A stretch of DNA of 64,000 nt, taken from contig OZ024928.1 in assembly GCA_964017235.1 (NCBI GenBank), positions 84,129,566-84,193,565 of the forward strand, written 5' to 3'. This document shows positions 1 through 64,000 of this stretch, piece after piece. The DNA comes from Sabellastarte sp. h YS-2021 (Eukaryota; Annelida; Polychaeta; Sabellida; Sabellidae). Within the stretch, counting starts at the first letter, position 1, and each line of letters opens with the position of its first letter. Below the pieces are notes generated by a model. It ran no database searches. It worked only from the letters and a program-made list of their open reading frames with translations, and was not told the origin of the DNA. Made by a program: the position numbers and the translations under genes.

Positions 1-650
1 GTTTAGTCTGTGGAACACCCACAAACTTTAAGACCCAAAAATCTTAAAAGTGTTGCCATGGCAATAGTTAATATCGGATACCTCCTTAAACCCAATCAGC
101 TCTACATCCTCTTGGGGTAAACATATCCTGAAAATTTGGTAAAAATCCATGGATGGGTTTAGGCTGTGGATCACCCATAAAATTTAAGACCCCAAACTCT
201 TAAAAGTGTTGCCATGGCAACAGTTGTTACCGGATACCCTCCCATACCTAATCAACTCTAGATCCTCTTGGGGTAAACATATCCTGAAAATTTGGTGAAA
301 ATCCATGGATGGGTTTAGGCTGTGGATCACCCACAAACTTTAAGACCCAAAACTCTTAAGTGTTGCCATGGCAACAGTTGTTACCAGATACCCTCCCATA
401 CCTAATCAACTCTAGATCCTCTTGGGGTAAACATATCCTGAAAATTTGGTGAAAATCCATGGATGGGTTTAGGCTGTGGATCACCCACAAACTTTAAGAC
501 CCAAAACTCTTAAAAGTGTTGCCATGGCAACAGTTCTTACCAGATACCCTCCCATACCTAATCAACTCTAGATCCTCTTGGGTTAACATATCCTGAAAAT
601 TTGGTGAAAATCCGTAGAGGGGTTTAGGCTGTGGAACACCCACAGACTTT
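1..650. repeat. Tandem ~155-bp satellite-like repeat, four units
   Basis: Four head-to-tail units are seen. Each holds the phrases TTTAGGCTGTGGATCACCCA, CTTTAAGACCC and CCTCTTGGGGTAAACATATC. The palindromic core GTTGCCATGGCAAC lies at 208-221, 362-375 and 518-531, with a one-base variant at 52-65, giving periods of 156, 154 and 156. The array runs off the left edge of the window, so its true length is unknown. After the last unit, near 690-712, there is a short hairpin (CCCCAGCC/GGCTGGGG). No coding potential is seen. Confidence 0.9.
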
Positions 651-1440
651 ATGCCCACCGCCGCCCGGACGGCGCAGGGGATGACTATAACCCCCAGCCT
701 TTATGGGCTGGGGTTAAAAATGAAATCAGCTTAGCTTGGTGCATTCACATAAGTTCATGGGTAGCATGGTAATATTTTAAGCAACGTCAAATGAATCATG
801 GTCAGCTGGGACCCTTGTCAACTCGGCCTCCGCCAACTTGGCCGAATTTAGATGCAAACTCGGCCCCATATGAGGCTCACTGTCACACATGATGGCTACA
901 TTATTAAAATTATTACTGTTATTGTGTAAACCTGATTCCAGATTTTGTATTACTATTATATCCACAATTAAAAACTGTAAACAATGATACCTAGATTATC
1001 AAAATCCATCCATAAATAAAGATTTTATGTCAATTTGAATCTGTAATTATATGGGGCTGAGTTTGCATAGACGAGTCCAAGTTGGTAAGGGCGGAGTTGA
1101 CAAATTTCCCAGTTGACCAGTCTCCCTTCAAACAAACAATTACCAACGATTTTTATAAAACATTAGCAGCAACCCAGTTATTAACAATCAATTAACGTCT
1201 AGAAACCAGTTGGAGGTAATATATAGCCCGAGGTCAGAGTTGGAGTTTTAAATCCCTTTCAACAGCTACACAATTGAGATAACTGAAGGTTGAAATGTCA
1301 TGGGAAACATGCAAAATTTATTTAAATTGAATGGATGTTTCTTAATATTAAAATGATGCGATGTCTATTCAAATTCTGCATGGCAATTATTGATGCCAAA
1401 GTGGTTAGGGAAGTCATAGCAAGGAGTTATATAGTGACCT
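651..1440. other. Non-coding stretch, nothing recognised
   Basis: AT-rich sequence with only short chance reading frames. Two passages (about 790-850 and 1050-1130) repeat a CAACTCGG/GAGTTG-type phrase in opposite orientation, which may be remnants of a small inverted-repeat element. Otherwise I see nothing to annotate. Confidence 0.4.
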
Positions 1441-1444
1441 TATA

Positions 1445-1649
1445 TAGTGGTAGTGGACCAATTCACGCCCGGGTACCAATTCAGGCCCACCCTCAATTTT
1501 CTTGAAGATTTATAAGTTTTCATAGGGAAGATGTTTACCACATCATAGATAATCATGAAATTGATCATATACATTTGTAATTTATTGTTTAACTGTGATT
1601 GTTTTGGATAAATTTAGGGGTGGGCGTGAATAGGTCCACCACCACTACT
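1445..1649. mobile_element. Short inverted-repeat (MITE-like) element
   Basis: The left end TAGTGGTAGTGGACCAATTC is mirrored at the right end (reverse complement GTAGTGGTGGTGGACCTATT), both followed by CACGCCC. The interior of about 150 bp is non-coding. The size and paired ends fit a non-autonomous DNA element; the family is not identifiable and no convincing target duplication is seen. Confidence 0.6.
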
Positions 1650-2824
1650 GTATGGATACTATAGTAGTTGATCGTTATGTCGATATGCTCATTAAGTCGA
1701 TCGGTCAGCATTGACAGCTTTACCGCTCATAGGAAACTTCATTTGAATTTGCAAATAAACAAAACCCCTATTCTTAAATACATTCAACAAAAATACTCCT
1801 CCAATGTGTTCTAAGCAGACATAGTTTTAAATTTTCTGAAATAAACACTAAAATATTCCCTCAATACAGAAATAAACCATCTGGTTTATTATAATACAAC
1901 TAATATAAAGTCTGTGTACATATTTTTGTTCGATAGATTTAATTGATCATCTTGTAACAAATTTTTTATCTTCATGATCCCAATGAAAGTGATGGTACTG
2001 GATGATCGACTTAATGATCAATCCTACAAATGAAAGTCTTTTTTCTGCATTTTCAAACCCAGGTTTGAACTTTCTCTTGAAAAAAATCTAAGAAGTCTTG
2101 CAGCGGTTTGTTAGTTTATTTGCTTTATGAAGTCGTATTTTTCAATGTACCTTAATATTTTGAGGTTGGTTTTAATTTTATCAAGTGAGAACAATTGCTC
2201 TTTATAAGTTTCCTTTAAGTGATCGACTTTACGATCATCCACTATACTAGAGTAACACGTTTTAATGAAAGGAAAAGAATGATTGCAAGTATTTAATACA
2301 TTTTAGATCAGTTTATGCCAATATTTTAGTGTTATAAAAGCTGCATGTATCACTTTTGAAACTAAATAATCTGTCGGCGAGTTGCCATCGGCGAGTTGAC
2401 TCGTCGGTGACTTGCAGGTAATTCGGGGTTGGGCATGTGTGAGCGATAATTGAACTTCTTTGCTCATTACATCATTCATGATTTTTATACATGCATTGCA
2501 AAAACCCAAATGCATATTACCTACAAATATATAATAGATGGATGGAAAGAAGGTGTTTTCTCATTAATATATATCTCTTTAAGCTAAAACCAAAACATGT
2601 AAACACAACCTTGGGCGTATTTTGGAGGTTGGAATTCGTTTTCGGTGATCCGCCCGGATAGTGAAGAAAATTATAAAAAAAAAAAAAAAAATGAAACTTA
2701 TGCATCATTGTTATGCAAGTATTTGTTCTTTGTTTGACTTTACTTGTATGTACAGGTGCTAAATTATTTAAATTGTATTTAAACAGGGTACTTACTTGTA
2801 TTATGTTACAATAATTACAAATAT
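1650..2824. other. Non-coding stretch with a poly-A run
   Basis: AT-rich, with no supported gene. A run of A about 17 long lies near 2674-2690 and may mark the end of an old retroposed copy. GATCGACTTAATGATC-type phrases near 1670-1700, 2005-2020 and 2220-2240 recur in both orientations and may be remnants of a diverged inverted-repeat element. Confidence 0.4.
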
Positions 2825-3375
2825 ATGGATGTCAAATACGACCTTTCTGCAGATGACTCCCAGTTGTTCTTCTATCTATCTTGTAGAAGTTGTGCAAATG
2901 TAAATTCGTTTCATCAATTTGATCTTTGTTTTGTAGTTTGTCTTTCAAGAATATCACAAGGCCCCAGAATATCCAAAATTGTGTGGCACACTTTGTCCCT
3001 GGTACTTCTCAGATTTTCTCATGTCTCTGCAACATTAAAGTCACTTACTTCATTGGTTTCCTGTTAAACAACAAATCATCTTCACAACGCTGGTACTCAT
3101 ATAAAAGTACCACACCACTGGTAAACCAAAGTACCTAGCCACTTATATTTCTTTATATACATCTGCTGTTAAAACAAGATGCAGTGCTCAATCCAGAAAA
3201 GATGTTTCTCAAGGTTCCTTTTCACAGCTCTTCAATTCATAAATCCAAAATTGATTTCAACAAGTGCTTTTCATGTGATGCTGTAAAACTCTTGAATAAT
3301 TTGCCACTGGAAATTCGAACTGCTCCTACACTTTTATGTTTCAAAAATCGACTTAAAATTTATCTGTTTTAGAAG
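2825..3375 (+). pseudogene. 3' end of a LINE reverse-transcriptase ORF (remnant)
   Basis: Translations in shifting frames give a typical non-LTR retrotransposon polyprotein C-terminus: a WHTLSLV...RFSHVSATLKSL passage, then YKSTTPLV, and at 3184-3372 a stretch ending in VKLLNNLPLEIRTAPTLLCF...RLKIYLF, which matches the usual 'lWN.LP..iR...tl..FK..LKtyLF' ending. Frames are broken near 3065 and 3138-3183. Only the last 150 or so residues remain, as expected of a 5'-truncated insertion. The clade (CR1/L2-like) is an inference. Confidence 0.7.
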
Positions 3376-3534
3376 TCTTTCCCTCCCTAGGTTTTCTAAC
3401 TACTGAAAAACATTGGTCCGCTTGGTGACGACCTGATCATGTTTTATGACTTTCTGGTTGATGAATTACAATTTGGATGGTGTGCCTTAGAATACACAAA
3501 GTCGGAGATTAAGCACATGGATATCTGGTACCTG

Positions 3535-5177
3535 ATCCCAGCAGGCATGCAACTTTGAAATCTGGCTGAATCCAACATAGAAATCTGGTTGAAATACGTG
3601 TAGATTTTGCAATCAATTTTAGTTGGATCCAACGTGTGAAATCATGTTTAAACCAATGTTGAAATCAGGTTGAATTCAATTGGTGAAATCTGGTTGAAAT
3701 ACATGCAGATTTTGCAAACTGTTTTTGGTTGAATCCAATGTATGAAAGAGAGTTGAATTCAATGGGTGAAATCAGGATACAACTTCAAAATAATTGATTC
3801 TTTCAAAGATGACATGTTTTCATGAATCATTATATATCAATATTCAAATTCTGAGGACATAATTTTGCCTCAGCTTTCAAATATAACTGCTCAAGATATG
3901 TAAATCCATATTTTCCAACTAGATATCCATTTTTGTCATTAATAGGACTGGTATTATTCAATGTCTTCAATTGAAATTCTTTTTGTGAAATTTTAAAATA
4001 ATTTTAAAATTTTAAATGTTTTATTGGGTTGGCTATAATTATACTGTAATTATAAAGAAGCTATAATCATGTTCAATGCTCAGTTCAGATACTTGTGTCT
4101 CATACAACTTTGTCATATAAACTGAAAAAAAAAAACAATAGCAAATTTGTAGAACTCCACCCATTACTCCTCACCTTAATTGGTTGTCAGTTCTGACCAC
4201 AAAAATGGGCCTTAAGAAGTAAACATCTGCACCTTCCTTGCAATTGAACAAGAGACACCCCTACCTCTACCCCTGCTGTGTTATCTAATTACTTTTAGTC
4301 ACAGGCCTAATGTTTTGTATAGCAGGGTACAGATAAGAAAAACCAGGAACCCCCATGTCATAACTGCTGTGTGATAAAATGTAATAGCTAAGGTTCTCTG
4401 TATAGAGAAGTTTTCAATGTAAACTTGCAAACTGAAAACTAGTTATTTGAGCATGGGAGCATTTGCGAAACAAATTCAAATTACTAAGTTTTGATGAATA
4501 AGTTTGAATTTATCTTTTTTATTTAAGATAAGTTGGAATTCAAAACATTTTTATTATCAGGAATTACATTAATCAAAATATAATTATAAATTATAAAAAT
4601 TACATTTGGTTGCATCAGTTTTGTTGTTGCTATAAATTAATAATTAATAAGGAGAATGGAAAAAAATGTACAACTGCATGCACACATAATTTTTATCATC
4701 TTTATAATCATAAGTCTACAAATTAGTGTCTTTGCTTTACAAATACCTACAAATTCAAAAACTATTTCAATTATAGTTCTTTCAAAAAGTTAGACTTAAT
4801 CACTATATATATCTTTCTCTAGAAAAAGAATTTTCAATCAATGATCACTAGTCATTTGTTTCCAAAAATTCAACCTATTTTCTGTTCAATAACATGACTA
4901 AGATTTCATGTTGAGAAAACCTAACTTGATTTAGTGTTGATTTTTGTATGAAGTATTACTACTTTTTCTAGTCAGAAATCCAGCTTTGAAATAGTGTTGA
5001 AATCGTGTCAGTGTCAATTTTTCAATCAAAAATCACCATGATTTCTAGTCAAAATATCACTACATTTTCATGTCAGAAAACTAACTTAGCTTTAGTAGTT
5101 GATAATGTGGATTTCAACGTCAGGACCTGTTTTCAAATCCAAATCAACGAAATTTCAAGGCCTGTGTTTGCTGGGAT
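3535..5177. mobile_element. Possible 1.6-kb inverted-repeat element with GGTTGAAATC repeats
   Basis: The left end ATCCCAGCAGGCATGCAACT (3535 on) resembles the reverse complement of the right end (GCATCCCAGCAAACACAGGC, ending about 5177), and both run into TTGAAAT. Phrases of the type GGTTGAAATCAGG and GATTTTGCAA recur about 125 bp apart at 3550-3780, and related CATGATTTCTAGTC phrases occur at 4950-5110. The centre is AT-rich and non-coding. The boundaries are approximate. Confidence 0.4.
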
Positions 5178-5179
5178 GC

Positions 5180-5480
5180 TACAACAAATATAAACATAAA
5201 AAAATGTAAATAAAAACTTTAGCAAGAAATGAAAAAAAAAGATTGCCCCTAAAAATATTTTGATAACATTTCTTTAAAAATATTGAATAGAAACACAGAA
5301 AAAGGAAAATAGTTTGGAATAAGGTTGAAATAAAATTGCCATAAAACAATTGTTCCTTTTCTATGTACAACATTTTAAGACCAAGTTTTTACAAGTTTAT
5401 GTTATACTTATGTGTTTGTATGTTTGCAAAAAGCAAGCTCTCCAAGGCTCATACTTCCAGAGGTCATGCATGTAGACCAA
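5180..5480. other. AT-rich non-coding spacer
   Basis: Low-complexity A/T-rich sequence; nothing recognised. Confidence 0.4.
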
Positions 5481-5889
5481 AAGAAATTTTGACCTTATTT
5501 GTATCCCCAGATGAAAGTTAGGGATACTTAGGATTCAGTATGGTCATGCCGTCGCTGCCACTGCAGAGATTTCCCTTCGGACACGATAACTTAAAAAATA
5601 TTTTAGTTAGACCTTTCAAATTTGGTATGTGGGTATATATGGGCCTTCAATTTCAAAGTCACTGGTGGCCTCTTAAAGGTCAAATGTTTTCACATTTTGG
5701 CCCAGTTCTCATATACAGAAAGTTAGATCATCCTATGTCCTCTGTAAGTATGCAGAAATTTGACCTTGAAGCTCTTCATTGAAGGTCATCCACAGTCTGC
5801 CAAAGTACCTCACTGAGGCCATTTTTGTCCCTTTTAGATATATTTTCACATTTAATGCTGACTATATTGCATGGAAACTATTAAAATGG

Positions 5890-7340
5890 CTTTGGAGGTT
5901 CAGTACATGATGGAATACCAGCATCCAGTTTGTTGACCCTGGCTATTGTTTCAAGGTCACCTTAGGCCTGCTAAAATGACTCAAAATGGTACCTTTTACT
6001 GCGTATATATGCTTATATAAGACTGAGGCCATATACCTCCTTTATTATTGGCTGTATAACTTACTGGCTCATGTTGATTATTGTATCCACCGGTTCTACC
6101 TCTGATGGTCTATATCTCCCTTATTATTGGTCGTAGAGGTTTTGGATGTGAAGACAACTTAATAGGAAATCATGTGCCCCAAATCTTTTGGTGGGGTCAG
6201 ATTTGACCTTGGATCAATCCTTCAAGGTCGAATGTGGTACTTTATACCTATGATGGACTATATCTCCCCTATTATTGGTCATAGAGGTTTTGGTGGTAAA
6301 GACGACTTATGGGAAATCATTTGCCCTGAATCTTATGGTGGAGTCACATTTGACCTTGGGACCCTCCTTCAGGTCGAATATAGTCCTTGATACCTATAAT
6401 GGCCTATATCTCCGTTACTATTACTCGTGGAGATTTTGGATGTGAAGACAACTTATAGGAAATCATGTTTCCTGAATCTTTTGGTGATGTCAGATTTGAC
6501 CTTGGTTTGTTTATTTGTTTATTTGGGGTTTTACGTCGCTTTCAACACTATACAGGTCATATCACGACGGGTAGTTGGAAGGGCAGAGGAAACCAGTACA
6601 TATAGTTCGCTAGGGTTCTGTACTGTAAACTGCCGACCAACGGCAAGCAACTACCAGCTTTCCCACTTACGGCCATGACGGGGATCGAACCCCGTCCGCA
6701 GAGGTGGGATTTGACCTTGGAGCCTTCCTTGAAGATTGAATGTGTTCCTTGATACCTATAATGGTGTATATTATTAGTCGTAGAGGTTTGGATGGTGAAG
6801 ACGACTTATGGGAAATCATGTGCCCCAAATTTTTGGGTTGGTTCAGATTTAACCTTCAACCCCTCCTTTAAGGTTGAATGTGGTCTTTGATACTTATAAT
6901 GACCTATATGTCCCTTATTATTGTTCGCACCATATAATTTTGCATACTGGTTTGGGATGTCAAGACAACTTACAGGAATCTATGTGCCCCAATTCTTGTG
7001 GTGAGGTCAGATTTGAGCTTTGATCCCTCCTTGGAAGTCACATTTAGTCCATGGTATCTATAGTGGCCTGTGTCTCACTTACAATAGGTTGTAGCTTTTT
7101 CGGTTGTGAAGACAACCTATAGGAAATTGTGTGCTTCGAATCGTTTGGTAGGGTCATTATCATGGTGAACCCCTCATTCAAGCTTGAATGTGGCCCTTCA
7201 TACTTATAATGGCCTATGTTTCCCTTATTTATGGTCTTAGACATTTGAGATGTGAAGACAACTTATAAGAAATTATGTGCCGCAAATCTTTCAATTGGGT
7301 CAAATTTGCCCTTGGGGCCCTCCTTCAGGGTTGAATATGG
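5890..7340. repeat. Tandem ~146-bp repeat array interrupted by a SINE
   Basis: The phrase CTATATCTCCCTTATTATTGG and its variants recur at about 6111, 6259, 6404, 6904, 7067 and 7213, each followed by a GAAGACAACTTATAGGAAATC block and a TTTGACCTTGG block. Typical spacing is 139-163 bp. The small reading frames here are shadows of the repeat. Sequence from 5490 to 5890 (GGTCAAATGTTTTCACATTTTGG-type phrases) looks like a diverged extension of the same kind of array. Confidence 0.85.
6506..6708 (-). mobile_element. tRNA-derived SINE (family A) with 12-bp target duplication
   Basis: Reverse-oriented SINE. Its B box reads GGTTCGATCCC on the minus strand, and its 3' tail reads on the plus strand as TTTGTTTATTTGTTTATTTG followed by GGGTTTTACGTCGCTTTCAA. 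The 12-bp direct repeat ATTTGACCTTGG is present at both ends (6494-6505 and 6709-6720), which is the target site within the surrounding 146-bp tandem repeat. This copy sets the family boundaries used for the other copies in the window. Confidence 0.9.
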
Positions 7341-7449
7341 TATTTTACACTTTCAATGGCTGCAAATACTCTGTATGTCCATTTCAACCATGTCCCGTCT
7401 GTGGATTCACTGCGTCAAGACGCAATATCTAGTTTTTACATTACTTTGA

Positions 7450-8412
7450 TCGGCACCTCTGACTGTATTGCTTCCAGAAAAGGGCATTTACATGTGAGTT
7501 TGTTTGTTGGTACATGTGTATGCTTTACAATGGACCAAGGCATTCTACAAATATGAGTCATTTCCCCAATGAATTTGTCTAGTCATGGCCATGCACAAGA
7601 GTTATCTTTTCGATTGTATGATTATTCTTTACTCTGGGAATATTATATGATTTATTGATGTTATTTTTTTCACGCCATTTTAACAGGATTTATTGTAACA
7701 GCATCCCGAGTTATAAATCATAGATTTTCTACCATTCTTGAAGCTGTTGTTACAGTTCTTGAAAGTGGAGCTGGCGTGTAATGTTGACTTAATACACTCT
7801 GACATAATTCGATTAATATCATGCAAACCAGAAACAAGCACATGGCAAATGTGCTACTTTTGGTTTCAGAAATGATTTCACATTTCTTACCTTGCTTTTC
7901 CTTTGCAATATGCAGAATATGTTCAATGCTTTACAAGATCCAGAGCTTAACAAATTAACAACATCAGATCCAGATAAACAAATATATGTTTTTTCATGTA
8001 TTGATTTTTTTTTTGTAAATCATGTGAACTCGATCAAGTTTTTATGAAGTTTTTCAACATTGAATTTAGACTTCAGCAACAGAGAAGACTGCATTATTTT
8101 TGACAATGGAGAAGTTTTGTAAACTAAATTGACAAATAATGTCGCTTGCATCCATTTTCGTGAACAACCAAGACAGAGCACCAGGGATAATAGTCATTGA
8201 TAAAAATATGTGTTTCCCTTTATATCTTAAATGAGATGCCAATATGAGTGTTACATGTTTATGGATGCAATGAATGTGGAAATAGCAGGATGTAACACAG
8301 CTTCAGTTCAAATTAAAAAAAAACCCAGAGTAATACTAGCATAATGTACACATATAGGTGTGTTCGTAAAGCATTCTCAAAACTCGCATTCGATTTGAAC
8401 TGATTTAAGTGA
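7450..8412. other. Non-coding stretch, nothing recognised
   Basis: AT-rich sequence with only short chance frames and a poly-T run near 8006. No repeat boundaries or exons are supported. Confidence 0.4.
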
Positions 8413-9315
8413 CCGGTGTAGCGCGAGATAATGACTCCCCTAGATTACTGACTGGGGGGTCAGTATCTTGCAAGGGGGGTTGAAATATTTTTACCCCCCC
8501 ACTTCCCACTTAATTGAGTGTCATTAAAGCACATATTGGTGGGGTTGTGTACTCATGTGTGTGCTGAGCAATAAGTTATTAATATTATTTATTCCTTTAT
8601 TATAGTGACATGTACCAACAATGCCCAGCCCACATGGGCTTATAAGTCACTTTTAATATGAAGATATAGTTATACATGTGGTTGTTTTAATATTTTTAAA
8701 ATGAAAACTATTATGTTAGCGATATTGTAAAATATTATATAATTGGCTTTGAATTACCTTTGGCTAGTTGTTATTAATTCTCAATAGAATGAATTAGCTA
8801 ATCTTTTTAATAGGTGGCTGTGGAAATTTATTAATAAAAATGTGGCTTCCAGTTCCTTTGATATTAATCCTATTGAATCTTTGTGTACATAAGGTACCCT
8901 TGAATTATAATATGTTTTGATATTGAGAGGACAATTATGGAGCTAGATACAAACTACCAGCAAGGATTTATGAATGCTCACCCCCCCCCCCCCCCCCCAC
9001 TTGCCCTCATTAAGTAAATGAGCTGGAGAAATGAAGATCTCACTGATTAACTCAAAGTGTACTTGAGTGTATACAAGCTGCATGAGAGACAATTACACCA
9101 CCCCCTCCCCACTTGCCCCCAATTGAATAGGTGCAGAAATAATAGAGGGGAGTCAGTTTCTAAATGGGGGGTGAGTATCTTGCAAGCAATATTCTAACCC
9201 CCCTAAATCCTATTGTTTGGGGGGATAAATGTTGTTTGCAAGATAATGACTCCCCCAAAAGATCAAAGGAGAGGAGTCAAAAATAGAGGGGAGTCATTAT
9301 CTCGCGTTACACCGG
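8413..9315. mobile_element. 903-bp inverted-repeat element with GGGG/CCCC-rich ends
   Basis: The left terminus CCGGTGTAGCGCGAGATAAT, followed by GACTCCCC, is repeated in inverse at the right terminus (reverse complement CCGGTGTAACGCGAGATAAT, then GACTCCCC). Inside are further inverted pieces (GACTGGGGGGTCAGTATCTTGC; AAATGGGGGGTGAGTATCTTGC) and a run of about 18 C near 8980-8999. No ORF. It looks like a non-autonomous DNA transposon; the superfamily is unknown and no clear target duplication is seen. Confidence 0.7.
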
Positions 9316-9551
9316 GTGTGATCTTTTCTATTCGATTGCAGCCTTTCATGTAACTAAATCATCCACCAATGGCCCAACGATTGAAAACTGCTGATTACAC
9401 AACCAAAAACCACCGATGGGCCAACGGTGTCCCAACGTGGCAAAATCATCCACCGGTGGAATGTTATCTGGGAGAGTATTTGTATTTTAATGGTATATTA
9501 CTGCTTTCAAAGATTTCATACATCATATCAATTTTTTTTGAATGAGAACTG

Positions 9552-12256
9552 TACGGAGCCCAGGAAGGGACATAGAACTGTTTTATATCATTTTTTATTT
9601 CATTACCACAAGATAGCATGTGGTTCCCACAAGTTAGCAAGTCGTTACCACAAGATAGAAAGTCATTACCATAAGATACTAAGTCGCTCCCACAAGATAG
9701 CAAGCCATTCCCACAAGATACTAAGTTGTTCCCACCAGATTGTAAGTCTTTCCCACAAGTTAGCAAGTCGTTCCCACAAGATACAAAATTGTTCCCACAA
9801 GATACAAAGTTGTTCTCACAAGTTAGCAAGTCATTACCACAAGATACTAAGTCGTTTCTACAAGATAGAATGTCATTCCCACAAGATAGAAAGTTGTTAC
9901 CACAAGATACCAAGCCCTTCCCACAAGTTAGTAAGTCGTTGCCATAAGACAGAAAGTTGTTACCACAAGATACCAAGTTATTCTCACAACTTAGTAAGTC
10001 ATGGTAATGAGATACTAAGTCGTTGTAATGAGATGCTAAGTCGTGGGATTGAGATACTAACCTGTGGGAATGAGATACTAAGTAGTTACCACAAGATAAT
10101 AAATCATTGTCTTAATTCTTACCCAATACTTATCAAGTCATTCCCATCACTTACTTACTCATTCCCACCACTTATTAAGTTGTTCCCATCACTTACTAAC
10201 TCGTTCCCACCATTTACTAAACTCGTTCCCACCACTTACTAACTCATTCCCACCATTTGGTAACTCATTCCCACTACTTATTAAGTCATTCCCACTACTT
10301 ACTAACTCGTTCCTGCCCTGCCACTTACTATCTCATTCCCACCACTTACTAACTCGTTCCCACCATTTATTAACTCATTCTCAGAGACTAATAATATGCA
10401 AACATGGGTTAAAATATTTAAAGATAACAGTTATAACAGTGTCTACTAACAGCTTGGTAGTATTATCAATTTTTACTGAAACTAGTTAATTACATATAAA
10501 TTCATTTAAGATTGTTACTAGATAAAAGGCAGATAGAAAAAGTATTTACTACATATATGAGTACGTAATGGTGTGGTTCCCCCCTAAGGTGCCACATCGA
10601 GACACTATAACCCAATTAGTAGTAAACCTCTACATTGTACATGCCCATAGTAGAAGAATGTAGAAATTTAGACAGGGACAAAAATGTTAATTTTTTTTTG
10701 TAAGAAAACGAAATGGTCTGTGAAGAAAGAAAATGTAAGTTATAGTGTAATGGATATAAAGAAGGGGTTGAGAATGGTAAGACTATGAAATTTACAGTAT
10801 GAAAAGACTATGCAATTTGCAACACAGCAGCACACGAGTTTTGCTGCTTCCAGGTATAGCTTATATGAGAATCCAATGGAGATCCTGCAAGGAATGCTGT
10901 GCCAAAAAACACTCAATTCAAATGTAACATACTAAAATATCTTAGAAAGACGGACAAAGTGCCACAAAAGAGGTACCTCTAAAGGACAGTAATGCAGTAT
11001 ACCTGTAATAATAAGTAGGTGACCTGTGACGGTCACTAGGTAGGTAATTAAGAAGAATAACCATTAAAATTGCTAAAACGGTAACCATAATGGTATAAAA
11101 GTTGGACATGTAAAGTAATAGGAAACATGGGACCTCTGAAGGTCACTAAAGCCTACAGGTATATGTAAACTTGAATGGTATGCTAGTAGATGGGTGACCT
11201 CTATATAAGTTAGGTATCATAGACAAAGAAATTGTCTGTACATTGGCATCAAAGCATGACTTAGTAAAACTCGTGGGAATAACTTCATATCTTGTGGTAA
11301 TGACTTGCTATCTTGTGGCAACGACTTGCTTACTTGTGGGAATGACTTAGTATCTTGTGGTGATGACTTGCTAACTTGTGGGAACGTGTTAGTATCTTGT
11401 GGTAACAACTTTCTAACTTGTGAGAACGATTTGCTATCTTGTTGGAACGACTAGCTAACTTGTGGGAATGAATTACTATCTTGTGGGAATGACTTACTCT
11501 CTTGTGGTAACGATTTTCTAACTTGTGGAAATTATTTAGTATCTTGTGGTAATGATTTATTAACTTGTGGTAATGACTTACTATCTTGTGGTAACAAGAT
11601 AAAAAATTATAGGAAAACAGTTCTGTGGCCCTTCCTGGGCTCCTCACATATTATTGGTCCCTGGGAATGAGTTAATAAGTGGTGGGAATGCGTTATTAAG
11701 TGGTGGGAACAATTTAATAAGTTGTGGGAGTGTGTTATTAAGTGGTGGGAATGACTTAGTAAGTGGTGGGAATGAGTTAGTAAGTGGTGGGAATGACTTA
11801 TTAAGTGGTGGGAATCAGTTAGTAAGTGATGGAACGACTAGATAAGTGGTGGGTATGAATTAAAACAAGGATTTACTATTTTGTGGTAACCACTTAGTAT
11901 CTCGTTCCCACAAGTTACCATCTCATTTCCATGACTTAGGATCTCATTCCCACGACTTAGTATCTCATTACCACTACTTAATATCTCATTACCACAACTT
12001 TCTATCTTGTGGTAATGACTTACTAACTTGTGGGAATGATTTAGTATCTTGTGGGAATGACTTTCTATCTTATGGGAATGACTTTCTATCTTGTCACAAC
12101 AACTTACTATCTTGTGGGAACGACTTGCTAACTTTTGGAATGACTTGCTAACTTGTGGGAACGACTAAGTGTCTTGTGGTAATGACTTACTATCTCGTGG
12201 TAACGAGATAAAAAAATGCCAGAAAAACAGTTCTATCTCCCTTCCTGGGCTCCGTA
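9552..12256. mobile_element. 2.7-kb foldback element with minisatellite arms
   Basis: The ends are inverted copies of TACGGAGCCCAGGAAGGG, each followed by an AGAACTGTTTT block. The left arm (about 9600-10380) is an array of ~20-21-bp units CCACAAGATAGCAAGTCGTT, then CCACCACTTACTAACTCATT. The right arm (about 11235-12230) holds the same units in reverse complement. A third, internal copy of the terminus lies at about 11585-11645 (CTTCCTGGGCTCC). The centre, 10390-11230, is non-coding. Because the unit has no stop codons in several frames, long artificial frames arise on both strands (repeated SHKI, SGGN or SCGN peptides); these are not genes. The architecture resembles Foldback/Galileo-type elements, which is inference. 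Confidence 0.75.
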
Positions 12257-13552
12257 GATATGACGCATCAGAAGTGTAAACAAGCCATCAGAAGGAGAAA
12301 ATAAATATAGCTACTTTGACCATTTGTGTTCTGTGATTTGACGCTAACAGATCTACAATTTTAAGAGATTTTCATACAATGTATCTTTTAATGCTTAATC
12401 ATTATACAGACAAGACAAAAAATATTTCAGAGTATCAAAACATTTTCCCCACCAGAAAATTAAAGTTTGGGACGTATTATATCTATGCTGAACTTATTGA
12501 CACCACTTTTTCCTCATATCTTATAGCTTCAAACTTATAAAATACTCTTATTAAACTAAACATATTTCCAAAATACATGCCTTGAATTATAAGAGATAGT
12601 TTTCCATTTGCATAGTTTAGATATATACGTACAATGTTGATGAGAATGATAAACTCTGCATTAATTAATTCTGGTCATAAACACGTACAAGTGTCGATAG
12701 TTAAATCCCAAGCAATGGGAGATATTTACTGCTGTTACAATGAAGTACTGGTCTACAATCATGAATAATATATTACACATCTTTAGATCTTTAAATGGGT
12801 TTATTTTACTACCTATATTACAAGAGGTGCCTGGCGTTTCTCACTGACAAATTTACCAGCGTGGAAATAAATCAATGCAAAGTTCTGGATTTAGAGGAAT
12901 CTTTCCAATAAACAGTGATAATCTGCTACTGTAATCCATGATGTCTGGATTTACGGTATTGGAATTTCTATAGATATTTGTTCGTGTGTGTGAACTGAAG
13001 TCTATCTTATTTTCTGTTCAGGTTTTTATGTTTGGTTAGTTTTGCGTAAGTTGTGCCGGATTTAGTGTGTCTTTCTATTGAAATATTCTGAACAATGGTA
13101 CATGTATGCAATATGCATTCTTAAGCACCCTGCTTTCATTAAATAGGATCAGAAGCCCACGTGGGTTATCTCTTTATCAAACTATCTATTTAGTCGGTAT
13201 ACACAGGAAACATATGTAAGAACTTTGATTCACAGAAAATTGTAGGATTGATCATTTTTGTGAATTGGCTCAGATGGAAATGAAGTGAAGCATTCGTGAC
13301 ATAGTCTATATTTTGTGGCAAGTCAGTGTGATTAATATGTGTGTACATATTCATACAAAGGCACAAAACAATAATCTTAACAATATCTGCCAAAAGGTTC
13401 TTCAACAAAAATAAACTTATTATGGATTAGAATGTTTCCTGCTGATTTTATAAACAATGGAAATCTTAGATTTGTCCAGGATGCCAAAGATAGTGAAGAG
13501 CTCTTAATACTCTATCTATTTTGCTAGAGGTTATAACCAGTACATATCAACT
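12257..13552. other. AT-rich upstream region of the 13.5-kb gene
   Basis: No exon, repeat array or transposon end is evident. It presumably includes the promoter and any non-coding 5' exon of the gene that starts at 13553, but no TATA box or splice donor can be placed with confidence. Confidence 0.35.
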
Positions 13553-14698
13553 ATGCCAGGTGTTGGAGGCCAAATGGAGGTGGCGCCTGTCACTAATTAT
13601 GCAGAGCTTATGAAAGGCATCCCTGATATGTTTCATCCTGTCAGTAGGACTACTTCAGCCAGTCGGCCTAGTACACGCCGAACTTCAACCAAATCTGCAC
13701 CTAACCTACTTTATCGCAGTCTTCTGGGCAGTGCAGCCAAAAAGGGATTTCTGCCAGACTGTCAGAGTCCTGAAAAGAGGCTGACATATTCTAGCTCTGG
13801 ACACAGATGCTGGTCCAGTCTTAAAACTCGTGAGTGGCAGGAGTTACAGAGAATGATGAATGAAGATACTTTAGATAAGGAGTTTGCTACCAGTACGACC
13901 AGTTATTTCTATTTTGCTTCCCCGAATGTTCCATCTCGCGCCTCCAGAAGGGCAAGCAGGAAGCAAGTCGGTTCTCCAGACAGTGACTTCTATGAGAAAG
14001 AGAGACTCTCTGACTTCAGACGGATAGAAGATGCGTGGGAACACATCAAATCGTCCAAGCATCAGAAAAGGATTGATTTCCTTGCCGGTGTTCCTCATGG
14101 TAATCCTGATGACAAACAGAGAGGATTTAGTGAATATTCAGAAACTCTGGACACAGAGAGTAAACATGGGATGAGTGAGGCACATGATACAAAAGACCAC
14201 ACAACATCTAGACCCCAAACACAAAGGACCATCCCTCCTCCTTATGTGTTCCCTAAACCATCAGACTTTGTACCTCCAAAAGGTACTAAACTGGCAGAAG
14301 TAGGAGTAGATTGGAGGTACGCCAAATGTCACAGGGAGAAATCCACATCTATTGATCATGTCCACGGGAAAATATACAGAATTGCTTGTCCAGTGACTGA
14401 GGGACTTTGTAAAGAACAAACAAGTGTCAGTAAAGTTCAGGGGAAAGCTTTAATGAGAGGTGAATGGGATGTGAGTAAATTGTGGAACAGAAAAATCACT
14501 GAAATTATAAACCCTGCAGAAATGGCTAGACAAGACGTTAATCTTAAACAAATGAGAAAAATATCTAAAAAGAACCAGAAAGAAAACAAGAGAAAAGACA
14601 CAGAGAAAAACATTAAAGATGACACTCTATCTCTGGAGGCTGAAAGTTTTAATAAAACAGATTCAGGAGACAACCACTCTGTAGTCAGTAGTACATGA
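13553..14698 (+). CDS. Uncharacterised basic, largely disordered protein (381 aa, single coding exon)
   Basis: An uninterrupted frame of 381 codons from the first ATG after an in-frame TAA about 16 codons upstream, ending in TGA. This length is far above chance in AT-rich DNA and codon use is not repetitive. I do not recognise the family. There is no signal peptide or membrane segment, so it is probably cytosolic, cytoskeletal or nuclear. Residues ~28-50 are Ser/Thr/Arg-rich (SRTTSASRPSTRR); ~85-110 contain a likely structured patch (CWSSLKTREWQELQRMM); ~150-180 are charged (RLSDFRRIEDAWEHIKSSKH); ~220-250 have a Pro-rich IPPPYVFPKPSDFVPPK segment; ~255-345 contain WRYAKC and GEWDVSKLWNRKI; the C-terminus is Lys-rich (NQKENKRKDTEKNIKD). 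The pattern of short conserved-looking islands in a basic linker resembles cilium/microtubule-associated proteins, but that is only an impression. Confidence 0.75.
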   Translation: MPGVGGQMEVAPVTNYAELMKGIPDMFHPVSRTTSASRPSTRRTSTKSAPNLLYRSLLGSAAKKGFLPDCQSPEKRLTYSSSGHRCWSSLKTREWQELQRMMNEDTLDKEFATSTTSYFYFASPNVPSRASRRASRKQVGSPDSDFYEKERLSDFRRIEDAWEHIKSSKHQKRIDFLAGVPHGNPDDKQRGFSEYSETLDTESKHGMSEAHDTKDHTTSRPQTQRTIPPPYVFPKPSDFVPPKGTKLAEVGVDWRYAKCHREKSTSIDHVHGKIYRIACPVTEGLCKEQTSVSKVQGKALMRGEWDVSKLWNRKITEIINPAEMARQDVNLKQMRKISKKNQKENKRKDTEKNIKDDTLSLEAESFNKTDSGDNHSVVSST

Positions 14699-16498
14699 TC
14701 TAAACTACACTCTATTTTAAAAATAACAACCAAGTTAATGGGATGTAATACACCACTGATTAAATGTATTTATTTAGAACTGTTATCTTGGATATACCTC
14801 GTCCAGGATTATGTTTTCATTTATATAAATTTGTTACGTATTGTTGTTTGACAGACGTTTTGTTAAAACTGCAGGTGATAAATTTTCTCAATCAGCAGAG
14901 TTTAAACTGTAAGATATATTTGTATTGTACTTGTCTATTTAGTTCACTGTGTTGATAAACCAGTCTTTTAATATTGTTTTACCTGCGCAGTAATGTTGAG
15001 GTTAGTTTATGTTGAAGATAATCTAAATTAAAGATTTGTTCACTTTTGCAAACAAAAAATATATTACATTTTACGACTATTATAATGTCTCACACACGTC
15101 AGTGTTATGTTTGGAGCTGTATTTAAATATACAATAAACAACATTTAAGCTAATTTACATTGACACACAGTGCTTGGGAACTATGATTATGATGAACTGA
15201 CAAAGTGTCAGACTGAGTTTAATATTTAGGTTAAATATTTAATTATGTTTTACAATAACTATTCTGTGTGACTCAATGTTGATGTTAGACTTTTTATGTC
15301 ATAAATTCTTCAATTCTATATTGAAAATAACTTTATTAACAAATGATGAAAAGGATAGAAGAAAATTTGATGGGATGAGTTCTGTACAGTAACACAAGAT
15401 ATTTTTGCCATTCCCATCGAAAATTTAAAAAAGACTAAAATTTGATTAATACTCATATTCTAGGCAACCTGTGTTAGTGTGGAATGCTAAACAAAGAAAC
15501 CACACAAACAAAAATGGAAGAGTAAACATTGTTTTGTTTTAAAATATATGTATTTCTATATCAATTACCACAAGTGCATAATCTATTTGTGCGGCATACA
15601 TCAGTGTTATCTATAATAATTCAAATAAAATGAATTAGAGATAAAACTATATTTTCCATACAGTTGGATGTTAACTTGAGAAAGGTGTCATTTTAAATTT
15701 GTGAACTTATTGTCATTTATGCAGTTGTTAATTTAAGGAACATTAAGATGTTGAGATAAAGATGTTGTTTCCCAATTCATTGACCTCTAGACCTGTCATT
15801 CCTTTTAAAGTTCAAGTGATATGAAGTTGGTCATTAATCTTTGATTAATTACTCTGGCCTTGAAATACACAGGGCCTTGAAGCTATTGTTTACATATTTC
15901 ATATTGATGTTATTTTCTTAGAATAAAATACATCCTATTGCTCGACGTACAGTTGCAATGATTGATTAGGTGAACTTGAGGCCACAAAGGACTGGGTGAA
16001 TTAATAACACCATATTTCAAAATGTGAACAAAGTCGTACATATGTTTGAAAAAAAAGTTTTGCAATAAAAATTCAATTTGGTGTAGTTGTATGCTAAATC
16101 TGTACCAATTTAAAATATATGATTACTAGTTTATGTTTCATAAAGTTGCTCGTACATATAGAAATATGAACACTCATCACATTGTACGAAGTTATTACAT
16201 ATGTCAGTGTCTAAGCGTCCAGGTTCCAATGATTGAGAGTTTCCTCCTTTGGGGAGTCAGTATATGTCAATAAATTGAGCAGATATATCAAGTTTAAGTT
16301 TGAATTTAACATGATTATTAAATATAAAATGAATTGTGGCAACAGTTGTGTCCTTGTATGACTTGGGATGAAGTGATACCAAAGTGTATCTTTACCATTT
16401 ATAATGCAGGACTTGTTAATAAAAGTAACAATGTACCAAGATATGTCATGGATGTCTACGTGCAGGAAAAAAAATAACTAAGTTCCACATGCTTCACA
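14699..16498. other. Downstream region and intergenic spacer
   Basis: AT-rich. An AATAAA on the plus strand at about 15133-15138 could serve the 13.5-kb gene, which would give a 3' UTR of about 450 nt; this is not proven. The rest, to the end of the minus-strand gene, shows no supported feature. Confidence 0.35.
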
Positions 16499-16504
16499 TT
16501 TATT
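16499..16504 (-). terminator. Poly(A) signal AATAAA of the TIL/Kunitz gene
   Basis: TTTATT on the plus strand is AATAAA on the minus strand, about 45 nt after the TAG stop codon at 16547-16549. The 3' UTR would therefore be very short. Confidence 0.6.
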
Positions 16505-16546
16505 ATCCCTATTCCAAGTCATGTGAGATAACAAGAAACAAATTTA

Positions 16547-16797
16547 CTATTTACACCGACAAATTTCACACCCACTTTCGTCTTTTGCAAAACCATTGGG
16601 ACAAAACAGATCACAAAGCACTGGTTTACACTTGGCATTACATTTAGATCTGCATTCAGACAAGGTGTTAAAGCGGTTCTTGTTGCCACCACACCCACCA
16701 TACAGAAAGCTCTCACAATAGCCAGTGAAACGGTTGTAATAGTAATAATCCTCATACTCAGTGCATGGACCACTGTCTGGTGGTAGGTGACAGGCAT
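16547..16797 (-). CDS. Exon 20: Kunitz 4 plus antistasin-like domain and stop
   Basis: The acceptor is TTGTTTTCAG; the exon enters in phase 1 and ends with CGG TGT AAA TAG. It encodes [16 protein letters not shown]..., with six Kunitz cysteines in canonical spacing (C-x8-C-x15-C-x7-C-x12-C-x3-C), YYYYN in place of the usual RWYYN, and FLYGGCGGN. The residue at the P1 position (after the second Cys) is Thr, unlike the Lys/Arg of trypsin inhibitors. It is followed by [20 protein letters not shown] and CEICRCK, an antistasin-like motif (C-x4-C-x3-C-x2-GF..D..GCEIC.C). Confidence 0.9.
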
Positions 16798-17906
16798 CTG
16801 AAAACAATAGGAAAACTTCCCGAATGACATATACAGAAAAAATATATCACGAATGAAGATAACAATATTATACGAGTGCGTAGCACGAGTATTATATTGT
16901 TAATCTTCATGAGTGATATATTTTTTCTGTATGTCTGATGAGGGGGTGTTTTACTTTTATTATCCACCATTTTGTGTGATTTATCGGTTAAATAATTCGA
17001 ATATTTAATGACAGGACGTGAAAAAGGCTTTGAAAAGCATGAGCAACACTGAATATAAAAACTTCAATCTTTAACTTGCAATATCTCAGTCATTTCTGCA
17101 TGGATTTTTATGCAACATACATCAGCAGAAGCGCTACAATAACACCTTTCTAATGATATATTATATATATTTGTAAGTTGAATACTTTCCGAGATATTGT
17201 TGAAAAACCGGAAGTTATTCACACTCATTATCCATAGTACCGGGGCGCCGGTGTATACAAAAAAAATACATCCCGGTCTGTATTTCCCCGTATTTAGGGC
17301 AAATACGTCGCGTGGTGGATAATAAAAATAGTTTCATCAAGCTGTAAAACTCTTTGCTGGATTTGTTTATCATTCGAGTTTTTTCTAATTGAGTCAATTG
17401 AGAACTGTCTGGCATAAAATCACAGTAGACAAGGCAATGAAGATTGTATCGTCTGAATACGAAAAATATGATTAAGGTGCATGTGTACTTTAACATCAGA
17501 AATATGGCCAAACATTGGGTAATGAAAAGTGCTGTGAGATCCCTACCACATGTCTACTTCTGTTTTCAGAAATAAAATTGATTAAAACTATGAAATCATG
17601 ATGTCACTATTAAATCATGATGTCATTAATACGGTGATGACAAAGTGCCATACCTAAAGCCTAAAGGGAGTTTCCGTGACTTTTCAAAAACTAACATTTA
17701 TTCAGTGATATGTTCAGTGTTTAGATTTGACTCAGAATAAGCATTTGCATACTTAAAGTAAGGTAAAATCACTCATATAAAGGAATTTCGTGATTTTAAT
17801 AAAGGTACGAAATAAGAGCAAAGTTAGATGAAGATTTAATTTTTTAAAATTTATTTTATGAAAACCCTTTGACCCTTTGTGAAGAAATCTTCTTATTTTC
17901 CATTTT

Positions 17907-17937
<31 letters not shown>

Positions 17938-20900
17938 TAACTTCTCGACTGCTTTCAAGGAAGCCACGCTTTTCGTAACAACACAACTATACAGATATCA
18001 CAATTGTAATGCCATCTTTAAAACACAATTCAGTGTCTTCAGATTAATTAATCATCACTATTCATGAGTTATTAGTTATTATATATAATATGTCATGTAA
18101 TAATAGTAAAGGCAATACCTTCAGCACAACAGACACCGTCCTTACATTCATATCCTTCAGGACAAGGTTTTTTCTTTGAACAATGTAAATCCTCATTGCC
18201 CGCTTGGAGTGGTAATCCCCGTTTGCATTTCTTCACTAAAATAAACATGTTCTTCATTTCACAGATGTCCCAATGTAACGACTGTGATCTGTTCTTAAAT
18301 ACTAGGGTAAATGCAATTGTTTTCTATAATAAATTTATTTCGAACCCACTAAGGCATTTGGCCGTACTCATCAAAGGTCCCAGCAAAATAAATACGGAAC
18401 CATATAATCACAAGAAAAGGATGTAGGTCACATATTATCTTACATTTTGATTCACTTCTATTGTCTCCCTGTTTAATAGGTATCAAAGAGGTATTGATGT
18501 TTGAAGTTACCAAACCTTAAGAAAATCTATTGTTTTGACTTAATTTTTAAGTTGTGTATCTTAGATCGTCTTAATAGATATTTTAAAGTGTAATGGTTGT
18601 TAGACACACACACAAAAAAAGAAGTTACTCAATGTGACATTTAAGTGTAGTCAGCTTTAACCCAATAAGGTAGTTTTGAGTATGAATAAATTTAAACATC
18701 GTAAATATAATAGCAATAGACGGTTGTGTAATAAAGTATCAGTAATAAATGACATGCAATAGACTGCATCTCTGCAAATCTACAATAGTTTTGAAAACTT
18801 TCAACTCCAAAAAAGCTATATGCACTATTGTAGTATATTGCTTAAGATATATAAATGAAAGTTTTGAATATTATCCATATTTATTACCTCCACAAGGACG
18901 TTATCTTTGCCTGTGTAGATGACTCCAATAATCATGAGGGAGGTCTTCATTAAACCATTTTACATTGGTATGGTCTGGCTAATGGAAGAAGTGATTACAT
19001 TTTGGGAGAGATCTGGGGCCGGTTTCACAAAGGGTCTCAGACTTAGGCTAAGTCAGGGACTTAAATCTGAGTCTTTTGTCTTTGCCAATGCCTGGACTTA
19101 AATAGATTTCACAAAGGGTGACTTAGCGAAGTCCAAGCTTGTCATATAACCACAGTGGTTTTCTATGTCATGTGACCCTTTATTTCTACTCAAAATATTT
19201 AGCAGTAACATATATCCCTTGTTTAGCTCATTTTATCTTTGAAAAAATGCTGTATTTTTAAATGGGAAACCTTATAATCATACAGACATGTCCAAAGAAT
19301 AATTTAGGGAGGTGTTCTAGACATTTATTCTTTATTTTCAAGCATTTCAAATTTTGAAGTGAGAAAAATGTATGGCGGCCATATTTAAGCCTTTGTTTAC
19401 AAAAGTTAAGCCCACTCTTGGGTAGACTTAGCCAAAGCCTAGACTTAGCAGCTTTGTGAAATCCTTCAAGTCTAAGACCACAGACTTAGCCTCATTTTAA
19501 GACAAAAGTCTTCAATTTAAGTCTAAGTCTGGGCTAAGTCCTTTTGTGAAATCGACCCCAGGATCACATTTTGGATACCAAAAAATACTATAGTCTCGGA
19601 AACGCCCCGGTAGGGGTCTGAGTTCTACTATTGATTTCTAGTTTTTGTTACATTGCATATTTTGTGTTATATCTCATATATAACAGACATCCAAAACAAG
19701 ATTTATCTTTGTGTTTACAAAAGAACATTAGAATTGGTGCAGTGGCTTTACAAGTTTTAAGCTTAAATAAATACACATAACTTACGGACGCATGTGGCCA
19801 CACCAGACGGACATGGAGGAGCCAAGCAGTGAGGTCTTAAAGGTTGACAAACCTGGCCTTTAGGGCAACACGTACCCTAAATTAGCATAAAATTATGAAA
19901 TTATTAGTATAAAAATATAAAATGTCCTGGAACTGAAAGTTAATTCTAATATTATTGCTACATAAAGATGGCATGTATATATTCTTGCTGACAGACGGTG
20001 AAACCATCACAACATTCATATACTTTTAAATTTTACTGTTTTAATACTCCTGTGCAGAGTTTATTTAAACACATTAAGGTATTAAGCAACCTTTAAACTG
20101 AAAAGTATAATCATATAAATGTGAGCTTAAAATAAGTGTACTTACATGGCAAGGGTCATTGCAGTCACAAATTATGCAACCATCTTTTCTCGGCCTGAAG
20201 CCATGTGGGCATTTGGTGGCGCAATAATCAACAACTGGACATATAAGAAATTTACGACAAGTTCCAAGACACTCTTCCTTGGTCATAAAGTTGTTTTCAT
20301 TTCCCCCACATCCTCCATAAATAAATTTCTCGCATTGTTTGGTTACACTGTTAAAATAATATCTGGGGAATGATCCTCTGCAGGGTCCAGGTACTTTAGG
20401 CAAGGTGCATGGGGATGGCTCGCAGACACATCCCCTTGGACAGGGAGGTATTAAACAAGGAAATACCTTGTATTTCACCACTTCTTTTGCATTACATTTG
20501 GTATTCTGATCAGAAGTACAAAAAAAATATATTTTGATATTGTTTGTGTCAATAATTATATTAGTACACAAGTTACACGGGGAAAGATCCCAACTCCAGA
20601 CATGACTGATAAAGTGTATTTATCAATAACCATTAATCCCATTATAGGATACTAAAAGCTTTTAGGGAATATATAATGGTTCAAAGTGACAATACATACT
20701 GATTTAACATGCATTCACTGATTGATTCAAGATTAACACTAATTCTAACACATTGTATAAGTCACACAGAAAGGTGAGGGGTGGAGGTTGGCAGCACACA
20801 CTGATTGGTCAAGACTCTGCACTGAAAACCATTAACATTGGCAGGCAGATAGACATTGTCATTACTCTTGTGCAAACCATCAACAATGGTATACCTACAC

Positions 20901-23900
20901 ACTGATCTTTCAAATGTTACAAACTTGATGAAATAAACTTACCGGACATGGATTCTTACATTTACATATCTCACACCCATATTTGTCCTCTTCGAATCCA
21001 AACTGGCAAATAATGTTGCACTCTAATGGTTTGCAATCTGAGAAATAGTTTATGTGCTATTATTTCAACGTGTCAGAAAACTAAGGCCAACAGCTGTTCT
21101 CTGTAAGACTTGTTAAAACTAAACAAGTTTAATAAAATGATTACAAAAATACCACAGTTACTATCAAATCAGGCCGGCTTTTCAGTGTACAGCACATGCT
21201 ATGATGAACCGGATTAAAAGGTATAGCCATAGAGGTAAGGGTTAAACCTGTTTAAAACTTCTCGATCCATGTTAGAAGGACAAAAATCCACTGCAGAGAG
21301 TTCAATTTTACTGATATCATTTCTCAAATCCATTCTTATATTAGCTTTTGATAAAGTTGCGCAGTATTTTACATACTCAAATATATTTATAGTTGCAAAA
21401 TATTCCTAAAATTCTTTGATAACTGGTAAGATTATGAAATGTGTAATTAGTCACTGGTGACACTTATGACATGTATAAAGTAAGAAAAATTGTCAAAATT
21501 TATACCACGTTGCACCGGCAGACATCAGTGGCCTAATGTTATCACAAAAATCACAAATGTCCAAAGAAAAATTCCACCAATTCCACCAATCAATAAATTA
21601 GAAAAGGGTTTTTCTCATTGGTGAATTTACAGACTGTACTGGATTTAACATTTCTTAGTCTATGATAAGATTAGTTCTACAGAAAGACAATCTGTTAGGC
21701 GACTTGACTGCTTATTTGAGATAACTTACGTTTTGGTTGACATGCTCTGAGACAAGCAGCCTCATTTTTGAAGCTGTTCTTATTTCCACCTCCACCACCA
21801 AATCTGAATATCTTGCAGCTCTGACTGACAGAATCATAATACCAACGCTCTTTCTTTCTTTTACCACACCCAGAATCAGGAGGAAGGTGACAGATATCTG
21901 CCAGATCAAAAGTTAATTGGACAAATATAGTCAACAGGGATGTATGAACTGTCAAATAAATCAATTTACAACTTTTTTGGCTTATTTTGTTTATTTCAAT
22001 ACAAAGTCATTGTCTTAATTACTGTCACAAAAATTCCCTAAAATAGTATGAATAAGATGTCATAATGGTAATACCCCGATGTTTTGTAAATAATACAATT
22101 GAGAAATTAGTAATAGCATACCATGCACAATTTTTCAAAACTTATGAATATATACATAGTTTAATTTAAAAAGTGAAGTACATCTATGCTCCAAAATGTC
22201 ATATTTTTCACTCACCCTCAGCACAACAAACATATCGTTTGTTGGACATTTGTTTACATTCATATCCAGCTGGACATTTAAAGAAGGGTCCACATGTTGC
22301 ATCAACCAGTGGTGAACCATGTTTACACACTTTTTCTGGAATACACAAAAGATTGTTATTTTGATGTATATGAAATGAAATGGGTACTTACTCTAAATGG
22401 AGAGAATTCTGGTTGTCCCTTGTGCTGCCACACAGGGAAATGTTATCACAAATTGTGTTGAAGTAATCAATGATGTCAGTGCTACTTACATATTCCCCTC
22501 TATGAATCATACTTACCAACACATTTTCCTATATATGGACAAGGTGGTTTCTTGCAATTACTGTTTCTCACAGAGATACATTGGTATCCTTTTTCACATT
22601 CAATTTTCTGTAAAAACAAAGATAATCTGATGCAAACCAAATAATTATATCAATGAACTAATAACTGATGAACTAACTTTGTTGCACATGAGTTGAATTT
22701 CGCTACATCTTCAAAACTGTCACTCTAGTTTACAAGTTTCTTTGCAGTTGTCATCCCAGTTACTTTGGTTCTCTTTTGTCTGCTCATCGTGAATGATATA
22801 GTACAAGATACAATCCCCAGATAAAAGGTTCTTGGAGGTTCTTGAATTCTATCCACCTGTACATAAAACCAAAAAGAACTTTGGCCACAGCTTTGCTTTT
22901 GATACTCCCGCTGTGTGGAATGATTTACTTGATGAGGTCCGTTCTGCCCCAACTCTCGCCTGTTTTAGAAAAAGGTTAAAATCGGATCTCTTCAAAAAGG
23001 CTTTCCCAGCTTAGCATATACTCTATTGGACATCTTCGTGGTATGGGACTTGGTAATGGCTATTCATGGATGTTTTTTATTTGGATTCTGATGTTGTGCA
23101 TTAGAGCCTGACACAGATTAAGTGCTATAAAAGTACAAAATAAAATAAAATTAATAACAGTCAAAATGTGGATTTACCTTACAAGGACAGTTACATTGGC
23201 ATTTTCTGTTTCTGCAACCAGATTTCAGCTTCACTTCAGCAGAACAGAATGATGTACTACAGTCTATGTATTTACAGCCAGTTTTGTCACATTTATCATG
23301 GCAGTCTTTCTCACAAAGAAAGTTATTCGCATTTCCATAACAGCCGCCATAAGTGAACTGCTCACACCGCATATGCAGTCTATTATAATACCAACGGATT
23401 GTATGCAACACGCATGGTCCACTGTCAGCAGGTAGTCTACACTCTACACATAAAAATGTAAACTGGGTGAGACAAAGTCATCAATATAATTATATAATGA
23501 ATGTATAACCATGGCACACAAACTTCATAAAAACATCAAAACGGTTAAGCTATTGAAATCATTAAGGGTCTTAATACTCTTTAGTACAACCATACTCCCT
23601 ATGAAGGTCAAATATGGTGTTTTACATCCAATTCAATGGCCAGGGTCATACTGGGACAGGTCTTCAGCATTGCTCCTTGTGGGAGTCGAATCCATGCAGA
23701 GGTGACAGCCTGTGATCAGATGCCAAACCTTCTAACCTACTTCTAACCCACTGAGGGCCTCATGCTATCTATACATACTGGATAACAGGTAATAGAAACT
23801 TATCAAACAAAATACAATATTTTCTTCAAGACCTAAATTTCTTTAAGGCTTTTAATTATTGGAACAATTTCTATGCTGCATGAGAATATTTTACAGGATT

Positions 23901-26900
23901 ATGGAGTAGCTTGACACATTGCTTTAGATATGTTATGCACAATACCTTCAGCTATAACATGCATGCGTCAACTCTGTTCCTGCAATATGGAAAGTGTAAC
24001 TGCATGAATAAATGTATTAAAGGTGACAGAAATAACAGGAACTGAGCCTCTTACCACATTCATCTTTATCAATACATTGAGAACCATCCCAGAATGGCTT
24101 TTCTTTAGGGCACTCACAACGAGCGACACACTGTCTGGTACATACTGGCAAGGGATTGTCGCAAGTAGGAGTGCAGGCAGATCCGCAAGTCCTAAATACT
24201 CGCCCACCTGAAAGTTTGGAACAAAATACCCCTTTCTATCATTAATTATTGAATTTATAGTCCTTCAACAGACTTTAATGTTGACATATAAATAAGGTAT
24301 TAAAATTACAATAATATGTATTGAATTGGTACCCCAAAACATGCATAATTCTTTGCTACCATGCCTGTCAATCATAGTAGCAGCCTAGTATAGCAGTATT
24401 TCAATTCCTTGGAAGTCATTTTAATTTGAAAAGCTATGTATAATGAAATTAGCAAATAAATGAAAAGTTCAACAATTTCTTGACATTGACAAAAGGTTGA
24501 CCTAAATAGCTTGAAAATGTAATATTAGATTATTAAATGTAAAGTATATGTAATAGATATACCTGTGCACTTTGGACACTCGTTATTAGTAATACATTTC
24601 ACACCATTCCAGAGGGGCTTTTCAGTTGGGCACTCACAACGGGCGACACACTGCTCTGTACAAATTGGATTGGGAACCTCACATGTGGGAGTGCAGGCAG
24701 AACCACAAAGTTTGAACACTTGCCCACCTAAACAGTAAGCTTAAACCATAAGTATTAAAATTTCATAGCCTTGACTGATTGTCCTTGGAAATACATATTA
24801 ATTTACTTTATTTATTCTGGAAGACCAGTCTTATTGAATGAAGTACGAACAACACTTACCAGAATAAGTCAAACAAGAGTGCTTTGAATAAAAATTTTAC
24901 ATTTCTTTCACAACAGGTTCATAAACTTTGTGTCTTCTATTACGAATTCATATTTTGTATTGTACAAATATAAAAAACATTTATCTGTACCAATGCCAGT
25001 ATTAAAAATTACAGGAAGTGGAGTAGGTTCTACCTGGACATTCTTTGCACATCTGTTTTGTGATACATTTCTCACCATCCCAGAGAGGTTTGCTGGAAGG
25101 ACACTGACAGCGAGGTACACAAACAAGTGGACAGATTGGGTTAGGAACCTCACAGCTTGGGGTGCACAGCGATCCACAGGTGGTAAACACTTGCCCTCCT
25201 GTAGAATGATCACATTGAAGAGAAATAACAGAATTAGGGTGAACTATATTTTCAGCTGGACACTACATCAGTTTCCTAATTGTAATAATGAGAGCAAGAA
25301 CAAGTGTCTCGTGACCGTCAATCAAATCTTGAAAATGGGCCAAGAAAACTTAACTGGGTAACAAACAAAATGTACATATAAATGTACATTCCTTTTTATG
25401 TATTTAGAAACCAACATAGTTAGAGGTATGTTTAAAATGTGGAATAAAACATGACCACAGAAAATTTTAAAACTGTACATACGACAGGTAAGTTCATATC
25501 TACAGCTTGTTCTTCTTTCTCTATGAGGTATACCCTCATAATCAGACCAGTTACCTGAACATTTAGGACACATGGCTTTGGTGATGCACTTGTTGCCATC
25601 CCACAATGGTTTTTCTTGAGGACAATGACAACCACTCACACATTGTTTTGTACAAATTGGGTTGGTATTCTCACAAGTGGGAGTGCATGCAGATCCACAT
25701 TGTTTGTACACCTGTCCTCCTGGAAATACCAATACCATCAGTAATATATACATGGTAATAACTCACTATTTTGTATATTCTATCGTACAAGTTATAAGCT
25801 TTTAGCTCTCTCAGTAGTTTACTTGGCTTTTATATCACAAAAAAAGTTACCCCATAAAACAATGACATATGACTTGTAGTTTATATTACTAAATCATATA
25901 ACTTATGTAGCTTTGCTTGGATAACTCAGTGAGCATATAAATGATATATATATAATTTAAAAGGCCGATGTATGCAACCAAACATTACATTAACAGTGTG
26001 TATCATTTCTAGACTGTGTCCTTTGTGTGTTTCCATTTGTATTTTTGTCTTTGTGTTGGTGTTTTCAATATCTTTTATTACCAAGTCACCACAGTGGCAG
26101 AGTGGTAACACTCTCGCCTCCCACCTCTGAGATCAGGGTTCGGTTCCCGGAACGACCTAAAGTGGGAAAGCTGGTAATTGCTTGCCTATGTCGGTGTTTA
26201 AAGTACAGAACCTTGACCAACTGTATGTACTGGTTTCCTCTGCCCTTCAAACTACTCGTCGTGATATGACCTGTACAGTGTTGAAATCCCAAATAAATAA
26301 GTAAACAAAAGAGTTCATTGTATATTTATTACATGTCTTCCAACAGTAACATAGTGCAGCAGTAACATACTCAATTCCCACTCCTCAGGTTATGAGTTTG
26401 AAACCTGTAATAGGAATGTTGAAACTTGTTCGATGGTGCCTATTGGTTTTCAGTGCAAAATCTTCACCAACTAATGTCAACTTCTTCCTTCCACCACATG
26501 ACCTACTCTTTGTAATATGACCTATACAGTGTATTGAAAGTGACATTTTACCCCTGCCAATCAATCAATCAATCAATCAATCAATCTAACAGCATTCCAA
26601 TGCCTTTAATGTACACATTCAATTACACAAAAAACATGACCCAGCTTATATCCAGTCAGTATTACCTTTACATTTGGGGCACTCGTCGTGTGTGATGCAC
26701 ATAACACCATTCCAGAGTGGTTTGTGGTTGGGGCACTCGCAGCGTGGAACACACACCAGTATGCAGATAGGGTAACGGTTTTGACAAGTAGCTGTACAGG
26801 CAGACCCACAACCATTGAAAACCTGTCCTCCTGATAATTATATAAACAGTAATGTATTCTCCGGTATTACTGAATCAGATTTCTAAGAATGCCAGATTTA

Positions 26901-29900
26901 TAACAGACATAATCATATTATCGAGATATCTCCAAATAAAATGATAGGGAAATATGATGAGTTTTTCTTCTTTTTCTTAATTTAGCATCAAAATTACAAT
27001 TGCAAGTAAGTTTAACACCATTAGCCCCAGTTTACTTTAGTTAATCTCATAAATAATATCAATAGAGTTCTTGATATAAGATTCCCAAATACTTTGAGAA
27101 ATAACTTTCTGTGTCATTTATGATGACTCAGCAGCTATTTAACTGGGTAGAGGTGGTCCCAGCTCGGCCCTGGTTACCTAGCTCATTATAGTAATGTGTT
27201 GTCTTGTGGCCTTGGCTGTTTCACTGTGTCACAAAGGGTCAGGTATCGGCTACCATTTTGGACAATTAGCATTGGTAGTTATACCAAGCTATAGTAGAGA
27301 AAAGAATTTAAGTAATATATTTCTGGTCAACTCATTTGGTTCACGAAATGACATTATATCCCCATTTTAATATATAATACCAGTCCCTTTATTGTTAAAG
27401 GTGAATGGTATCCCTTCTGGATATTGCTTGGGAAGTGGCATTAATGTGACTCTCAAGTGTCTAATTTGAAGGGACTTTTATAAACCACAGGTGCGATCTC
27501 ATCTCAAGCTGGGTGATTAAATGCAGCCTTTGTTAATCACTGGGCTATAGAGGTCTGGTATTTGTATTCAAGGTCACTGTACCTGGACAATCTGGACATT
27601 CGTCCTTAGTAATACAACTCTCCCCATCCCAGAGTGGTGCCTTTGAGGGGCACTGACAGCGAGGCACACATTGTAGTGTGCAGATTGGATTGGGGTTCAA
27701 ACAGGTTGCAGTACAGGCTGATCCACATGGCATGAACACTTGTCCACCTAACAAAACAGAACACACACATTATAGTTGGTTAATATGTAAGTGTAGAGGG
27801 CTTTACACGGCAGCGGTGTAAAACCCTCTACATATGTAATCTGTTGATGCTGAGATGACATTACATTCCAAAGAAGCTGCACTATTTTAACAATACTAGA
27901 ACAAAACCATATAAATCACAAGATTTTGTGTAAATATTGTTGAACATATTTTCCATGGAAAAGTATAAATCTTGGTTATTCTTCTATTTGTTCTACGAAT
28001 AATGCAATATTACAGAAATGCAGGTTTGTCTATTTTTACAATTTAAAGAAGAACATATGTATATATTCTTAATTTAGCATTAAAGTTACAATTACAAGTA
28101 AGCTTAAGAATATGAGCCTCAGTTTACTTTAGTTAATCTCATAAATAATATCAGTAGAGTTCTTGATATAAAATTCCCAAATACTTTGAGAGATAATTTT
28201 CTGTATCACTTATATATATACTTTGATGAAGGAACCATAGAAATCGTATAAAAAAGCTATGCTTTTATACGTTTTCTATGGAAGGGACTGACTTTTTAGA
28301 GTTCACTTTTAATTGAAAGAAAACCATTAACATTAGGTTTAAGACAACCATGTTCCGTGAACACCAACCCCGGATTTTCATGACTACAATTTATAACACG
28401 ATCACATTGATAAAATGAGTACGTTATACTCATAGGTACCTGTACATTGTGGACACTCGTCTTCAGGGATACACTTTCCAAGATTCCAGATGGGTTTTTC
28501 TGGTGGACATTGACAACGGGTGACACACTGCTTGGTACAGATGGGATTAGGATTCTTACAGGTGGGAGTGCAGGCAGATCCACACAGTTTGAACACCATA
28601 CCACCTGACATACACATTGTAGAAATGCAAATACATATAGCAAATAAAGTGAACGGTGACAAGTTAGTGTTGGGGCAAATCAAATTGCCCAGCAGAGAAT
28701 GTCACGTGTGGCCATAGTGACCAGAGGTTAGGGCCGAGAAGTCATAGCCTCAGTAGCGGGAGATGAGGGTACCACCAGATCACAGTGTCATCTGGTATAC
28801 TGTCACATGCAGAACAAGAATGGATGTTTGTGAATTAAGATTTTATCTAAAAGATTTTATGTATTTAGTAACAATAAATAATGAACTACAGGTCATAAGT
28901 TGACCAACATATGAATTTGGAAGAAAAGAATTATTGTAATATGTATCTTGATTTTTAAAATGTTATCTCTAGCATTAATCGCTTTAGAGAATTAATGAAA
29001 TTTGTAGTGTCAATATGGGATCATAGATAATCTCTTCTGCGCCAGTGCTAAAATACATTCAAAACAGTAAAATAATGCATGTTTAGTATTTTAAAAATTA
29101 CTTACATTGTTAAACTTTTAAAGAAATTAAATTGATTTGTAAGAAGTAATGGCTATTTGTAATATTTGTATTACAAGGCAAATGTAATCCAAGGTCCCAG
29201 GTTGGAACATTGGCCAGTCTCTAGAGTTTGCTTTTCAAAATAACATCAAAATGATAACTAGCCAACAGACATGAGGATTCACAATGAGGATTAAAGCAGA
29301 CTTAATTGAGATGAACATGGAATTGTTTTGTATTCACAGAACTGGCCTTACCTGAACACTTTGGACACTGTGCAGATGTTATACATTGCAGGGAACCATC
29401 TTTGCCGTATACCTGTATTGGTTTCGATGATGGACACCTGAATCATATTTGTATTTTCAATAGGTTTGTCATAGTGTTTCTAACATCCTATGATTCTCTG
29501 TTATAAAAATATGCATAATGTTCGGTATAAGTAACATGAAGTTGATAGAGAAAGTATTGATGGAAGAAAGACAGGGGAAAGATTCAAAAATCGAATTTAA
29601 AAACTAAAATCTAATAAGAAACGGGTATACAAAGAGCACCTGGAAATGGTCAGTGACACTCTAAGAAAAGGTAAACGTGGAGCCAAAAATAAAGTGTACA
29701 CCATTGCCAAACATGAAAAAAATATACTTTATCATCATTTATCAAATGATACAAAGTATGGGCATTACAAGTATTCACATAACTACAAAATATAAAGGAC
29801 AGGATAAAATATGGTATGGAAAGCTGAGTAAGAATCACACTTTGTGGAATGTGACACAGGTGTACTGAAGCATATAAAGATCAAGTGTAATTCCAATTGC

Positions 29901-32900
29901 CAGATAATGCTATCTCGTAACTACACCATAGGTTCATCATATAAAACCAACAGAGGTTTCAAAATAGGACTGTCTGATAATTATCAGATAATGCAATTTT
30001 GTAATTACAACAATTAAACTCCACTCCACTTTGTACCTTCCACAAATATACTTTATCTCGACTCTCGGATTTAAGTTCCATAAGTAGTAGTTCTGTAATT
30101 TGGGAGTATAGAAAGCACTAGATAGTCATTGAAAGGTAGCACTATCTATAAATTACCAAGGTGGCGGCTTTTTGTAATGAGATGATATGATAATCTTGTA
30201 ATTATGAGCATCTGTCTGGTGTTAAGATGGTGCTATCATATTGTGATGAATAATCAAATTTTAGGCAGGACCTGTTTGAGTTTCCTTTATTTGCTTTTAA
30301 ATGTGAAGCCAGCAGAGTCTTTGTTTGTTATGATATGTACTTACTGACAGCCAAGCTTGCAGATTGCTGGGCAGATAATAGGTGTGTCAGGTGGGTCACA
30401 TCTAGGAGAGCATGCATTGGGTTCACATCCAGGTATAAGATCTCCCTCACAACAGTCTTCTTCTTTGATACACCTGTGACACACACACAAAAAGATGCTG
30501 GGACTGTTTACCTGTTCATCGTGTTAATCATATATTCTTTTTAACATACCTGTGGTACATAATAGTGAGGCTGTAAACATATTTATCCTATTAATGAAAA
30601 TCCTCACAATCGTTATTTAACATGCCTGTGGTACAAAACAAAAATGGGTATAGCTATATTGACATGTTGTCTTGCTCATTTGGTCAATTCATCGACAGCT
30701 TGGATGACCTAAAGGTTGGATAACCTAAAGGAATATGCCTGACATGACTAACTCAATGTACATTTTAAATATTAAAGCCTAGGAGTGACTAACAGTTTCC
30801 GTTTTCTCATGACTAGTAATGGCCAATGTAATGTCCAGATCACACCTGCGATCATATCTGTAGTGTATTTAATTTCCTCTAGACGACCTTGACCTCATGG
30901 CTCCAAACAGAGACCTTGTATGTTGGTAGTACAGGTTGAAGGATGAGTCACCCTGTATATCGATCCTGCCCCCATCCCCTGTCACTGCCCCAGTGTGTGT
31001 TTTTCAACAAAGCCTGTGAGAGATTGCAGGAGGTTTTATCAAATGTTATAAAAATGTTGTCTCGAATAAAATTGCTTTCTGAATTGTGTCATATCACCCT
31101 GAATGCGTCCTACCCAAATGTCAAATCCCACCAAATCGCATTTATCATATCACCCAAACATCAGGCAGACAAAGCACAACCGAAGGAACATGAACCTGTT
31201 TCTATTGTCGCAGGTGAGCCCAGTATGGAAAGGTGTGATCTCAAGAGGGTCATATTGAACGGTGGTAACAGAACAGTTCAATGATAGTTTAGTGAGAAGG
31301 TCATATCACAACGAATGAAACCAGACATACTGGTCATTTAAGATCCATCTTGGGTCTTTTCATAATTTATTGGTAACTAGAATCATTATAACTGTTTCCC
31401 ACTTTTTCCATAAATTTATCAAAATATGTGGGATGTCACATAATGTAATCCCATTTGGATTAACTTTTGAAATAAGAATAATTATATCTGAAAATGGGCA
31501 AAATATTAACTAAGCAATCCTACTTGATTCGGTTGTTTCATGATAATAGGTACATACAAGATGTCAACTACTACATTTCCACTTGATTTATCTGTTGTAA
31601 TAATCATGTTTAAAACAGATAAAATATATATGTAACCTTACTCTATTTGATTAATTCCTTAATTATGGATAAAATCACAAACGTTGACAAAAACAATCTA
31701 AGTTGGATGCTTCCATTGCTATCATAGCAGATAAAGGCTGGATATGTATCATCTTACATGATTTGTTTATTTCCTTAATTATATGACATACACAACACAG
31801 TGTTTTCTGCATTAGAAATTAATCTTTTACTAGATCAATTCAGCACCAAGTTACATATGACGAATATGTCTGCATTTAATGTTACCCCACTGTTTACTTG
31901 TATTCTCCTTCTAAATTTTGCCTCAGTCAGTATTGCAAGCCGTGCTGATAGGACGAGAACAATGAAGAAAGATAAACGAGAGTTGGGCAAACTACGTTTA
32001 TTAATTTCTATCACATTAGCAAGTATATGTGTATGAGATCTCAAACAAGACCTAGAGTGTAGAGTGAGATGTACAAAACGCATATACATAAAAGCCCCAT
32101 AACACCTGTATGGTTCACATTAAAAATTACACATGAAACTAAAATATTGTTAAAACACATTATACAATGAGGGAGGGAGGGACGGGGATTTTTATTTTTT
32201 CAATGTTCATTCATCAAACTCTAGATATATAATGACACTGAATGAGGTCCCTGCACTAGCTAAAACAATAAAGGCTTCTGATTGGTTGAAACAGAAACAG
32301 CAGAAATGATTGGCCCACAGGCAGACGGACGAGTTTATTACACGGACTAGTACAAACCGACTGACATGCAATCACCAAGGGGTGATTGCACTAACATTTT
32401 TCCACAGCTGTAATTTATAGATATATCTGTGCATTCCCAGAATAATTTTGCCTCATTTTTCCACAGCTGTAATTTATAGATATATCTGTGCATTCCCAGA
32501 ATATAACCACATAGTTTGCTTTACAAGTGTGTATGAACAAATAAAACACCGGCTTATACAAACTTACTTGACGTTGTTGTTTTCATCTGTAGTAGTAATG
32601 GGCAGTGATGAGGGACACTCGCAACCCGGGGTGCAGACTTTTGGTTGTAGACATAAAGGTTTTAAATATATGGGACAGCCCCGTACACATCCACTGACAC
32701 ACTTCACATAGACCTGACCTCCAGGACACTTGGTGGACACCACTGTAATGATAAAGTTCTGTTACTGTTGATGTATTGCTTTCATCACATTACATTGGGA
32801 TTTGAGGTTCCTACATATCACGTTAAACACATTTTACATAGAACTGACTTCCAGGGCACGTATTGGACATAAAATTTCCCAAATGAGCCCCCAGAGAGCC

Positions 32901-35736
32901 AAATGTGCAAGATTTAAATTACCACAAATAGTAATTAATGAATTTCTTTAATTCTAGGTTAAATATTATGGTTTGTGGAATTGTTACTAATAACCTGTTT
33001 TTTTTCTCCCGGAACATTGTGCACATCATATCATGACAGGTGTTTAAGGTGTCAAGATGTCTACACTGTAAATGACTGCCATTTTGTAACATCATAACAT
33101 TTATTCCCTGATTGCTTAGGGAGATAAAAATCACCAAACTACCCACAATGGAACCATTGGACTTTGCAAATATTGTTTTCACGTATATAATTATAGTAAG
33201 GAAGATCAAATGTCAACAATAACCAGGCAACTGCTAAATGACATCACATATCACTACAATCAGATATCAGACAAGTAATTATCAAACCAGTGATAGATAC
33301 AATGCGGCCCAGTGACTCATGCAGTACTCCAGCACAGAAAGGTATGACCATGGTATGAGAGGGCCATACTTATCTGCCACTGTGGCCTAGCGGGTAACAC
33401 ACTTGTCTAGGAACTCAGAGGACGTGGGTTCAATCCCAGGTACAGGCAGATACATAGTGGCTCGGATGACCACTTAAAATGGCAGTCCTTTGTCATTGGG
33501 TCCTATCCCCAGTGGCAGGTTAAAGAACCTCAAGGACGTTGATAAATGGTCATCCTTGAGCCTCTATCTTCCAGTTAGGGGAATGTCAGTTACTTGTGAG
33601 TTGGGGCTGTACCTGTACAGTCGGATTGGTTAAATAGTGCTTTGAGTCCTGTAGTATATGGAGATATTGCGCCGAGTATAAATACATAATAATAATAACT
33701 TATCGGTAGTAACGAAGCAGTTTAGTGAAAAGGTCATATCACAACAAACAGTTTCAGTTGTTGAGGGAACTAGACATACTTGTCATTCAAGATCCATCTT
33801 GATTCTTTCCACAGACTATTGATAACAACAGTTATCATCGTTTCCCACTTTTTTCCTTAAATTTGACAAAATAGGTGGGAGGTCACGTAAAAATGTCAAC
33901 CATATCCAGACAAATGAGGTATGACATAATATATCACTGCAACCCGAAATCAGAGAAGTACTTATGAAATCGGTGATACATGCAATGCAGTCCAAGGTAA
34001 GGTAGACTCACAAGCCACTTGTCTAAGGTAAACCTTAATCCATATACCCTCCAAACGGTATAGTCATACCATCTCTGACAAATCACCAATGAATGAGTTC
34101 ATATTGATCTAATTCAAATTTGTACCAGAAAAACCTTTGTGGTTTTAACACCATGGAATGCATCAAAAGAAAGTGATCATCAGGTTTTCCCACAATAGTT
34201 TTGAGCAGTTTGTACTGTTTGTAAAACTGTGTGACAAAGTGTAAAGAATCAGTTCCAATCAGGGACACATTGGGAACCCTGATCGAGAAAATGAGAGACG
34301 CAACACGTTAAAACCACGTGATAAAGAATATTGTGCCAAAAATGAACATTTTAAAGGCTTGTCTTAAGTTGTGATCTTAAGTCTGCACAGCAAATAAAAT
34401 GTTTCATAGATCTATAAGTTGATTCTATCTCATAAACTTGATAAATCTGACTTCGTGAGCTCATTTCTCATTTTATCTCTGTACTCCTCGTTTTGACATA
34501 TAAACTTTTTTTTCAAATTGATCAAATCTGCCAATAACAATAAATTTATCGACTATCAAGCATAAAAAGGTATTTTTTAAACGTTAAACCTATGGTCATG
34601 GTATTGTACTGATTTGATTTATTATCATTTGATTAAATTATATATTAGAAAACTACAATATTATTTGAAATTGCTGTGACTGACTTTTTAATCAATTAAA
34701 AAATTTATTGAAATAAATTTGGAGTGATAATTTATGGATTTTTTTGTATTCTCATGCATTGTATTACCATGGTGTATGATTAGAGTGCATGTAAGACAAG
34801 CCATTAAACTTACATCAAAAATAGGTTGTTGTCATAAAACTTATAATCTTAATCTTCTATTTTAGCCTAATACGTTTGGGCCACCACAAGAAAAAAAGTG
34901 TGCTTTGTGAAAATAAAATTATTAAGTTAGATTGAAGATGACAACAAATTTGAAACTTGAAACTCCTCAAATGACTCTGCAGAGAGATTCTTCAGTTCTG
35001 AATGTAGCCATTCACAAAACGATGCTTTAGGGTCATTCTGGGACTTTTGCATTCCAGCTTGTCATCAAGTGCCTCTTATTTCCTCCTCTTTTCCTGGGCC
35101 TCTTATTTGTTCAAAGTGGGGACTTGCACAAGATTGTGTGCAGCAGGGATTTTGCTATGGGGCTGGGAGACATCAAACAGTCTTAGTGGTTCCTCAATCA
35201 ATCCATGTGTGCTGCCAACTGAAATTGACTCCATTGTACTAGGCTGTCAGACTACTCTGACTTTTGATGTCATCTTGCTAATCTCGTCCTCATTGGGAAG
35301 TCATTGTAAACCTATCATATAGGCATCTTTTTAATCCTATCTAAATCTTTTTCCCCATGAACCCCATCAGGATGAAATCCTCTGACATCATGTACTTTTA
35401 TTGTCCTCAGCAACAGAATCCTATTGGCCAATTTCAAACCTTTTCGAATGTCGCAGAGGGAGATAAAAGGTTTATGATTTCTACACGATTTCGGGGTTTC
35501 CGATAAGTTTACAAGTGAAAAGATCTCTGATTGCCATGATTGGTGCATGATAGGTTTACAAAAAGGGATACGAGTGTAAAATCAGGTAAGAATCGGGGAA
35601 GGCTTATGAGAATTTCAAACTATTTGAAATTATTGGAAACCTTGGGGATTTCTATATGATAGGTTTACAATGCTCAGGACGGTCCCAATTGAAACTTACG
35701 AGAAAAAAGAAGAAAAAGATTCACTCCCCAATTCAT
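16547..35736 (-). CDS. Secreted TIL/Kunitz/antistasin/Lustrin modular protein, 20 coding exons, 1042 aa
   Basis: A whole gene assembled by eye. All 19 introns begin GT and end AG, every reading phase joins, and the coding total is 3129 nt. Order: signal peptide (residues ~1-16); two TIL-type domains spread over exons 2-4 (~17-142); seven TIL domains in exons 5-11 (143-523), mostly with ten cysteines; Kunitz 1 + antistasin-like (525-612); cysteine-rich spacer (613-643); Lustrin-type module 1 (644-682); Kunitz 2 (683-736) + antistasin-like (739-770); spacer + Kunitz 3 + antistasin-like (771-890); spacer (891-920); Lustrin-type module 2 (921-959); Kunitz 4 + antistasin-like (960-1042). TIL, Kunitz and antistasin families bind serine proteases, and Lustrin-type repeats occur in mollusc nacre protein Lustrin A. 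A secreted inhibitor of the shell matrix, mucus or haemolymph is inferred. The introns contain SINE, LINE and MITE insertions. The first exon is the least certain part. Confidence 0.88.
16825..16937. repeat. Near-perfect 110-bp palindrome in the last intron
   Basis: The arms ACATATACAGAAAAAATATA / TATATTTTTTCTGTATGT close on a loop GTGCGTAGCAC near 16876-16886. It lies 28 bp upstream (in gene direction) of exon 20 and could form a strong hairpin in DNA or pre-mRNA. It is probably part of the adjoining MITE-like element. Confidence 0.75.
16950..17331. mobile_element. ~380-bp inverted-repeat element in the last intron
   Basis: The ends TTTTATTATCCACCA (16956 on) and TGGTGGATAATAAAAATAG (17313-17331) are inverted copies. 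The interior is non-coding. The adjacent palindrome at 16825-16937 may belong to the same insertion. Confidence 0.55.
17903..17938. repeat. Poly-T / poly-G tract
   Basis: A run of T followed directly by about 20 G. Low complexity, in the intron between exons 20 and 19. The count may be affected by sequencing error. Confidence 0.8.
18119..18235 (-). CDS. Exon 19: Lustrin-type cysteine-rich module 2
   Basis: Phase 1 in and phase 1 out, 117 nt, flanked by a TTTAG acceptor and a GTATTG donor. It encodes [20 protein letters not shown], then [18 protein letters not shown]: the C-x-x-G-x-P-L ... C ... CP-x-G-x-x-C ... VCC pattern of Lustrin cysteine-rich repeats (Pfam Lustrin_cystein type; recalled, not searched). 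Same size class and phase as exon 14, so the two are probably duplicates. Confidence 0.88.
19013..19561. mobile_element. MITE copy 1 (family CTGGGGCCGGTTTCACAAAG), 549 bp
   Basis: The ends CTGGGGCCGGTTTCACAAAG and CTTTTGTGAAATCGACCCCAG are inverted, flanked by a GAT/GAT direct repeat (19010-19012, 19562-19564). The interior is rich in ACTTAAGTC/GACTTAGC phrases arranged as nested inverted repeats. Two more copies lie at 38718-39303 and 50520-51099. No coding capacity. Confidence 0.85.
19786..19876 (-). CDS. Exon 18: cysteine-rich spacer
   Basis: Phase 0 in, phase 1 out, 91 nt; donor GTAAGT. It encodes [20 protein letters not shown], then [10 protein letters not shown]. It shares a CP.G..C...C..PPCP pattern with exon 13 and with the start of exon 17, and always sits between an antistasin-like and the next Lustrin or Kunitz module. 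The family is unknown to me. Confidence 0.82.
20146..20505 (-). CDS. Exon 17: spacer, Kunitz 3 and antistasin-like domain
   Basis: 360 nt, phase 0 at both ends, acceptor TTCTGATCAG, donor GTAAGT. The spacer ([17 protein letters not shown]...CVCEPSPC) leads into Kunitz 3: [20 protein letters not shown] ... [13 protein letters not shown]. All six cysteines are present and P1 is Arg, so this is the domain best placed to inhibit a trypsin-like protease. It is followed by an antistasin-like [20 protein letters not shown]. Confidence 0.92.
20943..21037 (-). CDS. Exon 16: antistasin-like domain
   Basis: Phase 1 in, phase 0 out, 95 nt; acceptor TTTCTCAG, donor GTAAGT. It encodes [20 protein letters not shown] then [11 protein letters not shown], closely matching the C-terminal parts of exons 17 and 20. 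Here Kunitz and antistasin units are separated by an intron, unlike in exons 12, 17 and 20. Confidence 0.88.
21730..21897 (-). CDS. Exon 15: Kunitz 2, lacking the Cys14-Cys38 pair
   Basis: Phase 1 in and out, 168 nt; donor GTAAGT. It encodes [20 protein letters not shown] ... [13 protein letters not shown]. By alignment to Kunitz 4, position 13 is Cys instead of Pro, position 14 is Gly instead of Cys, and Cys38 is Gly (GGGGG instead of GGCGG). The other four cysteines and Lys at the P1 position are kept. The domain should therefore fold with two disulfides, a flexible binding loop and one odd cysteine. Confidence 0.9.
22216..22335 (-). CDS. Exon 14: Lustrin-type cysteine-rich module 1
   Basis: Phase 1 in and out, 120 nt; acceptor GTATTCCAG, donor GTGAGT. 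It encodes [20 protein letters not shown], then [19 protein letters not shown]. The motif matches exon 19 and is followed, as there, by a split Asp codon that opens a Kunitz domain (D-I-C-H-L-P-P). Confidence 0.88.
22517..22607 (-). CDS. Exon 13: cysteine-rich spacer
   Basis: Phase 0 in, phase 1 out, 91 nt, the same length as exon 18. It encodes [20 protein letters not shown], then [10 protein letters not shown]. Donor GTAAGT. The equal length and phases of exons 13 and 18 argue that the block spacer-Lustrin-Kunitz-antistasin was duplicated as a unit. Confidence 0.8.
22830..23157 (+). pseudogene. LINE 3' fragment inside intron 12
   Basis: Plus-strand frame (22832-23014) with [20 protein letters not shown], then [20 protein letters not shown], the C-terminal signature of non-LTR retrotransposon reverse transcriptases; then a 3' tail with GTGCTATAAAAGTAC and AAATAAAATAAAATT. 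It lies antisense to the host gene and ends about 20 bp from the donor of exon 12. Same general clade as the 2.8-3.4 kb remnant but another family member. Confidence 0.75.
23178..23443 (-). CDS. Exon 12: Kunitz 1 plus degenerate antistasin-like domain
   Basis: Phase 1 in, phase 0 out, 266 nt; acceptor TTATGTGTAG, donor GTAAAT. It encodes [20 protein letters not shown] ... [13 protein letters not shown] with all six Kunitz cysteines; P1 is Val, which would suit an elastase-like rather than a trypsin-like enzyme (family knowledge). The following [33 protein letters not shown] is an altered antistasin-like unit. Confidence 0.9.
24055..24207 (-). CDS. Exon 11: TIL domain 9 (short)
   Basis: Phase 1 in and out, 153 nt, 12 nt shorter than the other TIL exons. 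It encodes [50 protein letters not shown]. The final C-x-x-C of the other repeats is missing at the junction with Kunitz 1. Donor GTAAGA. Confidence 0.9.
24563..24727 (-). CDS. Exon 10: TIL domain 8
   Basis: 165 nt, phase 1 in and out. [56 protein letters not shown]. Ten cysteines in the usual trypsin-inhibitor-like spacing. Confidence 0.92.
25034..25198 (-). CDS. Exon 9: TIL domain 7
   Basis: 165 nt, phase 1 in and out, acceptor [66 protein letters not shown]. Shares the EVPNPIC stretch with exon 10. Confidence 0.92.
25555..25719 (-). CDS. Exon 8: TIL domain 6
   Basis: 165 nt, phase 1 in and out, acceptor TATTTCCAG, donor [62 protein letters not shown]. Confidence 0.92.
26085..26309 (+). 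mobile_element. tRNA-derived SINE (family A), full length
   Basis: A box TGGCAGAGTGGTAACACTC and B box GGTTCGGTTCC, a body ending in ATATGACCTGTACAGTGTTG, then (AAAT)n. Same family as the copy at 6506-6708. Inserted in the intron between exons 8 and 7, antisense to the gene. Confidence 0.85.
26345..26590 (+). mobile_element. Diverged SINE (family A) with (AATC)n tail
   Basis: Retains the body and 3' portion (CTTCCTTCCACCACATGACC ... TATGACCTATACAGTGTATTG), then seven or so AATC repeats at 26558-26587. The A and B boxes are heavily decayed, so it is an older insertion than its neighbour. Confidence 0.65.
26666..26830 (-). CDS. Exon 7: TIL domain 5
   Basis: 165 nt, phase 1 in and out. [56 protein letters not shown]. 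Acceptor AATTATCAG, donor GTAATA. Confidence 0.92.
26975..27120 (-). repeat. Intron segment duplicated at 28067-28215
   Basis: About 145 bp (CAGTTTACTTTAGTTAATCT, CATAAATAATATC, TTCCCAAATACTTTGAGA...) is repeated with roughly 90% identity by eye at 28067-28215, about 1092 bp away and in the same position relative to a 165-nt TIL exon. It is evidence that exon 6 or 7 arose by a recent exon-plus-intron duplication. Confidence 0.85.
27583..27747 (-). CDS. Exon 6: TIL domain 4
   Basis: 165 nt, phase 1 in and out. [56 protein letters not shown]. Donor GTACAG, acceptor TTTTGTTAG. Confidence 0.92.
27790..27832. repeat. Short palindrome TGTAGAGGGCTTTACAC
   Basis: The arms TGTAGAGGGCTTTACAC and GTGTAAAACCCTCTACA enclose GGCAGCG. 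A second hairpin of similar size (CCATAGAAATCGTATAAAAA / TTTTATACGTTTTCTATGG) lies at about 28228-28281. Both are intronic, probably tiny MITE remnants. Confidence 0.7.
28440..28604 (-). CDS. Exon 5: TIL domain 3
   Basis: 165 nt, phase 1 in and out. [56 protein letters not shown]. Donor GTACCT, acceptor TATGTCAG. Confidence 0.92.
29352..29437 (-). CDS. Exon 4: end of TIL domain 2
   Basis: 86 nt. Completes the second TIL unit: [29 protein letters not shown]. Acceptor GATTCAG, donor GTAAGG. Enters with one base of a split Gln codon and leaves in phase 1, from which all following TIL exons take over the GG-x-V-F/Y opening. Confidence 0.88.
30345..30473 (-). CDS. Exon 3: end of TIL 1 and start of TIL 2
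   Basis: 129 nt, acceptor GTGTCACAG, donor [48 protein letters not shown]. The CC pair replaces the more usual C-x-x-C at the domain junction. The first two TIL domains are split by introns, unlike the later one-exon copies, so they are probably the ancestral form. Confidence 0.85.
30580..32560. other. Intron 2 contents
   Basis: No exon is needed here because the phases of exons 2 and 3 join directly. A direct repeat CCACAGCTGTAATTTATAGA, TATATCTGTGCATTCCCAGA is present twice, at 32402-32441 and 32461-32500. The segment 31280-31440 is repeated, diverged, at 33718-33880 in intron 1. A plus-strand frame at 31860-32036 with a hydrophobic start is judged to be chance (see rejected items). Confidence 0.5.
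32568..32742 (-). CDS. Exon 2: TIL domain 1
   Basis: 175 nt, acceptor TCATTACAG, donor [63 protein letters not shown]. It opens the mature protein with the CPGGQ-Y-x-x-C pattern of TIL domains. Phase 1 entry fits the signal-peptide exon proposed at 35700-35736. Confidence 0.88.
33200..34020. repeat. Internal duplication in intron 1 flanking a SINE
   Basis: The piece 33210-33320 (ATGTCAACAATAACCAGGCA ... ATACAATGCGGCCCAG) recurs, diverged, at 33892-33995 (ATGTCAACCATATCCAGACA ... TGCAATGCAGTCCAAG). Together with the 31280-31440 / 33718-33880 pair this shows that a long intron segment was duplicated before the SINE at 33378 entered one copy. Confidence 0.6.
33378..33695 (+). mobile_element. 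tRNA-derived SINE (family B)
   Basis: A box TGGCCTAGCGGGTAACACAC, B box GGTTCAATCCC, a unique body with CAGTGGCAGGTTAAAGAACC and TATTGCGCCGAGTATAAATA, and an (AAT)n tail. The body differs from family A, so two SINE families are present in the window. Confidence 0.8.
34030..35690. other. Rest of intron 1
   Basis: AT-rich with no convincing exon. TGATAGGTTTACAA occurs at about 35548 and 35658, and inverted as TTGTAAACCTATCA at about 35305, suggesting an old inverted-repeat insertion. Confidence 0.4.
35700..35736 (-). CDS. Exon 1 (proposed): start codon and signal peptide
   Basis: On the minus strand an ATG, preceded in frame by TAA two codons upstream, opens [12 protein letters not shown] and meets a consensus GTAAGT donor after one extra base. 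That phase is exactly what exon 2 needs (C + TG gives Leu), so the joined start reads [20 protein letters not shown]: a short hydrophobic core followed by a plausible cleavage region. The -3 base of the start context is T, which is weak, and the intron would be 2.96 kb. A different first exon cannot be ruled out. Confidence 0.6.
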
Positions 35737-35759
35737 AAAATTTTACAATCTGAGCAAGG

Positions 35760-36230
35760 TTTACGGTATATCTCAGAAATGGAACATAGCATTGTCTGTG
35801 AAAGTAGTAATTACTTTAAAACTAGGCAAATAGTGAACCAGCATTTAATCATAAAAACATATGACATTTCAAATATTCACAAATTAACGTTTTATTTGGT
35901 TGAGTTGATCTAACAGAGAAGATTTATCCAAGTGATATTTCTTTGGTTTTGACATTTTTACAATAAGGTTACATTTAAGTAGTCTCCAATTCTGAAAAAT
36001 TAGCCAGCGGAGTTTACTGAAATATGGTGAAACGTGTTTCATTTTGTGTACTTGAGACATAATACGGCACAGCATACTTGGACGTTTAGTGCTGGATAAT
36101 ATTAAATAAGACTGCTATACAGGGGGCGGCTAAGTTGATCAATGATACTGTCATCTTTTTCATGATAATATTGTTTAATTTCTTTTCATTTGCACATGCT
36201 TATAAATATTATATTCAGAGTAAAAGCATT
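35760..36230. other. Upstream region of the TIL/Kunitz gene
   Basis: It should contain the promoter and the 5' UTR start on the minus strand. I cannot place a TATA box or initiator with confidence. Confidence 0.3.
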
Positions 36231-36234
36231 CTTG

Positions 36235-36353
36235 AATTTTATTATCTAAGTTGGGTTGATATGTTCTAGCCCATCTCAATAGGCTTTTCAACATTGGATC
36301 CTAAGATCCTTAGGATCTTAAGATGTGCTAATTCCTAAGTTGGACTCCAACAC
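36235..36353. mobile_element. Fragment of the AAGTTGGGCT palindromic element
   Basis: GAATTTTATTATCTAAGTTG ... GATATGTTCTAGCCCATCT ... CCTAAGTTGGACTCCAACAC repeats, with decay, the right end of the 47.8-49.5 kb element. Only this end was found. Confidence 0.6.
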
Positions 36354-36532
36354 TAACACTGCACAACAAATAATTGCAGTAGTCTAACCGACCACGCCTC
36401 ATGACATATTATTATCACTTAGCAGATTCAAGACTCTGATACCTAGATGTAGTAAACTTGTTTATTTGAACAGTTCTAGTAAAGTTAAAGATGATTGTAA
36501 ATATTTGCAGAAAACATTTATGCAAAACAATT

Positions 36533-36760
36533 TGTTTATTTGTGTTTTATGTCATGCCTAGTCCCCTTTCATTGCTTTTATTGTGACGGGTGATTAGAAG
36601 GGCAAAAGGATGGTACATAAAGTTGGTAAATGCTGTGCACACTGTACCGCCGACCAATAACAAGCTCTGGCTGTCACACTTGATATCAGGTTAAAACTCC
36701 AATTTCAGAGGTGGGAGGTGAGTGTCTCACCACTGCCGGTCTTTTTGTCTTTTTAAAGAT
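36533..36760 (-). mobile_element. Diverged SINE (family A)
   Basis: Reverse orientation: TTTATTTGTGTTTTATGTC at the left (3' tail), TGTACCGCCGACCAATAACA in the body and CAGAGGTGGGAGGTGAGTGT plus CCACTGCCGG at the right (5' tRNA-like head). It matches the copies at 6506 and 57645. Confidence 0.75.
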
Positions 36761-38717
36761 CCAAGGTAACCATCATATTTAACTGATAAACTATTTTAGT
36801 GGCATTTTTGTAATTAGCTATGGTAAAAAAGCATTGTATACTTTGTTGCTGTCAGGTCTTCAGCATAAAAATACCCAATAACGTAAGTTTCATGCATAAA
36901 TAGAAATACTTTTATTATGATGAAACAATCCTCAAAATGAAAATTTCTTGCAAAGAATCCGATTGCTTTTTCGAAAATGGATTATCCCAAGTCACATACC
37001 TTCAAAGTGGTTCCAACAGAGAAACATCAGCATTACATAAAGCATCTTTTCACACAAGGTTCACACTGCTGGTGATCATTAGGGGGTCTATCTTTACCAG
37101 ACGACTTTTTATAACAAGTCAACAGATGACTCAAATCTTTTACTCAATAAAATGATTTCTGCACCGAGAACAATCATAAAGAAAACATACACAACAAGTG
37201 TTTCAGCCCATGGCCTTTGAGTAATGACAATTGAATAAAAACATAAATTCGTCTTCAATAAAATGACATTTATTTAATGATTGGGTCTGAAATCTGTGCT
37301 GTTTATTATTGTAGTGTGCCTCTTTCACAAGGTGAAACAATCGTTAAGCTTTAAGACAATCCAATAGTGATGAGACCTGCTGGAGGTGTTGAAAAGCTTC
37401 ATCTTTTATTTCTTTCAATATTTCTCAGAGAGAAAAAAAATGTCTATTTAAAATGCGTGTTTTGACAAACTTTTATTGTCGTGAAAACAATCACAGCTAA
37501 ATAAATCATGCAGTTTAATCGTCTGACCTTAATGTTCAATAAATTCCTGTATCTTTTCTGCAGTGCTTTGAATTACATTTTAAATTTTTGTTGCTAATTT
37601 TAGGATGCTTTCTTCTAGAACAAATCTATTGAGAGATACTGTTTAGTTAAAAAATACATACGTATTTAAATTCTAAGAATCTCCTAACAAAACCCAGCAC
37701 TTAAAATGAAAAAAGGCATTTCATAAATGGCTGATATTTTACAGTTTCTCTTTGTCTTAATCTTTGCTAAGTATTTAAGTAAAAAAAATTAAAAAGATGT
37801 ATAAAATGTTAAATATATAGCATGTAAAATGAGTGAAATTGTCAGGTTTAATTTTAACTTCTTGCCCTCTGACTGGGAACCCTAATGTATATATGATGTC
37901 ATTGTTACCTCGCAGAATCAAGCCTTTTTGCTGACAGGAGGTGCTAAGTGTTTTTTTTTTCTAATGCCAAAGCTCTTTCCCACTTTTGTTTCTTCAACAG
38001 CTCCAAAAGCCCCTGGCCAGGCTTGCTTCCCGATAGCTTTCTATACATTGTGTGTTCGACTGTAGCAACTTTTGCATTTTCTCAAATTGTGTTCCAGATC
38101 TTTACAACCAGAAATATACAATTTTGCTCCAGCATGTATAATACGTGGAATTGTACGCAAACTGACATATGTGAAACAGACGGCTGGACTGGTAAAAAAT
38201 GGCAAATAACATGCCTTGTTGGAGGGTTATGGTCTTGTTCCGGTTCTTTTTTAGTGTTGTTATTTTTGTATATTTTATATATCTTATCATGTGTAACATA
38301 TAGCACAAAGAGGAACTGCTGCCAATCAAGTAAAATGTAGAAACTGGAAGGACATTTTATGTTTATTATAACCAATATCATTTGGTGATAATATCTGGAT
38401 GCTAGCTGAAAAAATAGACTGATTTGTATTAAACTACCAGTTCAATCTTCCTGACAATGAGAATAAACAAAAGTCGATGGTGAGGCTGCTATGATTGATT
38501 TCATATTTTTTTTTCAAACTTGGCTAATGCATGGGCTATGATATTCACAATAGTGTTTTACCACAATGCCCTCAATTAGGGCACTGAAAAGTAAATATTT
38601 TTCGTTAAATTACAGTGTCTTCATGCTTAATTTTCTTTTGGAAAGCCTCATAATTATTAGTCTTTTGAAAGACAGAGAATTAAAAGAAATAGTTTTATAA
38701 TTTAAAATGTCAAACTT
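36761..38717. other. Non-coding stretch
   Basis: AT-rich. A 130-codon plus-strand frame at 37948-38340 overlaps two minus-strand frames of similar size and has no recognisable domain; it is not accepted as a gene. No other feature seen. Confidence 0.4.
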
Positions 38718-39303
38718 CTGGGGCCGATTTCACAAAGGGACTTAAGTCCAGATTTAGGCTTAAATCTAAGACTTTGGTCTTAAATTTTGTCAAAAAACTG
38801 CTAAGTCTGTGGTCTTAGACTTAGCGGATTTCACAAAGCAGCTAAGTCCATGAAATTGCTAAGTCAGTGGACTTAACTTTTAAGTCTGGGAGGTAGTGGG
38901 CTTAAATTTTGTAAAGAGGACTTAAATATGGCCGCCATAAACTTTTCTCCACTTCAAAATTTGAAATGGCTGTAAATAAATTATAATTATGCAGAACACC
39001 TCACTAAAGTAGTGTTTGGGAAGTTTATATGTGCTAACAAGGTTTTCAATTTCAAAACAGCACTTATCCTTAGATAAAATACATTAAATGAAGAATATGT
39101 GGCATCAATATTATATTTTGAATAGATACAAAAGGTCACATGACACAGAAAACCACTGTGGTTATATCAGAAGCCTGGACTTAGCTAATTAAGTCACCTT
39201 TGTGAAATCCATTTTTCTAGCTAAGACCAAAGTCTTAGATTTAAGTCCAAGACTTAGCCACAAAGGGGACTTAGTTTAAGCCCTTTAGTGAAATCGGCCC
39301 CAG
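38718..39303. mobile_element. MITE copy 2 (family CTGGGGCCGATTTCACAAAG), 586 bp
   Basis: Inverted ends CTGGGGCCGATTTCACAAAG and TTTAGTGAAATCGGCCCCAG. The interior contains ATGGCCGCCATAAACTTTTC and GAAAACCACTGTGGTTAT, also present in the other two copies. No clear target duplication. Confidence 0.85.
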
Positions 39304-39648
39304 GTTCATTTCTTCTATACTTTTTCAAAATAGAAGAAATATTGATGCAGTTAAAAAGGCTGTTTATTCACGTAGGTTCAGTCTTAAGCAAAAATTTCTT
39401 TAAATATTAAGTGCGCTAAGCACCAAATTATATATTATTAATTAAGATTATTAAAGACATTTCTAACTTTAAATATATAATTACTTGAACCATATGTAGT
39501 GTTAAAATAGTCTATGTTAGGGTGTGGGTTTTGCCAGTCACTTATCACAGGGGATATAGAAACAATCCCGTATTATTGGATAATGACCTTTATGCCAATA
39601 ACACAATAGTGCATAGTAGGTAATCCACCTTGTTCACTGTAACTCTAA

Positions 39649-40327
39649 TGCCCCTGTTCCACCACACGACTAAGGCTCCCAATTAAGGTATTTAGGGGAT
39701 CTGTTTTCTAAAAATGTGGAGTCCCAGACAATCTGCTTGAGTCTGTTTGGATCTGTTGGGGTCTGTTTAAAAATCAAACATGTTTGATATTTTTCACGAC
39801 TGTAACCGATCCTCATTTGCCCCTACCCACAAATATTCCAGTCGCAGACTTCCTGAGACCTCCTCAGACCCAAAATTTACACAATCTTGGGTTGTCTGAG
39901 ACTTCCTGGGACTCTTAATCCCAGGTCGGCTTTGTATTAGTCCCAGGAGTTCTGTACGTAATCCAAGATCTATCCCCGACCCCCTATGCAAAACAAAAAC
40001 AAAAATCGGCCATAGCCGTCTGAGGAAATCTGTTATTAGTCCCAGGAAGTCTGAGGCAGTCTCAGACCAGTCTGAGACCCTGTGGGTATGTCCCAGACAG
40101 GATCAGTGTTGAATCCTATCATAATCGTGGTTTAATCGCCTCTTAGTCGAGGAATGATCATGAGTTGTCTGAAGAAGTCTGAGACTTCCTGGGGACGATC
40201 TGGGTTTAATCCCAGACCTGGATCAGGATTCCATTGCCCCACCCATTATTCATGTTTTTTCACCGACTCTCAAGGATTAAGTGTCCCAGGAAGAATTGGG
40301 GCTTAATCCTTTGGTGGAACAGGGGCA
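39649..40327. mobile_element. 679-bp MITE with TGCCCCTGTTCCACCA ends
   Basis: Left TGCCCCTGTTCCACCA and right TGGTGGAACAGGGGCA are exact inverted copies, flanked by TAA on the left and TTA on the right (or TA/TA if one base of the repeat is moved). The interior is built of GTCTGAGACTTCCTGGGA-type repeats in both orientations. The termini resemble those of the Harbinger element at 52794-57644 (TGCTGGTGTTYCACTGGA), so it may be a non-autonomous relative. Confidence 0.7.
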
Positions 40328-40379
40328 TTATTTTGTAACAGGAGCATGATATATAAAGGTAGCTGCTTTAGAGTGGCTT

Positions 40380-40483
40380 TTATCCCACAGCTGGTAGGGG
40401 TGGGGGCAGTCGGTCGGGTGGGCGACAGAAAAATCTGTTGTTTAGGCTTTATCTCAGAAACTGGGAGGTATAGGAACTTCACA
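40380..40483. repeat. Left half of a 145-bp-type repeat split by the DIRS element
   Basis: ATCCCACAGC ... GGCTTTATCTCAGAAACTGG ... TAGGAACTTCACA matches the head of the repeats at 61.7 and 63.2 kb. It continues after the DIRS insertion at 46670 (GGTGCGAACATTTGTTGGAA ... GTGTGCAATATCATG). Confidence 0.7.
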
Positions 40484-40690
40484 TTTTATTGCGTTAATAC
40501 ATCCTATCCAATGGACAATTGCTAAACCGGTCGGCGCAGACCGGCCCGCCAAACGTCAGAAAAAGACGTTCTGTGTTGCCACCGGCTGGCCGGTCCGTAG
40601 TACTGTGCACTCCCCAGATGGCGCCTCGTACTTCCTTCCTGTCTAGACAACCTGACGTCATAGCATCTTTTTCGTTTGGCACGTGTACTG
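40484..40690. repeat. DIRS left inverted terminal repeat
   Basis: Starts TATTGCGTTAATACATCCTA, then TCCAATGGACAATTGCTAAA, CCGGTCGGCGCAGACCGGCC. It is inverted at 46496-46669, where about 50 bp around 40557-40607 are missing. It contains TGACGTCA near 40653. Confidence 0.85.
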
Positions 40691-41139
40691 TGCAGACGTG
40701 TTTTTTCAACATCTCCAGATATTTTAAGATTAAGTGTGCCTTTATGACGGATTTTCACCTTATTGGTGGGTATTTTCATTGTAGAAGTGTTTTCTACTGA
40801 TCAAGCACGGATATACATTTGTAATCTGCTGGAAACGCTCCCTAGCTGACTCAATTTAGTGTTGATGATAGGGCAGTTACGACAGGGAACATGGCAGCCA
40901 TTTTACTAGTTTCCTCCCATTCAACCTTTGTGTTGTTAGAGGCAGATCGACAATATTGAGGAATTATGGATATACTACTTACAGGTAATTTTATCCGTGT
41001 CTTTTTTTGAGGATACCTTCTGTAACTTCCAGCTACAGTCACCATAGAAACGTCTTTTCTAGTACTACAGTAAGAATCACGGGAAACTTCCGTCTACGTA
41101 GTTTTGAACACTGTAAATAGAAGGGATTCCCCATGCATG

Positions 41140-41420
41140 TAAAAGCTGCATTCTTCATCAGAGCGCACTGGTAAAGACTTCTCTGCTGTAAAGCATCAGT
41201 CACACCAGCCTAGCTCGAGTATTTAGTGTTTTTTCATCAGAAGCATGAGATGAATTCTTCAGATTTCTTCAGAGCGCACTGGTACCGACTTCTCTGCTGT
41301 AAAGCATCAGTCACACCAGCCTAGCTCGAGTATTCACTGTTTTTCATCAGAAGCAAGAGATGCATTCTTCAGTATCTTCAGAGCGCACTGGTCCAGACAT
41401 CTTTGCTGTAAAGCATTAGC
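41140..41420. repeat. ~115-bp tandem repeats in the DIRS 5' region
   Basis: AGAGCGCACTGGTAAAGACT, TCTCTGCTGTAAAGCATCAG, then TCACACCAGCCTAGCTCGAG recurs two to three times; a related piece is at 41575-41625. Confidence 0.75.
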
Positions 41421-41599
41421 CGACCGGCAAGCTCCAGTTCAACCGACCTCTCAATAGAAGGTGATATCAGTCCCTCCCTTGCAGACCCGGCTTTGTTGTC
41501 GGTAGTGGGGGTTGTGGCTGGCCAGTTCACTGGTTTTATCATGACAGGAAGAAAGAAATTCATCTACACATCTACAGAGCGCACCGGTCTCTGCTTTTA

Positions 41600-42180
41600 A
41601 AGCATCAACCGACCGGCCACTCAAAAGAACGCGACCTCTGACGTCATATCCAGTCAGCCAATCGCGTGTCCTTCCGACCAATCACGAAGCAGGTCACGTG
41701 TTTTCACCGACCAGCAAGGTCGGAAGTGCGTTCTTCAGAACTCACGTCTACTGTGACTCCAGTCCCTGCTTTGCAGACCCGGCCTTGTTGTCGGTAGTGG
41801 GGTTTTGTGGACTGTTAAGTTGCTGGTAAAGCATCACACAAGGAACGCAAATACTGACGTCATCTCCAGTTAGCCAATTGCGTGTCCTTCCGAACAAATC
41901 ACGAAGCTGGTCACGTGTTTTCATCGAACAGGAAGGTCGGAAGTGCGTTCTTCACAACTTTCGTCTACTGTGATAACAATCCCTCTCTCATGGACCGACC
42001 TTCATTGTCGGTAGTGGGGTTGGTGGATGAGCAGAATACTGCGCATTTACATGTTTAAATATCACAAAAGAACGCGACAAATGACGAGCTCCAATCAGCC
42101 AATCGCGTGTCTTTCCGACCAGCAAGCTGGTCACGTGACACGCCGACCAACAATTGCTTCTAAAAATAGCTCACAAGGGC
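41600..42180. repeat. ~218-bp tandem modules with CRE, CCAAT and E-box motifs
   Basis: Three modules contain AGCCAATCGCGTGTCCTTCC and GGTCACGTG, with TGACGTCA at 41639-41646 and 41855-41862 (degraded in the third) and CACGTG at 41695, 41912 and 42132. GTCGGTAGTGGGG recurs between them. They lie inside the DIRS element upstream of its coding part and could be its promoter. Confidence 0.7.
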
Positions 42181-42304
42181 TTCCCCAGCAACTGTCAAAC
42201 CTACAAATAAGACGTGCGATTAAAGAAATAACTTAATTAATGGAGGAAACCTACAGCAAGCTGAATTCAACACACAAGATAGTGGTAAAATTGCTTTAGC
42301 AACT

Positions 42305-42840
42305 GTTTACAGAGTGTATACTGACTGGTACTGGCTACACAGCCTTGTACACTTGTTTCACAACTGGTTACAGAGTGTACCGGCTGGTACTGGCTACACA
42401 GCCTTGTACACTTGCTTCAACAACTGGTTACAGTGTACCGACTGGTACTGGCTACACAGCCTTGTACACTTGCTTCAACAACTGGTTACAGAGCATACCG
42501 GCTGTTACTGGCTACACAGCCTTGTACACTTGCTTCAACAACAACTGGTTACAGTGTACCGACTGGTACTGACTACACAGCCTTGTACACTTGCTTCAAC
42601 AACTGGTTATAGAGTGTACCGGCTGGTACTGGCTACACAGCCTTGTACACTTGCTTCAACAACTGGTTATAGAGTGTACCGGCTGGTACTGGCTACACAG
42701 CCTTGTACATTTGCTTCAACAACGGGTTACAGAGTGTACCGACTGGTACTGGCTACACAGTCTTGTTCGCTTGCTTCAACCTACCGATTACAAGTCTACT
42801 AACAGGGTGCTGGCTACACAGCCCTTACTGTACAGTGCTT
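42305..42840. repeat. 60-bp minisatellite, about nine copies, inside DIRS
   Basis: The unit reads GTGTACCGGCTGGTACTGGC, TACACAGCCTTGTACACTTG, CTTCAACAACTGGTTACAGA. Being a multiple of three in most copies, it leaves open frames in three registers (YRLVLATQPCTLASTTG and similar), which are artefacts of the repeat. Confidence 0.92.
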
Positions 42841-43469
42841 CACCCCAACTAGTTGCATATATAAAAAAAAAACAAAAAAAAAAAGCTGGCTAAATATAGA
42901 CCAGTAGCTGTCTAAATTCATTGGTGACTCCAGCCTCCCAGTTTTTTGCCGGTTACAGAAAATTACTGGTTACAGTAAAGTACCAGGTATGGAGTCCTGG
43001 TACTGGACAGAGTTGCCTAAGGTAAATTTGGTTACAGGGAATTCTTAGACCATTCAGTGGTCTTGGGGATATGCCAGTGATATGACAGTGTCCCAAGCTG
43101 CCAGGCAACCTTCCCTTATCACACCTCTCAACCTGTTATCGGTGCTGGACTTGACTGGAGAGATAATAAATTTTGTCATCATGTCCGGCCAGGGGTCAGA
43201 CATCTCACAAATGACAATTGCTCTGTAAATGCTGCAATTGCAGCCTGCTGGCCCGGGGCAAAGAGTCTATTAATGTGAAAAGTTGTTTCAGCCCCACCGG
43301 ACCACAATATGAACAGAGAGACTGTTAACCTGGATCATGGTCACCAGGGACAGAAAATGTTTGTCAGAATACCAAATGTCCCAAATGTGGCACACAATCT
43401 GCCTGTAGGGTCCAGACTAAGCCCTTCTTGGGAACTTAGGAAGCCTTGGGGGCTGGACCCTAGGTAGTA

Positions 43470-44100
43470 CAATTGTTGCAGGAGGGATACCTATGTCCAT
43501 ATACCCATACAAGGACAATCCAGGAAATGCCTGAGATTTCACATCCAAGGTCGGGCATACCAGTTCAAGGCCCTGCCATTCGGTTTGTCCACAGCGCCTT
43601 TGGAGTTCACCGTGATACCAAAGGAGGTGAAATTGATGGCCATACACAAGGATTTAAGAAACCACCAGTACCTAGACGACTGGTTGGTGAGAGCCAGATC
43701 CCACCAGGCTTGTCTCCAACATACACAGGAACTAGTAAATAATGTGGTAGCAACTAGGTTGGCTGGTGAACTTAGAGAAATCAGAGCTGGAGCCCAAACA
43801 AGACTTCAATTTTGTAGGCTACCAGTTCGACCTCAGGTCTGATCCGGTCCGACTGACTCCAGACCGGTGGCAGAACCTTCAAGAGAAAATGCTGAAATTG
43901 CAATCCCTACCGGCTTGCCCAGTCCGGGAATTCAGGTCCGTGATAGGCTTACTAACAGCTACAGAAAAGCAAGTTCATGTAGGCCAACTTCATATGAGAC
44001 TCATTCAGTGGCATCACAAACACAACTGGAGGGTCCCAGAATCACTGGAAAAGGTGATCCCAACCCCCAGGTCCTTGCACCCCCATTTACAATGATGGCT
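43470..44100 (+). pseudogene. DIRS reverse transcriptase remnant
   Basis: Across two or three frames: YVHIPIQGQSRKCLRFHIQG, RAYQFKALPFGLSTAPLEFT, then HQYLDDWLVRARSHQACLQH with the catalytic Y-x-D-D box, and EPKQDFNFVGYQFDLRSDPV. The N-terminal fingers are missing or unreadable. LPFGLSTAP and YLDDWL are typical of DIRS/Ngaro enzymes. Frameshift near 43745. Confidence 0.85.
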
Positions 44101-44620
44101 GAAGGAAGACAATGTACTTACAGTCCAACCATTACACCCAATAAAACATGCTCTGCAAATAATTACAGACGCATCAATAGAAGGGTGGGGCACTCGCTTA
44201 GACGAGCACCTTGCAAGAGCAACCTGGTCCCCTCCGGGAAGCAAGCTGCATATAAACTATCTAGAACTTAAAGCAGTCTTTCTGGCTTTAAAAGAGTTCT
44301 AAGACCTTTGCTCAACAAGATAGTACTTGTAGCACTGATGACACCACAGTAGTGTCATACATAAACAAGGAAGGAGGCATGAGGTCGTGGCCACTTTGTG
44401 CCCTACTATGGAAAATCTTGACCTGGTGTACCAGGAAACAAGTGACTCTAAAGCACGACACATTCCAGGCCGGCCGAATGTGGTAGCAGACAAGCTATTC
44501 AGGCTAGGTCAGATCATCCAAACAGTGGTTTCTCCTTCCAGAGGTTTTCCACTCTATGCAGCAGGTGGCACCGGCCCAAAATAGACTTATTTGCCGCGAG
44601 GTTCAACAACAGGTTGCCTC
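44100..44620 (+). pseudogene. DIRS RNase H remnant
   Basis: Frames give ITDASIEGWGTRLDEHLARA, LHINYLELKAVFLALK, DTTVVSYINKEGGMRSWPLC and HIPGRPNVVADKLFRLGQ: the D, E, D acidic residues and HIPG..N..AD motif of retroelement RNase H. Shifts near 44275 and 44340. Confidence 0.8.
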
Positions 44621-44929
44621 TGTTTGTGTCACCGGTACCGGATCCCCTGGCCACAGCAGTGGATGCGCTCAGTCGGCCATGGTAGGATCTGAAGGCATAC
44701 ACCTTCCCACCATCAGCCATTTTGGGCTAAGTGGTGGAGAAGTTACAAGACTCCCCATGCAAGAGAATCATTCTGATTGCTCCGGGGTGGCCCAACATGC
44801 CTTGGTTTTGGGATCTAGTGGCCACGTCCAGCCAAATCCCACTGAGCCTGCCCAATATGCCCAACCTGTTGACAGCCATTCAATCAGACCCCTCACAGAA
44901 ATCTGACAAACCTTAATATCCATGCAGGG

Positions 44930-45890
44930 CTCCTAGAGCCTCAGCAATCGAGGAGCAGGGCTTGTCTGAGGCAGTGGCAGCAAGGCTCCTCAAAGGGGAT
45001 CAGCCAGATCAGTCTATGAGGCAAGTGGGCCATTTTTACAAGTGATGTATCATTCATCAGGTGGACTTCGGGGCACCCCCTGTAAAGTTAGTTGCTGACT
45101 TCCTTATGTACCTATTTCAGGACAGGAAGTTGCAGCCCAGCACCATTGATGGTTACAGGTCAGACATTGCTGATAGACTGGGAAATTCGCCCATTAATAT
45201 CAGTAAGGATGAAAATCTCACTCGTCTCCTGGATAGTTTCCACTGAGACAGACCCAAAGGCCGGAAGGGAATCCCCTCCTGGAACCTCTCCCTGGTTTTT
45301 ACATCAGCTGAGAAGGGTCATTTTGAACCAATTAAAGAGGCCTCCTTGATTCATTTGACCTTCAAGGCGGTTTTCCTCTTGCCTCTTGGGTCGGGCAAGT
45401 GCAGAAGTGAGATACATGCTTGGCAAAACAGAGATATTAGACACCAGTCCGACTGGTCAAGTGTCCCTGTACCCGTCACCCAGCTTTCTCTCTAAGAATC
45501 AGCTGGCCAAAGTGGGTCCAGACAGTGTAGCCCCAGGGGTATAACAGCCCTGGCCCCAACTCTGGATAGATCCCTCAAGTCTGACAGGTCCCTCTGTCCA
45601 GTCAGAGCATTGCGCTACTATTTGGACAGGACCTCGGACAGAATAAGGAGGTGGTTTTTGTCTCCTTTAAGAAAGGTTTTGACAAAGACATTTCACCTGC
45701 CACTATCTCCTCTTGGATCAAGCAGACTGTGATCCTATGTTATGAGCTCTCTGACCAGGAGGCCCACACTTTACATCAGGTTAAAGCCCATGATGTCAGG
45801 GCCTTTGATGCTTCTAAGGTCTTCCAGTCGGAAGTTTCCTTAGATCCATTTTTGTCAGCCTGCCACTGAAGTCACATAATACCTTCACAC
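44930..45890 (+). pseudogene. DIRS tyrosine recombinase remnant
   Basis: Pieces LMYLFQDRKLQPSTIDGYRS (SAM-like N-terminal part), LCPVRALRYYLDRT, DKDISPATISSWIKQTV and HQVKAHDVRAFDASKVFQ, the last with the H-x-x-R box of tyrosine recombinases. Frames are interrupted at several points. Confidence 0.75.
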
Positions 45891-46344
45891 AGTGCTTTCT
45901 GAAGGGTGTGGTTTGGGCTGACTCAGAGCTTTCCAATTGGGCTTGGTGTTCAGCTGCTCAGCAGAACCACAAGTGGCCCTTAGATTGAGGAGATTTGTAT
46001 ATATGTACATAATGTAACAGTTCTACAAGCACTTAGTATAAAATGTGATGTGCTTCCTTCGGGAGGTTTATTGGCTTTCTGGGACTGAACTCATCCCTCT
46101 CTTCCCCTACCTCAGAGCAGGTCTGTTAAAAAAAGGGGGGGGCGACATCGGTATAGCCCCCGGATAACCGGCTGTTGGCAACCGACCAAGGTCTTACAGG
46201 GTTTCCTGACCTTAGGGTCAACCCAGGCCTGGGCCTATAGGTCTCCTGACGAAGTCAGCCTAGACCGTAGGTTAAAATTTGCTATTACTTGTGAGTTCAC
46301 ATAAGTCCCTAGTAACTTACCCGCCAACCAAGCGGTAGTTATTC

Positions 46345-46442
46345 AGCAATTGTCCATTGGATAGGATGTATTAACGCAATAAAATTGCAAATTTAATAAG
46401 TAAATTAAATTTTTATAAGTTAATACCCTATCCAATGGACAC
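46345..46442. repeat. DIRS internal complementary region
   Basis: Its left part (CAATTGTCCATTGGATAGGA, TGTATTAACGCAATA) is the reverse complement of the element's left end (variant ACATCC). Its right part (TTGCAAATTTAATAAGTAAA ... AATACCCTATCCAATGGACA) is the reverse complement of the right end (variant ACCCT). This bridge between the two outer ends is diagnostic for DIRS elements and serves to circularise the intermediate (family knowledge). Confidence 0.88.
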
Positions 46443-46495
46443 ACAAGACCCTCCCACCGACCCCGCTATCAGCTTACTAGGGGTCTAAGAGGTTT

Positions 46496-46669
46496 AGACA
46501 ACGAAAAAGATGCTATGACATCAGGTTGTCTAGACAGGAAGGAAGTACGAGGTGCCACCTGGGGAGTGCACAGTTTGGCGGGCCGGTCTGCGCCGACCGG
46601 TTTAGCAATTGTCCATTGGATAGGGTATTAACTTATAAAAATTTAATTTACTTATTAAATTTGCAATTT
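46496..46669. repeat. DIRS right inverted terminal repeat
   Basis: GATGCTATGACATCAGGTTG, TCTAGACAGGAAGGAAGTAC ... GGTCTGCGCCGACCGGTTTA, GCAATTGTCCATTGGATAGG, GTATTAACTTATAAAAATTT. It mirrors the left repeat. Confidence 0.85.
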
Positions 46670-47834
46670 GGTGCGAACATTTGTTGGAAGGTTGGTGTGC
46701 AATATCATGTGTGAACCTGATTCGACCTTGCTGTAATGGCCTTGACCTCTAAAATATTGCCTGGCGCTATATTTTGGAAACTGAAAGGTGTAGGAAGTTT
46801 ATACTTGTAGTAACATTAGTTGGGGGTGTAGGTGTGCAACGTCATAGCATTACTCTTTGTTTCATCTTTGACCTTGCCTCAGTAAAGAGATAATAGCGTA
46901 TATATATGTATGTATACTTGCTTATTTAGCAAGTCTTTTCTATCTTAGTTTAGCTGAGTTTCTGTTGTCTCTGGTTTAAGACTCATGCATATCCAGTTGC
47001 TTTCTTGAATTTTTAGCGATAGTGATGTTTATGCACCTTAGAACACGCTAGTGCACATGTTAAGCATTATAAAAGTACGATTGTGTTAAATAATACTACT
47101 ATTGTGTTAAGTGTGTTGCGACCCTCAAAGGTACACATTTACTTGACATCAGTGGAAAACTATTGATCTCAAAATTCATTTAAGGGTTTGAGAGGATCTG
47201 GGCCATTGATCAGATCAGACAAAATTCATAATTTTTGCTCATGGTCCAGTCTCATCAACAGAAAAAAACATATTATTCAGACAGCACCTTTCAGAAGATT
47301 TCTTTGAATTAAATTATTCATAGACATATTAGTTTCTGTAAACAATTTTCCAAACACAATTTTTATTGTCATGTATTCAGATATCTAGTTAGATTTTCAT
47401 TCCAGTTTCCTTAAAATATGTTCTTGTGAATGACCTGTACAGTGTTGAAAGCGACGTAAAACCCCAAATAAATAAATAAATTGTGAAAGATTTCCAATAT
47501 TATCTAGTAGGTCTTTCACATACACTATGCTACTAATCCAATACTTGAAGTAAAGAGTCTTCCCTTTATTTTTAAAGAATTCATTACCCCAGATAATTGT
47601 AACAATAGTTCTATATCTTTTAAATTATAGATTGGTTTGATATACTTACATTGGTTATATAACAATACAATATTATATAATAGTAAAATTCAGGGACATC
47701 ATAATACCTAAAATTTATATATTTTGAGACAGCTTATTTTCAATACTACGACAGTCCTTGTTTATTCAAATAGAAATCAAAGATGCTTCTGCATCTATTA
47801 TTACTGTTAAAGAGTTTTGTTATCCGTGATAATT
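46670..47834. other. Right half of the split repeat, SINE tail and spacer
   Basis: 46670-46880 completes the repeat interrupted by DIRS (ACCTTGCTGTAATGGCCTTG ... GGTGTAGGAAGTTTATACTT). At 47425-47478 there is a SINE family A 3' end only (GACCTGTACAGTGTTGAAAG, CGACGTAAAACCCC, AAATAAATAAATAAA). The rest is AT-rich with nothing recognised. Confidence 0.6.
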
Positions 47835-49543
47835 TTGGAGCCCAACTTAGGAGTCAGCCCATCTTAAGATGGGCTATAGCCCAACTTAGGATCCTAAGTT
47901 GGGTAGCCTAAGCCCATCTTAAGATGGGCTAGAACATATTAGCCCAACTTAGGATAACTAAACTCAGGACTGATTTAAGCTAAAATTTAATATTAACCAG
48001 CTAGTTTAATATTAATTTGTTATGTCATACTCCATTGGTAGTTTTAATTATGAAATTGAATATAACCGTGCTAGTTTATTTAAATACTTATACTTAAATT
48101 TTAGATTTTTTTGTGCTTATCTCATGTTAAGATTTGGTTACAGTTATTAGCCCAACTTATAATTTGCACACAGTCTTTATTTTTTAAATGAAATAATGTT
48201 ATTTACTTATTTTTCTACTTAAATATTACTTCTTTTATTTACATCATAATGCATTGATAGGATTAATCTGAATACCCTTATTGTTCCAAGACTCTGTCTC
48301 AGTTAATATGACAATAGGAGGATCATTAGGTCGTAAAGTGTCTATTGTTGAACCACTGCTTTCAACTTGATTTGTTTCATTTGTGGGGAGTGATTAGGCA
48401 ACTGGATTATATTGTGATGTATCTTTTGTTTCAGCATTCCTTTCAAGTTGATTTGTTTGACTATGCCTATGACTTGGGAAACTGGATTAGTTTAGATGTG
48501 CCTTTTGTTCTAGTATTCTTTTGTACTTGATTTCTTTCGCCTCTGGTTGAGTGACTAGCTAACAGGATTAATTGGGCATTGTTGTAAGACTCATTTAAGG
48601 TATTTGGGATAATATTTTATATGTTTGTAAACAAACTAATTGATTTAATCATAATTTTCAAATGCTTAATGTTAAGTCTTAAATGGACATTTACCCATAT
48701 AACCTAACAAAAAACACCAATTTTATATACAATGTGTATTTTATCATCTTTATCAATTTTATGCATCAGTGTGTTGTTTGACTAAATTAATCAAATTAAC
48801 TTGTTTGACTTTAATTACATTTTCAAATTAATTAATGTAACTGAGCTCCAAAGATAAAGCGCTTTACAAATGCTGTTTAATTGCTATTTAATAATATAAA
48901 AAAGTAATTTTATTAATTTGTTGTTAAACTTAAAATATATAACCAGGCTCACCCATAAAATCACCCACTATATTTGGCTTTCCCCCTTATTGGTTTGATA
49001 GAATTAAGCCTCATTATATTGAGAGATTACTTTGATGTTGATTTTTGTTTCACTTTATGATTTGGGGTATTTCCTATTGTGTACTCCACCCATCCCAAGT
49101 AAAACAAATCAACATCAATAGAATGTTGAAACAATAGGCACAAATCCAATTAGGAAATCATTCCAATGATAGACAATTGCATCAACATTCAAAGGAATAT
49201 TTTAATGCTTTCAAGGCTCAGGAAACAAAATTCATTTTAGTTTCTGCAATTAAACACTTTTTGTTGAGGTTAGATATGTTAAACATATTGATATAAAATA
49301 AAAAAGAAGTGCAAAATACATCTGTACAACAGTCAGTTAAACTTATCAATGTTAATATCATTTTTTTCAGGAAAAATAATTCCCTTGTAAATAGTAAATT
49401 TTATATTCTGCATAAAAATAATTTTTGAATTTTATTATCTCAAGTTGGGCTGATATGTTCTTAAGATGGGCTACCCAACTTAGCATCCTAAGTTGGGCTA
49501 TAGCCCATCTTAAGATGGGCTGACTCCTAAGTTGGGCTCCAAC
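47835..49543. mobile_element. 1.7-kb element with ~110-bp palindromic inverted ends
   Basis: The left end TTGGAGCCCAACTTAGGAGT, CAGCCCATCTTAAGATGGGC, TATAGCCCAACTTAGGATCC, TAAGTTGGGTAGCC is repeated inverted at 49425-49543. Each end is itself made of self-complementary pieces (AAGATGGGCT / AGCCCATCTT; AAGTTGGGCT / AGCCCAACTT). The interior of about 1.5 kb is AT-rich and non-coding. A decayed end lies at 36235-36353. Confidence 0.8.
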
Positions 49544-49719
49544 AATAATATTAGTGCCTGCTCTTTGCAAAATACATTAATCAGATTTAACCACCCCTCT
49601 TTTTCAAATGGGCTTGTTACTATTCTTTTTTATAATGGGAATCTATTACCTCATTAAAATTATATTATCTTTTTCAATCAGTTTTAAGATTTCTGTAGAG
49701 GTTGGAAGGAGTGGGAGGT

Positions 49720-50519
49720 TATATATAAGTTCTGGGATTGCCAGGTGGCTCAATTGTAAGTTTCCTTTGTTTGCAAGACATGAGTACATTTTAAAATTTT
49801 GAGCTCTTCCTCCCAAGTTTTGTGTATACCTTTATTCAAATCTGCAGTCAGGTAGAGATGAGACATCTGAAGGGTTTATTAGTGAAACTGATTTTGTCAT
49901 ACATCTCATGGCCTCCTTTTAATGATCCAGTTCATAAGCCAGTGCACCTTTCTATGTTAAGTTTTAACTCTGAAGCAATGTTGAAGTCTTTCATGAATTT
50001 ATGGGTGCTCATCTGCATATTGGCACACTGGACATTCAAAGTCATTGAATTTTATTCTATGTATTTCTTACAGCTTTTTAATGTCAATGCAAGGATTTCA
50101 CTTGCTATTATGAAGAGCAATGCAGAAAGGCGACATCCTTGCCGAATACCACTTTTCATTTTAATCGTTTTTGATAGCCAGTCATTATTTTCCATTACTA
50201 ATTTAGGGTTAGAATTTTACCCATGTTTGAAAATACTTTCCAAAACCAGACTTTTTAGAGCCTTCAACATAAACGGCCAAAATCAGATGCTTTCTGAAAG
50301 TCTAGACTAAGTATTGCATCAGCAATATTGCTCGTCTCACAATATTTTATTATATATTGCAAAAGTTGTGCTGTATAGCCAATGTATCTACCTTTTGTAT
50401 ATGCAATGTTGGTGAGAGTAACTTTTTAAGTTGATATGTCCCATTCAACATATCCATAAAATGATCTTTTAATATGGACCAGAAAGTCTTATAAAATTCA
50501 GGAGTTAGGCCATCAGGCC
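49720..50519 (-). pseudogene. L1/Tx1-like LINE reverse transcriptase fragment
   Basis: Minus-strand frames give GPGPDGLTPEFYKTFWSILK, DHFMDMLNGTYQLKK, then after shifts ADAILSLDF, KSGIRQGCRLSALLFIIASE, ILALT, the motifs of non-LTR reverse transcriptases (PGPDG, RQGCPLS..LF). Stops and frameshifts are present. Its upstream end is cut by MITE copy 3, which entered at the PGPDG codons. Confidence 0.82.
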
Positions 50520-51099
50520 CTGGGCCGGTATTCACAAAAGTTCTTAGACTTAGCTAGGTCTTAGGCTTAAATCCAGTCTTAAAGTTAGGACTTTTGTCTC
50601 AGCTAAGTTTTGTCTTAAAATCGTATTCACAAAGGGTAACTTAGCTAAGTCCAAGATTATCAAATAACCACAGTGGTTTTCTGTGTCATGTGACCTTTCT
50701 TTTCTATTCAAACTATACTATTGGTGACATATATCCTTCATTTAATACATTTTATCTAAGGAAAAGTGCTGTTTTGAAATGGAAAACCTGGTTACCACAT
50801 ATAAACTTCCAAAGACTGCTTTAGTGAGATGTTCTGTATAATTATACTTTATTTACAGCCATTTCAAATTTTGAAGTGGAGAAAAGTTTATGGCGGCCAT
50901 ATTTAAGTCCTCTTTACAAAATTTAAGCCCACTACCTTCCAGACTTAAAGTTAAGTCCACTGACTTAGCAACTTCATGGACTTAGCTGCTTTCTGAAATC
51001 CGCTAAGTCTAAGACCACAGACTTAACATAAATTTAAGACCAAAGTCTTAAATTTAAGTCTAAATCTGGACTTAAGTCCTTTTGTGAAATTGGCCCCAG
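50520..51099. mobile_element. MITE copy 3 (same family as 19013 and 38718), 580 bp
   Basis: Inverted ends CTGGGCCGGTATTCACAAAA and TTTTGTGAAATTGGCCCCAG. It shares ATGGCGGCCATATTTAAGTC and ATAACCACAGTGGTTTTCTG with the other copies. Confidence 0.85.
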
Positions 51100-52793
51100 T
51101 ATGAGAAGCAGTTGAGGGTATCATAATCTATGGTATCAAAGCCGCTGATGGATCCTGCAGGAGCACATCAATGGACTTACCTTTAGACACTGACAGACAA
51201 ATTTTATTTTATTAAGAAAAGAATGTAGTTTCTGTTGAGTGGCCCTGCTTGTTGCTGATTATTTTGGACTATCAATGCCATTTATAATTATGTGTTTCAT
51301 CAGCTGTGAAGCCACAAGTTCTTCAAGCTTGGATATACAACCAAATCCAGACACATGGCAATAATACGTGAAGAATTTTCTAGGTACTGAAGCTTTTTAG
51401 TCAAATCTTTAATTTGAGTTATGCTCTGACTGATGGCCGCAATTTTAGACTGCCTGTTTAGCTTTTAAATATTTAAACTCCACACAATATTTGTACACAT
51501 AATTGTACATTAAGGTGCAATTAAAGTGTGTGCTCTGCAGTTTATAGGTTTGAGTCTAGCGTTACTTCCACCTTTGTGTAAAGTCCAGTATGACCTAGAA
51601 TCTATTGTCTTTCCTATTGTTTTTCTCTGCTCAAGTGAGACTTTTTACCAATTTATTTATCTGTTAGTTTCTAGACATAAAAATATATGCACAGTGTAAA
51701 ATCATTGTTTGTGCATTCCTAATTAAAGTGTATAATTTATTGAAAACTCTTGTCATATGAGCAATCTGTAGCACTAAAATTATTGCATTCATTTATCTTT
51801 CTATTCATTATGCAAGAGTCTGAAGTGACAAAAGCTGCTTCAGGATCCAAAGCTTTCATTATTGGTAATTTACAAAGCATTTGTCGTGAAGTTTTGACTA
51901 ATTTATTTGTCTGCTTTAGTTTTTAGACATGAAACTAACTTTCCAATACTGTAATACATTTCCTAAGTAAGCAACCTAGATTGAAATGTTGCAAGTCCCA
52001 ACTGTTGATTTTCTTAAAATAAAAAGTGATAGAACTTGCACTTATTTGCCTCGAAAATAGAAGAGTGTCCCAAGGGCACTGTGTCAGTTAACATTTTGCA
52101 GTTCACAAGCAAAACAGACACATAAATTCATATCTATAGAGCTAATAGTTGAACATTACTTTTATCCATAAATTCAACTTTGTGGTTGGCTGAAAGCCAG
52201 CCATTACATTGTTGTTTAATGAGAGGTGAGGCCACAGCCTTTTTGGATGGAGATAGGACAAAAAACCTCAATAAATCTCTTCTCCTTATTACGTCCAGCA
52301 ACCCCGCTAGGGTATATTGAATTTCCATTCCTTCAACATGATAAAATAAAATTACTGCTACTTGGTTTTCACAGACTATTCATTAGTGCCTGTTCTGGCC
52401 ATTTTTTTTTATTTTGGCCAGATTCCCATGCATGGTATTTTATTGCATAGGCTGTTTTTTTAATGGTAAATATAATGTCAATTTAACCTGTTAATTTATT
52501 GACACTACAGGCCACTTTGAAAAACTTCCCTCATTAGTGACTAAATGTGTTTAAAATATGAAAACAATACCAAAATCATGGGATAGTTTGATGATGTCAC
52601 AATTGAATTTTAACATCCCTGTCAGAGTGAAATAACATTACCATAACAATGAACCCATGTCTGAAAATGTCTCTGGGATTTCTCTCTGTGTTGTACTGAA
52701 TTTTCCTTGTCAGGAGATATGCTGCATCATTATACAATATTTATTTAATATTATTAATGACCAAAACCTGTTGATTTATTTATTTGGGCTTTA
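51100..52793. other. Spacer with a small LINE remnant
   Basis: Minus strand 51108-51172 reads DPSAA then, one base shifted, FDTIDYDTLN, resembling the catalytic D-x-S-x-A-F-D-T-I motif of a non-LTR reverse transcriptase other than the 50-kb fragment. The remainder is AT-rich. 52773-52793 (TGATTTATTTATTTGGGCTT) is the tail of a SINE whose body resumes at 57645 after the Harbinger insertion. Confidence 0.5.
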
Positions 52794-52884
52794 TGCTGGT
52801 GTTTCACTGGAACCGACCCTGTATCAGAGGGTCGGTTGTGAAAGTTGTAGGATCATAGAAAAAAGGGGAGAAAATGCAAAAAGA

Positions 52885-53000
52885 AATCTCCGACAGGACG
52901 GTACACTTACAGACAAGCCGGATTACAAACAGACAAGCCGTAAAGACAAACAGACAAGCTGTGAGGATGTTCCTGACCCTTCCCGACAAGACTGATTGTT
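52885..53000. repeat. Left subterminal repeat cluster of Harbinger
   Basis: ACAGACAAGCCG, ACAGACAAGCCG, ACAGACAAGCTG and CCGACAAGACTG follow one another every 14-25 bp. The matching cluster near the right end suggests transposase or MADF-protein binding sites. Confidence 0.7.
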
Positions 53001-53189
53001 TTTGTGGGTCAGTATCTATAGTTGGAATCCAGAATTGGGATCTATTTCACACTAAATAAACCCCTGTCACTAGGGATGTGACACTCATTTCACACTTCAA
53101 AGATGATAGCAACACATCAAGAGGAATTCTTTGACAATGTGAGGGTGCTTTGGTTTTTATTGAGTTCAATATGTTATTATTCTTCATGA

Positions 53190-54260
53190 TTTCAAGGCAC
53201 AGAAGACAACAGAACCCAGCACCTGCCCAACCAGAGCCACCACCCCAGCCACAGCCCTCACCACACAGAAGAAGAAGGAAGCCACTGAATCCATGGGTTA
53301 TGCCCTGGATACTGCAGAGAGAGGAGAGAGGTTGCGACAGAACACTCTTGGACAAACTGATCACAACTGACATACCAGGCTACAGAAACTTCACCAGGAT
53401 GGAACCAGCATTTTTTATTTAATTGAACAAAGAATTACCCCCCATCTGAGGAAGTCAACCACCAACTCCAGGAAGCCACTGCAAGTCGCACTGAAACTTT
53501 CAGTTACTTTGAGACACTTATCCTTAGGGGAAACATACACTTCACTGCAATACCAATGGAGGGTTGGAAAAACAACCATCTGCAAATTTGTCCCCCAGGT
53601 CTGCAAAGCCATCTTAAAAGAATTTCAACATGAATATCTGTCCAACTGACCTAGAAGACTAGACAAGATTTAGAAACAGATGGAATGTCCCCCATGCAGT
53701 AGGTGCACTAGATGGCAAACACATTGCTATAAAGAATCCCAAGAAGTCAGGCAGTGAATATTACAACTACAATTAAGGGCTACTTCTCTCCCTGGTACTT
53801 TTGGCTTTAGTGGATGCAGAGTAAAAGTTCCTGTGGGTCAACATGGGGGCCAGTGGGTCATCATCTGATGCTCAGATATTCAACCACAGCAAACTGAGAA
53901 GAATTGAGAACGGACCTTGGGACTACCACCACCTGAACCACTTGGACCTGGGGGACCAGATCTACACTACTTCCTCTTGGGGGACAATGCCTTTGCTGGA
54001 GGATGGTCGAGAACTCTTTTTGTATACTAGTATGAAGATTCAGGGTGCTGCTGACCACCATGGAGCAGAGGCCAAAAGTTGTCAAAGACATTGTGTTAAC
54101 ATGTGTGGTACTACATAACATGCAGAGAAGCCATCAGGGGGAAGCAGACAGACCACCTATTCCATCGAATGACATACAACCACCACAGAATGACCAGGGG
54201 GAGCAGGCACAGGATGAAAACGTCAGAAATCCATCAAGGGAGGCCAAACATCAATGAGAC
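53190..54260 (+). pseudogene. Harbinger transposase (DDE_Tnp_4 type), frameshifted
   Basis: Pieces in order: ITPHLRKSTTNSRKPLQVAL, KLSVTLRHLSLGETYTSLQY, QWRVGKTTICKFVPQVCKAI (helix-turn-helix region); [36 protein letters not shown] (first catalytic Asp in GALDGKH); ALVDAE.KFLWVNMGASGSS, SDAQIFNHSKLRR (second Asp in SDA); LLTTMEQRPKVVKDIVLTCV, VLHNM (C-terminal end). The section with the catalytic Glu, between about 54020 and 54045, is largely deleted, and frameshifts occur near 53640, 53775, 53820 and 53935. Confidence 0.88.
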
Positions 54261-54719
54261 CTACTGAAAGACTACTTCAATCATGTGGGGACACTGGCTG
54301 GGCAGGAAGACAGAATTTAAGAAGACTGAGGGGAGAACAAGCTGTCATCAATCAGTCCTTTTAAGGACTACCCAAATGATCCACAAAATTTTTTGTTCAA
54401 AAAGTGTCACACACTCTGAATTAAAATTAAATTAAAAATGAAAAATACCCCCACAAAAAATAATGTTTGCAATGATATTCCAAAAGTTAAACCCAGTCTC
54501 ACACAGAATCAAACCCCAGTGCTCTAATGTCAAAGTTCAAAAGTCAACCTCCCATAAAATAACATTAGCCCCCACTATTAGAAATAATTTCATCTCTGGA
54601 AAAAAGTGTTTCAAAATCATTTACAGGTAATTTTGTAAAACCATAGCTTTTTAAAATTAACAAAAACACTTAATGGAGTTTAATGGAGTTTTAGCAATAT
54701 TCCAGCTGATGGTTTTTTT

Positions 54720-55020
54720 GTGGCATGCGAGGTATTGTTTGTCTGTCCGTTAGTCCATCCATACATTCATGGCACTTTATCTTTGTGGGATGTGTGTGGT
54801 TCACAGTGGTTTGTCTGTCTGTATGTGGGTACTTTTTTTCTAAATTTTTGGGGGTGTGGTGGGGTGGGGTGATGTGTCACTTCATGTGTTATAAATTTTG
54901 TTTCTGTGGTGGTTCGGGGAAAGTGATACTTTACTTATTGTCTTTTTTGGGGGGGTGAAAGTGTCACTTGAGGTTTCAATTTAATTTTTGGGGGGACGGT
55001 GGGGAAGTGATCCTTAATTT

Positions 55021-55051
<31 letters not shown>

Positions 55052-55110
55052 GGGGGGTTGGATTTTTAAAAAAGTTTTTTGGGGTTTTGTGTGTGTTGGC
55101 ATTTTATTTT
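54720..55110. repeat. G/T-rich low-complexity tract with a long poly-G run
   Basis: TGTGGTGGGGTGGGGTGATG-type sequence ending in about 12 T and about 27 G (55020-55058). No gene. Length in the assembly may be unreliable. Confidence 0.75.
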
Positions 55111-55289
55111 TGGTGTTAAACACTCATTCAATTATTCAGAGAATTTTATTCGTGTTTATGTGGGAAGTGTAAGTGTTGGACGGTGTGCTTTATTGTGTTT
55201 TGGGGAAGAACAAGCAGCTGAATAATTGTTTTTAGAAGATTTGGGCTACTCTTATAAGGGCTGGTTGGTGTGACTTGGTGCAAGCTGAT

Positions 55290-56563
55290 CTACTTATTTG
55301 GGCTGACTCTGCTGGTGGGACAGGCTGGGAGGTCTTGATTATTCTTGATAAGTATAAGATGGCACTGGTGACAGTGCTGGTTGAAGTTGAGAGGGTGAAA
55401 ATGGTTGTGGTGTGTCGATCTGCTGGTACTGTAGTAGACTTTGGAATCCCACCGAAGAGGCTTGACAATCCAAAAGTGTTGTATTGACTTTCCTCTTGTT
55501 GTCCAGATGCAATGGAAGGCGGGTGTTGGACTCAAAGTGAACATCAGTTGTCTGGAAGTCCCAGGCTTCTGGTCATCCACAACTGGGAAAGATGCTGGCT
55601 GTGCTGACACTGATGAAGGCCTTGATGGTTGCTATACTTTGGCAATCACTGTAGCAAGCTGTGTTGTAGCTATCTGAGTAGGCTGCACAACTTGAACGGA
55701 GACTGGTTGAGTATCCGGTATAGTGAGTATGTATTCACGTCCTGCTGTGGCCTGTGTTGCTTCTGGAAATTGAAATGTGGTGATCTGTTGACTTGTTGTG
55801 ACCTGTCTCTTGCGTTCTCTGGCCTTGTACTGTATTTCACAAAGAAGTTTCACTGTCTCATTCCTGAAGTTCAAAAAGTCTCTCTCCTCCAGGTGTTCAA
55901 TCTCAGAGTGGAGATAGTTGCAGAATCACTGTCTTGGACTTGGAGTGGGGTCCTGACGTGCACCGAAAAAGCTGAAAATCATCTACCTCATCTGCTGGAA
56001 CTGATCTAAAACTGGATCTGGAGCAGTGGTGGTGGCGACAGCTGGTGGTCGTCGTGAAGGGCTTGTGTTTGATGGCTGATGAGTAACATCTGATGTCATG
56101 CTGATTTCCATCTCAGATTCAGTCTCTTGTGAAGTATCCAGAACTGAAACTGTGGCTGCTGCTACTGAAGGGTGCACTGGTTACTTGAAGGCAGAAGACT
56201 TGGGCACTCTTTCCTTCTGATGTGACCTCGTAGAAAACTGAAACTGTCCTTCAACCAGGTGTGTCTTTCGTTGTTCCTCTCAGCAGCTTGTCCTGAGCAG
56301 CTTGTCCTGATTTTGTTTGAGTGAGCTTGCCATGTCTGGTATGTTGAGTCTTGAACCACTTCTTGACAGTGTTGATAGATAAGTTCCTGGAAGCTGTTAG
56401 TCTCTCCCAAAGTCCTTCCTTCCTCTGCTTGTCTTTGAACTTGTCATTGGTTTTGTCATAAAGTTCCTCATGCTGTTTAACAAACTCCACAATGGCTTCT
56501 TCATCTGAATCACTCAGGAAAATGGACTTCATTTGCCCCTTCTTCTCAGGAAAATGGACTTCA
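55290..56563 (-). pseudogene. Harbinger MADF/Myb-like DNA-binding protein, frameshifted
   Basis: The best frame (56532 down to 56251) begins MKSIFLSDSDEEAIVEFVKQ, HEELYDKTNDKFKDKQRKEG, LWERLTASRNLSINTVKKWF, matching the MADF/SANT pattern (hydrophobic-x-x-V-x-x-H-x-x-LYD ... K...LW..ia). Later pieces in other frames (56177-55983, 55874-55632) include ETVKLLCEIQYKARERKRQV. A 31-bp direct repeat (AATGGACTTCATTTGCCCCT...) at about 56520-56577 duplicates the region of the start codon. Confidence 0.75.
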
Positions 56564-56639
56564 TTTGCCCCTTCTTCTGTCTGGAATGAGTTGATTCTAC
56601 ATCAGTATCCGTGTCTGTCCGTGGTCACTTTTCTGTCCT

Positions 56640-56740
56640 TTCCTGGCTCTCTTCCACCCTCTCTCTCTCTATCCTCTCTCATCCTGTTTCCTCTTCTCTC
56701 TCTCCTCTTTCTCCCTCCTTCTCTCTATATCCTCAGCTGT
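56640..56740. repeat. CT-rich low-complexity tract
   Basis: CTCTCTCTCTATCCTCTCTC and similar pyrimidine-rich sequence; not coding. Confidence 0.7.
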
Positions 56741-57014
56741 ATCTCCTAACTCAAACTGTGGTTGAGTATATGTTGGTACTTCAGTCTTTCTCCTTCTGTC
56801 CCTTGGCATACTAATCAATTACATGTGCAGTTTTTGTAAAAAAACAAAAACTTAAAAGTAAAAGTGAAACCTCATAGAACAGATTTCACTCCCAGCTTGT
56901 CTAGCCTAGCTCTGGCTTAAGCTGATTTGCAAAAAAATGAAAAACTTAAAATCAAAGCTGCACACCAGTTATCTTTTGATGAGTCAAAGCCCAAATATAT
57001 GTAGAGTGTTTGCC

Positions 57015-57560
57015 GACTGGCCTTTTTATAGCCACAGATTTGGAAACTGACAGGCCATAAGAAGCAAAAATACTGCCAACCTGTCAGTTACATGTCAGGG
57101 CTTGTCTGTTAGTGTTACAGGCCTGTCAGTTGTTGTTTACAGCTTGTCTGTTTCAGTTTAGGGCCTGTCGGTTACAAATATTTCCGACTCTAGGACCCAG
57201 TCAGTAAAAGTTACTGACTGGCCTGGAAAGTTTACAGGCCTGTCGAGAACACTTACAGACGTGCCGGCTAAAGTTACCAACTATATATATATATATACTG
57301 TAACAATTCATGCATAGTCCTTTTGTCATCACGTAGAGTCGGGATCACCTTATTTGGGACAAGCCAGATACTTGATACAGACAGGCCTGTTTCATTAACC
57401 GACAAGCTGGGAAGTGTAACCGACAGGCCATTAAGTTAACCGACAGGCCTGTTCCTAGGTGGATGAAATTAGGGTCTGTTACAAGGGTCGGCAACGGTCG
57501 TAGAAATATCAAACATGTTTGATATTTCACCGACTCTCCCCGACAGGCCAGGAAACTAAA
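57015..57560. repeat. Right subterminal repeat cluster of Harbinger
   Basis: GACAGGCC/GGCCTGTC occurs about ten times (for example 57045, 57120, 57160, 57240, 57380, 57423, 57440, 57541), often as TTAACCGACAGGCC. A (TA)n tract sits at 57281-57296. It mirrors the cluster at the left end. Confidence 0.75.
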
Positions 57561-57644
57561 ACTGACCCTAACCAACCATGTAAACATTGGTCCCGACTCT
57601 CAAAAAATAGTTACTGACCGATCGCCTCCAGTGGAACACCAGCA

Positions 57645-57860
57645 TTAACGTCGCTTTCAAAAACTATATAGGTCATATCACTATGGGTAATTTTATGGGC
57701 AGAGGAAACAAGTACATACAGTTTGGTCAAGATTTTGTAGTGTAAACTGCCAAGCATTGGTAAAAACTACCAACTTTCCCACATAGGGTCTGGGTTTTGA
57801 ACCGCCGACTGCAGAGGTGGGAGGTGAAGGTCTTACCACTGCACCACTGTGGCCCCTCAA
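57645..57860 (-). mobile_element. SINE (family A) split by Harbinger
   Basis: TTAACGTCGCTTTCAAAAAC ... GTGTAAACTGCCAAGCATTG ... GACTGCAGAGGTGGGAGGTG ... CCACTGCACCACTGTGGCC on the plus strand is the reverse complement of a family A SINE, including its tRNA-like head. The missing tail lies at 52773-52793. Confidence 0.88.
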
Positions 57861-60420
57861 AACATAGTTATTTTATAGACTTCAGAGATGCCATATCAGG
57901 GTTTATATATATAGGCTTAATATTACTGCTGAATGATTATTAAGAACATGTTTTTTTGAATAAAATTTTAAAGTAAAAGATTTTTCTTCACTTATTAACA
58001 AGATACACTCTCTAGAATTCGAATATATGTGCAGTATAGACTTGATAATGTGGTAAACACTATTGAAATGAATAAAATTGTTAATCCCAAATACTTTAAA
58101 CATTTAAAATAATTTAAACACAATTTTGTTCATTAAAACATTGAAGCGAAAGGTGTAGACAAATGCTGGTATAGTATATTTTGTATTTGTGTGCTACCTT
58201 AAACTAATTTTTAGGTTTCGTAAATTGGTTGTTCATTTACTGCAAGTATCAACAAGCTTGTGGTTGCAGTTTATGGGTCAGTTTGTCTGTATTTGTGTCA
58301 ATTCAGCATATCCAGACTGCAGCTTGTCTGTGCTTGTGAGATTTAACCCATTCCATTTGCCGATATCAAGGTCAATTGTCCCAGGATTCTGGCTGACATT
58401 CAGTTAAATGTGTTTGAAGCCGGCTTCCTTTTGGTTTTGCATGTGTGCTTAGGACAAGGAACCATTAATTGAAAAGTTGCACATAATATTGTGTGTGACA
58501 GTTCAAGTACTTAGCATGTTTTGAGTCTGGTATTCTTACTAGACTGATTTTAATTGAGTGAGGATTTCTTTGTAAGTTGTTTGATTTGTTTTCACGCTTG
58601 ACTTCAGTAGCAGTACACTCCCGCTACTGCTACGTACCCTGCATAAGTCATAAGTTGGCCGCGGCTCATCTACAGGCTCCAGAAAGACAAATAGTTTATT
58701 GTACACCAATTAAAACTGTTGCATATAATAAGTTTAATAATAATACATGATTTCAGAGTGTAGTAGGCCACCAATGTTAAAGCCCTGTGAATCTGTGGTG
58801 AGGGCGGCCAACTTATGCAGGGAAGCAGTAGACATGGTTACCTCAGCTCTACTTTACTTGTGTGTAGAGCCGTGGTACGACCCCACATAGGACTGGAGAT
58901 TTGCAAAAAATCTTTTTCTGAATAAAACTTGAAAAAAATGACTGAAAATGGTTTAATATAATTAGAACCAGTTGATATTTAGCCAAGGACACAACAAATA
59001 CAATACTTGTAAAAAATATATCCTATTTAACACAGATTTTATAATAAAAGAAGGGGGGGGGCTCAACCTTTGAAGAAACCCTATACCACAGAACACCATC
59101 TAACCATTAAGAATGCTTTTAAGGGCTGTTAATTTTATCATGCAAAATCTAATGATACTGCTCAGCTACCCAGGTTTATTGCCTAGTGTTACCCACGTTT
59201 GTTACTTGCATATTTGACAATATCCATGCCGCTTAATTATCTTTCCTTGTATACTATAGAGTTATACATAACTGTTATAAGCACTTGTTCCATTTGTTTC
59301 AGTATAAATATTTTCAGTTTTAAGGCAGGTGACAAATTTGGATAGCTGATCAGTAACTACTAGTCTAACTTTGCTGTCTCAAGTTCGTCGCTGGACTCTC
59401 CAGCTTGAGTAAGCACTTGGGTGCCAGGTTTTAGGGAGCTATGTGCCATACCTTAACACTCCTTGAGGTTGGGAACAATTATGTTGATTGTAGAAACCTT
59501 CAAATTTTCAAACAAGTTTGAAAATTGTTGCAGGTGAACTTCTTAATCCTTAGTGTTTCATTTCAGTCTTGCAGAAGAAGCAACTTTGCAGCGAATTAAT
59601 GTTATCGTCTGAAAATATAGGCTATTGCAAGGCATAGTCTCTCAACTAATCTTTTCTTCTGCAACAACCGATTGAGACCGCACAGTCAGGTTTGAGATAG
59701 ATTAGTCATAAGTGCCAACCTGAATAGCAAGATAGGTTATGTCACATGGAAGATATATGTGGTCTGTACAGAAAATAACTCATTGCAGAATAATAATGAT
59801 GAGTGATGTAACCTTAATGATAACTTGAGCTTATAGTACACACAGGAAGATTACTCGGGAGTAAAATTGTGTTTTCCTGGGACTGGGAGTGGTTTCACAC
59901 AAATATACTCTTGAAACTTCAACATTTCATCAGATTATACATCACCAGCAGGTGAATATTGACAGTATTTCTTAAATAAAATTTCATGAACTGGCATTTG
60001 AGTGCGCAATTATGATTTTTTTTTTTCACTGAGCATATGAGAATAAAACAACCAAGGAACAGAGCTAAATAGGGGTGTGACTGAGTGGTCAAGGCTCACT
60101 AAACAAGGCAAATTACATCAAAAGTCAATCCCAGTGTAAAGGGTTGAGAGTTTGTGTATATATAAAATAACATATTAAACTGGTTACATTTATGCAGTGA
60201 AACATTAATAAGACATTTTACTTGCATTAAATTGCATAATGTTCAGTTTTAAACATAATATTCTATATTTTATACGGCGACATCAGCTATTTTCAACTAT
60301 TCAAGTTTATCTTTATATTTTATTTGCTATGTGAGCCACCACATTGGGTGTTGTTTCCTGCCAAGGTGCATACTAAACAACGCAACAGCTTGATGTAAAG
60401 TTAAAATTTCATCCATGAGG
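57861..60420. other. Non-coding stretch with one small inverted-repeat element
   Basis: 58600-58845 has inverted pieces CTGCATAAGTCATAAGTTGG / CCAACTTATGCAGG and CGCTACTGCTAC / GAAGCAGTAG, probably a ~230-bp MITE. The remainder is AT-rich with no gene or exon that I can support. Confidence 0.45.
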
Positions 60421-61066
60421 AATCGACACCAAATATTTGTACTGGCCACACTCTAGAGCTGAAAGAGAGTTAGCCACTGAGTAGAAGACGCAGGGAACAG
60501 GTAGCTCCTGCTGTCATGCTGGAGACCAAGATTAACAGAGCTCTCCAAAATATATAAAGGTGATGGGCTTCTCCAGGAAGATGGGTATATTTTTTATGGG
60601 CAACATTAAGAATGTGACAGTAGATTTCTTGAAGAACCACGAGTGCCTTAGTAACAAACATGATCCAAAAGAAAGATATGCTCTGGGGAGATTTTTGCCA
60701 GACTCCAATCCTGGATCAAGAGGAGATGAAGAAAAACACAGACGCCTTGGATACTGAAGACCACAAGACAAAATGCAGTCAAACAGCCACAACAACCACA
60801 TGCCAGCATTCATAACAGCCTGTCACTGTTTTTCAGGCACAACAGCAGCCTTCGATAGATGCCCTGGTCCAAGCATGCCATCTCGGACCACAACTTGTTT
60901 ATCAGGCACCACAGAAATATTTCTGCCATTGCCACATTATTCAAGGTCAGGTTTGAAGTATAAGTTGATTATCCATGAAACACTTCCTCAGTACCTTCCC
61001 TCATCAGTGATCGCCACTAGTCACAAATCAGCCCCAATACGTTAATGTAATTAAAATACACTTTAT
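60421..61066. other. Less AT-rich segment upstream of the H3-tail gene, unassigned
   Basis: Base composition rises and frames of 65-93 codons exist on both strands (60560-60757 and 60773-61045 plus; 60532-60813 minus), but none has a recognisable domain and they overlap. It may be a 5' non-coding exon with promoter of the gene at 61081, or an old retroposed fragment. A pyrimidine-rich AG (CTTTATTTTTGTAG, ending at 61074) directly precedes the ATG exon. Confidence 0.3.
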
Positions 61067-61080
61067 TTTTGTAGCCTAAT

Positions 61081-61207
61081 ATGGCAAGAACTGTACAAAC
61101 TGCCAGGAGAAGCACTGGCGGGAAGGCCCCAAAGAAGATGCTGGCTTCCAAAGGAGCTCGCATGGCAGATTCTGGGGATTCAAACGGCGATACTCCGAAA
61201 AAGCGAG
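61081..61207 (+). CDS. H3-tail exon
   Basis: 127 nt, ATG to ...AAG CGA G|GTGACT. The ATG lies six bases after a TTTTTGTAG that looks like a splice acceptor, so either a non-coding first exon lies upstream or the transcript is trans-spliced; the sequence cannot decide. The 42-codon length is close to the first coding exon of vertebrate H3.3 genes (from memory), which would suit descent from an intron-containing H3 gene. Confidence 0.78.
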
Positions 61208-63078
61208 GTGACTTAACTGATGTTGAAGTACTTTGGCATTTCTAAATGAGAAATGGATTATTTCATTTATTTGGAATATAAAATTTTAAAGGGATTACTC
61301 TTTTTCATTTGAGCATCAATAATTCAGATAAAGTGGTGGATCATTTTCAGTTGCCTTCATGTTGAAATATGACATATTTTGATGTTATTATCACTAGATG
61401 TAACTTATTTTAAGTATGGCAAAGAGAATATTTGAGTACAAAATATTACTACAACTGGAAAGGAATATTGTGCTTTCATATTCAAGTTAAACTTCCCAAT
61501 TGGTTTTCAAAGTAAAACTTCGCAATTGGTCATGAATTTTGTTAACAGATGACTAGACATTTTTATCAGATAACCAAGATGAAAATCTTTTCTTTACATT
61601 GTTAACATTGGTTTAACCAAAGTAATATATGTGATTAACATAAAAAGAAATTCTCTGATTATCAATTTTTACCTCACAGCCCTTAAGGGCTGTCGGGATA
61701 TTGTTTTCACCCATTGTGTCCAGATGGGCGGGCGGCGGAAAAAGTTTGTCCGGGCTGTATCTCAGAAACCGTAAGGTGTAGGAAGTTGATACTTGGTAGG
61801 GACATTGGTTAGAGGGTGTACATGTGCAACGTCATGGTGTGACCTTGATTTGACCTTGCCGCAGTGACCTTGACTTTGAAAATCTTGTCCGGGCTATATC
61901 TCGGAAACCATAAGGTGTAAGAAGTTGATACTAGGCAGGGACATTGGATAGGGGGTGTAGGTGTGCAACATCATGGTGTGACCTTGATTTGACCTTTGAC
62001 CTTGCCGTAGTGACCTTAAACTATAAAATCTTGTCCGGGCTATATCTCAGAAACCGTAAGGTGTAGGAAGTTGATACGTGGTAGGGACATTGGTTAGGGG
62101 TTGTAGGTGAGCAATGTCATGGTGTGACCTTGTTTGACCTTTGACCTTGCCGTGGTGACCTTGACCTATAATATCTTATCCTGGCTATATCTTGGAAACT
62201 GTAAGGTGTAGGAAGTTGATACTTGATAGGGGCATTGGTTAGGGGTTGTAGGTGTGCATCATAATTTTTAGTTTACTGATTAATGCTGTCATCTTGCTAT
62301 TGAATTGTCTTGTTTTAATACTTTATCTTTTCATACATTTTCCTTCTCTTAGATGTTATTTTCTCTACTTAAACATCATTTTGACCTTAATATAACTGAC
62401 ACTGCTCAGAAAGTATCCCGATCTTTGTACTGTTTCACTACTTCTATATCTCACGGTGTTGAAAACTATTTCCCCAGGCTGTGGGCTAAGGGCATCTCTG
62501 ATGCTATTTTGTAAAATCTTTTCAATTAAAAATCTGTCATCTGGGAAAAACTATGCAATGTATAGAATGTTTTGATTTGGCCTTGTTTAATAAACTTATA
62601 TCTGGTGAAGTTGTTTAAAATTATAGGGTTGGGTGTCGTGAGAAAAAAGAAACCTGTGAGACAAGCAAGTTTAGTGAAAAAGCAAAGCACCATGAAGGGA
62701 CAGGGTATGCTCTTATCAGTATGATTTACTGTAGTGTATTGCCAATGGTGTCATAAGCTTGCAGTTTGAATCCAACTTTTAGTCTTTAATTTGGTATTTA
62801 TATTTTTGCAATTCAGTATTAAACTAAATGCTCATATTAAATTTATGTTTCATGTTGAAAATGTATATATATTCTCCAGAGTATTAAATTTAACATCATT
62901 ATATCATTTGCATTATTTAACATATCATAAGATTTATGGTACCTACAACCTATTATACAGATAAGGCAACATCTTTAACCAAGGTACCATCCATGAAATC
63001 ACAGAAGTCATTGAGCAAGCCTTCCCTTGCCAAAGCTGCAACTCTGAAGTTGACAAAGCAAACTTCAGCAGCCAAAAG
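61081..63078 (+). CDS. Lysine-rich protein with a histone H3-tail-like N-terminus (first three coding exons; incomplete)
   Basis: Three exons with GT-AG introns and joining phases give 107 complete codons, leaving an open phase that continues beyond the window. Residues 1-29 copy the H3 tail: MARTVQTARRSTGGKAPKKM, LASKGARMA, compared with H3 the differences include K4V, K9R, R17K, Q19M, T22S, A24G and K27M (H3 numbering without the first Met). After residue 30 similarity ends; the rest is basic and rich in Lys and Ser (KKRGLGVVRKKKPVRQ; SLTKVPSMKSQKSLSKPSLA) with no histone fold in the visible part. A nuclear, chromatin-associated protein is inferred. An SV40-like basic cluster RKKKPVR could act as a nuclear localisation signal. 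It is not a processed pseudogene, since introns are present. Confidence 0.75.
61677..62265. repeat. ~145-bp tandem repeats in intron 1, four units
   Basis: The array starts with the palindrome CAGCCCTTAAGGGCTG, then units with TTGTCCGGGCTATATCTCGG, AAACCGTAAGGTGTAGGAAG, TTGATACTTGGTAGGGACAT, TGGTTAGGGGGTGTAGGTGT and GACCTTGATTTGACC. The same family occurs at 63233 onward and around the DIRS insertion. Confidence 0.9.
62627..62704 (+). CDS. Second coding exon of the H3-tail gene
   Basis: 78 nt, acceptor AAAATTATAG, donor GTATGC, phase 1 in and out. Encodes GLGVVRKKKPVRQASLVKKQ, STMKGQ. The donor is weak at position +6. Confidence 0.65.
62961..63078 (+). CDS. Third coding exon of the H3-tail gene
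   Basis: 118 nt, acceptor CTATTATACAG, donor GTAAGA. Encodes DKATSLTKVPSMKSQKSLSK, PSLAKAATLKLTKQTSAAK and leaves two bases of the next codon. No further exon is found before the right edge. Confidence 0.7.
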
Positions 63079-63232
63079 GTAAGATAGCTACTGTAAAAAT
63101 TAAAATATTAAACGTTACATTCTCATTATTTATTATTTTACATTGAATTTTCTCATTAGAGTGTTTTGTTAACCTAATTTGTAAATTTTTGTGATTCAGT
63201 TTTGTGATTTTAAATATTGTGTATTTTTACCC

Positions 63233-64000
63233 CACAGCCCTTAAGGGATGTCGGAGTATTGCTTTCACCCATGGTACCCGGATGGGCAGGCGGGCGGCAG
63301 GAAAAAGTTTGTCCAGCCTGTATCTCAGAAACCATAAGGTGTAAGAAGTTGATACTTGGTAGGGACATTGGTTAGGGGGTGTAGGTGTGTAACGTCATGG
63401 TATGACCTTGATTTGAACTTGCCGTAGTGACCTTGACCTATAAAATCTTGTCTGGGCTATATCTCGGCAACCGTAAGGTGTAGGAAGTTAATACATAGTA
63501 GGGACGTTGGTTAGGGGGTGTAGGTGTACAACGTCATGGTGTGACCTTGATTTGACCTTTGACCTTGCTGTAGTGACCTTGACCTATAAAATCTTGTTCG
63601 GGCTATAGCGCGGCAACAGTATGGTGTAGGAAGTTGATACTTGGGTAGGGATATTGGTTAGGGGCAGTAGGTGTGCAATGTCATGGTGTGACCTTGATTT
63701 AACCTTTGACCTTGCTGTAGAGACCTTGACCTATAAAATCTTGTCTAGGCTATACCTCGGCAACCGTATGGTGTAGGAAGTTTGTACGTGTCAGGGACAT
63801 TGGTTGGATGTTGTAGGTGTGCAACATCATGGTGTGACCTTGATTAGACCTTTGACCTTGTCATAGTCACATGTTTTTGATTCCATAAGGTGTAGAAGGT
63901 TGACACTTGGTAGGGACATTGGTTAGGGGGTGTAGGTGTGCATCATGCTGTGACCTTTAACTTTGGCTCTGCCAAAGTGTGTTCACTTGCCATATTTGAG
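63233..64000. repeat. ~145-bp tandem repeats in intron 3, at least five units, running off the window
   Basis: Begins with CACAGCCCTTAAGGGATGTCGG, the same head as at 61677, then units with GTAAGGTGTAGGAAGTTGAT and GACCTTGATTTGACCTTTGA. It reaches the right edge. Confidence 0.9.

Follow-up and report, generated by a model that had tools for sequence, protein, structure and literature searches.

A predicted gene opening with a histone H3-like tail altered at K4, K9, and K27

The first coding exon of a predicted gene near the end of the window (the whole 64,000-nt stretch of DNA that was analyzed) encodes a protein start resembling the tail of histone H3, with the lysines at positions 4, 9, and 27 replaced by valine, arginine, and methionine. 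The exon is real and unusual, and its resemblance to the H3 tail is real. H3 residues 1 to 28 aligned without gaps to codons 2 to 29 of the frame starting at 61081, with 20 of 28 residues identical; counting Met, there were 21 identities over 29 ungapped positions, and the second-best place in the window had 9. The coding content of the exon at 61081 to 61207 is MARTVQTARRSTGGKAPKKMLASKGARMADSGDSNGDTPKKR (the translation of 61081 to 61206) plus one extra base. A tblastn comparison of H3.3 with the window placed the tail at 61081 at E = 3.4e-9 (45.8 bits), with the next-best place at E = 2.6. When exon 1 was compared with PDB sequences by phmmer, 135 distinct sequences were recovered at E ≤ 1 (top E, 1.5e-7), and the best 60 of these 135 were all H3, H3 variants, or H3 chimeras. 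The alignment of exon 1 to H3 outscored all of 2,000 shuffles, beginning at the initiator Met and stopping after residue 28. The earlier note had described a gapless alignment of the first 29 codons with about 20 of 28 residues identical, and these results bear it out. Chance likeness in noncoding DNA, in favor of which nothing was found, is refuted and retains a negligible probability, since the tblastn E value is 3.4e-9 and the 21 identities compare with 7 to 10 over Met and 28 residues in 200 first-order Markov sequences, none of which exceeded 10.

Eight changes separate the tail from H3 residues 1 to 28: K4V, K9R, R17K, Q19M, T22S, A24G, K27M, and S28A. The retained H3 residues include R2, T3, T6, R8, S10, T11, K14, K18, K23, and R26; A1-R2-T3, S10, and T11 are docking and kinase sites. 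The alignment confirms the earlier statement that K4, K9, and K27 had become V, R, and M while K14, K18, and K23 were kept. The accompanying claim that the new residues cannot be methylated stands for lysine methylation at positions 4, 9, and 27 and is too strong for R9; arginines can be methylated, by other enzymes, and R17K adds a new lysine. The term “methyl-dead” therefore applies only to lysine methylation at these three positions. If eight changes are placed at random among 28 positions, the probability that K4, K9, and K27 are all changed is 0.017, and the probability that these three are lost with K14, K18, and K23 spared is 0.0085; both values were computed post hoc with all positions treated as equal, so they are weak and at most suggestive. 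Three sites in the tail are referred to below.

61084 to 61092, plus strand: A1-R2-T3, a motif that the UHRF1 PHD finger recognizes (from the translation; ART/VRT motif in passages of PMC11187062 and PMC7060239)
61093 to 61095, plus strand: V4 codon, directly after A1-R2-T3
61159 to 61164, plus strand: R26-M27 (CGC ATG), a K27M-like core (from the codon table; compare EZHIP R405-M406 in passages of PMC6513997)

The gene model within the window comprises the following features (a slash marks a splice junction).

61065 to 61080, plus strand: likely 3' splice site, tttttgtag/CCTAAT, pyrimidine-rich (from the sequence; pyrimidine fraction, 0.77)
61081 to 61207, plus strand: exon 1, with the ATG, the H3-like tail (codons 2 to 29, 61084 to 61167), and 13 complete codons (from phmmer, tblastn, and alignment)
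61208 to 62626, plus strand: intron 1, predicted from GT-AG ends and phase, containing a repeat element that includes 146-bp tandem units
62627 to 62704, plus strand: exon 2, weakly supported, a Lys-rich 78-nt in-frame cassette of 26 codons running from phase 1 to phase 1
62705 to 62960, plus strand: intron 2, predicted (GC, 0.258)
62961 to 63078, plus strand: exon 3, fairly well supported, Lys/Ser-rich and phase-compatible (donor, 8 of 9 consensus bases)
63079 to 64000, plus strand: start of intron 3, predicted, mostly occupied by copy 2 of the repeat element; the gene exits the window here

The likely acceptor lies six bases before the ATG and therefore implies an upstream exon of 5' untranslated sequence. 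Exon 1, the first coding exon, is 127 nt long and ends in phase 1 at CGAG/GTGACT. Among 67 phase-compatible open AG..GT intervals of 75 to 300 nt, 3 passed both splice filters, which were crude, and all 3 ended at the exon 3 donor. Exon 3 itself ends in phase 2 at AAAAG/GTAAGA; the reading frame is open at this last donor (63078), so the protein extends past the window. The donor of exon 2 matches six of nine consensus bases, and this exon may not be real; because it is an in-frame cassette, exon 1 could also be spliced straight to exon 3. GC content was 0.535, 0.45, and 0.43 in exons 1, 2, and 3, compared with 0.361 in intron 1 (0.289 without the satellite) and the low value of intron 2. The GC content of exons 2 and 3 had no clear bias by codon position (0.40, 0.46, and 0.46), a point against the model, as are the chance probabilities of such open frames given below. 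The introns claimed earlier are thus a prediction, one for which exon 3 makes a fairly good case and exon 2 a weak one.

Up to the donor at 63078 the predicted protein has 107 residues, of which 78 follow the H3-like tail. The 65 residues encoded by exons 2 and 3 contain 23% K and 14% S, carry a net charge of +16, and include no F or Y, a composition that agrees with the Lys/Ser-rich continuation reported previously. No Pfam family scored above its cut-off for the predicted protein in the window, and exons 2 and 3 matched none. Their alignment to H3 residues 29 to 135 scored 22, which 1,256 of 2,000 shuffles equaled or bettered; for human CENP-A, 1,922 of 2,000 did so. Matches to H3.3 and CENP-A in the window were recorded up to E 1000 (455 and 620 matches, respectively). 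The best E values from 61208 to 64000 were 34 for H3.3 and 83 for CENP-A, and those from 63079 to 64000, in the start of intron 3, were 437 and 146. The best place for CENP-A in the window (53195 to 53272; E 0.010) is Pro/Arg-rich and remote from the gene. A histone fold is accordingly absent from the 107 visible residues, and the earlier remark to that effect holds for the visible part; coverage ends at 64000, with the gene continuing beyond. Two short motifs were observed in this region. KKPVR near the start of exon 2 (62627 to 62704) resembles KKPHR of H3, in a region whose alignment to H3 is no better than those of shuffles, and TKQT near the end of exon 3 (63040 to 63078) occurs as in H3 residues 3 to 6 and was present in 0.8% of 100,000 shuffles; we regard the two motifs as curiosities.

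The sole Pfam match of exon 1 was PF15715 (12.8 bits; E 0.21), which points to PAF15/PCLAF, a protein with a known H3-like N terminus, and to the reading that the gene is its ortholog. The ART start and lysines at 15 and 24 agree with this identity, and exon 1 aligned to human PAF15 with a score of 37, somewhat above chance (68 of 2,000 shuffles equal or better). The score of 12.8 is nonetheless below the family cut-off of 23.4, and a plain H3 tail reached 18.4 and the human PAF15 N terminus 38.8; likewise, the H3 tail aligned to PAF15 at 55, compared with 37 for exon 1. A 31-residue piece of exon 1 matched no family, and the corresponding piece of H3 reached 15.3 bits. Since an H3 tail outscores exon 1 on this profile, the PF15715 match reflects H3 likeness. 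Exons 2 and 3 are unlike PAF15 (441 of 2,000 shuffles equal or better), and the 107 visible residues, which have no F or Y, therefore hold no PIP box; later exons lie beyond the window. We consider PAF15/PCLAF identity very unlikely.

The predicted introns carry a repeat element in two related copies.

61658 to 62280: repeat element copy 1, in intron 1, with 146-bp tandem units (array, 61746 to 62262)
63216 to 63946: repeat element copy 2, in intron 3, with 146-bp tandem units (array, 63330 to 63860; families D1 to D4)

The relationship between the copies includes a 300-nt segment (D3) with 90% identity, repeated 1,563 bp apart. Both copies carry a similar leader, CCCTTAAGGG, and a further, separate 146-bp array was observed at 6097 to 6505. 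Related repeats in introns 1 and 3 are among the observations that would fit a copy that has decayed or is dead, whether derived from an H3 gene or from a captured H3 exon. Without splicing, the frame also runs for 54 residues, Met included, before a stop at 61245, and open frames such as these could occur by chance with probabilities of 0.05 (exon 1), 0.16 (exon 2), and 0.06 (exon 3). Pointing away from decay, the tail contains no frameshift or stop, and the splice signals to exon 3 are fair. When the six complete codons after the ATG were compared with what we take to be an H3 forward primer, a string present in 16 listed papers that likewise refer to molluscs, all six differed, five silently and one as K4V; the primer is degenerate and does not stand for a gene, so the comparison is only a hint of a copy that is not recent. 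The earlier note had named a downstream H3 fold with stop codons as the mark of a decayed copy. Because exons 2 and 3 show no similarity to H3, what is visible of the gene is not an H3 fold in decay. Altogether, a dead copy appears improbable to us.

Elsewhere in the window, 67 open reading frames (ORFs) of at least 90 residues were found, and the 10 scanned with Pfam, which have no bearing on the H3-tail gene, comprised exons for protease inhibitors, remnants of transposons, and one ORF with no match. A cluster of protease-inhibitor exons on the minus strand (16547 to 28701) comprises four Kunitz ORFs, two of which are also antistasin-like, and two TIL ORFs, all above Pfam cut-offs. The longest of the 67 ORFs, a 396-residue stop-to-stop frame on the plus strand (13508 to 14698), had no Pfam match to E 0.01. 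Remains at 53825 to 56601 resemble a PIF/Harbinger-type element, with DDE_Tnp_4 on the plus strand at 20.4 (below the cut-off of 24.8) and MADF on the minus strand at 31.7 (cut-off, 22). Broken retroelement-like ORFs occupy 43464 to 45869 on the plus strand, one with RVT_1 at 30.8, barely above the cut-off of 29.6. Long 21/63-bp tandem arrays lie at 9606 to 12203, where, by eye, the unit of the right block resembles the reverse complement of that of the left.

Our leading reading, favored tentatively and at somewhat less than an even chance, is that the gene encodes a divergent, intron-containing H3 variant, perhaps a centromeric H3 (cenH3/CENP-A), with its fold encoded beyond the window; the earlier note had not raised this alternative. 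The gapless 28-residue alignment that starts at the initiator Met and exceeds every shuffle argues for this reading, as does the resemblance of the gene start, with its acceptor six bases 5' of the ATG and its 127-nt first coding exon, to intron-containing H3 genes. H3.3 genes have such an intron-containing layout, unlike the intronless replication-type H3 genes. The gene is also unfinished at the end of the window. The six-codon primer comparison above, with five silent differences and one amino-acid change, is a further, weak point on this side. The tail departs from H3 as those of cenH3 proteins do, with 8 of 28 residues changed and no H3 similarity thereafter, a feature that is not specific to cenH3. 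According to passages of PMC7348941, cenH3 tails are the part that differs most between species, and the oyster cenH3 antibody peptide TGGIKEPRNW has 5 of its 10 residues in common with H3 32 to 41, indicating that oyster cenH3 retains an H3-like stretch. That stretch is absent from exon 1, however, and the oyster passages are silent on residues 1 to 28. Also weighing against a variant are the 107 visible residues without a histone fold, 78 of them after the tail, and the comparison of exon 1 with human CENP-A, for which 762 of 2,000 shuffles were equal or better. We lowered our estimate for the variant slightly because the oyster stretch is missing here and the residues that follow residue 28 contain no fold.

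If the gene does encode such a variant, a long Lys/Ser-rich tail followed by a histone fold past the window would place the protein in nucleosomes. Its H3-like end would retain A1-R2-T3, S10, T11, and the acetyl/ubiquitin lysines K14, K18, and K23, and V4, R9, and M27 would leave such nucleosomes unmarkable at three main sites of H3 lysine methylation.

The rival of the variant reading, to which we assign a lower though still appreciable probability, is that the first exon of an H3 gene was captured by another chromatin protein, yielding a non-histone mimic of the H3 tail that competes with H3. Such a mimic might act in either or both of two ways, by analogy with known proteins. In the first, M27 and R26 would occupy the active site of PRC2, as H3K27M and EZHIP do. 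Inhibition of PRC2 by EZHIP depends on a short peptide in which an Arg and a Met (R405 and M406) are essential, and the motif functions between disordered repeats (passages of PMC6513997); R26-M27 supplies the same kind of R-M core here, and the visible body is Lys/Ser-rich (net charge of +16 in its 65 residues), lacks F and Y, and matches no Pfam family. In the second, ART-V would dock in the UHRF1 PHD finger, free of K4, K9, and K27 methylation, and K14, K18, and K23 might accept ubiquitin and thereby recruit DNMT1, in a PAF15-like manner. UHRF1 reads unmodified R2 and ubiquitinates H3 at K14, K18, and K23 (passages of PMC6316679), and the predicted protein carries A1-R2-T3 and all three of these lysines. 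It also has K15 and K24 (Met counted), like the PAF15 lysines that UHRF1 ubiquitinates (passages of PMC7060239). In DPPA3, the Leu after VRT packs against the UHRF1 PHD finger (passages of PMC11187062), which suggests that an aliphatic residue can be accommodated at the place of K4. Octopus has UHRF1, DNMT1, and an EZH2 ortholog (passages of PMC9476566). The loss of K4, K9, and K27 with K14, K18, and K23 kept (P = 0.0085, a figure chosen post hoc) is a further point in favor of a mimic. Conversely, the change at position 9 is not from K to M, and a histone fold may follow, because the gene is cut short by the end of the window. The earlier proposal of a methyl-dead decoy or inhibitor of H3-modifying enzymes is thus plausible biochemically as far as the R-M core is concerned, by analogy with EZHIP, and less apt for R9. 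The more specific proposal, that an animal non-histone protein bears a free H3 tail with K4, K9, and K27 edited and is a natural multi-site mimic, which would inhibit PRC2 through M27, having evolved independently of mammalian EZHIP, and/or would still dock on UHRF1-type readers and accept ubiquitin or acetyl groups at K14, K18, and K23, seems to us unlikely.

Pattern searches gave 15 matches in viral contigs and 89 in prokaryotic genome contigs, none of which was confirmed as a relative; such an absence is expected for an animal gene, because the collections searched were viral and prokaryotic. No description of this protein occurred among the literature matches listed, in a search whose coverage excludes most subscription journals. 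Should the protein be a histone variant, it would carry an H3-type tail from which three main methylation sites have been removed and in which the acetyl/ubiquitin sites are kept, amounting to a natural separation-of-function experiment. Should it be no histone, it would serve as a counterpart to EZHIP or PAF15 and as evidence that nearly an entire H3 tail can be borrowed.

Compared with H3 and H3.3, the protein shares the start at Met and 20 of its first 28 residues but differs at K4, K9, K27, R17, S28, and three other positions, and the match ends after residue 28; in canonical H3 and H3.3 the fold directly follows the tail, whereas here the best E value downstream was 34. It resembles cenH3/CENP-A in having a tail that departs from H3 and that would also be long if a fold follows; long cenH3 tails occur in several animals. 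The visible part here nevertheless lacks a fold and has no similarity to human CENP-A, and oyster cenH3, as described in the passages cited above, has a stretch like H3 32 to 41 that is missing here. PAF15/PCLAF likewise has an H3-like N terminus and lysines at 15 and 24, but the Pfam score obtained here is below both the cut-off and that of H3 itself, and the visible part has no PIP box. Of the natural precedents described in the passages cited, none unites V4, R9, and M27 in a single tail. Plant H3.15 offers a natural loss of K27 that prevents H3K27me3 (passages of PMC10426802), a likeness drawn from its description only; in that plant H3 variant, K27 is changed to His. EZHIP (CXorf67/CATACOMB) is similar in setting the R-M core of a K27M-like peptide beside low-complexity sequence (passages of PMC6513997). 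Its motif is C-terminal, in contrast to the N-terminal position within an H3-like tail here, and EZHIP is encoded by an X-linked, single-exon gene confined to placental mammals (passages of the preprint PMC12713659); the gene model here is predicted to have several exons.
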